64,000 nt of DNA. It comes from an uncultured Paracoccaceae bacterium. GTDB lineage: Bacteria > Pseudomonadota > Alphaproteobacteria > Rhodobacterales > Rhodobacteraceae. The stretch is taken from positions 1 to 64,000 of the forward strand of contig CALMJS010000022.1 in NCBI GenBank assembly GCA_937864535.1, read 5' to 3'. Numbering within the stretch: the first letter of the stretch is position 1; each line of letters begins with the position of its first letter. The notes under the pieces are model-generated. The model was given only the letters and a program-made list of their open reading frames with translations, did no database searches and had not been told where the DNA came from. Below, one piece after another: positions 1 to 64,000 of the stretch. A program made the translations under genes and the position numbers.

Positions 1-1
1 A

Positions 2-82
2 ACCATGGCCATCCGCAGGTTCCTGCGCCCCGTCTGCTATCAGAACATCCCGACGGATGTCCTGCCGGACGATCTGCGCTAG
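2..82 (+). CDS. C-terminal end of an aldehyde dehydrogenase, probably alpha-ketoglutarate semialdehyde dehydrogenase (partial)
   Basis: An open frame enters from the left edge and stops at TAG 80-82, giving the tail AIRRFLRPVCYQNIPTDVLP. From memory, NADP-dependent 2,5-dioxovalerate (ketoglutarate semialdehyde) dehydrogenases end with a similar RFLRPVxYQNxPxxLLP stretch, and that enzyme would be the next step after KdgD, encoded just downstream. Only about 26 residues are visible and no catalytic motif is in view, so the assignment rests on the tail and on context. An operator-promoter gap of 67 bases separates it from kdgD. Confidence 0.5.
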   Translation, partial: TMAIRRFLRPVCYQNIPTDVLPDDLR

Positions 83-122
83 CACGCAGACCTTGACCCA
101 CCCTTGCAACACCTCGTACAAC

Positions 123-133
123 TTGTATGACAA
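123..133 (+). promoter_or_regulatory. GntR/FadR-type operator upstream of kdgD
   Basis: TTGTATGACAA fits the FadR-subfamily half-site pattern TnGTnnnACnA and is identical to the site at 10063-10073. It lies 16 bases before the kdgD start, so a bound repressor would block transcription or early elongation. Related sites precede kduI and the gntR gene. Confidence 0.6.
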
Positions 134-149
134 ATTTTCGGAGTCATAG

Positions 150-1052
<903 letters not shown>

Positions 1053-1059
1053 GGGCCCA

Positions 1060-2196
1060 ATGAAAATCGCAGATATCCGCACCCATTTGCTAGAACACCG
1101 ACTGGATGTCGCCTTTGAGAGCGCATCCATGCGGTTCGACCGGCGGCTCCATGTTCTGGTCGAGGTCATCTGCGATGACGGCACGGTGGGCTGGGGCGAA
1201 TGCCTTGGCCCGGCGCGCCCGAATGCCGCCGTGGTCGAGGCCTATAAACCGTGGCTGATCGGCAAGGACCCGCTGGAGACGGAAAAAATCTGGGCGCAGT
1301 GCTATAATGCGCTCCGCGATCAGGGCCAGCGCGGACTGACAATCACCGCCCTGTCAGGGATCGATATCGCGCTTTGGGACATCAAGGGCAAACACTTTGG
1401 CGTGCCGGTTTCGACCCTTCTGGGCGGGCGGTTCCGCCAAGAGGTCCGCGCCTATGCCACCGGCAGTTTCAAGCGGGACGGCGTGGACCGCGTTGCCGAT
1501 AACGCCGCCGAAATGGCCGGACATCGCGCCGCCGGGTTCCACGCCGGCAAGATTAAGATCGGCTTTGGCGTCAAAGAGGACCTAGAGGTCATCCGCGCAG
1601 TCCGCGATGCCATCGGCCCCGACATGCGCCTGATGATCGACGCCAACCACGGCTATGACGCGATCGAGGCGATCAGCCTTGGCAAACAGGCCGCCGACTA
1701 TGACATCGACTGGTTCGAAGAGCCGGTGACCCCCGAACATCTGGCGGCCTATCGCGATGTCCGTGCCAACCAGCCGATTCCGGTGGCTGGCGGCGAAACA
1801 TGGCACACGCGCTGGGGCTTTGCAGAGCCGTTCCAGACCCGCTGTGTCGACATCGCCCAGCCGGACCTGTGCGGCGTTGGCGGTTTCACCGAGGCCAAGC
1901 GGGTCGTCGATATGGCTGCCCTGCACGGTATCCGTGTGGTGCCGCACGTCTGGGGAACCGCTGTGCAAATTGCCGCCGCCCTGCAATTCATGGCCGCGAT
2001 GGTGCCCAGTCCGGTCCGCGTCAACCCGATCGAACCGATCATGGAATTTGACCGCACGCACAACCCCTTCCGTCAGGCGATTGTCACAACGCCGCTAGAA
2101 CACCAGCGCGGCGTTGTCACCATTCCCGATGGCCCCGGCCTCGGGATCGAGATTGATCGCGCCGCCCTTCGCGAATTTGCCCCCAAGGAGGGATAG
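1060..2196 (+). CDS. gci: D-galactarolactone cycloisomerase (EC 5.5.1.27)
   Basis: This enolase-superfamily enzyme opens D-galactaro-1,4-lactone to 3-deoxy-2-keto-L-threo-hexarate (5-dehydro-4-deoxyglucarate), the KdgD substrate. At 378 residues it has the length of Agrobacterium Gci, and large blocks are recognisably the same, for example NALRDQGQRGL and NPIEPIMEFDRTHNPFRQA. Visible catalytic residues are the KxK pair Lys164/Lys166, metal ligands Asp194, Glu220 and Glu246, and His296. I start it at ATG 1060, seven bases after the kdgD stop with GAGGG upstream, rather than at an earlier in-frame codon inside kdgD. The orthology call is strong; turnover of other hexarolactones cannot be excluded. 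Confidence 0.93.
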   Translation: MKIADIRTHLLEHRLDVAFESASMRFDRRLHVLVEVICDDGTVGWGECLGPARPNAAVVEAYKPWLIGKDPLETEKIWAQCYNALRDQGQRGLTITALSGIDIALWDIKGKHFGVPVSTLLGGRFRQEVRAYATGSFKRDGVDRVADNAAEMAGHRAAGFHAGKIKIGFGVKEDLEVIRAVRDAIGPDMRLMIDANHGYDAIEAISLGKQAADYDIDWFEEPVTPEHLAAYRDVRANQPIPVAGGETWHTRWGFAEPFQTRCVDIAQPDLCGVGGFTEAKRVVDMAALHGIRVVPHVWGTAVQIAAALQFMAAMVPSPVRVNPIEPIMEFDRTHNPFRQAIVTTPLEHQRGVVTIPDGPGLGIEIDRAALREFAPKEG

Positions 2197-2197
2197 G

Positions 2198-3046
2198 ATG
2201 ATTGACCGCCAGCTAACGGGCGCAGCGCCGCAGACCGCCCTGCCCAAGGGGACGATTGACACGCAGATGCACATGTATCTGCCGGGATTTCCGGCCGTCA
2301 CGGGCGGCCCCGGCCTGCCGCCGGCCCCCTTGCCCACGCCGGACATGTACCGCCAGTTCATGGCGTGGCTGGGCATCGACCGCGTCGTCATCACCCAAGG
2401 CAACGCGCATCAGGGCGACAATAGCTGTCTGATGGCCTGCCTCGCGGCGATGGGGGCGCAGGCGCGCGGCGTGGCGGTCATTGATAGCCAAACGACCGAC
2501 GCCCAAATGGCCGCTCTGTCCGATGGCGGCGTCGTCGGCGCGCGGATCATGGACCTGCCGGGCGGGGCCGTCGGCCTGAGCCAGCTAGAGGCGGTGGATG
2601 ACCGCGCCCATGCCGCCGGATGGATGATGGCGGTCCAGTTCGACGGTAGCGCCCTGCCCGATCTGGAACCGCGACTGTCCCGTCTCAAATCGCGCTGGGT
2701 TCTGGATCACCATGGCAAGATTTTCGCCGGCGCGACCCCTGCCCATATCGACGTGATCAAGCGCCTGTTGGATCAGGGCAACGTCTATTTCAAATTCGCT
2801 GGCTGTTATGAGAGCAGCAGCACCGGCGGCCCGGCGTATGAGGATATCGCGACTGTCGCACGGCAGATCGCCGCGCACGCGCCGGAGCGGATCATATGGG
2901 GCACGAACTGGCCGCATAATCTGGCCAAGCGGACCGAAGACTATCCCGACGACCGCGCCCTGACCGATACGGTCCTGTCTTGGCTGCCCGATGGGTGCTT
3001 GCAGCAGGTGCTGGTCGATACGCCGCAGGATCTGTTCCGGTTTTGA
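2198..3046 (+). CDS. gli: D-galactarolactone isomerase (EC 5.4.1.4), amidohydrolase_2 family
   Basis: Gli interconverts D-galactaro-1,5-lactone, the product of uronate dehydrogenase, with the 1,4-lactone used by Gci. The 282-residue product is an amidohydrolase-family TIM barrel with DTQMHMY near residue 21, LDHHGK near 169-174 and WGTNWPHN near the C-terminus, as in the Agrobacterium enzyme, whose gene is also next to gci. ATG 2198 lies one base after the gci stop, with AAGGAGG at 2186-2192. A uronate dehydrogenase to feed the route is not in the window. A strong hairpin terminator follows. Confidence 0.87.
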   Translation: MIDRQLTGAAPQTALPKGTIDTQMHMYLPGFPAVTGGPGLPPAPLPTPDMYRQFMAWLGIDRVVITQGNAHQGDNSCLMACLAAMGAQARGVAVIDSQTTDAQMAALSDGGVVGARIMDLPGGAVGLSQLEAVDDRAHAAGWMMAVQFDGSALPDLEPRLSRLKSRWVLDHHGKIFAGATPAHIDVIKRLLDQGNVYFKFAGCYESSSTGGPAYEDIATVARQIAAHAPERIIWGTNWPHNLAKRTEDYPDDRALTDTVLSWLPDGCLQQVLVDTPQDLFRF

Positions 3047-3054
3047 CAAACGAA

Positions 3055-3082
3055 AACAGCGCCAGAGCAATCTGGCGCTGTT
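3055..3082. terminator. Bidirectional terminator between convergent gli and GH105 gene
   Basis: A perfect 12-bp stem (AACAGCGCCAGA / TCTGGCGCTGTT) with a GCAA loop lies between two convergent stop codons. T-rich tracts follow on both strands (TTCTTTCTTA on plus, TTCGTTTGTCAAAA on minus). Confidence 0.85.
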
Positions 3083-3087
3083 CTTTC

Positions 3088-4158
3088 TTAGGTTCCGAAA
3101 TTCCGCTCGACCGTGGCTGTGATGAACGGGCCAACGCCCTTGATATCATCGGAGACGATGGTTTCGGTCAGATAATACCCCGGCGAGCCATCCCGATAAA
3201 CCCCTCCGAACCCGCCCAGACCCGCGACCTGAACGATCATGGTTAACCGATCCTGACCATTGTTGACATGCAGGCGGGTCCGGACCAACCCATCATGCGC
3301 CAACTCTGCCGCGCGGCGTCCCTCGGGTCCGATCAGACCCAAACGATGCGCCTTGAACAGGGCATAGGCGATCATCGCCGAGGCCGAGCTTTCCTCATAA
3401 TTGCCGGCCAGGTCAGGCAGGGCCAATACCTGTTGCCACAGGCCACTGGGCTGCTGTTGACGCAGGACCGCCTGTAACAGCGCGAGCGTCCGCTGGGTCG
3501 GGGCACGGGCGGGAACCAGTTCGCAGACATCTACCAGCGCCATAACCAGCCAGCCAACGGCCCGCGCCCAGACGGCGGAGCTCTGCCCTGTCACGGGGTC
3601 GGCCCAGTGCTGCGACCGGCTCTCGTCATAGCCGTGCACGAACAGCCCCTCCGGCCCTGTCGTCAGGTCCAGCGCACGCTCGAACTGGGCCAAGGCGTCG
3701 GACACCAGTGCCTCGTTGCGATGCGCCAGCCCGTATTCGATCTGGAACGGCAATCCCATGTAGAGCCCATCGAGCCAGACCTGATGCGGATAGACCTGTT
3801 TATGCCAATAATTGCCTCCAGCCGTGCGCGGGTGGCTGGCCAGTTGTGCGGCCAAGAGATCGGCAGCACGGGTAAAACGCGCCTCGCCGGTCTGTTGCGC
3901 CAGATAGAACAAGCACCGCCCCGCGAGGATATTGTCGATGTTGTATTCCTGGGCCGTGTAGCCCGCCAGACTGCCATCTTCGCCGACCTGCGACCCGGCC
4001 AGACGCAACAGATGGTCCAGCCAGCGCCGGTCGCCGCTCTGCCGATGCAGCGCCATCAGACCGATATAGAGCAGCCCGTCCTCATAGCACCACCGCCCGT
4101 TTTTATAAAGGTCATAGCGGGCCGCGTAGGCGTCAAAATAGGTCGTCAGGCGAGTCAT
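3088..4158 (-). CDS. Unsaturated rhamnogalacturonyl/galacturonyl hydrolase, GH105 (YteR-like)
   Basis: GH105 enzymes hydrate the 4,5-unsaturated uronic acid left by pectate or rhamnogalacturonan lyases and so release it from the oligosaccharide. The 356-residue protein has the (alpha/alpha)6 barrel pattern with EYNIDN (Asp75) and [12 protein letters not shown] (Asp130), which correspond to the catalytic aspartates Asp88 and Asp143 of YteR. No signal peptide is present, so it acts on imported fragments. Its ATG overlaps the GH28 stop by ATGA, implying coupled translation as last gene of the importer-hydrolase operon. The released unsaturated sugar would rearrange and enter KduI. Confidence 0.88.
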
Positions 4159-5702
4159 GTCGGTATTCCTTGGGTCTGGGGCTCGGACATCCGAGAGGCC
4201 GAGATCGGCAGCGTCGTGGTGACCTCTGCATGCTCGAAAACGATGCTGGCATGCCGCAGGGGGCGTAGCTGGTCAGCCATCACCGGACGGCCCGGCGTCG
4301 CCGATGGGTCAAATGAATGCACGCGAATATCGGTCAACCGGATCGGACCAATCGGTGCCTCTACCAGCCCCAAAAAAGCACCGACAGCATGGCCCACCCG
4401 ATGCAAATCCACGTCAGAGACCGTGATCGCGCCAATCGTCGGGGTCAGGACACTGAACGGTGCGGGGTCGCGCGATTGCACCCAATCGTCATGGCCATCG
4501 GGGTCACAATGATAATGCGCATTCGCGCTCAGCGCCGTTTGCACCCCATCCATCCCGACGTTGTGCATCCTGATGCGATCAACCGTCCCTCCGCGCCCGC
4601 GCCGGGTCTTGATCCGCAGGCCACGGTCGGTTCCCTCCATCTCGCAGGCCTCGACGGTGACATCGGTGACGCCGCCGCTCATTTCGCTGCCGATCACGAC
4701 GCCGCCATGGCCACGCTGCATCAGGCAATGCCGGACGGTCACATCCTCTGTCGGGCAGAGATGATCCGAAGCACCGTCAGGGCCACGTTTGCCCGATTTG
4801 ATCGCGATGCAATCGTCCCCGACTGAAAACCGCACGCCCTCGATCAACACGTTGCGGCACATTTCCGGGTCACAGCCGTCGGTATTGGGACTGTCAGCGG
4901 GGGCGGTGATGTGCAGACCCACGATGGTCAGGTCGGTGCAGCCCTGCGGATGCAGCGTCCAACTGGGCGCATTGCCCAGCTCGAACCCCAAGAGAACCGC
5001 ATTTGTGCAGCCAATCAAATGCAGTCCGCGTGGTCGCCGCGCGCCGTCGCGGGTCTCTTTGGGCCAAGACCACCAATCGCCCCGATGCCCGCCGCCATCA
5101 ATGCGGCCAAGCCCCGCAATCGTCAGGTCCTGCGCGTCGATAGCGTAAGCCGGCGCGGCGAAACACGCGGCGGGTAGACCCTCCCACGATCCCAGCATCA
5201 TGCCAGTGTCGGTGCGAGCCGGTAAAATAGGCCAGTTGGTCCGGTGACTGGGCGCGGATAACACCGCCCCCTGTTCCAGCCAGAGCGTCATCCGCGACCG
5301 CAGCGCCACAGGGGCCAGCCACCATTGCCCCGGCGGCACATGCAGCGTTCCGCCCGGCGGCACGGCGGCAACGGCGCGATCAAAGGCCGCCGCATTCGCC
5401 GCGCACATCGCCCAATCGTCATAGCCGCTGACGACACCGAAATCACGAATGTCGATCAGACCGGCACATTTTGCGGTGCGAAAGCCCATCTCGCCCCAGC
5501 CATCCGCCTGAAAAACATAGTCCGTATCGGGCGAAAGGCCGTCGATCACGATGACACTCTGCTCTGCAAGCCCCTCGCGGTCACACCCTGCCCCGATCAG
5601 ACGCCATGCCGCCGGCGGGGTCAGATGATACCGTGTGCCGGGGCGCGTCAGGCATAGGCCAACCGTCCGCGCTGTCAGCGCGCTGATCCGAAGTGTCGTC
5701 AT
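4155..5702 (-). CDS. Cytoplasmic GH28 polygalacturonase / exo-polygalacturonosidase
   Basis: This 515-residue protein carries all four GH28 motifs: NTDG (273-276), [10 protein letters not shown] (295-304), GHGG (331-334) and RIKTRRGRG (363-371). It therefore hydrolyses alpha-1,4-galacturonate linkages. The first 80 or so residues look like a fibronectin-III-type module, as in exo-acting PehX/PehB enzymes. No signal peptide is seen after the chosen ATG at 5702 (AGGA eight bases upstream), so it probably trims imported oligogalacturonides. It sits between the binding protein and GH105 gene. Exo rather than endo action is inferred from the domain order and location. Confidence 0.88.
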
Positions 5703-5753
5703 GTCAAGTCCTGCGAAAAACGGCCCGCCACATGGTGCGGCGGGCCTTTGCAA

Positions 5754-7007
5754 TTAGTCGAACTGCGCCAGAACGTCGTTCGCGCCCTCGATGATCACCT
5801 CGGCGGCATCCGCGGCGCTGATCTGGCCATAGGCGAACTCTTCGAGGGTATCGATGAACAACCCGCGAATTTCCGGGTGTTCGTTGAACGGAGACACGTT
5901 CGGACCAGAGGCTGCCATCGCAATCGCATTCGCTGCGGCGATATTGGCATTGACTTTGCCAGCCTCGGCCAGACGCGCCGCCGCAACCGCAGAAGACGGA
6001 ATACCGCGGCTATCGCCGAGGGCGTCAATGCCTTCGGGTTCGTTCATCAGGCAATTCAGGATTTGCGCGGCAGCCTCGGGATGCGCGGAATTGCGCGAAA
6101 TCGTGAACATCATCGACGGTTTGCGATAGACCCCGTCAATCGTGCCTACGGCGGGCCGGATATAGGGAACAGCCTGCAGGACCTGCCCCTCAGCCAGCGG
6201 ATCGGCGTATTTACTATAGGTAGTGTCCCATTCATAGGACCCGGCGATCAGGCCATTGGCCCAGTCGGGCTTTTCGAACAGGTTGACGTTGCCAGCGGCG
6301 GCATCGTCCTGCATGCTGCGGATCGCGCCGGTTTCGACCAGACGGGCATAGAATTCGATCCCGGCGGCCAGTTCCTCGGCACTCCATGCGACGCGGTTGG
6401 TTTCGGGGTCCACCAGATCCTTGCCGGTGGCCTGAACGACCGACAACGTGACCAAGAGTTGCGCGGTCTCTTTCACCGCATTGAACAGGGTGTAGGTTGC
6501 CCCCTTGGCGGCGCGCAGGGCCTCTGCTGCGGCAAAGAATTCGTCCCACGTTGTCGGGATCGCGATTCCGGCATCGGCCAGCGTCGTCACGTTAAAGAAA
6601 AACACCCGGCCCGAGGTGGAAACCGGCAGGCCATTCAGCTTGCCATCGACGGTGGTCGAGGCGAGCTGATCGGCGCTCCATTGGCTGAGGTCCAGCGTCG
6701 AGGAGACCGAATTCAGGTCGAGGAACCCGTTGCCATCCTTGGAAAACAGCGGCAGCCATGGCCAGTTCACCTGAATGATATCGGCCTCGGTGCCGCCCGC
6801 CATCTGCGTCGTCAGCTTTTCCAGATAGCCGTCAAATCCGGTAAATTCGGGCGCGATCGTGTGACCATATTTCGCGCCGCACACCTCGAGAGCGGCCTGC
6901 GTGGCGACATGGCGGCTCTCGCCGCCCCACCATGACATGCGCAGTGTTTCAGCATGGGCTGCCGTGCCCAGCAGCGCAACAGCGGCTACAGTAGATAGCA
7001 GTTTCAT
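5754..7007 (-). CDS. CUT1 sugar ABC transporter, periplasmic binding protein (oligogalacturonide-type)
   Basis: A Sec signal peptide (MKLLSTVAAVALLGTAAHA, cleavage after AHA) precedes an extracellular solute-binding protein family 1 domain; the product is 417 residues. ATG 7007 has GGAGGATTT upstream. It is encoded directly after the ATPase and permease genes and directly before the pectin hydrolases, so it most likely delivers oligogalacturonides, like TogB. The ligand is inferred from neighbours only. Confidence 0.83.
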   Translation of the reverse strand: MKLLSTVAAVALLGTAAHAETLRMSWWGGESRHVATQAALEVCGAKYGHTIAPEFTGFDGYLEKLTTQMAGGTEADIIQVNWPWLPLFSKDGNGFLDLNSVSSTLDLSQWSADQLASTTVDGKLNGLPVSTSGRVFFFNVTTLADAGIAIPTTWDEFFAAAEALRAAKGATYTLFNAVKETAQLLVTLSVVQATGKDLVDPETNRVAWSAEELAAGIEFYARLVETGAIRSMQDDAAAGNVNLFEKPDWANGLIAGSYEWDTTYSKYADPLAEGQVLQAVPYIRPAVGTIDGVYRKPSMMFTISRNSAHPEAAAQILNCLMNEPEGIDALGDSRGIPSSAVAAARLAEAGKVNANIAAANAIAMAASGPNVSPFNEHPEIRGLFIDTLEEFAYGQISAADAAEVIIEGANDVLAQFD

Positions 7008-7031
7008 TCGGAAATCCTCCACTTTTTCCGG

Positions 7032-8135
7032 TTAATCGGTCTGTCTCAGCGACAGATTCAGACCGCTCTCGCGATCAAAAATATGCAGCCAGTCGGGATC
7101 GGGGCTCAGGCAGATACGGTCATCGGATCGGTCCAGCGCGTCATATTCCGCAGCACTGGCCACCGCCGTGACCGCAACGCCGTCCAAATCGGCGTGCAAA
7201 TAGACCTCGTGCCCCATAAATTCGACGTTGGTGATCCGGGCCGCCAGACCACGGTCCGACAGGCGCAGGTGCTGCGGGCGCACGCCCAGCACGGCCTGCT
7301 TTGGCAACACGGGCAGCCGCGCCATCAAATCCGCGTTCAGGTCGATGGCTTGTGCGCCGACGACAAACCGCGTGCCCTCAATCCGGCCGTCGATCAGGTT
7401 CATTTCCGGACTGCCGATAAAGCCCGCGACGAACAGGTTGGCAGGGCGATTGTACAGGTCCTTGGGCGTGGCGACCTGCATGATGTGACCGCCCTGCATC
7501 ACGCAGATCCGGTCGCCCATGGTCATCGCCTCGGTCTGATCGTGGGTCACATAGACGACCGTGGCAGGTTTGCCCTCGGCCCGCAGGCGGCGGTGCAAAT
7601 CGGTAATCCGCACCCGCATCGAGGCCCGTAATTTGGCATCGAGGTTCGACAAGGGTTCGTCAAACAGGAACACTTCGGGCTTTTTGATCAGGGCCCGCCC
7701 CAGTGCAACCCGCTGCGCCTGCCCGCCCGAGAGCTGTTTGGGCAACCGGTCCAAGAGCGGCTCGATCTCGAGGATCTTGGCGACCTCTTCGACGGCCTTT
7801 TGCCGCTCGGCCTTGGGCACACCCTGAAGAAAAAGACCGAACGACAGGTTCGTGCGCACCTTCATATGCGGATAGAGCGCGTAATTCTGGAACACCATCG
7901 CGATGCCGCGCTTGCCGGGGGGCAGATCGTTGACGATCCGCTCGCCGATCCGGACCTCGCCACCAGAGACCTCTTCGAGACCGGCAATCATCCGCAGCGT
8001 CGTGGATTTGGCGCAGCCGGACGGCCCAACCAGCACCATGAATTCCCCTTCGGCGACATCGAGGTTGATGCCATGCACGGCGCGAAACCCGTTTCCGTAG
8101 GTCTTTTCGAGCGTATTGAGTTGAAGACGTGCCAT
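7032..8135 (-). CDS. CUT1 sugar ABC transporter ATPase (MalK/UgpC family)
   Basis: The 367-residue protein has a MalK-type nucleotide-binding domain and a C-terminal TOBE regulatory region. Walker A reads GPSGCAKST, with Ala where most members have Gly; the ABC signature is LSGGQAQRVALGRA, Walker B VFLFDEPLSNLDAK, followed by the H-loop YVTHDQTEAM. It would energise the two permeases encoded just upstream. Whether the Ala substitution affects ATP turnover is unknown; the rest of the site is intact. Order in the operon is permease-permease-ATPase-binding protein-GH28-GH105. Confidence 0.92.
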   Translation of the reverse strand: MARLQLNTLEKTYGNGFRAVHGINLDVAEGEFMVLVGPSGCAKSTTLRMIAGLEEVSGGEVRIGERIVNDLPPGKRGIAMVFQNYALYPHMKVRTNLSFGLFLQGVPKAERQKAVEEVAKILEIEPLLDRLPKQLSGGQAQRVALGRALIKKPEVFLFDEPLSNLDAKLRASMRVRITDLHRRLRAEGKPATVVYVTHDQTEAMTMGDRICVMQGGHIMQVATPKDLYNRPANLFVAGFIGSPEMNLIDGRIEGTRFVVGAQAIDLNADLMARLPVLPKQAVLGVRPQHLRLSDRGLAARITNVEFMGHEVYLHADLDGVAVTAVASAAEYDALDRSDDRICLSPDPDWLHIFDRESGLNLSLRQTD

Positions 8136-8136
8136 A

Positions 8137-9024
8137 TTATCCCTTGATCCCCCCAGCAGAGATCCCCTCGATGAAGTATTTTTGTGCGGCGAAGAACACG
8201 ATCAGCGCAGGCAGTATGGTCAGCACCGACATCGCCAGAATGCGGTTCCAGGCAAAGGCTTCGGTCGTGTCGATGGACAGCTTGAGCGCCAGACTGACGG
8301 GGTATTTGTCCACGGAACTAACGTAGATCAGCGGCCCCAGAAAATCGTTCATGGTCCACATGAATTGGAACAGAGCGACCGAAATCAGTGCCGGAGCCAG
8401 CATCGGCACCACGATGAACAGCAGCGTTTGCCAGCTATTGGCGCCATCGACGCGGGCGGCCTCTTCCATGTCGGCGGGAATGGCCCGCAGGAACTGCACC
8501 AGCATAAAGACAAAGAACGCATCCCCCGCCAGTGCCGACGGCACCCAGAGCGGCAAATAGCTGTCCAGCCATCCCAGATCCCGAAACAGCAGGTATTGCG
8601 GAATGCGTGTCACCACATTGGGCAGCAGCAAAATCGCGATGACCGAGCCAAAGAACAACTTTTTCAGCGGGAAATCAAAGCGGGCAAAGCCATAGGCCAC
8701 CACCGTGCAGGAAATCGCGGTCCCGATTACCTTGGGCAGGATGATCTTGAAACTATTCAGGAAAAACGTGCCAAAGCTGAAGGGTGTCGAGGTTTTCCAG
8801 CCTTCGATATAGCCATCGAGCGTGGCGTTTTGCGGCCAGAACCCCGGATTGGCAAAGATTTCCGAATTGGTCTTGAACGAGGCGCCGATCAGCCAGATCA
8901 GCGGATAGAGCATCACCAGCCCCACCGAGATCAGCACCAGATAGCGCATCGCGGCACCCAGTCGGGCCTTTTGCCGGCGGCGTTTCGCCTGCACGCGGGC
9001 GAGTGTCAAAGTCGCATCTGTCAT
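8137..9024 (-). CDS. CUT1 sugar ABC transporter permease (MalG-like)
   Basis: The 295-residue inner-membrane protein has a basic N-terminus (KRRRQKAR), about six hydrophobic segments and the EAA-type coupling loop EEAARVDGANSWQTL. I place the start at ATG 9024, two bases after the upstream permease stop, with GGAG in front; the longer reading frame would run into the neighbour. It pairs with the MalF-like protein to form the channel of the probable oligogalacturonide importer. Confidence 0.9.
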   Translation of the reverse strand: MTDATLTLARVQAKRRRQKARLGAAMRYLVLISVGLVMLYPLIWLIGASFKTNSEIFANPGFWPQNATLDGYIEGWKTSTPFSFGTFFLNSFKIILPKVIGTAISCTVVAYGFARFDFPLKKLFFGSVIAILLLPNVVTRIPQYLLFRDLGWLDSYLPLWVPSALAGDAFFVFMLVQFLRAIPADMEEAARVDGANSWQTLLFIVVPMLAPALISVALFQFMWTMNDFLGPLIYVSSVDKYPVSLALKLSIDTTEAFAWNRILAMSVLTILPALIVFFAAQKYFIEGISAGGIKG

Positions 9025-9026
9025 GA

Positions 9027-9908
9027 TCAGCTCCGTTTGTCCCCGGCGTAGAACACCCATTTTTTCGACGACCAGAACGCGACCAGCGTCAGCACCATGA
9101 TGATCACGAACAACACCCATGCGATGGCACTGGCGTAGCCCATGTCGAACCGCTTGAACGCTTCGTCATAGATGTAGAGGGGCAAGAGATAGGACGATTT
9201 GAGAGGGCCGCCCTGCGTGATGATGTAGGGGCCATTAAACTCTTGGAACGCCTGCACCATCTGCATGATCAGGTTGAAAAAGATCACCGGCGTCAGCAGC
9301 GGGATGGTAATAAAGATAAAGGTATAAAACCGGGACGACCCATCAATGGCCGCCGCCTCGTAGAGCGATTTGTCAATCGACTGGAGCGCGGCCAGAAAAA
9401 TCACCATCGCAGAGCCGAACTGCCAGCAGCGCAGCAGGGTGATCGTGAACAGCGCGTTGGTCGGATCACCGAACCAGTTTACCGGCTCGCCGCCCAGCGC
9501 GACGATCGCCATATTCACCAGCCCTTCGGTGGCAAAGATATACCGCCAGAGTACCGCAATCGCGATCGACCCGCCGAGGATCGAAGGGACGTAGAACGCC
9601 GTGCGAAAGAAGTTAATGCCGCGCAGCCGGTAGTTCAGGATGTAGGCAATGAACAACGCAAAGGCGAGCTTGAGCGGTACCGTCGTAAACACATAGATCA
9701 GTGTCACCGTCAGCGATTTGCGAAACGTCCGGTCACTGGTGAACAGGTGTAGATAATTGTCCAGCCCGGACCAGCGCGGCGCGCTCATCAGGTTGTAGTC
9801 GGTAAAGCTGAGATAGAGCGAGCCGAGAAACGGAACCGCCGTAAACACCGCCAGACCGATGATATAGGGGGTCAGATAGGCCAACCCCAAAAACCGGCGC
9901 ATTTTCAT
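9027..9908 (-). CDS. CUT1 sugar ABC transporter permease (MalF-like)
   Basis: The product (293 residues from ATG 9908) begins MKMRRFLGLAYLTPYIIGLAVF, typical for a MalF-type permease, and carries the EAA loop LYEAAAIDGSSRFYTF. An in-frame TTG at 9947 would add 13 residues; ATG 9908 is preferred because it overlaps by ATGA the stop of a short upstream ORF that has a strong ribosome site. It is the first transporter gene of the leftward pectin operon, with a GntR-type operator 155 bases upstream. Confidence 0.87.
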   Translation of the reverse strand: MKMRRFLGLAYLTPYIIGLAVFTAVPFLGSLYLSFTDYNLMSAPRWSGLDNYLHLFTSDRTFRKSLTVTLIYVFTTVPLKLAFALFIAYILNYRLRGINFFRTAFYVPSILGGSIAIAVLWRYIFATEGLVNMAIVALGGEPVNWFGDPTNALFTITLLRCWQFGSAMVIFLAALQSIDKSLYEAAAIDGSSRFYTFIFITIPLLTPVIFFNLIMQMVQAFQEFNGPYIITQGGPLKSSYLLPLYIYDEAFKRFDMGYASAIAWVLFVIIMVLTLVAFWSSKKWVFYAGDKRS

Positions 9909-9955
9909 TCCTGTGCCCCTCGCATCTGCGGCGGGCACGGTTTGCAATTGTCCAT
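9905..9955 (-). CDS. Possible 16-residue leader peptide translationally coupled to the permease
   Basis: A short frame, MDNCKPCPPQMRGAQE, starts at ATG 9955 behind GGAGAGAGG and ends in TGA overlapping the permease ATG (ATGA). The permease start has only a weak site of its own, so ribosomes may load on the leader and reinitiate. The peptide has two cysteines and two consecutive prolines. It may have no function beyond coupling; conservation is untested. Confidence 0.4.
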   Translation of the reverse strand: MDNCKPCPPQMRGAQE

Positions 9956-10062
9956 GTTACCTCTCTCCCCGTCTGGCCGCACGCCGGATGACGCCAACCA
10001 AGTCCCCGACCCAATCCTGTTGGGCGCTCTGAAAATCGCATTAATCATTGCGATTCTCGATG

Positions 10063-10073
10063 TTGTATGACAA
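10063..10073 (+). promoter_or_regulatory. GntR/FadR-type operator between importer operon and araC gene
   Basis: TTGTATGACAA, identical to the site before kdgD, lies in the divergent promoter region between the leftward transporter-hydrolase operon and the rightward AraC gene, so it could act on either or both. Confidence 0.6.
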
Positions 10074-10122
10074 GTTATCGCAAATTGTGTGGTGATTTGA
10101 ATTCACGAACGAGAACGAAAAG

Positions 10123-11049
10123 ATGGACAAAATCGAAGGTAGCGTGTTGGACAGGGTTCCCCCCGGTGCCCTGTCGCTGACCTTGACCCGCAGCACGATC
10201 AAAATGGTCCATTCCCGCACATGGAGCGTCGACAAGGCCAATCAGGTCTGGGACATTCTGATCGCGCTACAGGGGCGCGGCGAATACCTGATCAACGGTC
10301 AGCGGCTGTCGCTGTCACCGGGGCAGGCGCTGCTCATTCCGCCGCATACCCGGTTTCAGGGTTGGACCGAGAGCGAGGAACCCTACCTCGGGATTGCGCA
10401 GCATTTCACGCTCAAGATTTTTGGCGATCACGACCTGTTGGACCTGATGGAGCTATCACCTGTCGCGGACCTGGCGCCTTGGCCGGTGATGGAGCCCTTG
10501 GCATGGCATTTCCGCCAAAGTGCGCCGCCCGGATCAATCACCATGCCGCAAACCGCCCAGTTCATGGTACTGCTGAACGCCTATATCAATGCGGCCTTTC
10601 GCGGGTGGAAACCGGCCGCGGCAGGCCGGATCGAGGGCGCGGCGGGCATCGACGTTGCGGTGATGCAGGCCGCCTCGCGGATCAGCGGGGCCCCGCTGGA
10701 CCCGGACATCGCGCAGACCGCGCTGGCAGAGGCACCCTATAACCCCGACTATTTTCAGCGCGAATTTCAACGGCGTATCGGTCGAACGCCGCGCAAATAT
10801 CAGGAATTCTGCCGGATGGAGCGGGCCATGCACCTGCTAGAGAGCGGACATAATGTCGGGGCAACCGCCGCACTGGTCGGCTACAGCGATCCCTACTATT
10901 TTTCGCGGATGTTCAAACGCACGATGGGCCGCAGCCCGCGCGAGCACTTGGAACGCATCAGCCTAAGCCGCGATGGTAGGCTGATGCACTTTGACGAAGA
11001 CGCCCAAGAGGCCCTGATCGCGGCCGGGATCACCCCCAGCCGCGGGTAG
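10123..11049 (+). CDS. AraC-family transcriptional regulator
   Basis: The 308-residue protein has an N-terminal cupin-like sensor (GRGEYLINGQRLSLSPGQALLIPPHTRF pattern around residues 47-75) and a C-terminal double helix-turn-helix ending in VGYSDPYYFSRMFKRTMGRSPREH. It is divergent from the oligogalacturonide importer operon and just before kduD, so it likely senses a pectin-derived sugar and activates import. It therefore forms a second layer of control beside the GntR protein. Start ATG 10123 follows GAACGAAAAG, a weak ribosome site. Confidence 0.88.
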   Translation: MDKIEGSVLDRVPPGALSLTLTRSTIKMVHSRTWSVDKANQVWDILIALQGRGEYLINGQRLSLSPGQALLIPPHTRFQGWTESEEPYLGIAQHFTLKIFGDHDLLDLMELSPVADLAPWPVMEPLAWHFRQSAPPGSITMPQTAQFMVLLNAYINAAFRGWKPAAAGRIEGAAGIDVAVMQAASRISGAPLDPDIAQTALAEAPYNPDYFQREFQRRIGRTPRKYQEFCRMERAMHLLESGHNVGATAALVGYSDPYYFSRMFKRTMGRSPREHLERISLSRDGRLMHFDEDAQEALIAAGITPSRG

Positions 11050-11790
11050 TTAGCGGGCCAGCCAGCCGCCATCCACGTTGATCACCGCGCCATGCACATA
11101 GTCCGACGCCGGTGCCGACAGGAAAACCGCGGTATCGGCGATATCCTCGGCCCGGCCCCAGCGTCCGGCGGGAATCCGGTCGAGGATCGCCTTGTTCCGG
11201 TCGGGATCGGCGCGCAGGGCCTCGGTGTTGTTGGTTTCGATATAGCCGGGGGCAATGGCGTTGACGTTAATACCCTTGGCCGCCCATTCGTTGGCCAGCA
11301 GCTTGGTCAGCCCGGCAACGGCATGTTTCGAGGCGGTATAGGAGGGCACGCGAATGCCACCCTGAAACGACAAGAGCGAAGCGATATTGACCACCTTGCC
11401 GGTTTTGCCCTCGGCCAACAGCGCCTTGGCAAAGGCCTGACAGGTAAAGAACAGTGCCTTGGCATTGACATCCATCACCGCGTCCCAGTCCTCTTCGGTG
11501 AAATCGGTGCTGTCATTGCGGCGGATAATCCCCGCGTTATTGACCAAAATGTCGTAGCCAGCCCCGGCAAACAGCCCGGTCGCGGCCATCGGATCGGCAA
11601 AGTCCACCAAAACACTGTCGGCGGTGCTGCCAGCAGTACGGATCGCCGCGACAGTTTCGTCACACCTGCGCCGTCCGGCACAATGGACCTCGGCCCCGGC
11701 CCCGGCAAGGGCCACAGCTATCGCCTGCCCGATCCCGGTATTGGCGCCAGTCACCAGCGCCTTGCGCCCAGTCAAAGAAAAACGGTTCAT
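11050..11790 (-). CDS. kduD: 2-dehydro-3-deoxy-D-gluconate 5-dehydrogenase (EC 1.1.1.127)
   Basis: KduD reduces 3-deoxy-D-glycero-2,5-hexodiulosonate to 2-keto-3-deoxygluconate with NADH. This 246-residue classical short-chain dehydrogenase shows TGANTGIG (14-21), NNAG (84-87), and the active-site Tyr151/Lys155 in YTASK. Assignment over other SDRs rests on the coupled kduI gene: the KduD ATG at 11790 overlaps the kduI stop (ATGA). Enzymes that process the product further (KdgK, KdgA) are not in the window. Confidence 0.9.
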   Translation of the reverse strand: MNRFSLTGRKALVTGANTGIGQAIAVALAGAGAEVHCAGRRRCDETVAAIRTAGSTADSVLVDFADPMAATGLFAGAGYDILVNNAGIIRRNDSTDFTEEDWDAVMDVNAKALFFTCQAFAKALLAEGKTGKVVNIASLLSFQGGIRVPSYTASKHAVAGLTKLLANEWAAKGINVNAIAPGYIETNNTEALRADPDRNKAILDRIPAGRWGRAEDIADTAVFLSAPASDYVHGAVINVDGGWLAR

Positions 11791-12611
11791 TTCAGGTCCG
11801 CCGGCTGTACAAAATCCATATCCGTGTAGTCGATATTATCCCCGGCCATCGCCCAGATAAACGTATAGCTGCCGATCCCCGCGCCGGCATGGATCGACCA
11901 CGACGGCGAAATCGCGGCCTCTTCGTTGGCGACGATCAGGTGGCGGGTCTCGGTCGGTTCGCCCATCAGGTGGAGCACGCGCGAGGCGTCATCCATGCCC
12001 CAATAGAGATAGGCCTCCATCCGGCGATCGTGGATATGTGCGGGCATCGTATTCCAGACCGAACCATCCTCCAGCGCGGTATAGCCCAGCACCAACTGAC
12101 AGCTCTCCATCACCAAGGGGTGGATAAACTGGTTGATCGTCCGCTTGTTCGAGGTTTCTACCGCGCCCAATTTGACCTGCTTGCTCTCGGCAATGGTCAC
12201 CAGCCGGGAGGGGCATTTGCGATGCGCGGGGGCAGAGGTCAGATAGAACCGCCCCGCCCCGTCAAAGGTCACCGGACCCGACCCCATCCCCAGATAGAGG
12301 ACATCGCCGCGCTGCATGGTGTAGGTCTGGCCCTCGGCGCTGACGGTGCCGGTATCGCCGATGTTCACCACACCCAGTTCCCGACGATCGAGGAAAGACG
12401 GCGTCTTGGTTTCAGCGACCTGATCCAGCACCAAGGCCGCCCCGTCAGGCACCACACCGCCGATCACAAAGCGGTCGTAATGCGTGTAAACGAGGCGGAT
12501 TTCCCCAGCGGCAAACATGCCCTGCGCCAGAAAATGGCGGCGCAGCGTGTCGGTATCCATCCCCTTGGCATGGTCGGGATGAATGGCGTGGCGGGTTTCT
12601 ACGGTGAGCAT
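11787..12611 (-). CDS. kduI: 5-dehydro-4-deoxy-D-glucuronate isomerase (EC 5.3.1.17)
   Basis: KduI isomerises 4-deoxy-L-threo-5-hexosulose uronate, which forms when GH105 releases unsaturated galacturonate, to the KduD substrate. The 274-residue cupin has the zinc-binding stretch HIHDRRMEAYLYW at 192-204 (His192, His194, Glu199) and a later histidine in SIHAGAG, as in E. coli KduI. ATG 12611 follows GGAGGATTTGAG, so the longer upstream frame is not used. Two GntR-type sites lie 33-64 bases upstream. Confidence 0.93.
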   Translation of the reverse strand: MLTVETRHAIHPDHAKGMDTDTLRRHFLAQGMFAAGEIRLVYTHYDRFVIGGVVPDGAALVLDQVAETKTPSFLDRRELGVVNIGDTGTVSAEGQTYTMQRGDVLYLGMGSGPVTFDGAGRFYLTSAPAHRKCPSRLVTIAESKQVKLGAVETSNKRTINQFIHPLVMESCQLVLGYTALEDGSVWNTMPAHIHDRRMEAYLYWGMDDASRVLHLMGEPTETRHLIVANEEAAISPSWSIHAGAGIGSYTFIWAMAGDNIDYTDMDFVQPADLK

Positions 12612-12643
12612 CTCAAATCCTCCGGTCGCGCCGCCGTGGCGCG

Positions 12644-12675
12644 TTATCATACAAATTGGCACACTTGTATGGCAT
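12644..12675. promoter_or_regulatory. Pair of GntR/FadR-type sites upstream of kduI
   Basis: Two imperfect copies face opposite ways: TTGTATGATAA on the minus strand (12644-12654, 10 of 11 matching the kdgD site) and TTGTATGGCAT on the plus strand (12665-12675, 9 of 11). They lie between the kduI start and the end of the gntR gene, where the kduID promoter must be. Confidence 0.5.
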
Positions 12676-12695
12676 CACAACCCAGAGTCAACCTC

Positions 12696-13439
12696 TCAGG
12701 ATCGAAGCAACGCCCGATAGCGGGTTTGGCTGCCCTTGAGATGTTGACGCATCGCGGCACGCGCGCCCGCCTCGTCCCCGGACAGGATTGCCGTGACGAT
12801 CCTGTCGTGTTCCTGATCGATCATCGCGTAATAATCCCGCGCGACCTCTTTGCCCTGCTCGCCCATCATCGCGGTGCGCGGGATCACATTCGACCCCAGC
12901 ATCGTCAGAAATTCACGGAAACGGGGATTGTTGGTGGCATCGGCGATGGCCAGATGCAACCCGAGATCCGCCGCGGCGGTGTAATTCGAGGCAGGGATCT
13001 CTCGCGCTGCCTCGATGATCCGCTCTTCTTGCGAGGGAGAGCGCCGGATCGCCGCCAGTCCGGCGGATTCGACCTCGACCGCGGTGCGCAGTTCCAGCAG
13101 TTCGATGATCGAGGACAGTCGCGCGTAATCAACATTCTGGAACGGGACCGTCACCGGTTTGGCCGGTTCGATCACAAACACGCCAGACCCTTGGCGCGGC
13201 TCGACCAGACCATCGGCCTTGAGCGCGGCAATCGCTTCGCGCACAACGGTTCGGCTGACACCGTATTCCACGGTCAACATCGCTTCGCTCGGCAAACGAT
13301 CGCCCGGCGTATAGTCGCCTTTTTCGATTTGCGACTTCAGTGAATCTCTTACGGCAGCGACGAGGGTGGTGCTGCGGGCTGTGGGGGCGGGAATGGCCGG
13401 TCTCCTGACAATAGTCTGCGGCCATAGTAGCTTGGCCAC
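12696..13439 (-). CDS. GntR-family (FadR/FCD subfamily) transcriptional regulator of uronate genes
   Basis: The 247-residue protein has an N-terminal winged helix (LPSEAMLTVEYGVSRTVVREAI, then GLVEPRQGSGVFV) and an all-helical FCD effector domain with the usual metal-site histidines (GLHLAIAD, EHDRIV). The start used is GTG 13439; the ribosome site is weak and a slightly different start is possible. Its position beside kduID and the shared TTGT-N3-ACAA sites ahead of kdgD, araC/importer, kduI and itself suggest a UxuR/ExuR/KdgR-like repressor relieved by a uronate intermediate. Confidence 0.87.
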   Translation of the reverse strand: MAKLLWPQTIVRRPAIPAPTARSTTLVAAVRDSLKSQIEKGDYTPGDRLPSEAMLTVEYGVSRTVVREAIAALKADGLVEPRQGSGVFVIEPAKPVTVPFQNVDYARLSSIIELLELRTAVEVESAGLAAIRRSPSQEERIIEAAREIPASNYTAAADLGLHLAIADATNNPRFREFLTMLGSNVIPRTAMMGEQGKEVARDYYAMIDQEHDRIVTAILSGDEAGARAAMRQHLKGSQTRYRALLRS

Positions 13440-13464
13440 TCAGAGCGTCAACCTGTACGATCAC

Positions 13465-13475
13465 ATATATGACAA
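13465..13475 (+). promoter_or_regulatory. GntR/FadR-type site upstream of the gntR gene (autoregulation)
   Basis: ATATATGACAA matches 9 of 11 positions of the kdgD operator and sits 26 bases ahead of the GTG start of the GntR gene, in its short promoter gap. This suggests self-repression. Confidence 0.45.
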
Positions 13476-13476
13476 G

Positions 13477-14106
13477 TTACCACAGCAGCCATCGCGTACC
13501 CCAGCGCACCGTTGCCAGTGTGACAACGCAGATCGCCAGACCATACCACGGCACGTAGAACATCGGATTGTCCTGTGTGCAGAACAGCGAATAGCCTGCT
13601 GCCGCCCCTGCACCAGCGGCCAAGCCCACGAATGTCGCCGTCAGTCGCGGGCGCACCGATGCCCCGCGCGACGCCAGCCGAAGGCCGATGATCGCGGGAA
13701 CGACCGACAACAGGATGATCAACCCGATGCATTCGCCCAAGTAGAATGGCCTTGCCTCGGCGAACCAGAGATCCGCTGGACGGCCAAGCATCCCGAACAC
13801 CGCTGTGACAACGACAGGCACCATCAGCGTCCAGCCCCATGACAATCGCAGGACCCGGCCCGGTCGCGCCAATCGGGTCACCGCCCACCATGCAAAGCCC
13901 ATCACCGCCAATGGCAGCAGGGTTTTGACCGCGATCAGCGGATTGGCCATCTGCGATATCAAATCCGGCCGCACACCAAACGCCAGCAGAAACAGCGCCG
14001 CCGGCACCGCCACCGCCAAGCCAAAGCGTTCCGACAACGCCCTCGGGTTCAACACCTCTGCCTGCGGGGATCGGGAAAGGCTGTTGATCAGATCATCGGT
14101 CCGCAT
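13477..14106 (-). CDS. nrsF: NrsF-like anti-sigma factor (DUF1109), inner membrane
   Basis: NrsF proteins hold the ECF factor SigF inactive at the membrane. This 209-residue protein has about six hydrophobic segments after a short cytoplasmic N-terminus. Cys126 (LGECIG) and Cys176 (LFCTQD) have the 50-residue spacing of the cysteine pair described as functionally important in Caulobacter NrsF. Its start overlaps sigF by 14 bases, so the pair is made together. It probably senses copper or another metal/oxidant and releases SigF to switch on the bufferin operon. Confidence 0.87.
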   Translation of the reverse strand: MRTDDLINSLSRSPQAEVLNPRALSERFGLAVAVPAALFLLAFGVRPDLISQMANPLIAVKTLLPLAVMGFAWWAVTRLARPGRVLRLSWGWTLMVPVVVTAVFGMLGRPADLWFAEARPFYLGECIGLIILLSVVPAIIGLRLASRGASVRPRLTATFVGLAAGAGAAAGYSLFCTQDNPMFYVPWYGLAICVVTLATVRWGTRWLLW

Positions 14107-14659
14107 CGCGCTGCCCCTTTGCTAACACTTCCAATTTCCTGAGCGCACGGTGCAGGCTGACCCGCAACGTCCCCTCCGAGACTTTCATCTGCGCCGCCAC
14201 CTCTGCGGGGCTTTGCTCTTGTAGTTTGATCGCCGTCACGATCCGGGCCGAGCGCGCATCGAGGCCGCTCATCAACTGCGCCACCTCTGCCACCGCCTCT
14301 GCCCCGGCCCCATGGGCCTGCGCGGTTTCGTCCTCCAGAAACTCTGCCATCTCCTCGATCGGCAGATGGGTCGCGACACCGCGACGCCGGAACGCATCGA
14401 TCACCTTGTAGCGGGTGATCGCGAACAGCCACGGCCGCAGCGGCTGATCGGGGGACCAAGTATGTCGTTTGGCGTGAATGGCCAGCAGAACCTCTTGCAC
14501 GATGTCCTCATGCTGATCGGGCGGCAGGTTACGGCCCCGCGCGCGGACAATCCCCCGCAGGACAGGCGTAATCGCGTGCAAAAGACGGGCGTAGGCACGC
14601 CCATCCCCCGCAATCGCCGATCGCATCAGCCCGGCCCAGAGGTCTTCTGTTTCAGTCAT
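14093..14659 (-). CDS. sigF: ECF sigma factor, SigF-like
   Basis: The 188-residue protein has region 2 (QHEDIVQEVLLAIH, then RPWLFAITRYKVIDAFRRR) and region 4 (LQEQSPAEVAAQMKVSEGTLRVSLHRALRKL), without a C-terminal extension. It is cotranscribed with nrsF and divergent from bufA, the arrangement of the Caulobacter SigF regulon. ATG 14659 has GAAGGG upstream. The proposed promoter at 14672-14696 would give only a very short 5' leader, so either the start or the transcription start may be slightly different. Confidence 0.9.
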   Translation of the reverse strand: MTETEDLWAGLMRSAIAGDGRAYARLLHAITPVLRGIVRARGRNLPPDQHEDIVQEVLLAIHAKRHTWSPDQPLRPWLFAITRYKVIDAFRRRGVATHLPIEEMAEFLEDETAQAHGAGAEAVAEVAQLMSGLDARSARIVTAIKLQEQSPAEVAAQMKVSEGTLRVSLHRALRKLEVLAKGQRDADR

Positions 14660-14671
14660 CGTACCCTTCAG

Positions 14672-14696
14672 TTCGCTGGACCAGCAGGTTTGTTAC
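14672..14696 (-). promoter_or_regulatory. Predicted SigF promoter for sigF-nrsF (GTAAC-N16-CGAA)
   Basis: On the minus strand GTAAC (14696-14692) and CGAA (14675-14672) are separated by 16 bases. These are the -35 and -10 elements reported for Caulobacter SigF, and the same pair occurs ahead of bufA on the opposite strand, implying autoregulation. Confidence 0.6.
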
Positions 14697-14774
14697 AGGC
14701 TGCAGCCAAATATTCCGAATTTCGGGGAAAATTCACGGAAATTTTCACAACCCGATCACCAGCGCGTGAACGGC

Positions 14775-14800
14775 GTAACGCTGGCGACCCGGCCCGCGAA
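14775..14800 (+). promoter_or_regulatory. Predicted SigF promoter for bufABCD (GTAAC-N17-CGAA)
   Basis: GTAAC at 14775-14779 and CGAA at 14797-14800 are 17 bases apart, one more than in the divergent copy. Transcription would start near 14807, leaving a leader of about 45 bases before bufA with its GGAG site at 14840-14843. Confidence 0.6.
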
Positions 14801-14852
14801 TTGACCAATGAGGACGCAAACAGCGCCTCTTACACACATGGAGATTTTGAAA

Positions 14853-15131
14853 ATGTCGATCCTGTCCAAAACCCTGCCGCTGACCGCGAGCCTTGCAACC
14901 GCTCTGACCCTCGCTGCGGCTGGCGTGGCCCATGCCGATGGCGAAATGGAAAAGTGCTATGGCGTTTCGATGGCTGGCCAGAACGATTGCGCCGCCGGAC
15001 CGGGCACCACCTGCGCAGGCACCTCGACGATGGATTATCAGGGCAACGCCTGGAAATATGTCCCGGCTGGCACCTGCGCCACGATCGAAACCCCGAACGG
15101 CATGGGGTCGCTGGAGCCGATCGCAGGCTAA
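14853..15131 (+). CDS. bufA: Bufferin precursor peptide (DUF2282), copper-buffering RiPP
   Basis: This 92-residue peptide has a Sec signal (cleavage after VAHA, residue 28) and a mature part with four cysteines, Cys35 (EKCYGVS), Cys46 (NDCAAG), Cys54 (TTCAGT) and Cys75 (GTCATI). That is the bufferin/DUF2282 pattern. Known bufferins are modified at cysteines by a DUF692 iron oxygenase (BufB) and bind copper in the periplasm. ATG 14853 is chosen because GGAG lies ten bases upstream; an ATG at 14838 has no such site. A strong hairpin follows the gene, consistent with higher expression than bufBCD. Confidence 0.9.
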
Positions 15132-15142
15132 CCCGCCCCAAA

Positions 15143-15162
15143 GGGGGCGCCCCAGCGCCCCC
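15143..15162 (+). other. Intercistronic hairpin between bufA and bufB
   Basis: A perfect 8-bp GC stem (GGGGGCGC / GCGCCCCC) with a CCCA loop lies 12 bases after the bufA stop. There is no T run, so it is more likely a 3'-end stabiliser or partial attenuator that raises precursor peptide over its modifying enzymes than a full terminator. Confidence 0.65.
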
Positions 15163-15192
15163 CAACCCATCCTTTGCCGTCAGAGGTCCGCC

Positions 15193-16047
15193 ATGTCCCA
15201 ATTGCCCGCACAGGCCGGTATCGGTTTCAAACCGCAGCACTATCGCGGCTTGCTCGATACCAAACCATCGCTTGGGTTTCTCGAAGTCCATGCAGAGAAT
15301 TACATGGGGGCTGGGGGGCCGCCCCATGCGATGCTGACCGCGCTGCGGGCGGATTACGCACTGTCTGTGCATGGCGTGGGCCTGTCGATCGGCGGCCCTG
15401 CCCCCTTGGACACGGACCATCTGGCGCGGCTGCGCACCCTGCTGGACCGCTATGAACCGCAGAGTTTTTCCGAGCACCTTGCTTGGTCGTCACATGGCGA
15501 TGCCTATCTGAACGATCTGCTGCCCCTACCCTATACCGAACACACCCTGCAGACCGTCTGCGATCACGTCGATCAGACCCAAGAGGCGCTGGGTCGGCAA
15601 ATGCTGCTGGAAAACCCGTCCACCTATGTGTTGTTCGACACCTCGACCATTCCCGAAACCGAATTTCTGGCGGAAATCGCGCGGCGCACGGGCTGCGGTC
15701 TCTTGCTCGACGTCAACAATGTATTCGTGTCCTGTAGCAATCACCGCACCGGCGCGCGGGCCTATCTGGATCAATTTCCCCTCGATGCCGTTGGCGAGGT
15801 GCATCTGGGGGGCCACGAGGCAGAGGACCTGCCCGGAGGTCCCCTGCTGATCGACAGTCACGGCCGCGAGGTCGCAGAGCCCGTCTGGACCCTGTTCCAA
15901 GAGGTTATCGCGAAAACCGGCCCGCTCCCGACGTTGATCGAATGGGACAATGACGTGCCTGACCTGCCCGTCCTCTTGGCCGAGGCGGATCGTGCGCAAA
16001 CCATTCTCACCGCAAATCCAAAGGGGCAGCTCTATGCAGCCCAGTAA
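15193..16047 (+). CDS. bufB: DUF692 multinuclear non-heme iron oxygenase (MNIO), bufferin maturase
   Basis: The 284-residue TIM-barrel protein shows DUF692/MbnB family motifs: EVHAENYMG (31-39), [10 protein letters not shown] (58-67), FSEHLAW (92-98), LENPSTY (139-145), [11 protein letters not shown] (171-181), EVHLGGH (202-208), DSHG (221-224) and IEWDND (249-254). These contain the His/Asp/Glu ligands of the iron cluster. The enzyme is expected to modify BufA cysteines in the cytoplasm. ATG 15193 follows AGAGG. Its end overlaps bufC by 14 bases. Confidence 0.92.
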
Positions 16048-16804
16048 CCTGCCCGACGATCACACCGCCGCCATGACCCGCGCCCTGCTGGGCGGCGGCA
16101 TCCCGCGCGGGGTCACCGTAAAGCGGGGCCAGGACCGTGCCCGGCGCTTTGCCGTCTATCGCAACAACGTCATGCATTCGCTGACGCAGGCTCTGGCCAC
16201 GCGGTTTCCGGTAATTGAACGACTGGTCGGGACCGAGTTTTTTACGGCGATGGCACGGGTCTATATCGAACAGCACCCGCCGCGCTCGCCGCGCCTGTTT
16301 GAGTGGGGCGACACGTTCGCGGAGTTTTTGCGCGGGTTTGCCCCCGCCGCCAGCCTACCCTACGCGGCCGACGTGGCGCGGATCGAATATGCGCGCGGTG
16401 TGGCCTATCATTCTGCCGACCTGACCGCCCTGAGCGACGCCGAACTATCTGCTGTTGCGGGCTGGGCGGATCGGGCGCGGCTGGTTCTGCATCCTTGCGT
16501 CCAGATGATCCGGTCCAACTATGCCATCGTTGACATCTGGCAGGGCAACCAGCCCGACCAAGCCCCGCGCCCCATCGCGCATCGCGCCCAAACGGCGCTG
16601 GTCCTGCGCACGCCGCACCATGCGATTCCGGTCCTGTCCTTGACCGAGGCCGAGGCCGCCATGCTGGGGGCTATTCTGGCTGGAATGCCCCTGCTCGAGG
16701 CGATGATGGCCGCGCAGCGGGTTGACCCTGCACATTCCCCCAACACGCTGATTGCCCTGTTGCACAGCCACCAAACCATTATTTCCGCTCAGGAGGTTTC
16801 ATGA
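16034..16804 (+). CDS. bufC: DUF2063 partner protein of the bufferin maturase
   Basis: DUF2063 (HvfC/BufC-type) proteins accompany DUF692 oxygenases and are thought to recognise the precursor peptide. This one is 256 residues, with the family's N-terminal [29 protein letters not shown] block near residues 36-65. ATG 16034 lies within the bufB end (14-base overlap) and the stop overlaps the bufD start (ATGA), so all three are translationally linked. Confidence 0.88.
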
Positions 16805-17238
16805 TTTCGCAGCTTCGCCGTCTCGACGCGCTCCTGTCGCAGATGCCATGGGACATCGCAGCCCTGGCGCTGCGCCTGTGTCCGGCGTGGGCGTTTTTCG
16901 CCTCTGGCCTGACCAAGGTTGATGCGACCGGGATCAAGGACAGCACGTGGTTCCTGTTCGAACATGAATATGCCCTGCCACTGATTCCCTCGGCGCTGGC
17001 GGCGGTGATGGCGACCTGCGCGGAATTGACCCTGCCGATCCTGTTGGCATTGGGGTTCGCCACCCGGCTCTCGGCCTTGGGTCTGTTGATGATGACGTTG
17101 GTCATCCAGACCTTTGTCTACCCCGGCGCATGGCCGACGCATGGCCTCTGGGCGGCGGCCTTCCTCGGGATCATTGCGGGCGGCCCCGGACGGCTCTCGG
17201 TCGATCGGATTGTGCTGGGACCACAGCCTAGCAAATAG
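16801..17238 (+). CDS. bufD: DoxX-family membrane protein of the bufferin operon
   Basis: The 145-residue product has four hydrophobic helices and the DoxX pattern ([38 protein letters not shown]). DoxX proteins are the usual last member of bufferin operons; their role is not settled. ATG 16801 follows AGGAGG and overlaps the bufC stop. The operon probably ends here, although no clear terminator is seen in the 108-base gap to the next gene. Confidence 0.85.
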
Positions 17239-17346
17239 GCAACCCATCGGACCAAAGCCGCCAATCCCAGAATTTTTGTCCATTTGTCATGTGTTTGTCG
17301 AACTGTTCCTTCATTTTGGTTCGAAAGACAAAAGGAGGAGCCGGGT

Positions 17347-18108
17347 ATGTTTTCCCTGGCAGGCAAACGGGCATTGATCGTCGGCGTAGCAAACGAGAAC
17401 TCCATCGCATGGGGCTGCGCCAAGGCGCTCAAGGCACAGGGCGCGGACATCGTGATGACATGGCTCAACGCCAAGGCCGAACCGCATGTGCGACCACTGG
17501 CCGAACAGATCGGCGCGACGCTGATGGGGCCGCTCGATGTCAGCGTGCCCGGGCAGGCGGAAGCCATGTTCGACCTGATTGCCGAAACTTGGGGGCGGCT
17601 GGATGTGCTGCTGCATTCCATCGCCTATGCCCCGCGCGACGATCTACACGGACGGGTGATTGACTGTTCCGCCGCAGGCTTTGGGCAGGCGATGGATATC
17701 TCCGTCCATTCGTTTTTGCGGATGATCCACATGGCAGAGCCGTTGATGCGCGACGGTGGCACCTGCATGACCGTGTCGTTCATGGGCTCGGGGCGCGTCG
17801 TGGATAACTACAACATGATGGGTCCGGTCAAGGCCGCGCTCGATTGCGCCGTGCGCTATGCCGCCGCGGAACTGGGCGGCGCAGGTATCCGTGTCCATGC
17901 CCTGTCGCCCGGACCGATGGCCACCCGAGCCGCCAGTGGCTTGGCCCATTTCGATGCCCTGCTGTCCAAAGCCGCAGAGCGCGCCCCGACCCATCAGTTG
18001 ACGACACTGAACGATGTGGGCGCGATGGCTGCGTTTCTGGCCTCGGACGAGGCACGCAATCTGACCGGCGGCATCCACGCCATCGACGGTGGCTATTCGA
18101 TTACCTGA
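17347..18108 (+). CDS. FabI-like enoyl-[acyl-carrier-protein] reductase / SDR
   Basis: This 253-residue protein starts MFSLAGKRALIVGVANENSIAWG, the FabI form of the nucleotide-binding loop, and has the FabI-type active site NYNMMGPVKAAL with Tyr and Lys seven residues apart. FabI reduces trans-2-enoyl-ACP in fatty-acid elongation. It stands alone between bufferin and RND genes, so it may be an accessory FabI homologue rather than the housekeeping copy. ATG 17347 has AAAGGAGGAG upstream. Another SDR activity is possible. Confidence 0.78.
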   Translation: MFSLAGKRALIVGVANENSIAWGCAKALKAQGADIVMTWLNAKAEPHVRPLAEQIGATLMGPLDVSVPGQAEAMFDLIAETWGRLDVLLHSIAYAPRDDLHGRVIDCSAAGFGQAMDISVHSFLRMIHMAEPLMRDGGTCMTVSFMGSGRVVDNYNMMGPVKAALDCAVRYAAAELGGAGIRVHALSPGPMATRAASGLAHFDALLSKAAERAPTHQLTTLNDVGAMAAFLASDEARNLTGGIHAIDGGYSIT

Positions 18109-18177
18109 CAAAACCGCAACGGAAATTCTGCGCCGCAGCGTTTCATCGAAAACCCCTTCTCTGAACGTGGATTTCCG

Positions 18178-19350
18178 ATGAAACATTTCCGGCACGCCGT
18201 CGCTATTTGCAGCGCAATTTTTCTGGGCACTGCCCTTCAGGCTCAAATGGGTCCTCCTATGGGCATGGGCGTCGCCTCCTCTGGCCCGACCGAGGTCGGC
18301 GTGATGACCGTGGCGGAAACCCAAGTGCCCTATGCCGTGACCCTGCCCGGTCGGGCGGTCGCGACGGAACAAACCGACATCCGGCCCCGGGTCAGCGGGA
18401 TGATTTCCGAAATCGCCTATGTCCCCGGTCAGGCCGTCGCGGTCGGCGACCTGCTGTTTCGTATCGATGCCGCCAGTTATGAGGCCGCCCTCGCCAGCGC
18501 CGAGGCGACCCTGAGCAGCGCCCAAGCCGCGCTGGCGGCGGCACAGCGGACGGTGGATCGCTATGACCAACTGGGCGATGTGGTGACCTCTTCGGATCGC
18601 GACACGGCGACGACGGCCCTGATGCAGGCCACCGCCACGGTCAAGAGCGCGGAGGCCGCGCTGCAAACGGCGCAGCTCAATCTGGATTGGACCGAGGTGC
18701 GCAGCCCAATTGCCGGGGTCGTTGATCTGCCGCAGGTCTCTGTCGGGGCACTGGTCACCGCGAACCAGACGGACGCGCTGACCACGGTCACCCAATCCGA
18801 TCCGATCTACGTCGATGTGGCCGAGAGCGCGGCGCGCATCGCGCGGGTGCGTGACCAGATCGACAGCGGTTCACTGACGCCCGACGCGGGGCTGACGGCC
18901 ACTCTGGCTCTCGAGAGCGGCACCGCCTACGATAAGATCGGCCAATTGGTCAGCCCCGGCCTGTCCGTCTCGACCTCGACCGGCGCGGTCGACTTTAGGT
19001 TCGAATTTGATAATTCTGACCACAGAATCATGCCCGGACAGTTCCTGCGTGTTGATATTGTGATAGCTCATCAAACGGCGTTTCTTGTGCCGCAGCGTGC
19101 AGGTACCCGGCAATCGGACGGCAGTTTGACGGTCTTCATCGCCGAAAACGGGATAGCCAAACAGGTGACACTGACCACCAAGGGGAGCTATCAGAATGCG
19201 TGGATCGTCACCAGCGGACTAGGCGATGGCGATCAGGTGATTCTGGACGGGCTGACCAGTTTGCGCGATGGCGCAGAGGTGACCACCGTCCCTGTGACCA
19301 TCGATGCGGCAGGCGTCGTTCAGGACGTCACCCCGGCAGCGGGGAACTGA
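18178..19350 (+). CDS. RND efflux periplasmic adaptor (AcrA/MexA family)
   Basis: The 390-residue protein has an N-terminal signal sequence (ending near ALQAQ), a lipoyl/barrel-sandwich part (VPGQAVAVGDLLFRID), a helical hairpin with repeated AEATLSSAQAAL-type heptads (about residues 100-165), and a beta-barrel domain. Right after the signal comes a short Met-rich stretch, QMGPPMGMG. It links the inner-membrane pump encoded next to an outer-membrane channel that is not in the window. The gene lies four bases before the RND gene. Confidence 0.92.
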   Translation: MKHFRHAVAICSAIFLGTALQAQMGPPMGMGVASSGPTEVGVMTVAETQVPYAVTLPGRAVATEQTDIRPRVSGMISEIAYVPGQAVAVGDLLFRIDAASYEAALASAEATLSSAQAALAAAQRTVDRYDQLGDVVTSSDRDTATTALMQATATVKSAEAALQTAQLNLDWTEVRSPIAGVVDLPQVSVGALVTANQTDALTTVTQSDPIYVDVAESAARIARVRDQIDSGSLTPDAGLTATLALESGTAYDKIGQLVSPGLSVSTSTGAVDFRFEFDNSDHRIMPGQFLRVDIVIAHQTAFLVPQRAGTRQSDGSLTVFIAENGIAKQVTLTTKGSYQNAWIVTSGLGDGDQVILDGLTSLRDGAEVTTVPVTIDAAGVVQDVTPAAGN

Positions 19351-19353
19351 TCC

Positions 19354-22300
19354 ATGGCACGCTTCTTTATCCATCGGCCGATTTTTGCGTGGGTCCTCGC
19401 GATTGTCACCATGTTGGCGGGCGCGTTTTCCTACACCCAGTTGCCAGTGTCACAATATCCCGACATCGCCCCGACAACGATCCGCGTTTCTGCGAATTAC
19501 TCCGGCGCGACGGCCCAGGCGGTGCAAAACTCGGTCACTGCGGTGCTGGAAAACGCCATGACCGGCCTCGATGGCCTGCTCTATATGGAGAGCACCTCGC
19601 GCGAAGGCTCGGCCTCGGTGTCGCTGACCTTTGACGGATCGGTCGACCCTGTGGATGCCCAAAACGCGATCCAGTCCAAGGTCTCGCAGGTCGAAGGGCA
19701 ACTGCCGGACCGGGTCCAAAGCTCTGGCGTCAATGTCTCGCGCTCGTCCTCGTCGATCCTGATGATCGGCGCGATCGTCTCTGCCGATGGCCGTTATTCG
19801 ACGCTGGAACTGGGCGATATCCTCAGCAACCAGATTTCTGGCGCGGTTCAGCGGACCGAAGGCGTGGGCGGCATCAGCAGCTTTGGCTCGGGCTATGCGA
19901 TGCGGATTTGGCTCGACCCGCTGTCTCTGGCGCAGTTTCAGCTCACTCCGGCGGATGTGACCTCTGCGGTTCAGGCCCAGAACACAACGGTCTCGGTCGG
20001 CTCACTTGGCTCGCTTCCGGTGGTTGCGGGCCAGCAGTTCACCGCGACAATCACGGCCCAGAGCCAGCTCTCCTCGGTCGAAGAGTTCGAAAACATCCTG
20101 CTCAAGACCGATTCCGACGGGTCCAAGGTCACACTGGCCGATGTCGCCACCGTTGAAATCGGCCAGGAAACCTATGGCGGCGACGCGCTGTTCAACGGGG
20201 CGAATGCCGCCGGTTTTGGCGTCAACCTCGCGACCGGGGCGAATGCCGTCGACACCGCGCAGGCCGTTCGGGCGACCTTGGCAGACCTCGAACCCTCGCT
20301 GCCTGATGGGGTCGAGGTGCAGTTTGCCTATGACACCTCGCCCTTCGTGGAACTGTCCATCGAAAAAGTCTATCACACCCTGATCGAGGCTATCGCGCTG
20401 GTTTTCATCGTCATTCTGGTGTTCTTGCAGAAATGGCGGGCAACGATCATCCCGATTATCGCCGTTCCGGTGGTTCTGGCGGGCACCTTTGCTGTGCTCG
20501 CGGTTCTGGGGTTTTCGATCAACACGCTGACGATGTTTGCGATGGTGCTGGCCATCGGCCTGTTGGTCGATGACGCGATCGTTGTCGTTGAAAACGTCGA
20601 ACGCGTCATGGCCGAAGAAGGGCTGTCCCCTCTCGACGCGACGGTCAAGAGCATGGGCCAGATCACCGGCGCCCTGATCGGCATCGCGCTGGTTCTGTCG
20701 GCGGTATTTCTGCCGATGGCGTTTATGGGCGGATCAACCGGCATCATTTACCGGCAGTTTTCGGTCACGATCATCTCTGCGATGGTGCTCTCCGCTCTGG
20801 TGGCGCTGATCCTGACGCCGGCGCTCTGCGCGACGATGCTGAGGGGCGGCCATGGGCAAACCGTGGCGGCAGGGCGCTGGTTCAACACGGCCTTTGGCGC
20901 GATGACCAACCGGTATCAATCCGCTGTCACCCGGATCACCCGGCGGCCTATTGCCATGGCGGGGGCGCTGATAATCGTCCTTGGCTCGGCCTATGGCCTC
21001 TACACCCAGTTGCCATCGTCGTTCCTGCCCGAAGAGGATCAGGGCGTGATGATGGTGATGGTCAGCCTGTCCGAAGGGTCCACCACCCCGCAAACCGAAC
21101 AGGTTGTCGAACAGGTACAGGATTATTTGCTGACCGAGGAATCCGAGGCTGTTGCCAGCACCTTTGCCACACTCGGGTTTGGGTTCGGCGGTTCCGGCCA
21201 GAATTCGGCGATGATTTTCGTCAAATTGCGCGATTTTGCCGAACGGCAGGATGACAGCCTGTCCGCCTCTGCCGTCGTGGCCCGTGCCACGGCCAGGTTT
21301 TCGACCCTGCGCGCGGGCCGCGTGATGTTCATGCAGCCCCCCGCCATCCAGGGACTGGGCAATACCAACGGGTTTTCCATGTATCTGGTGGACTACGGCG
21401 GCAACGGCCTCGATGCCCTGCGCACCGCCGCTGCGGATCTGGAAACCTTGGCCGGTGCCGATGGTCGTCTGTCCAATATCCGCGTGTCAGGCACCGAAAA
21501 CGAGGCGGTTCTGCGCCTGATCATCGACCAGGAAAAAGCCGAGAGCTTTGGCGTGAGCGTCAGTTCGGTGAATGCGATCCTCTCGACCATCTTTAACGGG
21601 ACGACCGTCAATGACTTTGACCTCAACGGGTCCCTGCGCCCGGTGATCGTGCAGGCGGACGCGGCCTACCGGATGCAGACGGAAAACATCGACGACTGGT
21701 TCGCTGTCAACACTCAGGGCGAAGTCGTCAGCTTTGCCTCTTTCGTCACCACCGAATGGGTATCCGTGCCGCCGCAACTGGCCCGCATGGACGGGGCGGA
21801 TGCGATCAGCATTTCCGGCGCTCCGGCAGATGGCACCTCCTCGGGCGAGGCGATAGCCGTGATGGAGGAGTTGGCCAGTTCGCTGGACGGCGGCTATGGT
21901 GCAGCGTGGACCGGGCTCAGCTATCAGGAACAACAGTCCGGATCGCAGGCGCCCTATCTCTACGCGCTGGCCGTGCTGGTGGTGTTTCTCTGCCTCGCCG
22001 CGCTCTACGAGAGCTGGACCATCCCGTTCTCTGTCATGCTGGCGGTTCCGGTCGGGGTGTTTGGCGCGTTGGCCTTTGCTTGGCTCTTTGACCAGTCGAA
22101 TGACGTCTATTTCAAGGTCGGCATCCTGACGACCATCGGCCTTGCAGCGAAAAACGCGATCCTGATCGTCGAATTTGCCAAAGAGCTAGAGGCAACCGGC
22201 CGCACAGCCGTTCAGGCGGCAATCGAGGCGGCCAAACTGCGGCTACGTCCGATCCTGATGACCTCGCTGGCCTTTATGCTGGGGGTGCTGCCCCTCGCGC

Positions 22301-22458
22301 GGGCAACAGGTGCGGGGGCGCAGGCCCAGAACGCCATCGGGTTTGGCGTGCTGGGCGGGATGTTCGCCGCGACCTTTATCGGCATATTCATGGTCCCGGC
22401 GTTCTATGTGCTGGTCCGCAAACTGACCGGTCGTCGCGGCCAAGCCGCCCAAGGCTAA
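19354..22458 (+). CDS. RND multidrug efflux permease (AcrB/HAE1 family)
   Basis: At 1034 residues this has the full AcrB length: N-terminal MARFFIHRPIFAWVLAIV, two large periplasmic loops, twelve predicted helices, and the proton-relay aspartate pair in GLLVDDAIVVVEN. It belongs to the HAE1 drug/solvent-exporting group rather than to the heavy-metal CusA group, judging by the intact VDDA motif and general sequence. No TetR-type regulator or outer-membrane factor is adjacent, so regulation is not apparent. Confidence 0.95.
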   Translation: MARFFIHRPIFAWVLAIVTMLAGAFSYTQLPVSQYPDIAPTTIRVSANYSGATAQAVQNSVTAVLENAMTGLDGLLYMESTSREGSASVSLTFDGSVDPVDAQNAIQSKVSQVEGQLPDRVQSSGVNVSRSSSSILMIGAIVSADGRYSTLELGDILSNQISGAVQRTEGVGGISSFGSGYAMRIWLDPLSLAQFQLTPADVTSAVQAQNTTVSVGSLGSLPVVAGQQFTATITAQSQLSSVEEFENILLKTDSDGSKVTLADVATVEIGQETYGGDALFNGANAAGFGVNLATGANAVDTAQAVRATLADLEPSLPDGVEVQFAYDTSPFVELSIEKVYHTLIEAIALVFIVILVFLQKWRATIIPIIAVPVVLAGTFAVLAVLGFSINTLTMFAMVLAIGLLVDDAIVVVENVERVMAEEGLSPLDATVKSMGQITGALIGIALVLSAVFLPMAFMGGSTGIIYRQFSVTIISAMVLSALVALILTPALCATMLRGGHGQTVAAGRWFNTAFGAMTNRYQSAVTRITRRPIAMAGALIIVLGSAYGLYTQLPSSFLPEEDQGVMMVMVSLSEGSTTPQTEQVVEQVQDYLLTEESEAVASTFATLGFGFGGSGQNSAMIFVKLRDFAERQDDSLSASAVVARATARFSTLRAGRVMFMQPPAIQGLGNTNGFSMYLVDYGGNGLDALRTAAADLETLAGADGRLSNIRVSGTENEAVLRLIIDQEKAESFGVSVSSVNAILSTIFNGTTVNDFDLNGSLRPVIVQADAAYRMQTENIDDWFAVNTQGEVVSFASFVTTEWVSVPPQLARMDGADAISISGAPADGTSSGEAIAVMEELASSLDGGYGAAWTGLSYQEQQSGSQAPYLYALAVLVVFLCLAALYESWTIPFSVMLAVPVGVFGALAFAWLFDQSNDVYFKVGILTTIGLAAKNAILIVEFAKELEATGRTAVQAAIEAAKLRLRPILMTSLAFMLGVLPLARATGAGAQAQNAIGFGVLGGMFAATFIGIFMVPAFYVLVRKLTGRRGQAAQG

Positions 22459-22469
22459 AGCAAGAAGGT

Positions 22470-22494
22470 ATTGGGGGGACCATATCCCCCCAAT
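22470..22494. terminator. Bidirectional terminator after the RND gene
   Basis: ATTGGGGGG and CCCCCCAAT form a perfect 9-bp stem around a 7-base loop, followed by TTTTA. It lies between the RND stop and the convergent amidohydrolase stop and can serve both. Confidence 0.85.
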
Positions 22495-22495
22495 T

Positions 22496-23458
22496 TTACA
22501 GCCCCAGTAAGGCGCGGGCGTTCTGGTGGCAGACCAAGGTCCGCTCTGCCTCGGTCAGGGGCGCGGCTTCGATCCAGTCGCCGGCCTCTTTGGGGTGTTC
22601 AAACGGGTAATCGACGCTGAACATGATCCGGTCCGCGCCGACCATATCGATCGCACAGCGCAGCGGGGCATCGGCGCACATACCCGAAGTGGTCATCCAG
22701 ATGTTCCGCTTGAAATACTCGGACGGTTTCATCGCCAACCGCATGTCACCCCGGTTCGAAATCTCCCAACGGCTGTCCAGTCGCCACAGCAGATAGGGCA
22801 AGGTTTCCCCCAAGTGCCCGAGGATCAGACGGGCGTTCGGAAACCGGTCAAAGGTCCCGGAAAACAGCAAACGCAGCGCATGGGTCGCGGTTTCGACCGT
22901 CCAGCTCCAGACCGGACCGAACAGTTCGGGGTGATCGTGGTACATATGCACCTGTTCGGGCGGGTTGTTGGGATGGATATAGACCGCCGCGCCCAGATCG
23001 CTCACCCGTTCCCAGAACGGCGCATAGCGGTCATCGTCCAGATATGTGCCGCCGGTCTGGCCGTTGATCATCGCCCCCTGCATGCCCAGATCGCGCACAC
23101 AGCGTTCCAACTCGTTCGCAGCCTCGATCGGGTCCTGCATGGCCAGATGGGCAAAGCCGCCATAACGGGGCTGCTTGACCATTTGCTCGGCCAGATAATC
23201 GTTTACCTTGCGGGCCAGACGCACCGCGGTCTCGACCCGCTTTTCTGCCTGAACCCCCGGCCCTGCCAGCGACAGAACCGAGGTTTCGACGCCGATCACG
23301 TCCATCGCCGCAATCCGCCGCTCGCCAAAATCCAGCAGCGCCTCCTTGGCCTTGCCAAACAGATCGGGGCTGATGTTGATCGCGGTTTTTCCGAAATAGT
23401 CGAAAAAATCCGGATGCATAAAGTGTTCTTCAAGAGCGATTTTGGGCGTCATCCGCAT
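22496..23458 (-). CDS. Amidohydrolase-family decarboxylase (gamma-resorcylate / 2,3-dihydroxybenzoate decarboxylase-like)
   Basis: The 320-residue protein resembles the non-oxidative aromatic-acid decarboxylases of the amidohydrolase_2 family. It has the ALEEHF N-terminal metal motif (residues 8-13), YIHPNNP for the metal histidine, LGHLGETLPYLLWRLDSR, and FSVDYPFE for the catalytic aspartate, all as in Rhizobium gamma-resorcylate decarboxylase. It would remove carboxylate from a hydroxybenzoate or a related ring acid; the exact substrate is unknown. It is the last gene of the leftward TRAP-linked operon. Confidence 0.72.
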   Translation of the reverse strand: MRMTPKIALEEHFMHPDFFDYFGKTAINISPDLFGKAKEALLDFGERRIAAMDVIGVETSVLSLAGPGVQAEKRVETAVRLARKVNDYLAEQMVKQPRYGGFAHLAMQDPIEAANELERCVRDLGMQGAMINGQTGGTYLDDDRYAPFWERVSDLGAAVYIHPNNPPEQVHMYHDHPELFGPVWSWTVETATHALRLLFSGTFDRFPNARLILGHLGETLPYLLWRLDSRWEISNRGDMRLAMKPSEYFKRNIWMTTSGMCADAPLRCAIDMVGADRIMFSVDYPFEHPKEAGDWIEAAPLTEAERTLVCHQNARALLGL

Positions 23459-23461
23459 GTC

Positions 23462-24619
23462 CTATTGTTCAAAAATCTGTTTCGGCGTTTTGTGCAGGCA
23501 GTCTCCGGGGCCATCAGGTCCGATCAGGTAATTGTCGCAGATCACCGCAAAAACCTGCCCGTCGTCAAACCCCGGATGCACGGCGAGGCACATGCCTGCG
23601 GCAATCGGCAGCGTCTCGTCCCTGCGGATCAGCGGCCGTTCCACCATTTCGCAACCCTGTCCGTGGGCATAGAGCCGGATTTCCGGCGGCAGGCCGCGCG
23701 CCGTCATCCATGCGTCATGGGCAGCCGCAATATCGGCGGGCCTTGCCCCCGGTTTCAACAGCGACAGCGTATGATCCTGCGCAGCCCGCACCTGTTCGAA
23801 ACTGGCCAGAATATGGTCTGTCGCAGGGCCAAAGGTCATCGTGCGGGCGATCTCCAGATAGAGCCCACCGGGTCCATTCACCTCGACCAGCACCGACAGA
23901 TGATCGCCAGCGGCGATGGTCCGGTCCTGCCAGTGACGCCCCATGAACCGCGAGGGCTGACCCATCGGCGCAGACAGGCCCAGCGTGATGCCTTGGTCCG
24001 ATCCCAGCCGCCGCGCAGTTGCCTCGGCATGGGACATGATCTGTCGGTCTGTTCGGCCAATTGCAGCAAAATCTAAAATTTCGGCCCAAATCTGATCCTG
24101 CAAGGTCGCAGTTTGTTCGATAAGTGCAATCTCTTCGGGTGACTTGATCGCCTTGACCGCGTCCAGTTCGTCGCTGGCATCCACCACCTCGAACCCCTGA
24201 TACAGGGCTGTCCCCATCCCGTATGGCAGCGCGGCGGGACAGAGCAGGCCCAATCGCCGCACGCCCTTGGCCTTCAGATCCGTGAGCAGCAGGGCGGTAT
24301 CATTATCCACCGTATAGCCGATGGAATGGAAGGATGGCGTTCCCAAAACCCGGCCAACCCCGCGATCCCACGGCGCCGGACCGCGATCCGTGCCAAAGGC
24401 CCCCATTTCAACCACCGTCATCGGTGCTTCGCGGTAAAAGACCACCGTCCGCGGATAGCCGTTGAGGGCGGGAATATCGGTGAACCAGCGCACATAGCCG
24501 CCGATCCAGTCTTCGCGCGCGTGCATGATCAGCGCCTCGACGCCGAGTTGCGCCATAACAGTGCGGGCGAGCGTCCAGCGACGTTCCATTTCCGCATTGG
24601 AAATCGGGGATATCGTCAT
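23462..24619 (-). CDS. M24 (creatinase/aminopeptidase P fold) protein lacking most metal ligands
   Basis: The 385-residue product has a creatinase N-terminal domain and a pita-bread C-terminal domain. Of the five usual metal ligands only the histidine in AHGQG is clear: the two aspartates are replaced by glutamates (VEVNG, LEIARTM), and both C-terminal glutamates are changed (AVHPG, VICDN). This points to a metal-independent hydrolase like creatinase, not a prolidase or the M24 DMSP lyase DddP. ATG 24619 overlaps the upstream stop (ATGA), so it is coupled to the dehydrogenase gene. Substrate unknown. Confidence 0.75.
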   Translation of the reverse strand: MTISPISNAEMERRWTLARTVMAQLGVEALIMHAREDWIGGYVRWFTDIPALNGYPRTVVFYREAPMTVVEMGAFGTDRGPAPWDRGVGRVLGTPSFHSIGYTVDNDTALLLTDLKAKGVRRLGLLCPAALPYGMGTALYQGFEVVDASDELDAVKAIKSPEEIALIEQTATLQDQIWAEILDFAAIGRTDRQIMSHAEATARRLGSDQGITLGLSAPMGQPSRFMGRHWQDRTIAAGDHLSVLVEVNGPGGLYLEIARTMTFGPATDHILASFEQVRAAQDHTLSLLKPGARPADIAAAHDAWMTARGLPPEIRLYAHGQGCEMVERPLIRRDETLPIAAGMCLAVHPGFDDGQVFAVICDNYLIGPDGPGDCLHKTPKQIFEQ

Positions 24620-25536
24620 TTGATCCGGTCCTTTAGCGCGTCTGCCCCGCCATCCAGATAGAGCCGCAAATTGCGTTGCAGGATCGGCAGCGCCTGTTCG
24701 TGATAGACATCGGAAAATCCCCCCAGATGCGGGGTGACGATCAGGTTCGGCACCGACCAAAGGGGGCTATTGGTCGGCAAAGGTTCCTGGTCGAACACAT
24801 CTAGGGCCGCCCCCGCGATCCGACCATCGATCAGGGCGCGGATCACAGCGGCTTCGTCCACACATCCCCCGCGCGACAGGTTGATCAGATGTGCTGTGGC
24901 CGGCATCGCCCCGATCACATTGGCATCGACAATGTTTCGATTGGCGGGGGTGAATGGGCTAAGCACGATGACAAAATCCGCCGACGCCACCGCACTTTGT
25001 ATATTCATTCGTGTATACAAGTGATCAAAGCCGTCAACATCCCTGCGCGAAGTCACGCCCGTGACCTTCATCCCCAGAACCCGAAGGACCTGCGCCAGAT
25101 GTTCGGAAATCGCGCCGACCCCCACGATGCAGGCCGTTCGCCCGGACAACAGCGGCTGAGGCCAGCGATCCCAAACCGCCATCCGCTGATTGACCAGCAT
25201 CCGGGGGAAATTCCGCAGACTGGCCAACATCAACATCACGGCCAGTTCGCTCATTTGCGGGCCATGGATCCCGTGGCAATTGGTCAGCGCAAAACCGGGA
25301 TATCCGGCGATATTATCCACCCCGGTGGTCAGCGCCTGAATCCACTTCACATCCGTAGCTGCCGCCATCACCGCAGGGGTCAGGCGCGGCGCGAGGGCGA
25401 TCAGGACTTCGGCCCCCGGTAGCGCTGCAATCGCTTCGTCCGGCGACTGCGCGGCGACGATTACGGCATCGGGCGCCGTGTCGCGCAAACGATCCGCGTA
25501 AAACTCGGCCTGGGCATCGAAACACACAATCCGCAT
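24616..25536 (-). CDS. D-isomer-specific 2-hydroxyacid dehydrogenase
   Basis: The 306-residue NAD(P)-dependent enzyme has a Rossmann loop GVGAISEHLAQ (the third glycine of the usual GxGxxG is Ser), and the catalytic Arg in LSRGG, Glu in DQEP and His in PHLGG. It probably reduces a 2-keto acid or oxidises a 2-hydroxyacid. Its ATG shares one base with the TRAP permease stop (TGATG), so it likely acts on the imported compound or its product. Confidence 0.85.
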   Translation of the reverse strand: MRIVCFDAQAEFYADRLRDTAPDAVIVAAQSPDEAIAALPGAEVLIALAPRLTPAVMAAATDVKWIQALTTGVDNIAGYPGFALTNCHGIHGPQMSELAVMLMLASLRNFPRMLVNQRMAVWDRWPQPLLSGRTACIVGVGAISEHLAQVLRVLGMKVTGVTSRRDVDGFDHLYTRMNIQSAVASADFVIVLSPFTPANRNIVDANVIGAMPATAHLINLSRGGCVDEAAVIRALIDGRIAGAALDVFDQEPLPTNSPLWSVPNLIVTPHLGGFSDVYHEQALPILQRNLRLYLDGGADALKDRIK

Positions 25537-26825
25537 CAGTACAGCACCCCCGGCAACCAAAGGGCCATTGACGGCCAGAGAAACATCAGCCCTATGAGGG
25601 CAATCGGCGCGGCCAGAAACGGCAGAATTCCGCGATAGATGTCCGACATGGAAATACCGGGGACCTGCGCGCGGATGATGAACAGGTTCATGCCCACCGG
25701 CGGGGTAATCAGGCCCAATTCGACCAGAACCGCAACCAGGACCCCGAACCAGATCGGGTCAAATCCGTAGCCGGTCACCACGGGCAAAAACACCGGCACT
25801 GTGATCAGCACCATGCCCAACCCTTCGAGAAAGCAGCCCAGAACCACGTAGATCAGAATGATCAGTCCCATCACCATCGCAGGCGAAAGGTTCGCCGCCT
25901 GTGCCGCCGACAGCAGCCCATCTGGCAATCTGGTCTGAACGACAAAGGTCGAAAACAGCGTCGCCCCGATGATGATCATGAACAGCGCACAGGACACCAT
26001 GACAGAACTGCGCACGGCGGTGATCAGGGTCGCAACCGTCAGGGACCGCCGCAGAAACCCCAGCAGGATCGCACCCGCCGCGCCAATGCTGGCCGCCTCA
26101 TTGGGTGAAAACAGGCCGGAATAGATGCCGCCAATGGTCACGATGAACAGGATCAGGAATTGCCACGGTCCGCGCAGGGCGCGCAACCGATCGCCGAACG
26201 TGGCTGGCGCATCCTTGGGCGCGTGGCCCGACATGATCAGCGCGACGACGATATAGAGGACCATCAACACGATGCCGGGGATCATCGAGGCCGCAAATAG
26301 CCGCGCCACAGAGGTTTCGGAAATCGACCCGTAGATGACAAGTATGATCGACGGCGGGATCAATATCCCGAGGCTCCCGCCCGCCGCGACCGAGGCAGCC
26401 GCATAGCCGCCGCCATAGCCCGCGCGGTCCATCTCCGGCATGGCGATCCGCGTCATACTGGCCGCGGTGGCGACCGAACTGCCGCAAATCGCGCCAAAGG
26501 CCCCCGACGCCGCCAAGGAGGCCACCGCCAATCCGCCCCGCAGGCCGGACAGCATCACACGGGCCGCTGAAAACAGTTCAGCCGACATGCGCGAGCCGCT
26601 GGCAACCTCGCCCATCAGGATAAACAGCGGGATCACCGCGAGGTTATAATTCGACCCCACATCGAACAGCGTTGTTCCCGCCTGATATTGTGCCGCGAAC
26701 AGGCTGTTGAGGGCCCAATTGCCGCCGATCCCGATCAAACCCAAGGCTAGCCAGACCGGCTGTCGCAGGAACAACAGGACCAACATCAGCCCCATGCCGA
26801 CCATGCCCAATGCAAACGGCGTCAT
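25536..26825 (-). CDS. dctM: TRAP transporter large permease (DctM family)
   Basis: The 429-residue membrane protein has about twelve hydrophobic segments and DctM motifs such as GGSLGILIPPSI and GLITPPVGMNLFIIRAQ. It works with DctQ and DctP in sodium-driven uptake of an organic acid. Its start overlaps the dctQ stop by four bases. Confidence 0.94.
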   Translation of the reverse strand: MTPFALGMVGMGLMLVLLFLRQPVWLALGLIGIGGNWALNSLFAAQYQAGTTLFDVGSNYNLAVIPLFILMGEVASGSRMSAELFSAARVMLSGLRGGLAVASLAASGAFGAICGSSVATAASMTRIAMPEMDRAGYGGGYAAASVAAGGSLGILIPPSIILVIYGSISETSVARLFAASMIPGIVLMVLYIVVALIMSGHAPKDAPATFGDRLRALRGPWQFLILFIVTIGGIYSGLFSPNEAASIGAAGAILLGFLRRSLTVATLITAVRSSVMVSCALFMIIIGATLFSTFVVQTRLPDGLLSAAQAANLSPAMVMGLIILIYVVLGCFLEGLGMVLITVPVFLPVVTGYGFDPIWFGVLVAVLVELGLITPPVGMNLFIIRAQVPGISMSDIYRGILPFLAAPIALIGLMFLWPSMALWLPGVLY

Positions 26826-27307
26826 TCTGCACTCTCCTCATCCGCACTTTGGACGAATTGGCGGACGTAGCCCCAGAAAACGCCCGCAATACCGACAAAG
26901 CTGATGACCCAAAGCACCCAGAGCGGGATGCCAAGCTCCAGCGACCGGTCGCCATACCGCCAAGCATCCGTCGCAGGGGCGACCATCGACCAGCCGATAA
27001 ATGCGAACAGCCCAATCCCCAAAAACGCCGCCGCGCGTTTGAGCAGGCGAACGAACCGGGGGGCAGCGATATGATCGATCAGGTCAATCAGGATTTCCGA
27101 CCGCTCGGCAATCACCGGGGCCATGCCGCACATCGCCATGACCAACAGCGCAAAGCTGACGACATCATAGGCACCGCGCACCGGATGATTGAATACGCCG
27201 CGCAGTAGGACATCGGCCACGACGACGGTCATCATCACAATTAACGCGATCGCGGCGATGGTCAGCATCACCCGAGACGGCAGGTCGTGTGTATTCGGTT
27301 TGGACAT
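26822..27307 (-). CDS. dctQ: TRAP transporter small permease (DctQ family)
   Basis: The 161-residue protein has four hydrophobic helices, with VVVADVLLRGVFNHPVRGAYD and ERSEILIDLI in the usual DctQ positions. ATG 27307 is preceded by GGGGGCG. It is separated from dctP by a hairpin-containing gap of 56 bases. Confidence 0.9.
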   Translation of the reverse strand: MSKPNTHDLPSRVMLTIAAIALIVMMTVVVADVLLRGVFNHPVRGAYDVVSFALLVMAMCGMAPVIAERSEILIDLIDHIAAPRFVRLLKRAAAFLGIGLFAFIGWSMVAPATDAWRYGDRSLELGIPLWVLWVISFVGIAGVFWGYVRQFVQSADEESAE

Positions 27308-27327
27308 CAGCGCCCCCAAGAATGGTG

Positions 27328-27358
27328 GTGCCCCCGGCTCTGTTTCGGTCGGGGGCAC
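27328..27358 (-). other. Intercistronic hairpin between dctP and dctQ
   Basis: GTGCCCCCG and CGGGGGCAC form a perfect 9-bp stem around 13 bases just after the dctP stop. There is no T run, so it probably stabilises the binding-protein end of the mRNA and lowers expression of the permeases. Confidence 0.6.
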
Positions 27359-27363
27359 AGGGT

Positions 27364-28344
27364 TTATCGCGTGTAGGCCGACAGGAACTCGGCGCCGGTT
27401 GCGCCCGCAGCCGCTGCGGCACCGTCGACGATTGTGGCAAACTGCGCCTCCAGCCCGGCGATCTGATCTGCGGTCATGGTCACAATGGTGACGCCTGCAT
27501 CCACCATATACTGGCGGCTCTCGGCCTCGGCCGCGTCCCACATGGCCCCGAACCATTCAGCCCGATCCGGACCGGTCGTGTCGGTGATGATCTGCTGCTG
27601 CTCTGGCGTCAGACGATCCCATGCCGCATCCGACATCACCAAGGCAAAGGTGGCCGAGGCCATCCCCGGTTCCAGAGAGTATTTGGTCACCGGGGCCAGA
27701 TCGAATGCCTTGGTCGCCTCGAACGGGAAGGATGCGCCATCGACGACGCCCTTGCCCATCGCATCGGCGGTTTCCGCGGGCGGAACCGGAACCGGCGAGG
27801 CGCCTAGGCTCTCGATAATCTGCTGCCAGACGGTGCCGGCATAACGGATGCGCAGGCCCGACAGGCCGGTCAGGTCGGTTGGATCGACCTTGGCAAAGTG
27901 CATTTTCAGCGGCGGCGTGACCGCCATCCACAGGATATGGGTGCCCGCATGTTCATCGGCCAGAAATTGCGGCGCGACTTCGGTCAGACGGCGCGACGCG
28001 ATCGCGCTGCTATCGCCAGCGGCGGGATGGGTCAGCGGCAGACCCGCCAGTTCGGACAACGGAAAACGGCCCGGTGTGGCCGAGTGCAGGATGATCGCGA
28101 TATCCGCGCCACCGGATTTCACCAGATCGAACTGGCGCGGCGGCGGTGCCAATTGCGCGGCGGGGTACATTTCGATCTGCAACTCTCCGCCAGAGGCTTC
28201 GGCGATCTCGGCGCCCCATGCCTCGATTGCCCTGTTAAACGTGTGCATCGGCGGCAGATAGCTGCTGACCTTTAGGGTTTCAGCAGACAAGGCTGCTCCG
28301 TTCACGGCCAAGGCGGCCGCGGCAACAGTGGTCCAAAGTTTCAT
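27364..28344 (-). CDS. dctP: TRAP transporter periplasmic binding protein (DctP family)
   Basis: The 326-residue protein has a signal peptide (MKLWTTVAAAALAVNGAALSA) and a DctP fold with the family arginine in GLSGLRIRYAGTVWQ, which binds a carboxylate. The ligand is unknown; the downstream dehydrogenase and decarboxylase suggest a hydroxy or aromatic acid. ATG 28344 is preceded by AGGGAGTAGGAAAA. Confidence 0.9.
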   Translation of the reverse strand: MKLWTTVAAAALAVNGAALSAETLKVSSYLPPMHTFNRAIEAWGAEIAEASGGELQIEMYPAAQLAPPPRQFDLVKSGGADIAIILHSATPGRFPLSELAGLPLTHPAAGDSSAIASRRLTEVAPQFLADEHAGTHILWMAVTPPLKMHFAKVDPTDLTGLSGLRIRYAGTVWQQIIESLGASPVPVPPAETADAMGKGVVDGASFPFEATKAFDLAPVTKYSLEPGMASATFALVMSDAAWDRLTPEQQQIITDTTGPDRAEWFGAMWDAAEAESRQYMVDAGVTIVTMTADQIAGLEAQFATIVDGAAAAAGATGAEFLSAYTR

Positions 28345-28361
28345 TTTTCCTACTCCCTGTT

Positions 28362-28406
28362 TGCCCGAGCCATACGGGCATGTGTCCCCAGAGCCCTCTC
28401 TCTGGG
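28362..28406 (-). other. Two hairpins between the BKACE gene and dctP
   Basis: TGCCCG/CGGGCA (28362-28367 and 28375-28380) and CCCAGAG/CTCTGGG (28387-28393 and 28400-28406) are perfect short stems in the 73-base gap. Neither has a clear T run on the minus strand. They may partly end the Liv/BKACE transcript or process it ahead of dctP. Confidence 0.45.
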
Positions 28407-28417
28407 CCCGAATGGGG

Positions 28418-29347
28418 TTAGAACCCCACCTTATCCCCGCCCTTCAGGCCAAGGATTTCCCGCGCCTCATCGGGGGTCGCGACCTCGCACCCCAGATCTT
28501 CGACGATGCGGCGAATTTTCTGCACTTGCTGCGCGTTGCTCTCGGCCAGTTTGCCACGGCTGATGAACAGGCTGTCCTCTAGCCCGACGCGGACGTTGCC
28601 GCCCATCTGGCTGGCGGTGGTGGCCAACGACATCTGCGCGCCCCCGGCCCCCAACACGGACCAGCGATAATCGTCCCCGAACAGACGGTCGGCGGTGCGC
28701 TTCATGAAAATCAGGTTGTCCACCTCGGCGCCGATCCCGCCAAGGATGCCAAAGATGAACTGGATAAAGATCGGCGCCTTGAACAGGCCGATATCCATAC
28801 AGAACTTTAGGTTATAGAGATGGCCGACATCATAGCATTCATGTTCGAACTTGATCCCGTGCGGGGCCAGCTGGGTGGCGGCGTTCTTGATATCGGCAAA
28901 GGTATTGCGGAAGATGTAGGTGTCTGAATTTTCGACATAGTCCTTTTCCCAGTCGAACTTCCAATCCTGATAGCGCCCCGCCAGCGGATGAAAACTGAAG
29001 TTCATCGACCCCATGTTCATCGAGCACATTTCCGGCGAGAACCGCAGCGCCGGGGCGATACGTTCCTCAATCGTGTTCTTCAGACTACCCCCGGTCGAGA
29101 TATTGATGACCGCGTCAGTGGCCTGTTTCACCCGCGGCAGGAACGCCGCAAAGGTTTCGGGGTCGATGCTGACGCCGCCATCGGTCGGGCGCCGTGCGTG
29201 CAGGTGCAGGATGGATGCCCCCGCTTCGGCCGCCGCGATGGCCTGACCGGCGATATCGTCCGGCGTATAGGGCAGCGCGTCCGACATGGTCGGCGTGTGG
29301 ATCGCGCCGGTGATGGCGCAGGTGATGATGGTCTTTTGCTTGGCCAT
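28418..29347 (-). CDS. Beta-keto acid cleavage enzyme (BKACE / DUF849 family)
   Basis: BKACE enzymes condense a beta-keto acid with acetyl-CoA and split it into acetoacetate and a CoA ester. The 309-residue TIM barrel has the zinc site HLH (48-50) in ILHLHARRP, ISTGG, and SVLGAGG. ATG 29347 is two bases downstream of the livM stop. With a 3-hydroxyacyl-CoA-dehydrogenase-like gene in the same run, the natural substrate could be a 3-keto acid made by that enzyme, as in carnitine breakdown, but the substrate cannot be read from sequence. Confidence 0.88.
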   Translation of the reverse strand: MAKQKTIITCAITGAIHTPTMSDALPYTPDDIAGQAIAAAEAGASILHLHARRPTDGGVSIDPETFAAFLPRVKQATDAVINISTGGSLKNTIEERIAPALRFSPEMCSMNMGSMNFSFHPLAGRYQDWKFDWEKDYVENSDTYIFRNTFADIKNAATQLAPHGIKFEHECYDVGHLYNLKFCMDIGLFKAPIFIQFIFGILGGIGAEVDNLIFMKRTADRLFGDDYRWSVLGAGGAQMSLATTASQMGGNVRVGLEDSLFISRGKLAESNAQQVQKIRRIVEDLGCEVATPDEAREILGLKGGDKVGF

Positions 29348-29349
29348 GA

Positions 29350-30354
29350 TTAGTCTCCTTGGCCCATGACGCGGCGGGATAGCGGGAACAGTTCCAGTCC
29401 GCGTTTGCCGCGCACCAGTCCCCACAGGCCCTTGGGCGCCCTGAGCATGATGATGATTGCCACCGCGCCCAGCGCGATGAGGTAGGTCGTGCCCAGATCA
29501 GCGAGCGTTTCGCGCAGGGCAAAGAACACGAGCGTGCCGATGATCGGGCCCTCAACGGTGCCGATCCCGCCGATCACAACGATAAAGATGACAAAGGCCG
29601 TCCAGTCGTTCGCGCTAAAGGCCGCGTCGGGCGAAATCCGCAGTTTTTGCAGGAAAATCAGCGCCCCGACGAGGGATGTCAGGGCCGCCGTGGCCACATA
29701 GACCGTGAACTTGGTCCGCCAGATGTCGATGCCCAGCGATTTGGCAGCCAGTTCATTGTCGCGGATCGCGGTCAAAGCCACGCCCTGCCGGGACCGTAGC
29801 AAGAGGAACACCGCGCCAACCACAGCCACCGCCACGCCCAGCGCCAGCCAGTAGGCGACCGCTTCGCGCTGATCGCGTCCCTCGGCGAGTTGCTTGACGA
29901 TGGCCGAGGGAAGCGAAGACCCCGAACCACCGCCAAGCGCTGCCACCTGAGCGAACGACAGGCGGAAGACTTCGGCCACGACCCATGTGCCAATGGCGAA
30001 ATAGGCGCCGCGCAGGCGGAAGATCAGCACCGCAACAGGGGCGGAAATCACCGCGCCCAACACAAAAACGATGGGCAGCGCCGCCAGCGGCGACAGCCCC
30101 CAGAGCATCGTTGCCGCAAAGAATCCATATCCGCCCAAGCCGACAAAGGCCTGCTGGCCCACCGAAACGAGGCCCGCATAGCCAGCAAGCAGGTTCCACA
30201 GCGTCGCCAGCGATAGATACAGGAACACTTCACCCAGCAGGCGCAGCTCGGCGCGGCCCGCCCAGTACGGCGCGGCGGCCATCAGGACAACAATCAACAG
30301 CAGCACGGTCATCGCCGCACGCGACAGCGGGGTGGAACGGGATACGGTCTGCAT
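29350..30354 (-). CDS. livM: Branched-chain amino acid-type ABC transporter permease LivM
   Basis: The 334-residue membrane protein carries LivM features: AGYAGLVSVGQQAFVGLGGYGFF and RDNELAAKSLGIDIWRTKF. It forms the channel with LivH. Its ATG shares one base with the livH stop (TAATG). Liv systems in alphaproteobacteria carry many carboxylates, so amino acid transport is not assured. Confidence 0.9.
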   Translation of the reverse strand: MQTVSRSTPLSRAAMTVLLLIVVLMAAAPYWAGRAELRLLGEVFLYLSLATLWNLLAGYAGLVSVGQQAFVGLGGYGFFAATMLWGLSPLAALPIVFVLGAVISAPVAVLIFRLRGAYFAIGTWVVAEVFRLSFAQVAALGGGSGSSLPSAIVKQLAEGRDQREAVAYWLALGVAVAVVGAVFLLLRSRQGVALTAIRDNELAAKSLGIDIWRTKFTVYVATAALTSLVGALIFLQKLRISPDAAFSANDWTAFVIFIVVIGGIGTVEGPIIGTLVFFALRETLADLGTTYLIALGAVAIIIMLRAPKGLWGLVRGKRGLELFPLSRRVMGQGD

Positions 30355-31214
30355 TAGTCCATCCTCGGGAAAAGGCCACGCGGACGCACGGCAAGGATCA
30401 GAAGGAATACGATGTGGCCTGCAAGGATCTGGAAACCGGGGTGGATTTTTGCGCCAACCGTCTGCGCCACGCCAAGGATCACGCCACCGGCCAGAGTGCC
30501 CCAGAGGTTCCCCAAGCCGCCGATAATCACCGCCTCGAACCCGAAAATCAGGCGGGTGCCACCGACCGCAGGGTCAAACGAGGTCCGCATGCCCAGAAAC
30601 ACGCCTGCCAGCGCCGTCACCGCGAGGCAGATCGCCATCGCCAGACCAAACACATGGGCACGGTTCAGGCCCATCAGCTGCGCGATGTCCTGCCGATCCG
30701 AGGTGGCGCGGAATGCTCGCCCCAGCGCGGTGTGATAGAACATCCATTGCAGCAGGCCGATGACGCCGACAGCGGCGGCGAACACGATCACCGGCATGAT
30801 GCCCACGGTCAGCGGTCCGAGCGGCACGCTGGCGGTTTCGATGGCTCCGGCGTTCAATTTCTGCGGATCAGCGGTATAGACGGTCAAGAGCGCGTTCTGG
30901 ATGATGACCGACAGGCCGAATGTGACGAGGAGCGGCGGCAGGATATCGTCGCCCATGGTGCGGTTAAGGACCAGCCGTTGCAATGCGTAGCCAATCGCGG
31001 CCATCAGCGGCACAACGATCACCAGCGCCAGCATCGGGTTCAGACCCAGCCCCACCGCTACCGTCAGTGCGAGGTAAGCCGACAGGACGATCAGATCGCC
31101 ATGCGCAATGTTCACCAAGCGCATCACGCCGAAAATCAGGCTCAGCCCTGCGGCGAACATCGCATAGAGCCCGCCTAGCAAAGTGCCTTGGAGAATTGCG
31201 TTCAGCCAATCCAT
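30354..31214 (-). CDS. livH: Branched-chain amino acid-type ABC transporter permease LivH
   Basis: The 286-residue protein has about eight hydrophobic segments and the LivH start pattern GTLLGGLYAMFAAGLSLIFGVMRLVNIAHGD, plus RATSDRQDIAQLMG. The gene follows livF by one base. Confidence 0.9.
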   Translation of the reverse strand: MDWLNAILQGTLLGGLYAMFAAGLSLIFGVMRLVNIAHGDLIVLSAYLALTVAVGLGLNPMLALVIVVPLMAAIGYALQRLVLNRTMGDDILPPLLVTFGLSVIIQNALLTVYTADPQKLNAGAIETASVPLGPLTVGIMPVIVFAAAVGVIGLLQWMFYHTALGRAFRATSDRQDIAQLMGLNRAHVFGLAMAICLAVTALAGVFLGMRTSFDPAVGGTRLIFGFEAVIIGGLGNLWGTLAGGVILGVAQTVGAKIHPGFQILAGHIVFLLILAVRPRGLFPRMD

Positions 31215-31215
31215 G

Positions 31216-31917
31216 TCAGACTCCGAAATAGGCGCGGGAAATGGCGTCGCGGGTCACGTCGCCGGACTTGCCGGACAGGGACACGCGCCCCTCTTGCAGG
31301 CAGATGACGCGCGACGACACCGACAGCGCCTTGGCGATGTCCTGTTCGACGACGATGGCGGTCAGGCCTTCGCCAACGATGCCGGGCAGCGCCTCATAGA
31401 TCTGGCGGATGATGACAGGGGCGAGGCCAAGGCTGATCTCGTCCATCATCAGCAGATCGGGGTTCGACATCAGCGCGCGGCCGATCGCGACCATCTGCTG
31501 TTGCCCACCCGACAGCGCGGTTGCAGGCACGTTGCGGCGTTCCTCGAGGATCGGGAACAGGTCATAGAGACGACGCAGGTTCCACGGCCCCTTGCGGCCC
31601 ATCTGTCCGCCGATGATCAGGTTTTCCTCGACCGACAGGGACTGGAACAACAAACGGCCTTCGGGAACCAGCGCGACCCCTTGGGCGGCGACCTGATCGG
31701 CCCGCAGCGCCCCGATGGCATTGCCGCGATAGCGCACCATATCAGCCCCGTTGCGGATCAGGCCCGAGATTGACCGCATCAGCGTGGTTTTCCCCGCGCC
31801 GTTCGCGCCGATCACGGCCACGACCTCTCCGGCAGAGACGGTCATATCCACACCATAGAGCGCCTGAAAGTCGCCATAACGGGCATCGAGCCCCTTGATT
31901 TCCAATAGCTCAGGCAT
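31216..31917 (-). CDS. livF: Branched-chain amino acid-type ABC transporter ATPase LivF
   Basis: The 233-residue ATPase shows Walker A GANGAGKTTL, signature ALSGGQQQMVAIGRAL and Walker B LLMMDEISLGLAP, the LivF form. It overlaps livG by eight bases. Confidence 0.93.
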   Translation of the reverse strand: MPELLEIKGLDARYGDFQALYGVDMTVSAGEVVAVIGANGAGKTTLMRSISGLIRNGADMVRYRGNAIGALRADQVAAQGVALVPEGRLLFQSLSVEENLIIGGQMGRKGPWNLRRLYDLFPILEERRNVPATALSGGQQQMVAIGRALMSNPDLLMMDEISLGLAPVIIRQIYEALPGIVGEGLTAIVVEQDIAKALSVSSRVICLQEGRVSLSGKSGDVTRDAISRAYFGV

Positions 31918-32638
31918 CGGCTTCGATCCCCAGAAAAATCTCTTTGACTTCGCGGCTGTCCATGATCGTGCGGGGGTCGCCCTCGGCGATCTTCTTGCCG
32001 AAATCGATCACGATAAGGCGGTCCACCACGGCCAAGAGCGCATGCACCACATGTTCGATCCAGACGATACTGATGCCGGTTTCGCGCAACCCCTTGATCG
32101 TTTCGATCAGCGAGTGGCATTCGCTTTCGGTCAGCCCACCTGCGATTTCATCCAGCAACAGAACCCGAGGCTTGGCACACATCGCCCGCGCCAGTTCCAG
32201 CCGTTTGCGGTCCAGCAGCGGCAGCCCGCCGGCCATCACGTTTGCCTTTTTCATCAGGCCGGTCTGCTTGAGGACCGTCAGGCAGGTCCGCTCGGCCTCG
32301 GCCCCCGACAGCCCTGCCCCTTGGGTCGCGGCGACATAAGCGTTTTCATAAATCGTCATGCCGCCAAAGGGTTGCGGCACCTGAAAGCTGCGCGCGATCC
32401 CGGCGCGGCAGCGGCGGGCGGCGGACCAGCCGGTGATATCCTGCCCGTCCAGCCGGATCGTGCCCGAATCCAAGGGCAGCGTTCCAGTGACAAGGTTGAA
32501 CATCGACGTCTTGCCCGCCCCGTTCGGGCCAAGGACGCCCAGAGCCTCGCCCTGTTTCAGGGTCCAGCTCTGGTCATCCGCGACGACAACCGCCCCGAAG
32601 GCTTTCTGTACGCCGGAAAGTTCCAGAATGGTTGTCAT
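31910..32638 (-). CDS. livG: Branched-chain amino acid-type ABC transporter ATPase LivG
   Basis: The 242-residue ATPase has Walker A GPNGAGKTSMFN, Walker B RVLLLDEIAGGLTE and the LivG-type H-loop WIEHVVHALL. The signature region reads GGLPLLDRKRLELARAM, a relaxed version of LSGGQ: the serine and Gln positions differ. It starts six bases after the binding-protein gene. Confidence 0.9.
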   Translation of the reverse strand: MTTILELSGVQKAFGAVVVADDQSWTLKQGEALGVLGPNGAGKTSMFNLVTGTLPLDSGTIRLDGQDITGWSAARRCRAGIARSFQVPQPFGGMTIYENAYVAATQGAGLSGAEAERTCLTVLKQTGLMKKANVMAGGLPLLDRKRLELARAMCAKPRVLLLDEIAGGLTESECHSLIETIKGLRETGISIVWIEHVVHALLAVVDRLIVIDFGKKIAEGDPRTIMDSREVKEIFLGIEADA

Positions 32639-32644
32639 CGTGCC

Positions 32645-33910
32645 TTAGCCCAGCAGTTGCAGTTCGCCCGTCGTCGGAATTTCCGGCGCGGTGGCGTTCG
32701 AGACGATCTTGAGCTCGATACCGTCGCCGTCGCGCTGCCACTGACCGGCAACCAATGGGGTCTTGGTGACGTTCCTGACCGGACCATTGGCCCAGTTCAC
32801 CGGACCGACGATGGTGTTGATGTTGGTGGCGGCGATCGCTTCGGTGATGGCCATCGGGTCCTCGAGGTCGGCGGCGCGGGCGACCACATCGGCGACCACT
32901 TCGAACAGCGCATGTTTGAACCCGATCGGCTGTGTCCAAGGACGACCTGTGGCAGCGGTATAGCCATTGGCCAGATCCCCCGCCGATGCGCCGGTCAGCG
33001 AGGACGCGAACGGATGGTTCGGCGACCACCAGACCTCGGACGACAGACCGATGCCGCGATCACCCAGACCCTGGATGACCGAGGGGAACAACAGCGCCTT
33101 GCCAATCGTGACGATCTTGGGGTTAAAGCCCTGCTGCGCGGCCTGCGCCCAGAAGGTTCCGAAATCGGGCGGGATCATGTTGCCGGTGACGATCTCGCAA
33201 CCGGCGGCCTTGAACGCGTTGATCTGGTTCGAGAAATCGTCGGTCATCGGTTGATAGCGACCCGGATCGATCAGGTTGTATCCGGCTGCTGCCAGCGGCT
33301 TGGGCAGACCCAGTTCCGCATCGCCCCACGCGTTACCGTCCGCATCGTTCGGGAACAGACCGCCCACGGTCTTGCCGACGCCGGAGGCATCCCACATCGA
33401 CAGGAACGCGCCGATCACATCCTCCAGCCCCCAGAAGAAGTGGTAGGTGTTGGCGAACCCTTCGGCAGGGTTGCCGCCACGGCCAAAGAAATACGGCTGC
33501 CACGGGCAATCGGTGGTGATGCAGGGCACTTCGTTCAGTTCGGCCTGATCGGACACGGGGTTCACGGTGTCGGGCGTCGATGCGGCGACGATGATGTCCA
33601 CCTCGTCCGACAGGATCAGTTCGCTGGCTACCTCGGCGGCGCGGTTCGGGTTCGACTGGCTATCTTTTGAGATGATCTCGATCTGCCAGGTTTTACCGTT
33701 GTTTTCGATGCCCGCACCGAATTTTTCGGTGATGGCCTGCAGGATGTAATCATCGGCCTCTGCAAAGCCGGCCAGCGGGCCGGTGCGCGGGCTGACGTGC
33801 CCGACGCGGATCACAGGCGTATCGGCGTAGGCGCGGGTTGATGTCAGAATGGCGGGCGTGGCCAGAAAACTAGCGGTTCCACGCAGGAAATGTCGGCGAT
33901 TGATAGTCAT
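32645..33910 (-). CDS. Liv-type ABC transporter periplasmic binding protein, TAT-exported
   Basis: The 421-residue protein starts with a twin-arginine signal (NRRHFLRGTASFL, cleavage near TRAYA) and has a type-I periplasmic-binding fold of the LivK/amide-binding group (HVSPRTGPLAGFAEADDY). It feeds the LivGFHM complex encoded after it. The ligand is unknown but should be the starting compound of the linked cyclase/SDR/BKACE genes. Confidence 0.88.
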   Translation of the reverse strand: MTINRRHFLRGTASFLATPAILTSTRAYADTPVIRVGHVSPRTGPLAGFAEADDYILQAITEKFGAGIENNGKTWQIEIISKDSQSNPNRAAEVASELILSDEVDIIVAASTPDTVNPVSDQAELNEVPCITTDCPWQPYFFGRGGNPAEGFANTYHFFWGLEDVIGAFLSMWDASGVGKTVGGLFPNDADGNAWGDAELGLPKPLAAAGYNLIDPGRYQPMTDDFSNQINAFKAAGCEIVTGNMIPPDFGTFWAQAAQQGFNPKIVTIGKALLFPSVIQGLGDRGIGLSSEVWWSPNHPFASSLTGASAGDLANGYTAATGRPWTQPIGFKHALFEVVADVVARAADLEDPMAITEAIAATNINTIVGPVNWANGPVRNVTKTPLVAGQWQRDGDGIELKIVSNATAPEIPTTGELQLLG

Positions 33911-33955
33911 GGGGTCCTCCTCCCTGATGCACGATTGCCCCTCGTGCGCGGGGTC

Positions 33956-34882
33956 CTAATCTTTCAGTATGGTTTCCAGTTTGCGCAGATGGGTCGTGAC
34001 ACGGTTGCGGACCTTGGCGGCCTCTTCGGGTGTCCAGTCACGGAACCCCTGCCCCGATTTCATCCCCAGCCGACCTTCGGCAACCAGCCGTTCCAGGTAG
34101 GGCGACGGCGCGCCGCGATCCTCGAGGTCGGCCAGAACGGTGTTATGGATATCGAGCGTCAGATCGGTGCCGACCAGATCGGCGTTTTCCAACGGGCCAA
34201 GCACCGACAGACGACGGCCAAAGCAGGATTTCACAACCGTATCGACGCTTTCGGCATCGCAAATCCCGCGTTCCACCAGCGAAATCGCCTCGCGCCAGAG
34301 CGCATGTTGCAGGCGGTTGCCGATGAAGCCGGGGACGTCTTTTTCGACCCTGACAGGCGTTTTGCCCGCATCGGCCAACAGCGCGACCATCTGGTCCATC
34401 GCGGCGGCGTCGGTCCATTCGGTGCGGATCACCTCGACCAGCGGGATCATATGCGGCGGGTTCCACCAATGGGTGCCCAAGGCGCGGTGTTTCAGCCGCA
34501 GTCCCTGCATGATCTGCGTGATCGGCATGACGCTGGTGTTCGACGCAAGGATCGCGGTTTCGGGAGCGTGCGCCTCGACCTCGGCAAAGATCGCCTGTTT
34601 CAGGGTCAGCTTTTCCGGCGCGGCCTCGAACACGGCAAAGGCATTCTGGACGGCACCTTGAATGTTGTCGAAAATCTCGATCTTTTTCAGGATTTTGACG
34701 ATGCGATCGTCATCTTCACCCATCAGGCGCAGGCTCTCGGTCACCCGCTGCGGCAGGGCGGCGCGGGCCTCTGGCATGGGGTCGGTGATCGCCACGTACT
34801 GGCCTGCGCGGGCCAGAGTGAGCGCGATCCCGTGGCCCATCAGCCCCGCCCCGATCACCGCGATTTGCAGGTTCTTGTTCAT
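33956..34882 (-). CDS. 3-hydroxyacyl-CoA dehydrogenase-family oxidoreductase
   Basis: The 308-residue protein has the N-terminal NAD loop IGAGLMGHGIAL and the family block ASNTSVMPITQI / GTHWWNPPHMIPLVEVI, plus a C-terminal dimerisation part. Single-domain members of this length oxidise 3-hydroxyacids such as L-gulonate or carnitine, or 3-hydroxyacyl-CoA. Here it would make the beta-keto acid cleaved by the BKACE enzyme. There is no fused thioesterase domain, unlike many carnitine dehydrogenases. Confidence 0.82.
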   Translation of the reverse strand: MNKNLQIAVIGAGLMGHGIALTLARAGQYVAITDPMPEARAALPQRVTESLRLMGEDDDRIVKILKKIEIFDNIQGAVQNAFAVFEAAPEKLTLKQAIFAEVEAHAPETAILASNTSVMPITQIMQGLRLKHRALGTHWWNPPHMIPLVEVIRTEWTDAAAMDQMVALLADAGKTPVRVEKDVPGFIGNRLQHALWREAISLVERGICDAESVDTVVKSCFGRRLSVLGPLENADLVGTDLTLDIHNTVLADLEDRGAPSPYLERLVAEGRLGMKSGQGFRDWTPEEAAKVRNRVTTHLRKLETILKD

Positions 34883-34885
34883 CGA

Positions 34886-35680
34886 TCAGCCCGCCGTGTA
34901 GCCGCCATCGGCATATAGAATGTGGCCGGTGTAGAAATCCGATGCCTTGGACGACAGGAACAGCAGCGGCCCCGCCAGATCCTCGGGTTCGCCCAGTCGG
35001 CCCTTGGGCACGCGGGCGAGGAAGCCGTTGCGCACCTTTTCCGCCTCGGGGGTTTCCTCGAACATCCACGCGGTCAGCGGGCTGCGGAACACGGTCGGCG
35101 CAATCGCGTTGACGGTGATGCCGGTCGGTCCCAGCTCACAGCCCAGCGCCTTGACGATGCCGTCGGTCGCCGCCTTGGACGCGCAATAGGCGGTGTAGCC
35201 GTTGGGGTGCCCCAGCAGACCACGGGCAGAGGACACCAGAACGATCTTGCCGCCTGTGCCCTGCGCCTTCATCTGTTTCGTCGCCGCACGCGCGAGCAGC
35301 CACGACTGTGTGACGTTGGCGTCCATCACCGTCAGGAACGTCTCGGGGGACATCTCATCGATCTTGGCGACCTTGTTCATGCCCGAAGCCACGACAAGGA
35401 TATCCAGCGCGCCATAGGCGGCGACGGCCTTGGCGACCAGATCGTCAACTGCGGCCTCGCTGTCCGGGCGACAGTTCACCTCGGTCACATCGGCACCACC
35501 AGCGCGGCATTCACCGGCGATCTCTGCCAGAGCAGCGGCGTTGCCGGCAGCCAGAACCACTTTGCAACCGGCCCCGGCCAGAATACGGGCGGCGACCATG
35601 CCAAAGGCACCCGAAGCGCCCGTAATCAGCGCGACCTTGCCGCGCACATCGAACATGGAAACAGGATTATCCAGCATCAT
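34886..35680 (-). CDS. Short-chain dehydrogenase/reductase
   Basis: The 264-residue classical SDR shows TGASGAFG for NAD(P), VSSARG and the active site YTAYCASK (Tyr and Lys). It starts at ATG 35680, overlapping the cupin stop (ATGA); a second ATG three bases later is equally possible. It is presumably one of two oxidations in this pathway, but the substrate is unknown. Confidence 0.87.
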   Translation of the reverse strand: MMLDNPVSMFDVRGKVALITGASGAFGMVAARILAGAGCKVVLAAGNAAALAEIAGECRAGGADVTEVNCRPDSEAAVDDLVAKAVAAYGALDILVVASGMNKVAKIDEMSPETFLTVMDANVTQSWLLARAATKQMKAQGTGGKIVLVSSARGLLGHPNGYTAYCASKAATDGIVKALGCELGPTGITVNAIAPTVFRSPLTAWMFEETPEAEKVRNGFLARVPKGRLGEPEDLAGPLLFLSSKASDFYTGHILYADGGYTAG

Positions 35681-36024
35681 TTCGCCTTTGTCGGATATGG
35701 GATGACGACCAGCATCGAACAGACATGGTTCGAGCGGTTCTCGATCTTGCGCACTTCGCCGGGGGCGATGGTGCAGCTATCGTATTTGCCCAGCACGGTT
35801 TCCTGCCCGTCGATGATGACGGTCATTTCCCCCTCCAGCACCACATAGACCTTTTCGAACGGCGTGCTGTCAGGACCTGCCCCGCCGCCCGGCAGAAACT
35901 GCGACAGGCCGATCCACTGGTTTTCCGGGCCGCCCGGTTCGAACCCCTGCAGACGCAGCCCGACCACGCCAAAGTGGTTCGGGGCCTCGTAGGGCTGTGC
36001 GTCGCCAAAACGTTTAAGATGCAT
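35677..36024 (-). CDS. Small single-domain cupin protein
   Basis: At 115 residues this is one cupin barrel (VYVVLEGEMTVIIDG, then LGKYDSCTIAPGEVRKIENRS). The usual first-motif histidine pair is not present (FEKVYVVLEGE), so metal-dependent catalysis is doubtful; it may bind a metabolite. It is coupled to the SDR gene. Confidence 0.8.
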   Translation of the reverse strand: MHLKRFGDAQPYEAPNHFGVVGLRLQGFEPGGPENQWIGLSQFLPGGGAGPDSTPFEKVYVVLEGEMTVIIDGQETVLGKYDSCTIAPGEVRKIENRSNHVCSMLVVIPYPTKAK

Positions 36025-36081
36025 AGCGTCCTCCTTGAAAAATGCGGGCCACCCTGCACTGGCAGCCCGCAGGGAGAGATC

Positions 36082-36918
36082 CTAGAAAGCCTCGCCGGCC
36101 TCGATGCGGTACTGCTGACCCTTGTCGATCATCGCGACCAGACGGACGATACAGCCGTCGCCGCGATCCCAGTTCCACGGGAAGAACGCAAAGGTGCAGC
36201 GCTTGCCGGTGACGGCATCCAGATCGCCGCCCACGTTTTCGATGCCCATGATGCCGTTCTTGAACAGGATGTTGTGGACCGGCTCCCAATCCGGGAAGTC
36301 GTCTTTCCAGTCACGACCGCCGGACCATTCCTTGTATTCTTCGGCAAGGTGCGGAAGCAGCGGGCCATTGCGCTGCGGACCGATCGCGGTCGCCAGCGGG
36401 TGGTCGTTGGCTTGGGTGTCGTGGCCGACGACTTTGACGCCCTTTTCCACCATCCATTCGCCAGCCGACGCGACAAAGCCGGGGCAATAGGCGAAATAGT
36501 CGCCGTCTTCGTACTGCTTGTGCCAGCCGGTGTTGATGATCAGCACGTCGCCCTTGCGGATCGCGTGACCGCAAGCCTTTTCCAGATCGTCACCGGTGAT
36601 CGGTTCCCATTTTTTCTTGGGCAGGCTGACAACCAGACCAGAGCCAAAGAAATGCGGCAGCGGCACTTCGTCGATGAACGGAGTGCCCTGCACCACGTGC
36701 GCCGGAGCGTCGATGTGGGTCGTGGCGTGCATCGTGGTCGTGATGCGCTGCGACAGCACGCCGGATTTGGCCATATAGTGGATACGTTCGATCTTGGTAT
36801 CTTCGAAATAGGGCCAGTTGGGGTTCTGGAAACCAAAGCGATGGGACAGGTTATAGAACTCGATCCCCATCGAGTTGTCGGTGTTTCCTTCGAATTCGAT
36901 CCCGCGGATCTTGACCAT
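36082..36918 (-). CDS. Cyclase-family metal hydrolase (kynurenine formamidase / isatin hydrolase-like)
   Basis: The 278-residue protein has the PF04199 metal motif HATTHIDAPAH (His64, His68, Asp70, His74), which binds Mn or Zn. Family members hydrolyse formamides, cyclic imides, isatin or lactones. ATG 36918 has GGAGGAG upstream. As first gene of the leftward operon divergent from an IclR regulator, it may open a ring in the imported compound. Substrate unknown. Confidence 0.83.
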   Translation of the reverse strand: MVKIRGIEFEGNTDNSMGIEFYNLSHRFGFQNPNWPYFEDTKIERIHYMAKSGVLSQRITTTMHATTHIDAPAHVVQGTPFIDEVPLPHFFGSGLVVSLPKKKWEPITGDDLEKACGHAIRKGDVLIINTGWHKQYEDGDYFAYCPGFVASAGEWMVEKGVKVVGHDTQANDHPLATAIGPQRNGPLLPHLAEEYKEWSGGRDWKDDFPDWEPVHNILFKNGIMGIENVGGDLDAVTGKRCTFAFFPWNWDRGDGCIVRLVAMIDKGQQYRIEAGEAF

Positions 36919-37051
36919 TTGCAATTCTCCTCCGTTCGCCAAAACCCTCTGCGGTCTGGCGCGCTGCAATTTCAGATTGTTCGGGAAGCCTCCCTACACG
37001 TCTCGCATAGTGATGCATACGCACCGCATTACGGTCAACATAATTTTCACA

Positions 37052-37068
37052 ATACGGTTTGACTGTAT
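37052..37068. promoter_or_regulatory. Candidate IclR operator palindrome
   Basis: ATACGGTTTGACTGTAT is a 17-base imperfect palindrome (ATAC/GTAT ends) in the gap between the divergent cyclase and iclR genes. A related CGCATTACGGTCAAC stretch lies 26 bases earlier. The position suits an operator acting on both directions. Confidence 0.4.
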
Positions 37069-37149
37069 CGCATTGCGGGATTAGACCGGAGTTTGACATA
37101 GAATGAAACGACACGGACAGGGGCGCTGTCCAACAAAGAAGCAAGCAAA

Positions 37150-37926
37150 ATGACAGATACCGGTTTAGATAAATCCCAGTCGCGCAACGGAATTCAGGTG
37201 ATAGGACGGGCCGCGGCCGTGCTACGGGCCTTGCGCGACAACCCCGAAGGCATGTCGCTTGGCCAGATCGCCGAGCGCGTCGATTTGGCCCGCAGTACGG
37301 TACAGCGAATCGTTGCTGCCTTGCAGGAGGAACGACTGGTCATCACGATGGGCACCGGCGGCATCCGTCTGGGACCCGAAGTCACATCGCTGGCCAATGC
37401 CGCACGCCTGAACATCGTCGAATACTGTCGCCCTCTGCTGACCGAACTGGTCCAGCGCACCGGCGAAACCGCCGATCTGTCGGTCCTTCGCGGGCAGTCG
37501 ATGATCTTTCTGGACCAGATGCCGGGCATTCACCGTTTGCGCACCGTCTCGGCGGTCGGGGACATTTTCCCGCTGACGGACACGGCGAACGGGCGTGCGG
37601 TTCTGGCCAATCTGCCAACAGAACGGGCCCGGCAACTGACCATCAACGAATGGCTCAACCGCCAGATCGAAGGTGACTGGACCAGCTTTGCCAAGATGCT
37701 GGATCAGGTGCGCGACTCCGGCCTCGCCTATGACCGCGAAGAACACACGTCTGATATTTCCGCCATCGGCATCAGCTTTGCCGATTGGGCGGGCGATCTG
37801 CATGCGATCTCGGTTCCCGTCCCTGCCAGCCGCTTTCCCCGCTGCGAGGCAGCCGTTGCCCGCGCCCTGACCAATTTGCGTGGCCGGCTGGAAGAGACCT
37901 TCCGACCCTATTCGCAGACCATCTAG
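37150..37926 (+). CDS. IclR-family transcriptional regulator
   Basis: The 258-residue protein has the N-terminal winged helix (GMSLGQIAERVDLARSTVQRIVAAL) and a C-terminal GAF-like effector domain (VSAVGDIFPLTDTANGRAVLA, DISAIGISFAD). It is divergent from the cyclase/Liv/BKACE operon and so probably controls it in response to an aromatic or small organic acid. Confidence 0.9.
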   Translation: MTDTGLDKSQSRNGIQVIGRAAAVLRALRDNPEGMSLGQIAERVDLARSTVQRIVAALQEERLVITMGTGGIRLGPEVTSLANAARLNIVEYCRPLLTELVQRTGETADLSVLRGQSMIFLDQMPGIHRLRTVSAVGDIFPLTDTANGRAVLANLPTERARQLTINEWLNRQIEGDWTSFAKMLDQVRDSGLAYDREEHTSDISAIGISFADWAGDLHAISVPVPASRFPRCEAAVARALTNLRGRLEETFRPYSQTI

Positions 37927-37993
37927 GCATCTAGGCTTGCCAAAGCGGGGCATTCACTGCGAAAAGCGGCAAACCTTTTCGCGGTGTTTTCCT

Positions 37994-38434
37994 ATGCCCA
38001 AAACCACACCACCGATCGATTTCGACCTTTCTACCTTTACGCCGTACCGCATGTCGATCACGGCGCAAAAACTGTCCGAAGGGTTGGCCCGCGAATACCG
38101 TGCGCGGTTCGATATCTCGATACCGGAATGGCGCGTGCTGGCACATCTGTCGCAATCGAACGGCGTGTCGGTGCGCGACATCGAACATCGCGTGGCGATG
38201 GAAAAGTCCAAAGTCAGTCGCGCTGCCGCCCGCCTCGAAGAGGCGGGATTTATCGCCAAGACCACCAACGATCAGGACCGCCGACTGGTGCATCTGGCCC
38301 TGACCGAGAGCGGCAAAGACCTGATGGCGCAGCTCTTGCCGATCGCGCTGGCCTATGATCGCGCCCTGACCGAGGCCTTGGGCGACACCAAGGCCGGCCT
38401 GACCGCGGCCTTGGACAAACTGCTGTCGGACTGA
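37994..38434 (+). CDS. MarR-family transcriptional regulator
   Basis: The 146-residue protein has the MarR winged helix (PEWRVLAHLSQSNGVSVRDIEHRV, KSKVSRAAARLEEAGFI) and wing TTNDQDRRLVHLALTESG. ATG 37994 is used; there is only a poor ribosome site before it. It is convergent with the RuBisCO-like gene and 68 bases after iclR, so its target is uncertain. Confidence 0.87.
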   Translation: MPKTTPPIDFDLSTFTPYRMSITAQKLSEGLAREYRARFDISIPEWRVLAHLSQSNGVSVRDIEHRVAMEKSKVSRAAARLEEAGFIAKTTNDQDRRLVHLALTESGKDLMAQLLPIALAYDRALTEALGDTKAGLTAALDKLLSD

Positions 38435-38501
38435 TCGGGGCCTTCAAACGCGAATACCGGCCCGATGCCGCTGTCCGCCAGAAATTGATGCTGTATCGCG
38501 C

Positions 38502-39749
38502 CTAGCCCCATTTCGCCAATGACGCCGCCAGTTCTGGATGGTCGTGGGCGTAATCCGCCAGTTCGACATCCTGTGCTGCGGCCTCCCAGGCCTGACGCAT
38601 AGCGCGGACTCCGGCGGCCATTCCCATCGGGTGACCATGTACCCCGCCGCCGCCCAGATACATCAGATCCAGCGTCCGTCCGGTCTGCCGATAGGTATCG
38701 ACCGCCTGCCCGCCCCATTGCCCCGAACAGACAACAGGCAAAGGCCGGTCCGCAGGATCGAATATCGGTGTCATCACATCGTGGAACGACCGGACAAAGC
38801 TCTCGTCCGGTTCCCAATATTTGGCGCGCACGCCATTGATCTGGAACTGATCGACCCCCAGCAGACGCCAGATTTTCTGATAGGCCCGGAATTCGAGGCC
38901 CAAGCCCGGATGGCGGGTCAAAACATCCCAGCCATTGCGATGGGCATGCAGACAGAGCGCCGACCGTTTTCGCAGAAAGCTCATCCCGCCGTGACCTATC
39001 GAATTGATGTTCACCACCGCCGCATTACCGCCCTCTGCGACAACGGTATCGTGATTGCGCAGCATCACATCAGGGTCCGCCGAGGAGATGCCAAAGGCAT
39101 ACATCACCCGTTTGCCGGTACGGTGTTCATGGTCCTTGATCACCCGCATGATCGCGCGGACGCGGTCAGCGAACGGGGAATAGCCGGGGCTCATCAGTTT
39201 TTCATCGTCCTTGATGAAATCCACGCCCGCCTCGCAGAGTTGGCGGACCATCCCGGCAGTTTCCTCTGGCAATAGACCCAAGGACGGCTTGATGATCGAG
39301 GCGATCATCGGCCCGCTCTCGATCCCCATCAACCGGCGGGACCCCTCGATCCCGAATTGCGGTCCGGGATGACAGGCCCATTCGGGCGGCAGGTCGATGT
39401 CCATGACGCGCACGCCGGTTGCGCCGCGCACGGCAAATACACCGCCCACTGCAATGGTCATCAGCGCGGCGATATCGGTCCCAATCGCCTCTAGCGGATA
39501 GGCAATCCGGACATCGGCCCGGTGAAACGGACCCTTTTGGCCCTCGGTTGGCCAAGACGGATGATCGACCGGGTCCAGCATCTGGATCGACAGAACCTGC
39601 GCGGCGCAGCGGGCGCGAACCTCTGCGGTTTCGCCCGGTAGCGCGGTAAACGTGCCAGTCGACTGATCCGCCGCGATTTTTGCGGCCAAGGCGGCGATAT
39701 CGCCCGCCGTTTCCAATCGATAGTTTACGGTAATGACAGCGCGATCCAT
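38502..39749 (-). CDS. RuBisCO-like protein (form IV RuBisCO large-chain family)
   Basis: The 415-residue protein belongs to the RuBisCO superfamily: IIKPSLGL around the first catalytic lysine (KPKLGL in true RuBisCO, so the second lysine is Ser), and GVDFIKDDE containing the carbamylated lysine. Loop-6 and other carboxylase residues are not recognisable, so it is not expected to fix CO2. RuBisCO-like proteins catalyse enolisations in methionine salvage or decarboxylation/hydrolysis steps in D-apionate catabolism. With a lactonase and a glycerate kinase gene 1.4-4 kb away, a sugar-acid role is plausible but unproven. Start ATG 39749. Confidence 0.88.
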   Translation of the reverse strand: MDRAVITVNYRLETAGDIAALAAKIAADQSTGTFTALPGETAEVRARCAAQVLSIQMLDPVDHPSWPTEGQKGPFHRADVRIAYPLEAIGTDIAALMTIAVGGVFAVRGATGVRVMDIDLPPEWACHPGPQFGIEGSRRLMGIESGPMIASIIKPSLGLLPEETAGMVRQLCEAGVDFIKDDEKLMSPGYSPFADRVRAIMRVIKDHEHRTGKRVMYAFGISSADPDVMLRNHDTVVAEGGNAAVVNINSIGHGGMSFLRKRSALCLHAHRNGWDVLTRHPGLGLEFRAYQKIWRLLGVDQFQINGVRAKYWEPDESFVRSFHDVMTPIFDPADRPLPVVCSGQWGGQAVDTYRQTGRTLDLMYLGGGGVHGHPMGMAAGVRAMRQAWEAAAQDVELADYAHDHPELAASLAKWG

Positions 39750-39819
39750 GGCGTCCCCCTCTAGGCTCTCGCCACGTGTAATACTGATTATACCAGTTGG
39801 CAATATCGGGCGATTGCCG

Positions 39820-40323
39820 TCACGCGCTATGCCGACCCAGCGCGAATATCCCTAGCCCAGTCAGGACCAGTGACAGACCACTGACCAACGTGCGGATCAG
39901 GTTCCAAACCTGCCATTGGCTAGAATAGGCCGTCCAAATTTCTTGCGCCGCTGCTTGGTCGGTGGGGACAGTGATCGCGCCCAGCGCCTCGTTCATAGGA
40001 ACATTGACCGACGCGGTGACCAGAAATGCGCCCAGAAAATAGATCACCGCAGCAGAGCCAAACAGAGCCGCCGCCCCCTTGTGGCGCTGGCTAACTGCCA
40101 CCAGCGCGGTGACGCCCAAAAACACCGGGGTCAGAAAAAACGCCGGGAAAAACACACCGTTGCGCACCGATGCGTTCATCGCCTGCATTGCAGTGATCGC
40201 GACGCGGGGGTCCGTCGCGTCCAGCCCCCACATCGTCGAACACACCCATGCGTAAAAGAACCCAAAGATCGCGCCAACGCTGATCAGCGACACAAAGGCC
40301 AAGCCCAGCAGACCCCGCCCCAT
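39820..40323 (-). CDS. DUF1772 (anthrone-oxygenase-like) membrane protein
   Basis: The 167-residue product has four hydrophobic segments and family residues NxxVRNGVFFPAFF and VNVPMNEAL, typical of DUF1772. ATG 40323 has GAGGGCGGC ahead and overlaps the stop of a 28-codon ORF (TAATG). An in-frame ATG at 40386 would add 21 residues without hydrophobic character. It is divergent from a TetR gene that probably represses it. Function of the family in bacteria is not established. Confidence 0.8.
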   Translation of the reverse strand: MGRGLLGLAFVSLISVGAIFGFFYAWVCSTMWGLDATDPRVAITAMQAMNASVRNGVFFPAFFLTPVFLGVTALVAVSQRHKGAAALFGSAAVIYFLGAFLVTASVNVPMNEALGAITVPTDQAAAQEIWTAYSSQWQVWNLIRTLVSGLSLVLTGLGIFALGRHSA

Positions 40324-40409
40324 TACGCCGCCCTCTGCGTGCTGCGGGTGGCCACAACACCAGTATGTGCGGCTGTCGCGGTCCATTTGATCCGTTTGTC
40401 GTTCGTCAT
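40323..40409 (-). CDS. Possible 28-residue peptide upstream of the DUF1772 gene
   Basis: A short frame (MTNDKRIKWTATAAHTGVVA..., ending RAA) starts at ATG 40409 behind GGAGG and ends in TAA sharing a base with the ATG of the membrane protein. The strong ribosome site and overlap suggest it is translated and couples the next gene. It is basic and not hydrophobic. No relative is recognised. Confidence 0.45.
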   Translation of the reverse strand: MTNDKRIKWTATAAHTGVVATRSTQRAA

Positions 40410-40434
40410 GACTGCCTCCAAAACGTATTTCAAA

Positions 40435-40468
40435 TTACGGTTGCGTATATCCGTAATTCACGTTACGG
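40435..40468. promoter_or_regulatory. TetR-type operator with three half-sites
   Basis: TTACGG (40435-40440), CCGTAA (40451-40456) and TTACGG (40463-40468) form two overlapping inverted repeats with spacers of 10 and 6 bases. They sit between the divergent tetR and the DUF1772 unit, where one repressor could control both. Confidence 0.65.
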
Positions 40469-40494
40469 ATCGTGTCAACCTTCCGGAGACGTAA

Positions 40495-41091
40495 ATGCGC
40501 GACGATAAACGCACCCTGCGCCAACAACAGATCGAGGCCGCCGCCTATCAGGTGCTGGAGGCCAAGGGATATGGCGGAACGTCGATGTTGGGGATCGCAC
40601 GGCAGGCCAAGGCCTCGAACGAGACGCTCTACAATTGGTACGGCGACAAACAGGGGCTGTTTCGCGCCCTCGTCGCCCGCAACGCCGAAGAGGTCAAACA
40701 GCACCTAGAGGACCAACTGCAAACCGACAGCGACGCGCTGACCATTCTGGAAACCCTTGGCCCGAAATTGGTCAGGTTGTTGACCGGGGACCGCGCCATC
40801 GCCCTGAACCGTGCGGCGGCGGCGGATAGCACGGGCGAGTTGGGCGCGACCCTGTCCCAATCCGGACGAGAGGCGATATTTCCCCTCCTCGAGGCGGTGT
40901 TTTTGCGCGCCCGGACAGAGGGGCAACTGACCTTTGACGACACCGGCGCGGCAATCGCGCTGTTTCTGGACCTGTTGATCGGAGACCAACAGATCCGCCG
41001 GGTGATCGGACGATTGCCCGAACCGACACCCGACGATTGCAATCACCGCGCCCGACGCGCGATGGATCATCTGTGCAAACTATTAAGGTAG
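40495..41091 (+). CDS. TetR-family transcriptional regulator
   Basis: The 198-residue protein has the TetR helix-turn-helix (GGTSMLGIARQAKASNETLYNWYGDKQGLF) and a C-terminal ligand domain of the AefR-like type. ATG 40495 follows CCGGAGACGTAA. It presumably binds the half-site array just upstream. Confidence 0.9.
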   Translation: MRDDKRTLRQQQIEAAAYQVLEAKGYGGTSMLGIARQAKASNETLYNWYGDKQGLFRALVARNAEEVKQHLEDQLQTDSDALTILETLGPKLVRLLTGDRAIALNRAAAADSTGELGATLSQSGREAIFPLLEAVFLRARTEGQLTFDDTGAAIALFLDLLIGDQQIRRVIGRLPEPTPDDCNHRARRAMDHLCKLLR

Positions 41092-41116
41092 CTCGGCTTT
41101 TTCCGAACAACGCGGC

Positions 41117-42046
41117 TCAATAAGTTTTGACGCCGTTGATCGCGAGGTAAACCGAATAGAGCGACCCCGTCCCCGCAATGAACAGGCGGTTCAGTTTGGG
41201 ACCGCCGAAACACACATTCCCGACGAGTTCTGGGATGCGGATTTTGCCGATCAGGTCCCCTGCCGCATTCAGGCAATGCACGCCATCCCCTGCCGAGGTC
41301 CAGATACGCCCATCCCGGTCAAGTCGGAACCCGTCGAACAGCCCGTTCGAACATTCTGCATGGACCGCGCCACCTGACAGCGATGCACCATCCGCCGACA
41401 CTGCGAACCGCCGGATATGTGCGGGTCCGTTGGGATCGTGGCTTCGGCCGGTATCCGCCACAAAGAGAGTGGTTTCATCCGCAGAAAACGCCAGCCCGTT
41501 GGGTTTGACAAAATCCGTGGCGACGGCCGTCACCTCGCCCGTATCGGGATCGACACGATAGACATGGCAGACGCCGATCTCGCTCTCGGCGGCGTCGCCT
41601 TCGTAGTCGGTGAGAATGCCGTAGGTGGGATCGGTGAACCAGATCGACCCGTCAGAGCGGACCACCACGTCATTGGGGGAATTCAGCCGCTTGCCCTGAT
41701 AGCGGTCGGCAATCACGGTCACGCTGCCATCATGTTCGGTCCTTGTGACGCGGCGGGTCTGATGTTCACAACTGATCAGCCGCCCCTGACGGTCCACGGT
41801 ATTGCCATTGGTGAAATGCGACGGATTGCGGAACACCGACACAGAGCCATCAGTTTCGTCCCAGCGCAGCAACCGATTGTTCGGGATATCCGACCAGACG
41901 AGATAGCGCCCCGCCGCGAACCACGCAGGCCCCTCGGACCAGCGCGCCCCGGTCCACAGACGTTCGACACGGGCATGCCCGATCAGACAGGTCTCAAAGT
42001 CGGGATCGTGGGCTTCATATCCGGTGCCTGCAATGGCGTCATACAT
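41117..42046 (-). CDS. SMP-30/gluconolactonase-family lactonase
   Basis: The 309-residue six-bladed propeller has SEGPAW (metal Glu38), LNSPNDVVV (metal Asn) and LFVADTGRS (metal Asp), the pattern of calcium-dependent sugar lactonases. ATG 42046 follows AGGACAGCAA; the TTG codon 15 bases earlier is not used. No signal peptide. Near a RuBisCO-like protein and glycerate kinase it may open a sugar-acid lactone. Confidence 0.87.
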   Translation of the reverse strand: MYDAIAGTGYEAHDPDFETCLIGHARVERLWTGARWSEGPAWFAAGRYLVWSDIPNNRLLRWDETDGSVSVFRNPSHFTNGNTVDRQGRLISCEHQTRRVTRTEHDGSVTVIADRYQGKRLNSPNDVVVRSDGSIWFTDPTYGILTDYEGDAAESEIGVCHVYRVDPDTGEVTAVATDFVKPNGLAFSADETTLFVADTGRSHDPNGPAHIRRFAVSADGASLSGGAVHAECSNGLFDGFRLDRDGRIWTSAGDGVHCLNAAGDLIGKIRIPELVGNVCFGGPKLNRLFIAGTGSLYSVYLAINGVKTY

Positions 42047-42130
42047 TTGCTGTCCTTTCAAACGCGGCGGTTGATCAGCCGTCGCTACTCGCGGGTGACC
42101 ATAGACCGGCTACGTCCCCATACAAGAGTG

Positions 42131-43378
42131 TTAGAGAACCAGCACCGCGCGAAAATCGTTGACGTTGGTCAGCGTCGGCCCCGTCTTGACCAGATCGCCC
42201 AAACGGTCAAACAGGCTATAGCTGTCATGGGCCGCCAGAAACTGCGCGGCATCCGGCGCACGCCGCAGTGTATCGGGGGTAATGATCGCGCCTGCGGCAT
42301 CCTCGGTGCCGTCGATGCCGTCGGTATCCGCCGCGAGGCCGTAGATATTCTCCTGCCCGTTCAGCGCCACCGCAAGCGAGAGCAGAAATTCGGTATTCCG
42401 ACCGCCCTTGCCGGGTTTGGTGTTGCCGATCGTCACGGTGGTTTCCCCGCCAGACAACAGAACCATCGGCGCGGCGGCAGGGGTGCCATGGGCCTGCGCG
42501 CCCCTCGCAATCCCGGCCATAACGATGCCGACCTCGCGGGCCTCGCCCTCTAGCGCGTCGCCCAACACCACGGGCGTTACCCCGGCCGCCCGCGCCACCT
42601 CGGCCGCAGCCAAGAGCGACATCTGCGGCGTGGCGATCATCCGGTAATCGACCGCAAAGCTCTGGACCGGAGCCGGAGCAGCCAGCAAAATATCGCGGGC
42701 TGCGGCGGGCAGATCGGGCCCCAGCCGTGCAACGAGGGGCGACAAATCCTCGGCGGCAGAGGGGTCCGGCACGGTCGGGCCAGAGGCAATCGCCGCCGGA
42801 CTGTCCCCCGGCACATCCGAAATCGCGAGGGTGATCACCTGCGCCCCCTGACCGACAGCCTGCGCCAGCCGCCCGCCCTTGATCTGCGACAGACGCCGCC
42901 GGATTTTGTTCATGTCATTGATCGTCAACCCGGATTTCAGCAAGAGGCGATTGACCTGCTGTTTTTCATCCAGCGTCAGAGGCGCGACCGGCAGGGTCAT
43001 CAGCGCCGATCCCCCGCCCGACATCAGCGCGATGACCAGATCCCCCGGCCCTGCCGTCGCGGCCAGTGCCAGAATTTCCGCTGCTGCCGCGGCTCCTGCG
43101 GCATCCGGCACCGGGTGAGATGCCTCTCTGACAATGATCCGTTCCGTCGGCACGCTATGGCCATAGCGCGTCACCACCACGCCTGACAGATCGACATCGG
43201 GCCACGCGACCTCTAGCGCGCGGGCCATGCTGGCGGCGGATTTCCCGGCCCCAATCACGATGCAGCGTCCCGTTGGTTTGGGCGGCAAATGACGTGCCAG
43301 AACGGTGGCCGGGTCCGCTGCGGCGATGGCGGCCTCCAACATCTGGGTCAGCAGGCGACGGGGATCTGGCTGGGTCAT
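42131..43378 (-). CDS. Glycerate 2-kinase (GckA/TtuD, MOFRL family)
   Basis: The 415-residue protein has the DUF4147 N-terminal part (IGAGKSAASMARA, LMSGGGSALM) and the C-terminal MOFRL domain (GGRNTEFLLSLA, ADTDGIDGTEDAAGA, PTLTNVND). Such enzymes phosphorylate D-glycerate to 2-phosphoglycerate; older annotation calls them hydroxypyruvate reductase. ATG 43378 follows GAGGACCC. The gene is divergent from the acyl-CoA ligase across 181 bases in which no clear site was seen. Confidence 0.88.
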   Translation of the reverse strand: MTQPDPRRLLTQMLEAAIAAADPATVLARHLPPKPTGRCIVIGAGKSAASMARALEVAWPDVDLSGVVVTRYGHSVPTERIIVREASHPVPDAAGAAAAAEILALAATAGPGDLVIALMSGGGSALMTLPVAPLTLDEKQQVNRLLLKSGLTINDMNKIRRRLSQIKGGRLAQAVGQGAQVITLAISDVPGDSPAAIASGPTVPDPSAAEDLSPLVARLGPDLPAAARDILLAAPAPVQSFAVDYRMIATPQMSLLAAAEVARAAGVTPVVLGDALEGEAREVGIVMAGIARGAQAHGTPAAAPMVLLSGGETTVTIGNTKPGKGGRNTEFLLSLAVALNGQENIYGLAADTDGIDGTEDAAGAIITPDTLRRAPDAAQFLAAHDSYSLFDRLGDLVKTGPTLTNVNDFRAVLVL

Positions 43379-43559
43379 CTGGGTCCTCGGGCGGGTCGAG
43401 TCATTGGCCCGACCAGTCCTACCAAAACGGGAGTTCAACGCAAACAGTCCCATGACGCCGCGTTTTACACCCATGCAGGCCCAAGCTGCCCTACTCTGAG
43501 GCAGGGCGGTCCGAGGGAGGAGACTCTGACCGCTACAGCACGATCGCGCGGAGGACGAC

Positions 43560-45179
43560 ATGCTAGGCAGAATGATGCACGAGGCGCTCTTGGTCAGTGG
43601 TTTGATCAAACACGCCGCCAGATTTCATAGTGACACTGCCATCGTGTCCGTCAACACGACCGGCGGCGTTGAACGATCAACTTGGGCCGAGGTCGAACGA
43701 CACGCCCGCAAATTGGCCAGTGCGCTGCGCAAACTGGGGCTGACGGACGGGGATCGCTGCGCGACCATCGCATGGAACAATCGCCGCCATCTGGAAATCT
43801 ATTTCGGCGTGTCGGGCGGCGGTATGGTGTGCCATACGATCAACCCGCGACTGGCACCGGAAAACCTGATCTACATCGTCAACGACGCCGCCGACCGGGT
43901 GATGTTCATCGACGCGACCTTTGTGCCTGCGGTCGCCAAACTGCGCCCGCATCTGAAAAACCTCGAACATGTCGTTCTGATGGGGCCACATGATCAGGCG
44001 GCTGCTGACCAAATAGACGGCCTGCTATTTTTTGACGAACTGGTCGCCAGCGGGGATGATGACTACACTTGGCCCCCGTTGGAGGAAACCACGCCGTCGT
44101 CGCTGTGCTATACCTCGGGCACGACAGGCCACCCCAAGGGGGTTCTCTACACGCATCGGTCAACCGTATTGCACTCTTTGGGCGGAAACACGCCCGACGG
44201 CATGGGGCTAAGCGCCCGCGACATCGTGCTGCCGGTGGTGCCGATGTTCCACGTCAACGCGTGGGGCGTGCCCTATATCGCCGCGATGCAGGGCGCGTCG
44301 CTGGTCCTGCCCGGCCCGCAGTTGGACGGTGACAGCCTCGCACGGCTCATCGACGCGGAACGGGTGACGATAGCCTTGGGCGTTCCGACCATCTGGATGG
44401 GGCTGCTCGCCTCACTGCGCAAGGGCGTCGGCACGGCGGCCAGCATGACCCGTACCATCGTCGGCGGCTCTGCCCTGCCGCCGTCGATGATCCCAGCGTT
44501 TCGCGATGAATTTGGCGTCGAGTTGATCCATGCGTGGGGGATGACCGAAACCAGCCCCTTGGGGACGCTCAACCACCCCAAGGCCAAGCATGCCGATCTG
44601 TCCCCCGCCGAGATGGCGAAACTGCGTCGAGTTCAGGGGCGGCCGCCGTTCGGGGTGGATTTGCGGATCGTCGATGCCTCGGGCCAGATCCTGCCCAATG
44701 ACGGCGTCACCACGGGAGAATTGCAGATCAAGGGACATTGGATAGTCGACACCTATTTCGGCAGCGAAACCAACCCCTTGACCATGGATGGCTGGTTTGA
44801 CACCGGCGATATCGCCGTGATCAGCCCCGACGGCTATATGGAGATCAAGGACCGTTCAAAGGATGTCATCAAATCGGGCGGCGAATGGATTTCGTCGGTC
44901 GAATTGGAAAACATCGCTATCGCCCATCCCGCCGTGGCCAACGCCGCCGCCGTCGCCGCGCGTCACCCGAAATGGGACGAACGCCCGATTATCATTGTCG
45001 TCCTCGCCTCCGGTCAAACCCTGACCGAGGCCGAGATTTTGGCGTGGTACAGCGACAAGGTCCCCAGTTGGCAGGTGCCGGACCGCGCAATCTTTGTCGA
45101 GGCCCTGCCGCTGGGCGGCACCGGCAAGGTTCTGAAAACCAAACTGCGCGACGATTACGGCCATATCCTGATGGATTAG
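43560..45179 (+). CDS. Acyl-CoA ligase (AMP-forming), DmdB-like
   Basis: The 539-residue adenylate-forming enzyme has SLCYTSGTTGHPKGVLYTHRS (P-loop), HAWGMTETSPLG, GWFDTGDIA and the C-terminal lysine region (PLGGTGKVLKTKLR). Length and sequence pattern resemble 3-methylmercaptopropionyl-CoA ligase DmdB of roseobacters. No other DMSP-demethylation gene is adjacent, so a general medium-chain or branched acid substrate is also possible. ATG 43560 follows GAGGACGAC. Confidence 0.85.
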   Translation: MLGRMMHEALLVSGLIKHAARFHSDTAIVSVNTTGGVERSTWAEVERHARKLASALRKLGLTDGDRCATIAWNNRRHLEIYFGVSGGGMVCHTINPRLAPENLIYIVNDAADRVMFIDATFVPAVAKLRPHLKNLEHVVLMGPHDQAAADQIDGLLFFDELVASGDDDYTWPPLEETTPSSLCYTSGTTGHPKGVLYTHRSTVLHSLGGNTPDGMGLSARDIVLPVVPMFHVNAWGVPYIAAMQGASLVLPGPQLDGDSLARLIDAERVTIALGVPTIWMGLLASLRKGVGTAASMTRTIVGGSALPPSMIPAFRDEFGVELIHAWGMTETSPLGTLNHPKAKHADLSPAEMAKLRRVQGRPPFGVDLRIVDASGQILPNDGVTTGELQIKGHWIVDTYFGSETNPLTMDGWFDTGDIAVISPDGYMEIKDRSKDVIKSGGEWISSVELENIAIAHPAVANAAAVAARHPKWDERPIIIVVLASGQTLTEAEILAWYSDKVPSWQVPDRAIFVEALPLGGTGKVLKTKLRDDYGHILMD

Positions 45180-45186
45180 GCCGCGA

Positions 45187-46671
45187 TCACCCGTGGCGCA
45201 GCGACTGTAAAAACCCGCGGTGCGGCAAACAGCGTTGCGCCCCGGCACGATATTCCGCAACCAGCGCCGCATGGGTCTGCGCCAGAGTCGCCGATTGCGG
45301 CCCGACCACCGCGCGGCCAGATTGCGGCGGCAGCAGCCCCAGACCGTCCAGCACCGGGGTAAAGAGCTGATCCTGCACATGCGGCAGCCCCAGCGGGAAA
45401 GGTGCGAAATCCTGCGGCTGTGGCAACCGCCCTGCCCAATCTGTCAGCCGATCCTGCAACTGGGCTGGCAAAGAGCCGCTGACATCCTGCCAAAAGACGG
45501 TATCGCGCCGTTCAGACACATAATGCAGACGAATGAAGTCGCGGAAATCATCGACCTGCTGAGCGACAGCCTGATTATAGCGCGCCCCGGCAGTCGGATC
45601 GCCCAGCCACGCCGAGAGCATCAGCAGTTGCACGATGGTTCCGTGGATCGATGTCGCCTCCAGCGGTTCGAGGAAACTGCTCGACAGGCCCAGCGCGACG
45701 CAATTGCCGATCCACGGGCGATCCAGACGCCCCGCATTGATTTTGATATCGTTGCGCGGCTCTATCGGGTGGCCCAGCGCCTGTTCGATTTCGGCCTGCG
45801 CCTGATCTGGGGACAGATGCGCGTCAGAATAGACATAGCCACAGCCATAGCGGTCCTGGGTCGGGATTTTCCACATCCAGCCGCTCTTTTGCGCCCATGC
45901 CAGCGTGACCGGGTCGATCTCTTCGCCCTCTGGAATATCGAGCCAGAACGGCATAGCCCGGTTGACGGGCAGCACGTCGCCATAACCGACCCAGGTCGCA
46001 CCCAGCGCACCGATCAACGCCCGGCGAAACCCGGTGCAATCCAGAAACAGGTCGGCGCGCACCTCGCCCCCGGCCTCGAGACCGAGCGCCGTGATCCCCG
46101 CCTCGCCGGTTTCGACACGAACGACCTGATCGTCGATCACCGTGACATCCTGCGCCTGTTTGCGCAAAAACGCACCGGCCAGCGCCTGATCGAAATGATA
46201 GGCAAAATGATAGGGACCGGCAGGTACCAAACGCCCGTCGACTTGTGCAAACGGTGCCTTTTTCCCATCGATCAAGTGCTGGAACAAATGCGCCTGCGCC
46301 ACGGGCAGCCCGTTTGCAACAGCATAACCATCCAGCGGCGCCCCGCGCGTCACCAACCGGGGATCGTCGATCGGCCCGTCATAGTGGTGCCCCAGCCGAC
46401 GCCAATCGCGATGACGAATGCCGTATTTGATCGTCGCGCCGGTTTCGCGCAAAAACGCCAATTCGTCGATCCCCAGATGCCGCAGCATCTGGCGAAACAC
46501 CGCCGTCGAGCCTTCGCCAACGCCGATGGTGCCGATTTTGGACGATTCAATGACGGTGATCCGCACAGGCCGACCGGCCCGCCGCGCCGCATCGCGCAGG
46601 ATGAGGGCGGCCAGCCAACCGGCTGTGCCACCCCCGACGATCACGATGCTCTGGGGCCAGAGGGCTGTCAT
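45187..46671 (-). CDS. Tryptophan-halogenase-family flavoprotein
   Basis: The 494-residue protein has the FAD loop GGGTAGW (13-19), the family lysine in TIKYGIRHRDW (Lys82, equivalent to the hypohalite-activating lysine) and WMWKIP (265-270), the WxWxI halogenase motif, plus EPLEATSIH. Motifs of an active flavin-dependent halogenase are therefore present. Its ATG overlaps the melA stop (ATGA), placing it in the alpha-galactosidase operon. Relatives in carbohydrate loci have unknown roles; no flavin reductase gene is adjacent. Substrate unknown. Confidence 0.87.
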   Translation of the reverse strand: MTALWPQSIVIVGGGTAGWLAALILRDAARRAGRPVRITVIESSKIGTIGVGEGSTAVFRQMLRHLGIDELAFLRETGATIKYGIRHRDWRRLGHHYDGPIDDPRLVTRGAPLDGYAVANGLPVAQAHLFQHLIDGKKAPFAQVDGRLVPAGPYHFAYHFDQALAGAFLRKQAQDVTVIDDQVVRVETGEAGITALGLEAGGEVRADLFLDCTGFRRALIGALGATWVGYGDVLPVNRAMPFWLDIPEGEEIDPVTLAWAQKSGWMWKIPTQDRYGCGYVYSDAHLSPDQAQAEIEQALGHPIEPRNDIKINAGRLDRPWIGNCVALGLSSSFLEPLEATSIHGTIVQLLMLSAWLGDPTAGARYNQAVAQQVDDFRDFIRLHYVSERRDTVFWQDVSGSLPAQLQDRLTDWAGRLPQPQDFAPFPLGLPHVQDQLFTPVLDGLGLLPPQSGRAVVGPQSATLAQTHAALVAEYRAGAQRCLPHRGFLQSLRHG

Positions 46672-48023
46672 GCGACGGGCCGTGCCCACTCTGGCAGCCA
46701 GTCGCCATGGGCGGCCAGCAGATCGTCGGTCATCGCCCAGATCTGATCCAGATCCAGTTCTGCGCCGGTATGCGGGTCCAACATCGCGGCGTGATAGATA
46801 TGGTCGCGGTTTTCCGTCAACAGCGCCTGAACGGTCAGATCCTGCACGTTGATATTGGTGCGCATCAGACCAATCAGTTGCGGCGGAATATCTTTGACCA
46901 CCGTCGGCTGAAGGCCGTTGTTATCGACCAGAACCGGCACCTCGACAGCACAGCCATCCGGCAACTGCGGGATAAAGCCGGAGTTGCGGACGTTGCCATA
47001 GATCACGGACGGCTCGCCCGTCACCACGGAGTTGACGATCTGGCTGGCGTATTCATGGCTCTCTTTGACCTCGATGCGGTCGGATTTCGCCAGAATAGCC
47101 GCCTCGCGTTCCCAACGCTCGATCTGTTCGACGCAGCGCTTGGGGTATTCATCGAGGGGGATGCCAAAACGGTCGATCAGGTCCGGACGGTCCCGCTTGA
47201 TGAACCAAGGGGTGTATTCGGCAAAATGTTCGCTGCTCTCGGTGACGAAATAACCCAGACGGGTCAGCATTTCGTAGCGCACCTTGTTCGGGCAGCGGGC
47301 ATTCCAATGCGACGGCTTGGGGAACCGCCCGTCGCGATACCCCTGCACGAGGGCCGGGTAGAGGTTCACATAGCTGCCATCCGGCTGGCGATGTTCGAAA
47401 TTCAGGTAGAACGCCATATGGTTGATGCCGCCGGCGCGGTAACGGATATCGGACACCGGAATGTCCAGATCGCGCGCCAGTTCCCACGCCGTCCCCTGCA
47501 CGGAATGGCACAGGCCAACCTGCCGGATGGTGGGATATTTGGCCGAGATCGCCCAAGTGTTGATGGCCATCGGATTGACGTACTGCAGCATGATGGCCTG
47601 CGGGCAGACCTCTAGCATGTCGTCACAGATCGACCACAGATGGGGCACCGTGCGCAGACCGCGCATGATGCCGCCAATGCCCAGCGTATCGGCAATCGTC
47701 TGGCGCAGACCGTATTTCGTGGGAATGTCGAAATCGGTGACGGTGCAGGGTTCATAGCCGCCGATCTGGAAACAGACGACGACGAAATCCGCGCCGTCCA
47801 GCGCCTGCCGCTGGTTGTCGTAGACCTCGATGGTGGCCTTGCCGCCCAGCGTGTTGGCCATCTTGCCGACGATGGTCTTGGATTCAGCCAGACGTTTCGG
47901 ATTGATGTCCATCAGCCGGATCGTCGATCCCGCCAAGGCGGGACGCGACAGGATATCGCCCGCGATGTTTTTGGTAAACACGGTGCTGCCCGCACCGATA
48001 AAGGTCACGACTGGATTAGTCAT
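46668..48023 (-). CDS. melA: Alpha-galactosidase, GH4 (MelA-like, NAD and metal dependent)
   Basis: GH4 enzymes cleave glycosides through NAD-dependent oxidation and elimination. The 451-residue product equals E. coli MelA in length and shows the NAD loop IGAGSTVFTKN, NPMA (150-153), the metal Cys172/His173 in GLCHS and His202 in INHMAF. ATG 48023 has GAGGAAAGAGA upstream. It lies between the GH36 gene and the halogenase gene. Alpha-glucosidase or galacturonidase activity also occurs in GH4, but the neighbours favour alpha-galactosides. Confidence 0.88.
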   Translation of the reverse strand: MTNPVVTFIGAGSTVFTKNIAGDILSRPALAGSTIRLMDINPKRLAESKTIVGKMANTLGGKATIEVYDNQRQALDGADFVVVCFQIGGYEPCTVTDFDIPTKYGLRQTIADTLGIGGIMRGLRTVPHLWSICDDMLEVCPQAIMLQYVNPMAINTWAISAKYPTIRQVGLCHSVQGTAWELARDLDIPVSDIRYRAGGINHMAFYLNFEHRQPDGSYVNLYPALVQGYRDGRFPKPSHWNARCPNKVRYEMLTRLGYFVTESSEHFAEYTPWFIKRDRPDLIDRFGIPLDEYPKRCVEQIERWEREAAILAKSDRIEVKESHEYASQIVNSVVTGEPSVIYGNVRNSGFIPQLPDGCAVEVPVLVDNNGLQPTVVKDIPPQLIGLMRTNINVQDLTVQALLTENRDHIYHAAMLDPHTGAELDLDQIWAMTDDLLAAHGDWLPEWARPVA

Positions 48024-48073
48024 CGGTATCTCTTTCCTCACTGGGACCGCAACAGGCGTCCCAAATTCAATAG

Positions 48074-50149
48074 TCAATCTTGCAGACGACGTCCTTGCAG
48101 GACGTACATCGTGTTGGGCCATGCGACCGGCAGGTTTAATCCCATCGACATCAACGCCCGCCCCGTCAAAACCACCGGCCCGGTTTTCAGGGCGGCAGGC
48201 CCGCGCGATTGCGGCGGTGCATCGGCGGGGTTGATCAACGTCACCTCGTACCGCGCGAGCGGGTCGAGCGCGGTCAGGCGCAGCGGCCGGGGCAGGATTT
48301 GCTGCGACATCGCCCCCTGCCCTGCAAAGACGACAAACCGGTCGCCGGAGGCGCTGATCTGGATTTCAGCAGTCACCGTCGGATCATCGCTATCAATCAG
48401 ATGCAGGTCCCCCGCCATCATCCAGTCGCGGTTCGCCTTATACCATGTGGTCGCCTGCGACAGCGCCTTGGCCTCTGGCTCGGGGATGACGCGCAGGTCG
48501 CTCTCAAACCCCATGTGACGGCTGGCCGCGATCCACCCGCGAAACGCCGAGGGCATTTCCCGGCCAGTGGTATGGGCATGGGCCGCGCCGATGTGGCTGC
48601 CCACGACAGAGGTCGGCAGGATCAGGGCAGCCGCAGCCTGCATTCGCAGCCGTTCCTGCGCATCGATACAGTCGGACAGCCAGACCCGGCAGGTCTGTTG
48701 CAAAATGCCATAGTCGATCCGACCGCCGCCGGAGGCGCAGGATTCAATCTCGACCCCCGGATGGGCTGCGCGCAGCCGTGCCATCAGGGTCAGGATCGCA
48801 CGGCCTTGGGCGGCATCCAGCACGGGCAACAGACGGTTGTGATCCCATTTCAGATAGTCGATCTGGTGGATCTTCAGCACCTCGTCGAGGCAGGCGAACA
48901 GATAGTCCTGCACATCCTGCCGCGCGATATCCAGCGCGAACTGATTGCGACCGGGCACCTGATCGGGCAAACCCAGCGCCCAGTCTGGGTGCGCACGGTA
49001 GAGATCGCTGTTCGGGTTCACCATTTCCGGCTCGACCCACAGACCAAAGGTCATGCCGAGGCTATGGACCTTGTCGATCAGCGGGGTCAGGCCATCGGGC
49101 CATTTGCGCCGATCAATCGTCCAATCCCCGAGGGACGAGGTGTCATTGTCCCGACGCCCGAACCAGCCGTCATCGAGAACAAAGCGTTCCGCGCCCAGCG
49201 CCGCCGCCCGTTCCGCCATCTCCGACAGGACCGAAAGATCGTGGTTGAAATAGACCGCCTCCCAGCAGTTGTAATGCACAGGACGGGACCGTTTACGGTC
49301 CGGCCAAGGAACCAGCTGATCGCGCACATAGCGCTGCAACGGAACCGCGCAGCCATTTAGCCCATGATCAGACCGCGCCATCGTCAGCACCGCGGTTTCA
49401 AACCGCTGGGACGGGGCCAGTTCCGATCCGGCCGCGTGACCAAATTGCATCTGGCGGCGACCACAAGGCAACTCTTCGCAGATCATGCGGTGGCCACCCG
49501 GCCAACCATAGGCAAAGGCCACCGCCCCGCCGCCGGTGTGACGTGTCCCCGGCTGGACCAGATAGGCAAAGGGCGGGACCTCTTGGCCGCTGCGGCCGCT
49601 GCGGGCCTCGCGCAGACGGGCGCCGGGGGTCAAGGGTTGACGGGTCAGATGCAACTCGCCCAGCCACTTGCCCGAAAATTCAATGATTTCGGAATGCGAG
49701 GCCGCGATGGGCATCACGGGCGCAGCCAACCAATAGGTACGGATCGGCTGGTCCGCCTCGATGCGGGCCTGTGCATGGACCAGACCGCCGGACAGCCAGA
49801 TCCGTGCGGTGTAGGTCAGACCCTGCGACGCATCGCGGGCCGTAATGGTCACAGACGGACCATCCTGCACCATCTCAGCCGCCCCGAAACGTGGCACAAA
49901 GCCCCCGCCATCGGCCCGCGACACTGTCAGGCCCGGTTGGCCCTGAAACACACCGTCCCCCAAGGGGCAAATCGTCAACGGCGCCAGCCGATCGAGCATC
50001 CCGCCGGCCAGGTCCATCGCCGTCGCCGCCGCAAGGGCCGACAGGTCCTCGGACTGCGGCAGGGGCATGCCCCAATAGGCAACCGCCGGCAGACCCTCTG
50101 TCGGGATCAGAACCAGCGTCTGCACGTTATCATCTAGCCGAAGTGGCAT
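48074..50149 (-). CDS. Alpha-galactosidase, GH36
   Basis: The 691-residue protein has an N-terminal beta-sandwich and a TIM barrel with the nucleophile Asp436 in YLKWDHNR and acid/base Asp496 in SDCIDAQER, as in GH36 group I enzymes such as rhizobial AgaL. It hydrolyses raffinose-type and melibiose linkages. No signal peptide, so it acts on imported sugar. ATG 50149 follows AAGGAGACG, 17 bases after the ATPase gene stop. Confidence 0.9.
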   Translation of the reverse strand: MPLRLDDNVQTLVLIPTEGLPAVAYWGMPLPQSEDLSALAAATAMDLAGGMLDRLAPLTICPLGDGVFQGQPGLTVSRADGGGFVPRFGAAEMVQDGPSVTITARDASQGLTYTARIWLSGGLVHAQARIEADQPIRTYWLAAPVMPIAASHSEIIEFSGKWLGELHLTRQPLTPGARLREARSGRSGQEVPPFAYLVQPGTRHTGGGAVAFAYGWPGGHRMICEELPCGRRQMQFGHAAGSELAPSQRFETAVLTMARSDHGLNGCAVPLQRYVRDQLVPWPDRKRSRPVHYNCWEAVYFNHDLSVLSEMAERAAALGAERFVLDDGWFGRRDNDTSSLGDWTIDRRKWPDGLTPLIDKVHSLGMTFGLWVEPEMVNPNSDLYRAHPDWALGLPDQVPGRNQFALDIARQDVQDYLFACLDEVLKIHQIDYLKWDHNRLLPVLDAAQGRAILTLMARLRAAHPGVEIESCASGGGRIDYGILQQTCRVWLSDCIDAQERLRMQAAAALILPTSVVGSHIGAAHAHTTGREMPSAFRGWIAASRHMGFESDLRVIPEPEAKALSQATTWYKANRDWMMAGDLHLIDSDDPTVTAEIQISASGDRFVVFAGQGAMSQQILPRPLRLTALDPLARYEVTLINPADAPPQSRGPAALKTGPVVLTGRALMSMGLNLPVAWPNTMYVLQGRRLQD

Positions 50150-50166
50150 AGTCACGGCACGTCTCC

Positions 50167-51792
50167 TTAGGCGGCAATTTCGAACGCGGCCTTGACCAGC
50201 CGGCGTGTGTAGTCTGTTTGCGGATCGACCAGCACCTGCGACACCGGTCCCTGTTCCACGATACGTCCGTGCTGCATCACCATCACACGATGACACAGGG
50301 CGCGAACGACCTTGAGGTCGTGACTGATGAACAGATAGCTCAGCCCCTTTTCGCGCTGCAATTTGCGCAATAATTCAATGATTTGCGCCTGAACTGACAG
50401 GTCCAGCGCCGAGGTCGGCTCATCCAGAAGGATAAACTCCGGCTCTAGCGCGATCGCCCGCGCAATCGCCAAACGCTGCCGCTGGCCGCCGGAAAATTCA
50501 TGCGGAAACCGGTTGGTGATCGTATCGGGCAGACCTGCATCGCGCAGGGCCTGCCTGACACGCTGCAACCGCTCGGCGCTATTGGCCCCGATGCCGTTGA
50601 CGATCAGACCCTCTTCGATGATCTGGCGCACGGACATGCGCGGATTGAGCGAGGCAAAGGGGTCCTGAAACACGATCTGCATCCGGCTGCGCAGCGGTTT
50701 CATCTGGGCGCGGCTATGGGTTTCGATCTGCTGCCCCATGAACGACACCTGCCCGCCGTCCATATGGATCAGCCGCATCAGCGCCTGACCAAAGGTGGTT
50801 TTGCCGGACCCGCTCTCACCGACGAGGCCGAGGGTTTCACCGCGTGCCAGTTGGATATTCAGACCATCCACCGCCGTCAGTTTCACATAGCTGCCGCGAA
50901 ACGCGCCGCCCTTGCGCAGGGTGAATTCGACCCGCACGCCCTGACCGTCCAGAACGGTATCGGTCGCATCGGTGATCGGATTCGCCCGCCCGGACGGTTC
51001 AGAGGCGAGTAGCCGCTGCGTGTAGGCGTGGGTCGGCGCATCGAACAGCGCAGCAGTCGGGCCGCTCTCTTTGACTTCGCCATGTTGCATCACATGGACA
51101 TGATCGGCGAACTGGCGGACCACGGTCAGATCATGGGTGATCAGGATGACGCCCATGCCGTATTTATCCTTGAGGCTGTCGATCAGATGCAGAACCTGCG
51201 CCTGCACTGTCACATCCAGCGCGGTCGTCGGTTCGTCCGCAATCAGCACATCCGGCCGATTGGCCAGCGCCATGGCGATCATGACCCGCTGCCGCTGACC
51301 GCCGGACAACTGATGCGGATACTGGTTGATCCGCGCCTCGGGGTCGGGAATCTGAACCTCTGCCAAGAGTTCCAGAACGCGCGCGCGCGCCTCGGACTTG
51401 GACAGTTTGGAGTGCAGCCGCAGCACCTCGGCGATTTGTGCGCCGATAGTATAGACCGGGTTCAGCGACGACATCGGTTCCTGAAAAATCATCGAAATCC
51501 GGTTGCCGCGCAGACGGCGCATCGCGGTTTCCGACAGGCCTGCCATATCCTCTCCGTCGAACAGGATTTTGGTCTGCGCCGAAACCGTCGCCCGTTTGGA
51601 CAACAGCCGCATGATGGCGCGGGCGGTCACGGATTTGCCGGACCCGCTCTCGCCCACGAGGGCTGTGGTTTCGCCGCGAAAGACCTGAAAGGACACGTCA
51701 CGGACCGCCTCGACCGTGCCGCCATCGACCTTGAAGGTGACGCCGACATGCTGCGCATCAATGAGCGGGGTTTTGGTGTTTTGAGTGGTCAT
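50167..51792 (-). CDS. Opp/Dpp-type ABC transporter ATPase, fused OppD-OppF
   Basis: Two complete ATPase domains lie in one 541-residue chain, each with GESGSGKS/T Walker A, LSGGQRQRVMIAMAL or FSGGQRQRLAIARAI signature, and a Walker B DEPT motif. It replaces the two separate ATPases of peptide importers. In rhizobia the AgpABCD system of this type imports alpha-galactosides. The gene follows the two permease genes and precedes GH36. Confidence 0.93.
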   Translation of the reverse strand: MTTQNTKTPLIDAQHVGVTFKVDGGTVEAVRDVSFQVFRGETTALVGESGSGKSVTARAIMRLLSKRATVSAQTKILFDGEDMAGLSETAMRRLRGNRISMIFQEPMSSLNPVYTIGAQIAEVLRLHSKLSKSEARARVLELLAEVQIPDPEARINQYPHQLSGGQRQRVMIAMALANRPDVLIADEPTTALDVTVQAQVLHLIDSLKDKYGMGVILITHDLTVVRQFADHVHVMQHGEVKESGPTAALFDAPTHAYTQRLLASEPSGRANPITDATDTVLDGQGVRVEFTLRKGGAFRGSYVKLTAVDGLNIQLARGETLGLVGESGSGKTTFGQALMRLIHMDGGQVSFMGQQIETHSRAQMKPLRSRMQIVFQDPFASLNPRMSVRQIIEEGLIVNGIGANSAERLQRVRQALRDAGLPDTITNRFPHEFSGGQRQRLAIARAIALEPEFILLDEPTSALDLSVQAQIIELLRKLQREKGLSYLFISHDLKVVRALCHRVMVMQHGRIVEQGPVSQVLVDPQTDYTRRLVKAAFEIAA

Positions 51793-51801
51793 CGCCCTCT
51801 C

Positions 51802-52941
51802 CTAGTACGGGTCAATCGCATCGCGCAGACCATCGCCCAGCGCGTTGAAGGCAAAGACGGTGGCCAGCACGAACCCGACCGGCGACAGGATCCACGGATA
51901 GGACCCGATCACGCTAAAGGTCCCGCTGTCCTGCAGCATCAGCCCCCAGGAGATCAGCGGCGGTTTCACGGCAAAGCCGAGGAAGCCCAGAAAACTCTCG
52001 AGCAGGACGATCGCCGGAATGCCCAAGGTCACCGAGACGATGACGTGGCTCATCACGTTGGGCAGGATGTGCCGGGTGATGATCCGCCGATCCGAAGCCC
52101 CGATGGCCAGTGCGGCCCGCACATAGTCGAGCTGCCGCATCGACAGCGTCTTAGAGCGGACCTCTCGGCTGAGCTGTGCCCATCCCAGACCGACGATCAC
52201 CGTGATGACAAAGGTCAGGAACAGGCCCGACGGCGCGGTCACCGGAATAAGTGTCGTCAGCGCGAGGTAGAGCGGCAACTGCGGAAAGGCTAAGACGATT
52301 TCCACAAACCGTTGGAACAGCATGTCGAACCGACCGCCGATATAGCCGCTGGTGATCCCCATCAGGGTGCCGATCATCGTGATCAACGAGATCGAGATCA
52401 GCGCAATCGACAGCGTAATCCGGCTGCCGATAATCCCGCGGCTGAAAATATCACGGCCAAGTTTATCCGTCCCGAGCAGGTGGAGCGGGCTACCATCAGA
52501 GGTGCCGAACAGGTGGCGGTTCATCTTTAGGCCGAACAGGCGGTAGTCCCAGCCCTTGGCGAACAGCACGATAGCGCGCGGGTTTTCATAATCCGGTCCG
52601 ATCAGCGGCTGGAAGGTCACCGGGTCCAGCTCGTCACTCTCGACCATCGGGAACGACACCGGCGTCAATCGCCAGCCCGCCTCTGGCCCGTCACCGGGGA
52701 CATGGAACCGGATGCGGTCGGGCGGCGCAAAGGCCGTACCGGCGGCATTCGGGTCCATCGGCGCGACAAAGGGCGCAAAGATGGCAGACAGCAGCAAAAT
52801 CACCACCAACGACAGGCCCATCATCCCCGGCACCGAGCGGCGAAACCGCCGCCAGACCAAAGAGGCGTAGCTCTGGCTGACCGTAGACACCGTCGAAACG
52901 CGGCTGTCTGCGGTTTCTGTTTGTGAAAGGTCCTGCGACAT
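51802..52941 (-). CDS. Opp/Dpp-type ABC transporter permease (OppC/DppC)
   Basis: The 379-residue membrane protein has the OppC_N segment (RRFRRSVPGMMGLSLVVI), a long periplasmic loop and the coupling-loop pattern YVRAALAIGASDRRIITRHILPN. Its ATG shares a base with the oppB stop (TGATG). Confidence 0.92.
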   Translation of the reverse strand: MSQDLSQTETADSRVSTVSTVSQSYASLVWRRFRRSVPGMMGLSLVVILLLSAIFAPFVAPMDPNAAGTAFAPPDRIRFHVPGDGPEAGWRLTPVSFPMVESDELDPVTFQPLIGPDYENPRAIVLFAKGWDYRLFGLKMNRHLFGTSDGSPLHLLGTDKLGRDIFSRGIIGSRITLSIALISISLITMIGTLMGITSGYIGGRFDMLFQRFVEIVLAFPQLPLYLALTTLIPVTAPSGLFLTFVITVIVGLGWAQLSREVRSKTLSMRQLDYVRAALAIGASDRRIITRHILPNVMSHVIVSVTLGIPAIVLLESFLGFLGFAVKPPLISWGLMLQDSGTFSVIGSYPWILSPVGFVLATVFAFNALGDGLRDAIDPY

Positions 52942-53963
52942 CAGTTGTCCCCCACCCGAATTCGTGGATCGAGCGCTGCCAGCAGCACGTCAGAAATGAT
53001 ATTGCCGATGATCAGGGTCGCCCCCAGCACCAAGAGCAACGTCGAGGTCATATACACATCGCCAATGCTCATCGAGCCGACGATAGCGGGGCCGACCGTC
53101 GGCAGGGCGAACACGATGGCCACCTCGATTTCACCGGTCAGCATATAGGGCAGAACGACACCCTGATAGGCGATCAGCGGATGCAGGGCGTTCGGCACCG
53201 CATGGCGCAGGATCACGCTGCGTTCTGACAACCCCTTGGCCCGCGCGGTTTCGACATATTGCGCGTTCAGCGTATCCAGCAAGTTGCCGCGCATCACCCG
53301 CATATTGTAGGCCAGACCGCCAAAGGTCGCCACCAGAACCACCGGCCAGATATGTTCGATCAGGTTCCACAGTTTGGCCCAGTTGAAATCGAACCAGCCC
53401 AGCCAATAGGCCTGCCCGCCATATTGCGACGAATAGAAGCTACCCAGTTCCTGCACGTTCAAACGGAACGCCAGCACATAGAGGATCACCAGCGCCAGCA
53501 GGAACCGCGGCACCGTCATCCCGAGGAAGGACACAAAGCCGAGGATCGTATCGGTCCAGCTATATTGTTTTGTCGCGGCGATGATGCCGAACGAAATCCC
53601 GACCAGCGAGGCAAGGAAGTGACAAACCAGCGCCAGCATCAGCGTTTTAGGCAGTTTGTCACCAATCACATCGGCAACCGGACGGTTATAGAAATAGGAA
53701 TGCCCCAGATCGCCGGTCAGCACGCCGCCAATCCAGCGGAAGTACTGGACCACCAGCGGATCGTTCAGCCCGTGATCTATCCGGTATTTTTCGGCGGCAG
53801 CATTGGCCACCTCGAATGTCGCATTGCCCTGCGACATCAAATTAGCGCGGATGTAATCCGCAAAGTCTCCGGGCGGGGCCTGAATGATCGTGAAGGTGAT
53901 GACACTCATCACAAACAGGACGGGGATCGCCTGAAGGATTCGAATGCCAATAAATCGCAGCAT
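52941..53963 (-). CDS. Opp/Dpp-type ABC transporter permease (OppB/DppB)
   Basis: The 340-residue permease begins MLRFIGIRILQAIPVLFVMSVI and carries the coupling loop YVETARAKGLSERSVILRHAVPNAL, both typical for DppB/OppB. It is encoded 76 bases after the binding protein, with a hairpin between. Confidence 0.93.
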   Translation of the reverse strand: MLRFIGIRILQAIPVLFVMSVITFTIIQAPPGDFADYIRANLMSQGNATFEVANAAAEKYRIDHGLNDPLVVQYFRWIGGVLTGDLGHSYFYNRPVADVIGDKLPKTLMLALVCHFLASLVGISFGIIAATKQYSWTDTILGFVSFLGMTVPRFLLALVILYVLAFRLNVQELGSFYSSQYGGQAYWLGWFDFNWAKLWNLIEHIWPVVLVATFGGLAYNMRVMRGNLLDTLNAQYVETARAKGLSERSVILRHAVPNALHPLIAYQGVVLPYMLTGEIEVAIVFALPTVGPAIVGSMSIGDVYMTSTLLLVLGATLIIGNIISDVLLAALDPRIRVGDN

Positions 53964-53995
53964 GATCGGACCCTGAAAAGTCGTGAAATAATGAG

Positions 53996-54025
53996 GGGGG
54001 CAGACAGCATTCGCTCTCCGCCCCC
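53996..54025 (-). other. Intercistronic hairpin after the binding-protein gene
   Basis: GGGGGC (53996-54001) pairs with GCCCCC (54020-54025), with some inner pairing, in the gap between the binding-protein stop and oppB. No T run follows on the minus strand. It probably raises binding protein over the membrane parts. Confidence 0.45.
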
Positions 54026-54039
54026 GTCTTGGGAGGAGG

Positions 54040-56112
54040 TTACTCGGCGGTTACCGGACCTGCGCTACCCGGCTCACCCGGCAGGGTGTTGGGTTGCAGT
54101 TCCAGAGCGGCCTGTTGATCGGCGGGAACGTAAACCTGTTCACGCATGATGTTGTCTTCAGCCCAGTTGTACATAAAGATCGGCGCACCTTCGGGAACGT
54201 TGGCGAACCGCTTGTTCACGATCAGAGCCCCCGGGAATGCCGTCAGACCGATCTGATAGGCGTTTTCGGTGAACAGGCGCTGATAGGTCTTCATCAGTTC
54301 GACGCGCTGATCGGCATCGCGGCTGTCAACAAAGGCGTTGATGGTCGCTGCGATCTCTTGTTCGAACGGCAGCAGATCCAGTTCGCCTGCGTTGTTGGCA
54401 TGGTGGCCGTTGTAGGTCAGCGGACCAACCGGAGCGAGTGCGGCGGTGTTCTGCACCACAGTGATCATATGCGCGCCCAGACGGTCGATGAACCAGTCAT
54501 AGCGGCCGCTGTCGCGGGCGGCGTTCTGGTCGTTGCCGCTCTGGGTGTTCAGAACCACCTTGATCCCGGCATCCGCCATCATCGCAACGATGCCTTCGGC
54601 GAGGTTCTTTTCGGTCTGATAATCACCGTTCACCAACAGCGCGACCTGTACGTCATCGCCGCCGGGGAAGTTATAGAAGCCGTTGCCATCGCTGTCCGTC
54701 AGGCCCGCCGCCTCGAAGTGCGCCTTGGCCGAGTCGGTGCTGGTCGGATAGTAGACGGTCGAACCGGCATCATAGAAGGACGTGCCCGCCAGCAGACCAC
54801 CGGGGTATTCTGCGGTGAACGGCCCCTTGACCAGGCTCTCGCCCAGACGGACGCGGTCCAGTGCCTGCGACATGCCCAGACGGAAATCGAGGTTGCGGTT
54901 CAGTTCACGCACCTTCTGGCCACGCTCGTCGGGCTCACCCCAGCCGTTCGCGGACATGTTCGGCACCAGCGAATAGCCGATGGTGCGCGGACCAAAGGCC
55001 AGACGGGCCGGCGCGGCCGGATCGGCGGCGCGGCGCAGCGATTCAACAAAGTTTTCCGGCTGTTCGAGGTTCGAGAAGTCGCCGGTGCCGGCAATCGCCT
55101 GCACGTCACGATCGCCCCACGTGGACAGGCGGAAGTGGACTTCGTTCAGGTACGGCAATTGCTGACCGTCCGAGTCGACCTTCCAGTAGTAGGGGTTGCG
55201 GCGGGTGACAACGATGTCGTCCGGGCGATGTTCGGTGACAACCCATGCGCCCATCGTCGGGAAGTTCAGGTAGTCCGCGGGAACGGAGTTCAGGAAACCC
55301 TCATAGCTCTCGCCACCAAAGGCCGGGTGATGCGGCTTGAGCGCATGTGCCGGGCCGGGGCAGAAGTTGCCGTAGGCCATCGCATAGAGAACAGCCTCGG
55401 GGAAGGCCGTGGTGAAGTGGAACACAAAGGTGTAGTCATCCAGCACCTCGAGCGTGGTGCCTTCGCCATAGGTGGCCTGGCTCGCGCCCATCAACTGGGT
55501 GACGTTCGGGTCCATGACGATATTGTCCCAGTAGAAGGCAATATCTTCGGTGTTGAACGGCACGCCGTCCGACCACTTGGCACCTTCTACCAGATGAACG
55601 GTCAAGGATTTGCCATCCTCGGACCAGTCCCAGGATTTCGCGAGGTTCGGCATCGGCTGCAGATCTTCGGCGTTGACCTGGAAGAGCGGACCCGTCCGGG
55701 TTAGACATTCAACCAGACCGATATCGATCCCGCCCCAGCCATAGGACTGGCCTGCCCAGAAGTTCCAGCCTTCGGGACGGCCACCGATCACATGGCGCAT
55801 GACATCGCCATAGACGCCCGCCCCATTGGCCATCGTGGCGGTATTGAACACCAGCGGTTCCGCCGGCAGACGTTCTGCAACGGGGGGCAGCTTGCCTGCC
55901 TCGACAAAGGCCGTCACGAACTCGGGTTCGGAATAGCTCGGCAGAGCGCGGAAGTCGTAAATATCTGAACGATTTACGAAAACCGGCTCACCCTGTGCGT
56001 CAAATGCGGCTGCCTCGGGGACAGCGGTCGGGCCAACGAATTCGGCCAGCGCAGCCGTCGTCGAAAGACCCAGCAAGAGCGCCGCCGGAGCGACGCGAGA
56101 CAATAAATTCAT
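54040..56112 (-). CDS. Opp/Dpp-type ABC transporter periplasmic binding protein, probable alpha-galactoside binder
   Basis: The 690-residue SBP_bac_5 protein has a signal peptide (MNLLSRVAPAALLLGLSTTAALA) and is longer than peptide binders (about 540), similar to the AgpA type. MAN GAGVYGDVM, NLAKSWDWSEDGKSLTVHL and WSDGVPFNTEDIAFYWD are family blocks. ATG 56112 follows GGGAGGAAAAAA. First gene of the operon, divergent from a MelR-like activator; ligand inferred from the two alpha-galactosidases. Confidence 0.87.
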   Translation of the reverse strand: MNLLSRVAPAALLLGLSTTAALAEFVGPTAVPEAAAFDAQGEPVFVNRSDIYDFRALPSYSEPEFVTAFVEAGKLPPVAERLPAEPLVFNTATMANGAGVYGDVMRHVIGGRPEGWNFWAGQSYGWGGIDIGLVECLTRTGPLFQVNAEDLQPMPNLAKSWDWSEDGKSLTVHLVEGAKWSDGVPFNTEDIAFYWDNIVMDPNVTQLMGASQATYGEGTTLEVLDDYTFVFHFTTAFPEAVLYAMAYGNFCPGPAHALKPHHPAFGGESYEGFLNSVPADYLNFPTMGAWVVTEHRPDDIVVTRRNPYYWKVDSDGQQLPYLNEVHFRLSTWGDRDVQAIAGTGDFSNLEQPENFVESLRRAADPAAPARLAFGPRTIGYSLVPNMSANGWGEPDERGQKVRELNRNLDFRLGMSQALDRVRLGESLVKGPFTAEYPGGLLAGTSFYDAGSTVYYPTSTDSAKAHFEAAGLTDSDGNGFYNFPGGDDVQVALLVNGDYQTEKNLAEGIVAMMADAGIKVVLNTQSGNDQNAARDSGRYDWFIDRLGAHMITVVQNTAALAPVGPLTYNGHHANNAGELDLLPFEQEIAATINAFVDSRDADQRVELMKTYQRLFTENAYQIGLTAFPGALIVNKRFANVPEGAPIFMYNWAEDNIMREQVYVPADQQAALELQPNTLPGEPGSAGPVTAE

Positions 56113-56237
56113 GTTTTTTCCTCCCATGGGCGCGTGGCCCGGATATCCCGAACAGCGCAAACCTTGGAAGGCATGACCGCTCGAGTGGGGATCAAAATGA
56201 CAGTCACCAGACTTTACAACAATGGGGAAACCGGACA

Positions 56238-57188
56238 ATGTTTTCCGGGTTTTTAAGATTCGGCAGAACAATGGCAACTTTAACATCCCAGACTGGCCCC
56301 TCCTCGCCGCTTTCGTCCCGGGACAGACGGTTCTACAGCACCAGTCGCGCCTTTGGCCGCTTCGGGATGCGAATCTTTACGCCGATGCTGATGAAGACCC
56401 CGCATTGGCACGGACATATCGAGTTCAACTATGTCACCGGCGCGTCGATGACCTATCAATTCGATGGAAAAACCGTTGATATTCCGCCCAATCGGCTGGT
56501 CGCCTTCTGGGCCGGCATTCCGCACCAGACCATCGGCATCACCCCGATATCCGACGAACGGCCCAGACTGGCGAATATCTACGCCCCCGTCGATGCGCTG
56601 TTGTTCATGCCGCATATCGCGCAGTTACAGGTCTCTTTGCTGGGGGGAGCGATGATCATTCTCCCTCCGGATTTGGCAGATATGTCGCTGATGCGTCGCT
56701 GGTATATGGACTATCGATCCAACGATGTAGAGCGGCTGGAGACCCTGAAAATGGAGATGAACGCGCTGCTGCGCAGGGCGCTGTTCTCGGACATCGAATA
56801 CCTGCGCACGACCGAGTCGAACCCAAGCGATGACCGCGCCCTGACGGCCACGAACATCCGGCAGGTCGTCGAAATGGTGCGTTTTATCCTAGATAATTTT
56901 CATCGCCCGATCAGCAATGCCGACGTGGCTGCCGTCACCGGGCTGCATCAGAACTATGCCCTGTCCCTGTTCTCGCGGTTCATGCAGGTCCCGATGAAAC
57001 GTTTTGTGATCCGCATCCGGCTGCTGCGCGCCCGCGCGATGCTGCTGGAAGGGTCCGACCCGATCAGCGTCATAGCCGAGAGCGCCGGATTTTCCTCGCT
57101 CACGCAGTTCTACGAACATTTCCGAAGCGCCTACGGCATGACCCCCAGCGATATGAGAAACGCCTTTACCTCGGCGACGCCTATTTGA
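56238..57188 (+). CDS. AraC-family regulator, MelR-like
   Basis: The product (316 residues from ATG 56238) has the MelR-type sensor block PHWHGHIEFNYVTGASMTYQFD followed by LVAFWAGIPHQ, matching HWHG...LFWACTPHQ of E. coli MelR. A C-terminal double helix-turn-helix follows (GFSSLTQFYEHFRSAYGMTPSDMR). MelR activates melibiose genes, and here the gene is divergent from the alpha-galactoside import operon. An ATG at 56271 is a second possible start. Confidence 0.87.
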   Translation: MFSGFLRFGRTMATLTSQTGPSSPLSSRDRRFYSTSRAFGRFGMRIFTPMLMKTPHWHGHIEFNYVTGASMTYQFDGKTVDIPPNRLVAFWAGIPHQTIGITPISDERPRLANIYAPVDALLFMPHIAQLQVSLLGGAMIILPPDLADMSLMRRWYMDYRSNDVERLETLKMEMNALLRRALFSDIEYLRTTESNPSDDRALTATNIRQVVEMVRFILDNFHRPISNADVAAVTGLHQNYALSLFSRFMQVPMKRFVIRIRLLRARAMLLEGSDPISVIAESAGFSSLTQFYEHFRSAYGMTPSDMRNAFTSATPI

Positions 57189-57204
57189 TCGGACATCCGT
57201 GGAT

Positions 57205-58518
57205 CTAACCCCGCAAGGAGGCCACGATATCGCTCTTTAGAGCCAATCGAGCGGGGATCAGCGCAAGGATCAGCGCGGCACTGACGAAGCCGGCGACGAA
57301 GTGGATTTCGTGCCACCCCAGCGTCGCAGATATGTAGATATCAGTCCGGGCGGTGACGACTGCCGATAGAATTGCCGCCATGGCTATCCCGCCGCCCAGG
57401 CCGAGCAAGCACCCTGCAACCAGGAGCGCGGCGCCAAAGCTCCAGACCACGGCAAAGACAAACCGATCAGGCGCCCCGATCGCCCGCAACAGCGACAAGG
57501 TCCGGCTAAACAACCGCGTGAGGATGAACAGACTCGCCAGAACGCTCGCTGCCACCAGAATTTGCGTGACCAGCGCCATAAAGGACATCGCTTGGCGGAT
57601 GTCGCCCATGATGCGGTAGAGGCTCGCCAACACCGTGCCGGGGAAAAACGCCATCATCTGGGCTTCACGGGTAAATTCAGACCGCAGGGAATAACTGGCC
57701 CAGAGCTCTTTGGGATGGACCACAATTGCCGGGGTTCCGGGGAAATACTCTGGGTCAAAGGGCGCGCCGAGTTGGGCCCCAGCCCCGAACCGATGCCCAT
57801 TGGCCAGGCCATGAACCTCCCAGACGGCTTCGATGGGGATCAGGATCGCGCGATCCCACGGGGTCCCCGTCGCGGCCATGCGGCCGACGACGTGCAGGTG
57901 GTGATCCTCGTGGACGTCTTCCTCTTCGGCTTCGCCTTCGCCATGCGCCGGAGAGAACGTATCGCCGATCTCCAACGACACCAGCGCACCGACGACCGCC
58001 TCTTCGCTATCGTGCCACATGCGGCCGACAATCACCCCGTCCGACAGATAGCTCAGAAACTCGGCCGTCGTTCCCACGACAGGCGCCGAGTTATAGCTAT
58101 CACCAAAGGCCAGCGGGGCGGCAAATTCGACCTTTTCGTGCGTGGCGACCGCGTTATAGGCATCGCCGTCCAGCAGCCCCATATCGCTCGGTTGCAAGTA
58201 CACCGCTGCGAGCATCGCGGTAATTTCGCTACCCGGCGCGGCCACGACCAGATCGAATTTATCCGCCGCCATCGCCGTTCCGTGGCGCAGCCCCCGCTCT
58301 TGGGCCGAGAGGGCGATGCCAAGGCCGACCGAGGCCGCGATCAAGACGACAAAGACCGCGACTGTGCCGCGAAACCGCAACAAGATCGCGCGGGTCAGTC
58401 CCCAAGGAGCATAGCCGCGAAGGATATACAAACCCGCCAGCGCTCCGGGCATCACAAGCGCGAGCGTCATCAGACTATCCTGCACCGCCGCAGGGAGAGA
58501 GAACCAAAGATCCATCAT
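57205..58518 (-). CDS. FtsX/MacB-type ABC transporter permease with His-rich periplasmic stretch
   Basis: The 437-residue protein has an N-terminal helix near residues 15-35, another near 52-70, a large periplasmic domain and three C-terminal helices (FtsX core). The periplasmic part contains HGEGEAEEEDVHEDHHLH (192-209), very rich in His, Glu and Asp and likely to bind a divalent metal such as zinc or copper. It is coupled to the ATPase gene by ATGA overlap. Export, lipoprotein release or a signalling role are all possible. Confidence 0.83.
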   Translation of the reverse strand: MMDLWFSLPAAVQDSLMTLALVMPGALAGLYILRGYAPWGLTRAILLRFRGTVAVFVVLIAASVGLGIALSAQERGLRHGTAMAADKFDLVVAAPGSEITAMLAAVYLQPSDMGLLDGDAYNAVATHEKVEFAAPLAFGDSYNSAPVVGTTAEFLSYLSDGVIVGRMWHDSEEAVVGALVSLEIGDTFSPAHGEGEAEEEDVHEDHHLHVVGRMAATGTPWDRAILIPIEAVWEVHGLANGHRFGAGAQLGAPFDPEYFPGTPAIVVHPKELWASYSLRSEFTREAQMMAFFPGTVLASLYRIMGDIRQAMSFMALVTQILVAASVLASLFILTRLFSRTLSLLRAIGAPDRFVFAVVWSFGAALLVAGCLLGLGGGIAMAAILSAVVTARTDIYISATLGWHEIHFVAGFVSAALILALIPARLALKSDIVASLRG

Positions 58519-59210
58519 TGCGTCCTCTGATCGTCACAGAGCGCGCCATCGGCAATGGTCAAGACGCGGTCCATCTGTTGAATGAAGTGGGGGTCATGAC
58601 TGACGGTGATCAGGGTCTTCCCGCTCTGACGGACCAGTTGCACCAGATCGTCGGTCAGCCGATCCGCCGTCGGGCGATCAAGGCTGGCTGTTGGTTCGTC
58701 CGCCAGCAGAATGGGGCTATCCGTCGCGAGGGCGCGGGCAATCGCCACCCGCTGCCGTTCACCGCCGGAATAGCTGCCTATGGTACGCGAAGAGACATCT
58801 ATCCCTAGCGCCGCGAGATGCTTGTCCGCGCGGGCCTCGATCGCCTCACGTTCGGGCCGGGGCAGAAACAGAGCTGCAATCCCGGCATTCTGGAGCGCGC
58901 CCAGTTCTTCAAAGAGATGAAAATCCTGAAAAATCATGCCGATGGACCGGGCGCGGAAACTGGCCCGCTCGCGCGGATTTAGGGCCACAATATCCGTATC
59001 GCCCCAACGTATTATTCCCTGAACGCCGCCAACCAATCCAGCAAGCGCGTAGAGAAATGTCGATTTACCGGCGCCAGACGGGCCGCGCACGCCGACCACC
59101 TCACCCGCCGAAATCGACAGGGGCGGCATAGACAGGATGGGTTTACCCTGTGCGCCATGGACGACAAACGAGGATGTCGTCAGGTTCAGGGACTTAGGCA
59201 TAGGAGGCAT
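58515..59210 (-). CDS. ABC transporter ATPase (LolD/MacB family)
   Basis: The 231-residue ATPase shows Walker A GPSGAGKST, signature YSGGERQRVAIARAL and Walker B ILLADEPTASLD, with the Q-loop FQDFHLFEEL as in LolD/MacB. Starts at 59210 and 59201 are both possible; neither has a good ribosome site. It overlaps the upstream gene end, so translation is probably coupled. Confidence 0.9.
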   Translation of the reverse strand: MPPMPKSLNLTTSSFVVHGAQGKPILSMPPLSISAGEVVGVRGPSGAGKSTFLYALAGLVGGVQGIIRWGDTDIVALNPRERASFRARSIGMIFQDFHLFEELGALQNAGIAALFLPRPEREAIEARADKHLAALGIDVSSRTIGSYSGGERQRVAIARALATDSPILLADEPTASLDRPTADRLTDDLVQLVRQSGKTLITVSHDPHFIQQMDRVLTIADGALCDDQRTQ

Positions 59211-59613
59211 CCGTCAACCGAACCATGCTCAGAAATCCCAAGTCCGGATCGCGATAGGCCCCGAGCTCGAGCAGGCCGTTCACCACGATCTTGACGTTGT
59301 AGGGGACGGGATTGACGATCCGCTTGGCATAGACCGCGACGATATCGTTTGGCCATTCCGCCTCGGTTTCACAAAACGGACAGACCGACATCGGTCGCCG
59401 CGTCAGCACAAAGAAGTTGGTCTCTGCCTTGAGAGGGGGAGCCATGTAACCGTCAACCGAAATTCTCTGACCTTCGGTCGCAATGGCGAACTCCGAAATG
59501 GCCTGACGGTGATAGAGATCGCGCAGCTTGATGACGCCCTCTTGGGCAAAGGCGCGTCCCCCCAAGAGGGGCATGGCCAGACTGGAAGCGAGAAAGGTTC
59601 GGCGGTTTAGCAT
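59194..59613 (-). CDS. TAT-exported small protein with CPFC motif (DUF3299-like)
   Basis: This 139-residue protein has a twin-arginine signal (NRRTFLASS, cleavage after AFA) and a mature part with VDGYMAPP and CPFC (Cys78, Cys81), resembling the DUF3299 family. The CxxC pair may bind a metal or be redox active. It is the first gene of the cluster with the metal-loop ABC exporter, so it could be its periplasmic partner. Confidence 0.72.
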   Translation of the reverse strand: MLNRRTFLASSLAMPLLGGRAFAQEGVIKLRDLYHRQAISEFAIATEGQRISVDGYMAPPLKAETNFFVLTRRPMSVCPFCETEAEWPNDIVAVYAKRIVNPVPYNVKIVVNGLLELGAYRDPDLGFLSMVRLTDASYA

Positions 59614-59636
59614 AGTGAAAGCTCGCGAGAGAAAAC

Positions 59637-59662
59637 AGGGACCCCGCGAAAACGGGGCCCCC
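59637..59662 (-). terminator. Terminator of phoA
   Basis: On the minus strand a 10-pair stem (GGGGGCCCCG with CGGGGTCCCT, including G-U pairs) around a TTTTCG loop is followed by GTTTTCTC. It lies 20 bases after the phoA stop and ahead of the next gene in the same direction. Confidence 0.7.
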
Positions 59663-59682
59663 GCTGAATTTCAGGTGACGGA

Positions 59683-61182
59683 TTACTGGGCGTTAACCGC
59701 TTGGTTCATCACGTGGAAAATCAGGTTCTGTTCGATGGTGCCGTCGACCAGATGCGCCCACGGGCCCTTGGCATAGACCGCGACGTCTTCGCCCGAGTGG
59801 GTTTCCGATTCCATCGGGATCAGAGCCTGCTGCAGATAGTCGAGGTCCATCGCCTCTTCTTGGGTCACAGCCGGACGGGTGCCGGTGAACTCTTCCGAGC
59901 CTTCTGCCTGCTTGAACACCGTGCCAGAGCCGTTGGCATAGGTGATGACCGAGTAGGGCTTGCCGTCAGCAGCAAGAGCCAGCTCGTCCGAGTGGATATC
60001 GCCCGTGGTCGCGATCTCGTAGCACAGGCCCTGAATCGGGGTGCCGCGGCCGCAATATCCGTTGAACGTGATCGCGTGCTCATGGTCGGCGGTGACGATG
60101 ATCAGGGTGTCTTCGTCGTTGGTCATTTCGTCGGCCAAAGCGACAGCTTCGGTCCAGATCATGCCGTCGGCGGCGGTACGGGCAAAGTTGCCGGCATGGT
60201 TGGCGTGGTCAACGCGACCGGCCTCGATTTCGAGGTAGAAGCCCTCTTCGTTCTGGCTCAGGAACTCGATCGCCGTGCGGGTCATGTCAACCAGCGACGG
60301 TTCGGTCGCAGGACGGTCAGCTTCGTAGGAGGTATGGCTGTCGGTCCACATACCGAGGATCGGCATGGATTTGTCCAGCGCGTTCAGCTCCTCGAGGTTC
60401 GAGGCATACTGAATGCCGGCATCGCGAGCCTGTGCGATCAGATCCAAGCCGTCCGGACGATGACCGGTGCCACCATTCGAGGTCGGCGCATCCTTGGGGG
60501 TAAAGTAGCGCGAACCACCACCCAATGCGATGTCGATCATGCCAGAGGTCATGCCGTTGATCATCTGGGTGGCGATATCGGCCTGAGCGGTACAGCCTTC
60601 CGGAACTTCGTCTTCCCAGTCGCGGCTGGCGGTTTTGGCGAACACAGCCGCCGGCGTGGCGTGGGTCAAACGGGCTGTCGACACGATCCCGACCGATTTG
60701 CCATTCGCGGCAACCATCTCGGCAAAGGTGGTCAGTTCGTTGCCGGCAACGGTGTTGCAATCCTCGTGGATGGCAGAGCCGCCAACGTTGATCAGATTGA
60801 AACGCTGCTTAACACCGGTGTTCATCGCACCAGCCGTCGGCGCCGAATCCGGGGTCTGAGCGTTGATGTTGTAGGTCTTTACGAGACCGTTGTAGAAATC
60901 GTTAGCTTCATAGGGCAGAACATGCTCTTCACCCATCAGGCCCAATTGCTGACCGACGTACAGGCGGGTAGCATAATTGGTGCCGACGCCGTTACCATCG
61001 GCAATCATCAGGATCACATTCTTGGCGCGACCTTCGTTACGCTCGCGAGCAATCAGCTCGGCGATGGTCTCTTGGCCTTGGGTAAACCATTCGCTCGCAG
61101 ACTGTACCTGCGGCAGATCCTGCGCCATGGCAGAGGTCGAAACGGCCAGCAGCAAGGCTGACATAGAAATTGTCGATTTCAT
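59683..61182 (-). CDS. phoA: Alkaline phosphatase (PhoA family)
   Basis: The 499-residue periplasmic enzyme has a signal peptide (MKSTISMSALLLAVSTSAMA), metal Asp62 in IADGNG, the nucleophile Ser113 in DSAPTAGAMNTG, and later metal residues in GRVDHANHAGN and VTADHEHA. It releases phosphate from organic esters. ATG 61182 is preceded by GAGGACATC. A possible Pho box lies about 90 bases upstream. Confidence 0.93.
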   Translation of the reverse strand: MKSTISMSALLLAVSTSAMAQDLPQVQSASEWFTQGQETIAELIARERNEGRAKNVILMIADGNGVGTNYATRLYVGQQLGLMGEEHVLPYEANDFYNGLVKTYNINAQTPDSAPTAGAMNTGVKQRFNLINVGGSAIHEDCNTVAGNELTTFAEMVAANGKSVGIVSTARLTHATPAAVFAKTASRDWEDEVPEGCTAQADIATQMINGMTSGMIDIALGGGSRYFTPKDAPTSNGGTGHRPDGLDLIAQARDAGIQYASNLEELNALDKSMPILGMWTDSHTSYEADRPATEPSLVDMTRTAIEFLSQNEEGFYLEIEAGRVDHANHAGNFARTAADGMIWTEAVALADEMTNDEDTLIIVTADHEHAITFNGYCGRGTPIQGLCYEIATTGDIHSDELALAADGKPYSVITYANGSGTVFKQAEGSEEFTGTRPAVTQEEAMDLDYLQQALIPMESETHSGEDVAVYAKGPWAHLVDGTIEQNLIFHVMNQAVNAQ

Positions 61183-61272
61183 GATGTCCTCGGTGAAACG
61201 TCTAGGGGTCAGAGAGCGACCGCCCTCGCCGCGCCAAAAACCGGATTCATGTAACGATACGGTTGTGGTGAT

Positions 61273-61290
61273 ATGTCGTTTTCATGAAAT
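61273..61290 (-). promoter_or_regulatory. Possible Pho box upstream of phoA
   Basis: Read on the minus strand, ATTTCATGAAAACGACAT matches 12 of 18 positions of the consensus CTGTCATAAAACTGTCAT, with both CAT cores at the right 11-base spacing. The position suits PhoB activation of phoA, but the match is moderate. Confidence 0.35.
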
Positions 61291-61514
61291 TCGACCGCCT
61301 ATTACGACCACGGACCGGCACAGCGAACAACCAACGCTACATCGGCAAGCCTGTCTGGTACCGATTGCGCTATGAGGTGCACCTATTTATCGTGCATCGC
61401 GCCACCACTCCTGCCGACCTGATCGCGAGGATCACAATCCGGTGCGACGCGGAGGTTGTGCATAGGCTTGAGATCGAGGGTAAGTTTTTGGAATTACTGA
61501 TTTTTGCGGACAAC

Positions 61515-61544
61515 AAAAAAGCCGCTGCCCTTTCGGGTGCGGCT
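61515..61544 (-). terminator. Intrinsic terminator following the tRNA-Met fragment
   Basis: On the minus strand AGCCGC-ACCC-GAAA-GGG-CA-GCGGCT is followed by T5-6. It lies 14 bases beyond the CCA end of the tRNA fragment and is the normal terminator of that tRNA gene. Confidence 0.8.
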
Positions 61545-61557
61545 TGTTCGCTAAAGC

Positions 61558-61604
61558 TGGTTGCGGGAGTAGGATTTGAACCTACGACCTTCAGGTTATG
61601 AGCC
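61558..61604 (-). pseudogene. tRNA-Met (CAT) 3' half, attachment-site remnant
   Basis: The minus strand reads from GGCTCATAACC (anticodon loop with CAT) through the T arm GGTTCAAATCC to the acceptor end CTCCCGCAACCA. The D arm and 5' acceptor strand are absent; sequence upstream of the anticodon stem does not fold as tRNA. A tRNA 3' half of this kind is what tyrosine integrases leave at the distal end of an inserted element. Geometry puts the element, and the intact tRNA gene, to the right. Confidence 0.8.
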
Positions 61605-61815
61605 CATGGAAGGGCAAAACCGAATAATCATCGAAATCAGCGGCTTACAGGGCAAGCCTTTGTTCTGGCGTGATTTTCGTCCTCGCAAACATCAGCGTTC
61701 GCGCGGATTCACACGCAAGACCGGCGCGAAGCCCGCAGTCGCAGGTTGATGTGGTGTTGATGTAGCCCACGCGCCCTCCCCTGCGGATCATCATCGCAGG
61801 CATTCTTGTCGACCT
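61605..61815. other. Gene-free stretch at the island boundary
   Basis: About 210 bases between the tRNA fragment and the stop of the next gene. No convincing ORF, integrase remnant or repeat was seen. Confidence 0.5.
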
Positions 61816-63156
61816 TCATTTTCGATGTTCCTGAAGCCCTAGCTCGCCCCACATCCAGCCGAAATCGTACTCGGCGATGGGGCCCTCTCCATGCCCGGCG
61901 CTGCGATTTTCCAGCATCTTCAGCCAGTCGATCACCTTCTCACGTCCCGCGGTCGTCCGGACAGCCTGGCGCGGTGACTTGCCGCCCAGCGCCGGGATCG
62001 GCGCGTCCAGCGTTTCGCGGTAGTGTTTGTCGAGGTGATCCCGCAAGATCTGGTGCGCGATCTCTGGAGGGATTTCGTCGGCCGCTTCGCGTGGCCCGTC
62101 ACGCCGTTGGTCGGCCCGCATCTGCTCAACCGTCCGGATCGTGGTCAAGGGTGCCCTCAGCAGATCCCCGGCGGCCGCGCCGATCAACGTCTGGACCTTG
62201 GCCGCCCGCTCGGCCGAATTGACGGTCACGAGCAGCGCCTTGCCCTTCAGTTCCACGGAGCCCAGAACCGTGGCCCCCTCCATCTGTGTGTCCAGCATGA
62301 TGCCGCCGCCCGCCTTGCCGCCGCGCCCCTTCCGCGCGGCCAGCCAGTTCCAGAACTTCGGTCCCTCGGGCAGGAAGCCCTTCACACGGTCAAGCCGCTC
62401 AGCCACGGCCTTCTGCGTGACGCCGCTGGAAAGCGGGTAGCGCAGGTCGTGGAACAGCACATCATCGCCGTCTGAATTGGTGAAATGCGGTTGCGCCGTG
62501 GTGAGGGCGCGGTCGATCTCGATGAACAGCCAGGCGGAAGTGAAGATGGGTGCGCAGCCCAGGAGCTGTTCATGGGTGAGCCGCAGCGCATCTCGCTTCT
62601 TCAGCTTCAGGGCGTCGCGCAACCCGGCAAACAGGAAATCCACCGCTTCGGAGCGGAAGGGTAACAGCGCGCCGGAGATGACATGGTGATCGCGTTCGGG
62701 CACCACCCGAACGGCAATCCGGTCCCATTGCTTCAACGTGCGCGTGGCGGATTTCTCGCGCACCGTGACCGGGGCGGCATCCGACAGCAGGTCACGCAGC
62801 ACCATCGATGTGCCGGGCTGGACCTCGCTAACCTCATACAGGCTGACCGGCGCATCCCGCAGCGCGCTGAAGTAGGCCCGGTTCAAGGCCGTTTCCTTCC
62901 AACCGCGCCGCTTCAGATAGAGATCGACGATGTTGCCGTCCTCATATTGCTGGCCAAGGAAATCCTCGAACCCGCAGCCCCAAAGCACGCCTGCCCACTG
63001 CTCGCCGAGCAGATCGGCCAAGCCGTCCTGGTCGATCTCGAATTCTTCCAACGCGGGCATCAGGTGTTCGGCGACCACGTCCTGCAGCCGGTCGCGCCAG
63101 TCACCTTCACGGCCGATGAAGGCCAAAAGGTCCGATATGTCATTGCGCTCGGCCAT
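61816..63156 (-). CDS. Uncharacterised protein with MbcA/ParS-like C-terminal motif
   Basis: The 446-residue protein is not recognised over most of its length. The C-terminal PALGGKSPRQAVRTTAGREK block, followed by VIDWLKMLE, resembles the toxin-binding region of MbcA/ParS/Xre antitoxins, although the protein is far longer than an antitoxin and no RES-type toxin gene is adjacent in view. No membrane segment or signal peptide. ATG 63156 is preferred to GTG 63162. It lies 81 bases after the exonuclease gene in the same direction and may share its transcript. Confidence 0.7.
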   Translation of the reverse strand: MAERNDISDLLAFIGREGDWRDRLQDVVAEHLMPALEEFEIDQDGLADLLGEQWAGVLWGCGFEDFLGQQYEDGNIVDLYLKRRGWKETALNRAYFSALRDAPVSLYEVSEVQPGTSMVLRDLLSDAAPVTVREKSATRTLKQWDRIAVRVVPERDHHVISGALLPFRSEAVDFLFAGLRDALKLKKRDALRLTHEQLLGCAPIFTSAWLFIEIDRALTTAQPHFTNSDGDDVLFHDLRYPLSSGVTQKAVAERLDRVKGFLPEGPKFWNWLAARKGRGGKAGGGIMLDTQMEGATVLGSVELKGKALLVTVNSAERAAKVQTLIGAAAGDLLRAPLTTIRTVEQMRADQRRDGPREAADEIPPEIAHQILRDHLDKHYRETLDAPIPALGGKSPRQAVRTTAGREKVIDWLKMLENRSAGHGEGPIAEYDFGWMWGELGLQEHRK

Positions 63157-63237
63157 TGCCACTAACTCACGTGATCGCCTGGAACGAAGCCTCGGGATCC
63201 TGCCTGGGGCCGGAATCCCGCGGCCTCGAATCCATTT

Positions 63238-64000
63238 CTAGGAAAGACGCCGCTGGAGCGCCACACGATAGCTGTAGGGTGCCACTTCCTCGACCGTCAC
63301 CATATCTCCGGCGCGCACACCGTGGCGCTCAAAGAATTCCCGGATCCAGCCACGCTTGCGGAAGAACTTCTTCTGGCCATCGAGATCGGTCATGACCACT
63401 GCACCACCGCCCCAGTCGACGGCAATTTCACGCTGGGCGACTGAGGCACGGTTCGATCCACCAATCGCATCTGCCGGGAACTTCTCGAAGAAGCTCCTGA
63501 GATAGATGTGGCTCTGGTTGATGTTACCCTGCGTGATTTCGGTCGTGCCGATGTGGCGCGCAGCGTGCTGGCGCGGGACGGCATTTGGAAGCATTGATGC
63601 GGCCACGGGTTCGCGGACAACCATCACGGTGTCGCCAGCATCCTCGATCAGGTCAAAATCCTCATCGTCCACAATCGCAATCCGGCCCGTCGGAACCGGA
63701 GGCCGCTTGCGAACAGGCTGAATGCCCTCGGCGCGCAGGACAACCTCTGCCGCTGCGCGGGCATCCTCGCCAGCGTCATGATGCTCAAACACGAGGCCAA
63801 GGTGCTGCTTGAGGCTCGCAAGACCATGGCTGCCATTGCCCCGCAATTCGGGCCAAGCGGCGCGGGCGACGTGGACGCTGTCGCGCCAATCCCACTCCGG
63901 GACCGCGAGGCCGCAGTTTCCACATGCAGAGGCGACGGCGCTGCGGTCAAAGCCGGAGTGCTGATAGACCGTCGCGCCGTTCAGCGCATCGCGCAGGACC
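63238..64000 (-). CDS. DnaQ-like (DEDDh) 3'-5' exonuclease domain protein, partial
   Basis: The frame stays open from the right edge to the stop at 63238. The visible part begins in the exonuclease fold with HSGFDRSAV (ExoII-like) and ends it with HHDAGEDARAAAEVV (ExoIII-like His and Asp). About 170 further residues form an unrecognised C-terminal part, with GRIAIVDDEDFDLIED and GWIREFFERHGVRAGDMV. The N-terminal ExoI motif lies outside the window. A TTG at 63846 is not the start. Its role could be DNA repair or island defence. Confidence 0.75.
   Translation of the reverse strand, partial: VLRDALNGATVYQHSGFDRSAVASACGNCGLAVPEWDWRDSVHVARAAWPELRGNGSHGLASLKQHLGLVFEHHDAGEDARAAAEVVLRAEGIQPVRKRPPVPTGRIAIVDDEDFDLIEDAGDTVMVVREPVAASMLPNAVPRQHAARHIGTTEITQGNINQSHIYLRSFFEKFPADAIGGSNRASVAQREIAVDWGGGAVVMTDLDGQKKFFRKRGWIREFFERHGVRAGDMVTVEEVAPYSYRVALQRRLS

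Follow-up and report, generated by a model that had tools for sequence, protein, structure and literature searches.

Among the systems closest to the locus described here, the SigF-NrsF pair of Caulobacter has been studied using lacZ fusions and cysteine mutants (PMC3511200), and the SigF regulon was reported to be induced by copper, with a sigF mutant being copper-sensitive (PMC8224329). In Sinorhizobium meliloti, rpoE7-ecfR7 and four divergent genes were described as orthologues of the Caulobacter genes, and the fusions of rpoE7 and its target showed no response to H2O2, Cd or chromate (PMC6180224). The initial annotation of the present locus proposed that it would extend a system described only recently in Caulobacter. 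An extension of a system confined to Caulobacter is not supported, since the layout has already been published for both Caulobacter and S. meliloti and Buf1 clusters are reported to include genes for a sigma factor and NrsF; moreover, sigF lies nearby in 55 of the 80 related loci that we compared (the best 80 of 570 confirmed loci, chosen by BufB similarity). The protein set is ordinary and the locus is one further member of a well-described family, its novelty lying in regulation.

The bufferin operon and its divergent sigma factor

The window, i.e., the whole 64,000-nucleotide stretch of DNA that was analysed, carries a Buf1 bufferin operon divergent from an ECF16-type sigF-nrsF pair (ECF16 being a putative group label). 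On the minus strand, sigF (14093..14659; an ECF sigma factor of 188 aa with Sigma70 regions 2 and 4) overlaps by 14 nt with nrsF (13477..14106), which encodes a DUF1109 membrane anti-sigma factor of 209 aa. The plus strand carries bufA (14853..15131; a DUF2282 precursor of 92 aa), bufB (15193..16047; an MNIO (DUF692) bufferin maturase of 284 aa), bufC (16034..16804; a DUF2063 partner protein of 256 aa) and doxX (16801..17238; a DoxX-family membrane protein of 145 aa). All six genes lie where the initial annotation had placed them, and the Pfam scores exceed the curated cut-offs (given in brackets) for DUF2282 (92.8 bits [22.4]), MbnB_TglH_ChrH (357.1 [25]), DUF2063 (91.8 [27.2]), DoxX (64.3 [23.6]) and NrsF (118.1 [26.8]), so the description of a complete bufferin locus with divergent sigma and anti-sigma genes was borne out. 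BufB also passes the NCBIfam bufferin maturase equivalog NF050167 (392 vs. a cut-off of 310), and its sequence relatives in the PDB include 3bww, MbnB and others. In BufC, the DUF2063 part alone was matched by Pfam (residues 12-98 of the scanned stretch), and the doxX product falls below the NCBIfam HvfX equivalog cut-off (54.1 vs. 80). The N-terminus of BufA, judged by eye, resembles a signal peptide (Lys6, a hydrophobic stretch and an AHA-D boundary), and its cysteines are indeed found at positions 35, 46, 54 and 75, all of them kept in 81/81 rows (the window and the best 80 of 570 relatives). Given the overlaps of bufB with bufC (14 nt) and of bufC with doxX (4 nt), along with the gap of 61 nt between bufA and bufB, transcription of bufABC-doxX as the proposed single operon is plausible. 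The gene fabI, located 108 nt downstream of doxX, was rejected as an operon member, as it belongs to a family of its own and does not adjoin the operon in the best 80 of 570 relatives; two fabI matches near the operons of relatives (L032 and L049) are only 26-27% identical and lie on the opposite strand. Searches of the whole genome at an E value of 0.001 returned a single DUF692, a single DUF2282 and a single NrsF gene.

SigF scores below the PRK12512 cut-off (191.9 vs. 198 bits) and NrsF below that of the NCBIfam equivalog NF042994 (only 49.3 vs. 300 bits); NrsF is thus placed in the family by Pfam and is at most a putative equivalog of the curated protein. Its AlphaFold model comprises six long helices (pLDDT 92.2), with no structural relative in the PDB (best E 0.52) and none found there by sequence search either. 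The initial annotation had pointed to Cys126 and Cys176 of NrsF as a pair that senses directly. Both residues are present and conserved in 52/52 rows (window included), and a further cysteine, Cys193, is kept in only 2/52. However, direct sensing by the pair is too simple in the light of mutants of related proteins: single cysteine mutants of Caulobacter NrsF keep responding, owing to which the authors ruled out an intramolecular bond (PMC3511200), while in Bradyrhizobium OsrA C179 is needed for the response to H2O2 and C129 is possibly required to bind the sigma factor (PMC3420878).

Local control by SigF and NrsF, as proposed initially, agrees with the SigF-type promoters which a motif search located toward both transcripts: GTAAC-N16-CGAA in front of sigF (14672..14696, minus strand) and GTAAC-N17-CGAA in front of bufA (14775..14800, plus strand), the latter being present in part of the relatives. 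Among the best 80 of 570 loci, sigF is divergent in 48 and co-directional in 7. Where sigF linkage was compared between two clades, the flanks were mostly 4 kb long in one and mostly 1.5 kb long in the other. In the set of 80 loci, the bufA side carries the SigF motif in 16/48 divergent, 6/7 co-directional and 6/25 sigF-free loci, and the sigF side in 23/48 divergent loci, so that the strict motif is absent from 32/48 and 25/48 divergent loci, respectively; the background is 3 matches in 643,996 bp of flanks. Across the window's own genome the motif does not exceed its reversed control in number (37 vs. 40 matches), and we therefore rejected the idea of a wider SigF regulon. Of these 37 sites, 30 were inspected, and apart from the two promoters in the window none of them lies next to a gene of this system. 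A few others precede real-looking genes, e.g., L116 and L140, presumably accC-like and transaldolase-like, respectively, and were treated as background.

A gene pair of this genome (L144) that we take to be msrPQ-like has no SigF motif upstream; this, together with the copper-chelator type of the operon itself, speaks against the rather unlikely possibility that the system is primarily a response to oxidative or hypochlorous stress, in which NrsF senses the redox state, and is linked to copper no more than indirectly. Such a role would fit the response of ECF16 relatives to H2O2 (PMC3420878) and to hypochlorous acid, as well as the methionine sulfoxide reductase genes that are their common targets (PMC8315932), but the copper sensitivity of a Caulobacter sigF::Tn5 strain and the copper induction of its regulon (PMC8224329) argue against it.

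A palindrome upstream of the bufA promoter

The control picture given by the initial annotation is incomplete: it lacks a palindrome at the bufA promoter and a hairpin between bufA and bufB, both visible only by comparison with relatives. The palindrome, a candidate operator, reads TCACC-AGCG-CGTGA (14756..14769), deviates by 1 mismatch from the consensus TCACG-N4-CGTGA and lies upstream of the bufA -35 element at a distance of 5 nt. When scored with up to 2 mismatches and a spacing of 4-6 nt to GTAAC, TCACG-N4-CGTGA precedes the bufA -35 element in 27/30 scored promoters of the window's clade (window included) and is lacking in 3/30, and 2/32 loci have no scorable GTAAC. Elsewhere, it was found in 1/22 sigF-side promoters, 1/36 other loci and 0/58 other GTAAC sites. 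As the palindrome was discovered and counted in identical loci, a separate look is provided by the pattern search of 394 family genomes alone, in which the exact composite site (palindrome plus promoter) gave 7 matches in 6 genomes, all of them preceding either bufA (6) or a doxX gene (1); one of these genomes (G419) may not be independent, since both of its site sequences recur in L017 and L026. Taken alone, the palindrome of the window does not rise above chance (1 found vs. 3.21 expected).

The distribution of the palindrome, together with the exact composite sites lying invariably at bufA or doxX, suggests that the bufA side is recognised by a second, putative regulator. No regulator gene is in sight, as beyond the six known genes no family occurs in more than 4 of the 29 clade neighbourhoods (based on rough gene calls). 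This absence, and the fixed distance of 4-6 nt from the -35 element, would also be expected if the palindrome were an upstream extension of the -35 recognised by the clade's SigF-RNA polymerase rather than an operator. We consider this unlikely, since the same sigma factor meets the palindrome in only 1/22 of its sigF-side promoters and since inverted repeats are typically bound by dimeric regulators. Hence, we favour a putative operator specific to the bufA side. It does not seem to mark a genome-wide regulon: TCAC-N5-CGTGA gave 14 strand matches in the window's own genome vs. 6 for the control (full palindromes being counted on both strands), and the genes flanking these sites have no common theme. 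We also rejected a CenR site, which is a direct repeat, TGA-N8-TGA, whereas the palindrome is an inverted one, TCA-N8-TGA (PMC9275681). A further inverted repeat, GAAAATT-N6-AATTTTC (14727-14746), is private to the window and was not found in the promoter cores of 20 relatives. In the literature searched, we found no report of a palindrome at the bufA promoter, although a motif drawn only in a figure would escape such a search.

A hairpin between bufA and bufB

The spacer between bufA and bufB contains, on the plus strand, a hairpin (15143..15162) with a stem of 8 bp, a loop of 4 nt, no T-run and a z score of -2.96, which is not among the results of the terminator scan. Stems of at least 8 pairs occur at this position in 66/77 loci, as compared to 25/76 control spacers (other same-strand spacers; Fisher p 1.5e-11), and the dinucleotide-controlled z score falls below -1.64 in 47/77 loci vs. 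16/76 controls. A T-rich tail follows the hairpin in only 11/68. Outside Alphaproteobacteria the hairpin is rare (2/11, in a second sample whose genomes may overlap with those of the first). Of the 11 pairs compared across 16 hand-picked Rhizobiales hairpins out of the 77, 6 change on both sides, although some rows align poorly and most of the 16 do not form the two outermost pairs; the Rhodobacterales alignment was too ragged and was left unscored. A single sub-threshold Rfam match at the hairpin (23.4 vs. 34 bits) was taken as chance.

Possibly, the hairpin represents a terminator remnant or a functionless GC-rich structure that arose by chance, as GC-rich genomes fold easily and a third of other same-strand spacers (the above 25/76) form comparable stems. 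Such an explanation appears improbable given the excess of both long stems and low z scores over these controls, along with the changes on both sides of 6/11 pairs in the chosen rows. We thus retain the hairpin as a probable functional element, and judging from the sequence data the palindrome and the hairpin probably add control to the bufferin locus. As far as searched, the main text of PMC12452194 mentions neither the palindrome nor a hairpin, stem-loop, terminator or attenuation, and no report of a conserved bufA-bufB hairpin was found in the literature searched.

A proposed model and comparison with known systems

Our collective results favour, with a probability of roughly 0.82, a Buf1 operon which is controlled by an ECF16-type sigma/anti-sigma pair and, additionally, at the bufA promoter and at the level of the message. 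By analogy with relatives, copper induction, thiooxazole formation and sensing by NrsF would be expected here as well. Periplasmic copper, or another thiol-active stress, would act on NrsF, probably via the periplasmic C176, and NrsF so affected would free SigF to transcribe sigF-nrsF and bufABC-doxX. A putative DNA-binding protein on the palindrome, whose centre lies at approximately -45 from the predicted start (near 14807), could convey a second signal to bufA only, while the hairpin may keep the bufA transcript in excess over the portion of the message that encodes the enzymes. If the bufferin chemistry of PMC12452194 applies, BufB-BufC would convert the central cysteines 46 and 54 of BufA to thiooxazoles in the cytosol, the peptide would be exported by Sec, C35 and C75 would then pair, and the mature bufferin would chelate copper in the periplasm.

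More tentatively, and at what we judge to be somewhat less than even odds, the Rhodobacterales bufferin promoter may be a two-input gate, in which SigF reports periplasmic thiol stress via NrsF, a putative dimeric regulator at TCACG-N4-CGTGA (centred at approximately -45) conveys another input, possibly copper itself, and the hairpin sets the precursor level high relative to the enzyme. If true, this would explain why a copper-specific peptide is placed under a sigma factor that in relatives answers to chromate, cadmium and oxidants. The palindrome offers a testable handle on this question, as ECF16 systems answer different stresses in different hosts and yet control a copper chelator here, and the hairpin may offer a simple way of producing a stoichiometric metal-binding product in excess over its modifying enzyme. 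One genome has the composite element in front of a doxX gene with no adjoining bufferin operon; hence, co-regulation of DoxX may reach beyond the operon. The proposal from antiSMASH-based work on Paracoccus marcusii CP157, which assigned an extrachromosomal DUF692 cluster to bacteriocins (PMC8273931), is hardly credible for this locus, given that BufB exceeds the maturase equivalog cut-off, BufA carries the four Buf1 cysteines and the 29 clade loci share the six known genes, with no other family in more than 4.

The closest match is the Caulobacter vibrioides/crescentus SigF-NrsF system with CC3254-CC3257 (bufferin 1), which has the identical six families (DUF1109, sigma, DUF2282, DUF692, DUF2063 and DoxX), a six-helix NrsF with two conserved cysteines, and similar sigF and CC3254 promoters; unlike the present genome, with its one bufferin locus and an msrPQ-like pair devoid of the SigF motif, Caulobacter possesses an additional DUF2282-DUF692-DUF2063 operon, and its regulon includes a YedY/MsrP-like gene (PMC3511200). 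The Sinorhizobium meliloti system (RpoE7-EcfR7 and SMb20527-SMb20530) shares the divergent layout and an autoregulated ECF16 sigma factor, and its printed promoters, with GTAAC-N16/17-CGAA, agree with those found here (PMC6180224). The Rhizobiales loci that we sampled (S. meliloti not among them) differ in having no palindrome, save for the one case within 2 mismatches among the 36 other loci. Buf1 clusters in general share the bufA-bufB-bufC-doxX core, part of them with sigma factor and NrsF genes (PMC12452194). The related Gig operons of Cupriavidus and Legionella are likewise induced by copper and gold (PMC8224329, PMC5413113), but for Legionella a different regulation, possibly with a role of RpoS, was proposed (PMC5413113). 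Finally, the Bradyrhizobium EcfF-OsrA and Brucella ECF16 pairs resemble ours in combining an ECF16 sigma factor with a DUF1109 anti-sigma factor (Cys 129/179), whereas, in the text searched, they are described as controlling methionine sulfoxide reductases and responses to oxidative or chlorine stress rather than a bufferin operon (PMC3420878, PMC8315932).

The bufferin operon and its conserved cysteines

The initial annotation had described six genes here, and their place, layout and families were borne out. On the minus strand, nrsF (13477-14106; Pfam NrsF, above the curated cut-off) overlaps sigF (14093-14659; Pfam sigma-70 regions 2 and 4) by 14 nt; divergently, on the plus strand, lie bufA (14853-15131; DUF2282), bufB (15193-16047; MbnB_TglH_ChrH), bufC (16034-16804; DUF2063) and doxX (16801-17238; DoxX), all four above the curated Pfam cut-offs. 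BufB, whose sequence relatives include the solved MNIO structures 3bww and MbnB, passed the NCBIfam bufferin maturase equivalog (392 bits against a cut-off of 310), while NrsF did not reach the equivalog NF042994 (49.3 of 300 bits); nor were the HvfC (62.7 of 142 bits) and HvfX (54.1 of 80 bits) equivalogs or the PRK12512 cut-off (191.9 of 198 bits) reached. The window's DoxX carries private C27 and C73, each occurring in a single row of the 71 in the DoxX alignment. Several Rhizobium loci among L033-L050 seem to have two successive DUF2282 genes, as about 300 nt separate the start of the first bufA match from that of the copy closest to bufB; tandem precursors are on record in the portion of PMC12452194 consulted.

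The cysteines to which the annotation drew attention proved to be general features of both proteins: Cys 35, 46, 54 and 75 of BufA are kept in all 81 rows (the window and the best 80 of 570 confirmed loci), and C126 and C176 of NrsF in 52/52, compared with 2/52 for C193. By the rule set out in a section of PMC12452194, that modification falls on the central cysteines of Buf1 peptides and a disulphide joins the outer pair, C46 and C54 of BufA would bear thiooxazoles and C35 would pair with C75.

For NrsF, excerpts of PMC3511200 state that both cysteines matter for holding Caulobacter SigF quiet, that single Cys mutants retain the response, and that its authors rule out an intramolecular bond. 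In Bradyrhizobium, the response to H2O2 requires C179, and binding may depend on C129 (PMC3420878, in part). Since the AlphaFold model of the window's NrsF has C126 within the long helix spanning 120-146, with C176 placed in the loop separating helices 153-173 and 181-208, the predicted placement agrees with such a division of labour. A copper response of this organism would follow by analogy with relatives such as Caulobacter, in which, according to excerpts of PMC8224329, the SigF regulon is induced by copper and a sigF mutant is copper-sensitive.

SigF-type promoters and a palindrome at bufA

Scanning the 64-kb window with GTAAC-N15..18-CGAA, a pattern also matched by the RpoE7 promoters of S. 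meliloti given in the consulted part of PMC6180224, returned two matches, one ahead of each transcript (0.63 expected; 10 of 100 shuffles reached two or more). The two fall within the 193-nt sigF-bufA gap, where 0.0019 would be expected at the genome-wide rate. Among the best 80 of 570 loci, 48 have a divergent and 7 a co-directional sigF, and 25 show none within the fetched flanks; the bufA-side motif occurs in 16, 6 and 6 of these, respectively, and the sigF-side motif in 23 of the 48 divergent loci, against a background of three matches in 643,996 bp of flanks. The organism's own genome showed no enrichment (37 matches versus 40 for the reversed pattern), hence the role of SigF here may be limited to its own two transcripts. 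The msrPQ-like pair, a common target in other ECF16 systems (PMC8315932, in part), has no SigF motif upstream in this genome.

Comparison of the inter-promoter stretches of relatives revealed an inverted repeat, TCACG-N4-CGTGA, adjoining the bufA -35 element. It is exact in 14 and has one mismatch in 19 of 81 promoter regions (the window and the best 80 of 570 loci), whereas 643,206 bp of flanks contain no exact copy and 21 copies when one mismatch is allowed. Scoring relative to GTAAC (4-6 nt between, at most two mismatches) detected it at 27 of 30 promoters in the clade to which the window belongs (of 32 loci, counting the window, two had no GTAAC and were omitted), in contrast to 1/22 sigF-side promoters, 1/36 promoters at other loci (of 49, 13 had no GTAAC and were omitted) and 0/58 other GTAAC sites in clade loci. 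The window's own copy, TCACCAGCGCGTGA (14756-14769), deviates at one position and, taken alone, would be unremarkable. The palindrome remains at bufA when sigF lies downstream (L006, L016, L019, L025 and L027, not L024), and it is absent from L013 as well as L024; L009 and L010 have an exact palindrome with no GTAAC at 4-6 nt spacing. In a Tabrizicola locus (L015), the fetched flanks contain no sigF, yet the bufA promoter is kept, as are the palindrome and even the sigF-side motif.

In a separate search of whole genomes, the exact composite TCACG-N4-CGTGA-N5-GTAAC gave seven matches in 6 of 394 family genomes, versus two for the reversed pattern, the window being absent because the search was strictly exact. 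G419, one of the genomes searched, has both of its site sequences in common with L017 and L026, possibly because they come from one genome. Six of the seven lie ahead of bufA. The remaining one (L232) lies ahead of a DoxX gene that has neither a bufA nor a bufB match within the 3 kb fetched, and it extends as GTAAC-N17-CGAA. This DoxX gene without an adjoining bufferin operon thus bears the full composite promoter, palindrome plus GTAAC-N17-CGAA, a site that points to doxX as a putative SigF target outside bufferin operons.

As a binder of the palindrome, CenR of Rhodobacter sphaeroides was rejected, its site being a direct repeat, TGA-N8-TGA, in the consulted part of PMC9275681. No family beyond the six known genes recurred in more than four of 29 clade neighbourhoods, and we therefore name no candidate binding protein. 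None of the papers covered by a text search prints the motif strings, although motifs shown only in figures would escape it. One identical stretch on two contigs of the own genome (G000:C8:36227 and G000:C24:36361; L218 and L226), which may be an assembly duplicate, has a perfect copy of TCACG-N4-CGTGA roughly 40 nt ahead of a small gene resembling one for a lipoprotein.

A hairpin between bufA and bufB

The 61-nt bufA-bufB gap holds an 8-pair stem at 15143-15162 (z -2.96). Across 77 loci with gaps of 20-140 nt (the window and relatives from the best 80 of 570), a perfect stem of at least eight pairs occurs in 66 bufA-bufB gaps, versus 25/76 other same-strand gaps of these loci and the window (Fisher p 1.5e-11); control segments gave 11/76 upstream of bufA and 3/77, 7/77 and 9/77 in coding sequence. 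A second sample of 58 loci, six skipped for gap length or order, had the hairpin in 27/41 alphaproteobacterial and 2/11 other loci. Among Rhizobiales hairpins, 16 chosen by hand show both-sided changes at 6 of 11 pairs, with a covariation score of 0.147; shuffles gave 0.073, and 1 of 500 scored as high as the real set. Since no more than 11 of the 68 stems with seven or more pairs run into a T-rich tail, and the terminator scan did not list the window's hairpin, most of these hairpins are not classic terminators. We infer that the hairpin would favour bufA through message stability or partial termination.

Distribution, neighbouring genes and relation to known systems

DUF2282 was found in 53 of 101 relatives and in 31 of 150 genomes sampled across the phylum, and within the genus BufB occurs in 3/7 and NrsF in 2/7 genomes, the own genome counted throughout. 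A 112-row BufB tree puts the window inside a 37-row set, mostly Rhodobacterales (support 100/98), and its congeners G001 and G004 elsewhere. sigF is nearby in 31 of the 36 other members of this set, the remaining five comprising three on cut contigs, one with a short flank and L015; in a second Rhodobacterales set it is nearby in 1/20, most of those loci having shorter flanks. BufB relatives occur on 314 plasmid records at E <=1e-60 (59 at 60-80% identity, 255 lower). Loss and transfer both fit this distribution. L023 (Pararhodobacter) and L044 (a Novosphingobium contig) have nearly the same locus (branches 0.019 and 0.033; promoter core identical), reflecting either a recent transfer or a mislabelled genome.

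The region following doxX (17347-22458) encodes an enoyl-ACP reductase (FabI), a membrane-fusion protein and an RND pump. FabI passes the PRK07533 equivalog and is an extra copy (its closest counterparts elsewhere in the own genome and in six congeners share 39-41% identity), and with the adjoining efflux pump it may form a biocide-tolerance set. Upstream, 964-13439 holds a pectin/uronate-type set (GH28, GH88, KduI, SDR, an ABC sugar transporter and a GntR regulator), and looks accessory since the GntR protein has a close relative (62%) in only one of six congeners. Further along, 38505-39803 encodes a RuBisCO large-chain-type product, probably a RuBisCO-like protein, near a MOFRL/DUF4147 gene (42134-43609), which we take to belong to a glycerate-kinase-type family; a tryptophan-halogenase family protein (45190-46689) adjoins a GH4 enzyme.

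Collectively, the bufferin locus with its local sigF/nrsF pair is real and had been read correctly in gene set, families and cysteines. The palindrome and the hairpin make regulation in this clade worth a bench test. In its proteins the locus is a further member of the already known bufferin systems, and what sets this clade apart as new, judged from sequence comparison, is its predicted regulation, with a conserved palindrome at the bufA promoter and a hairpin behind bufA.
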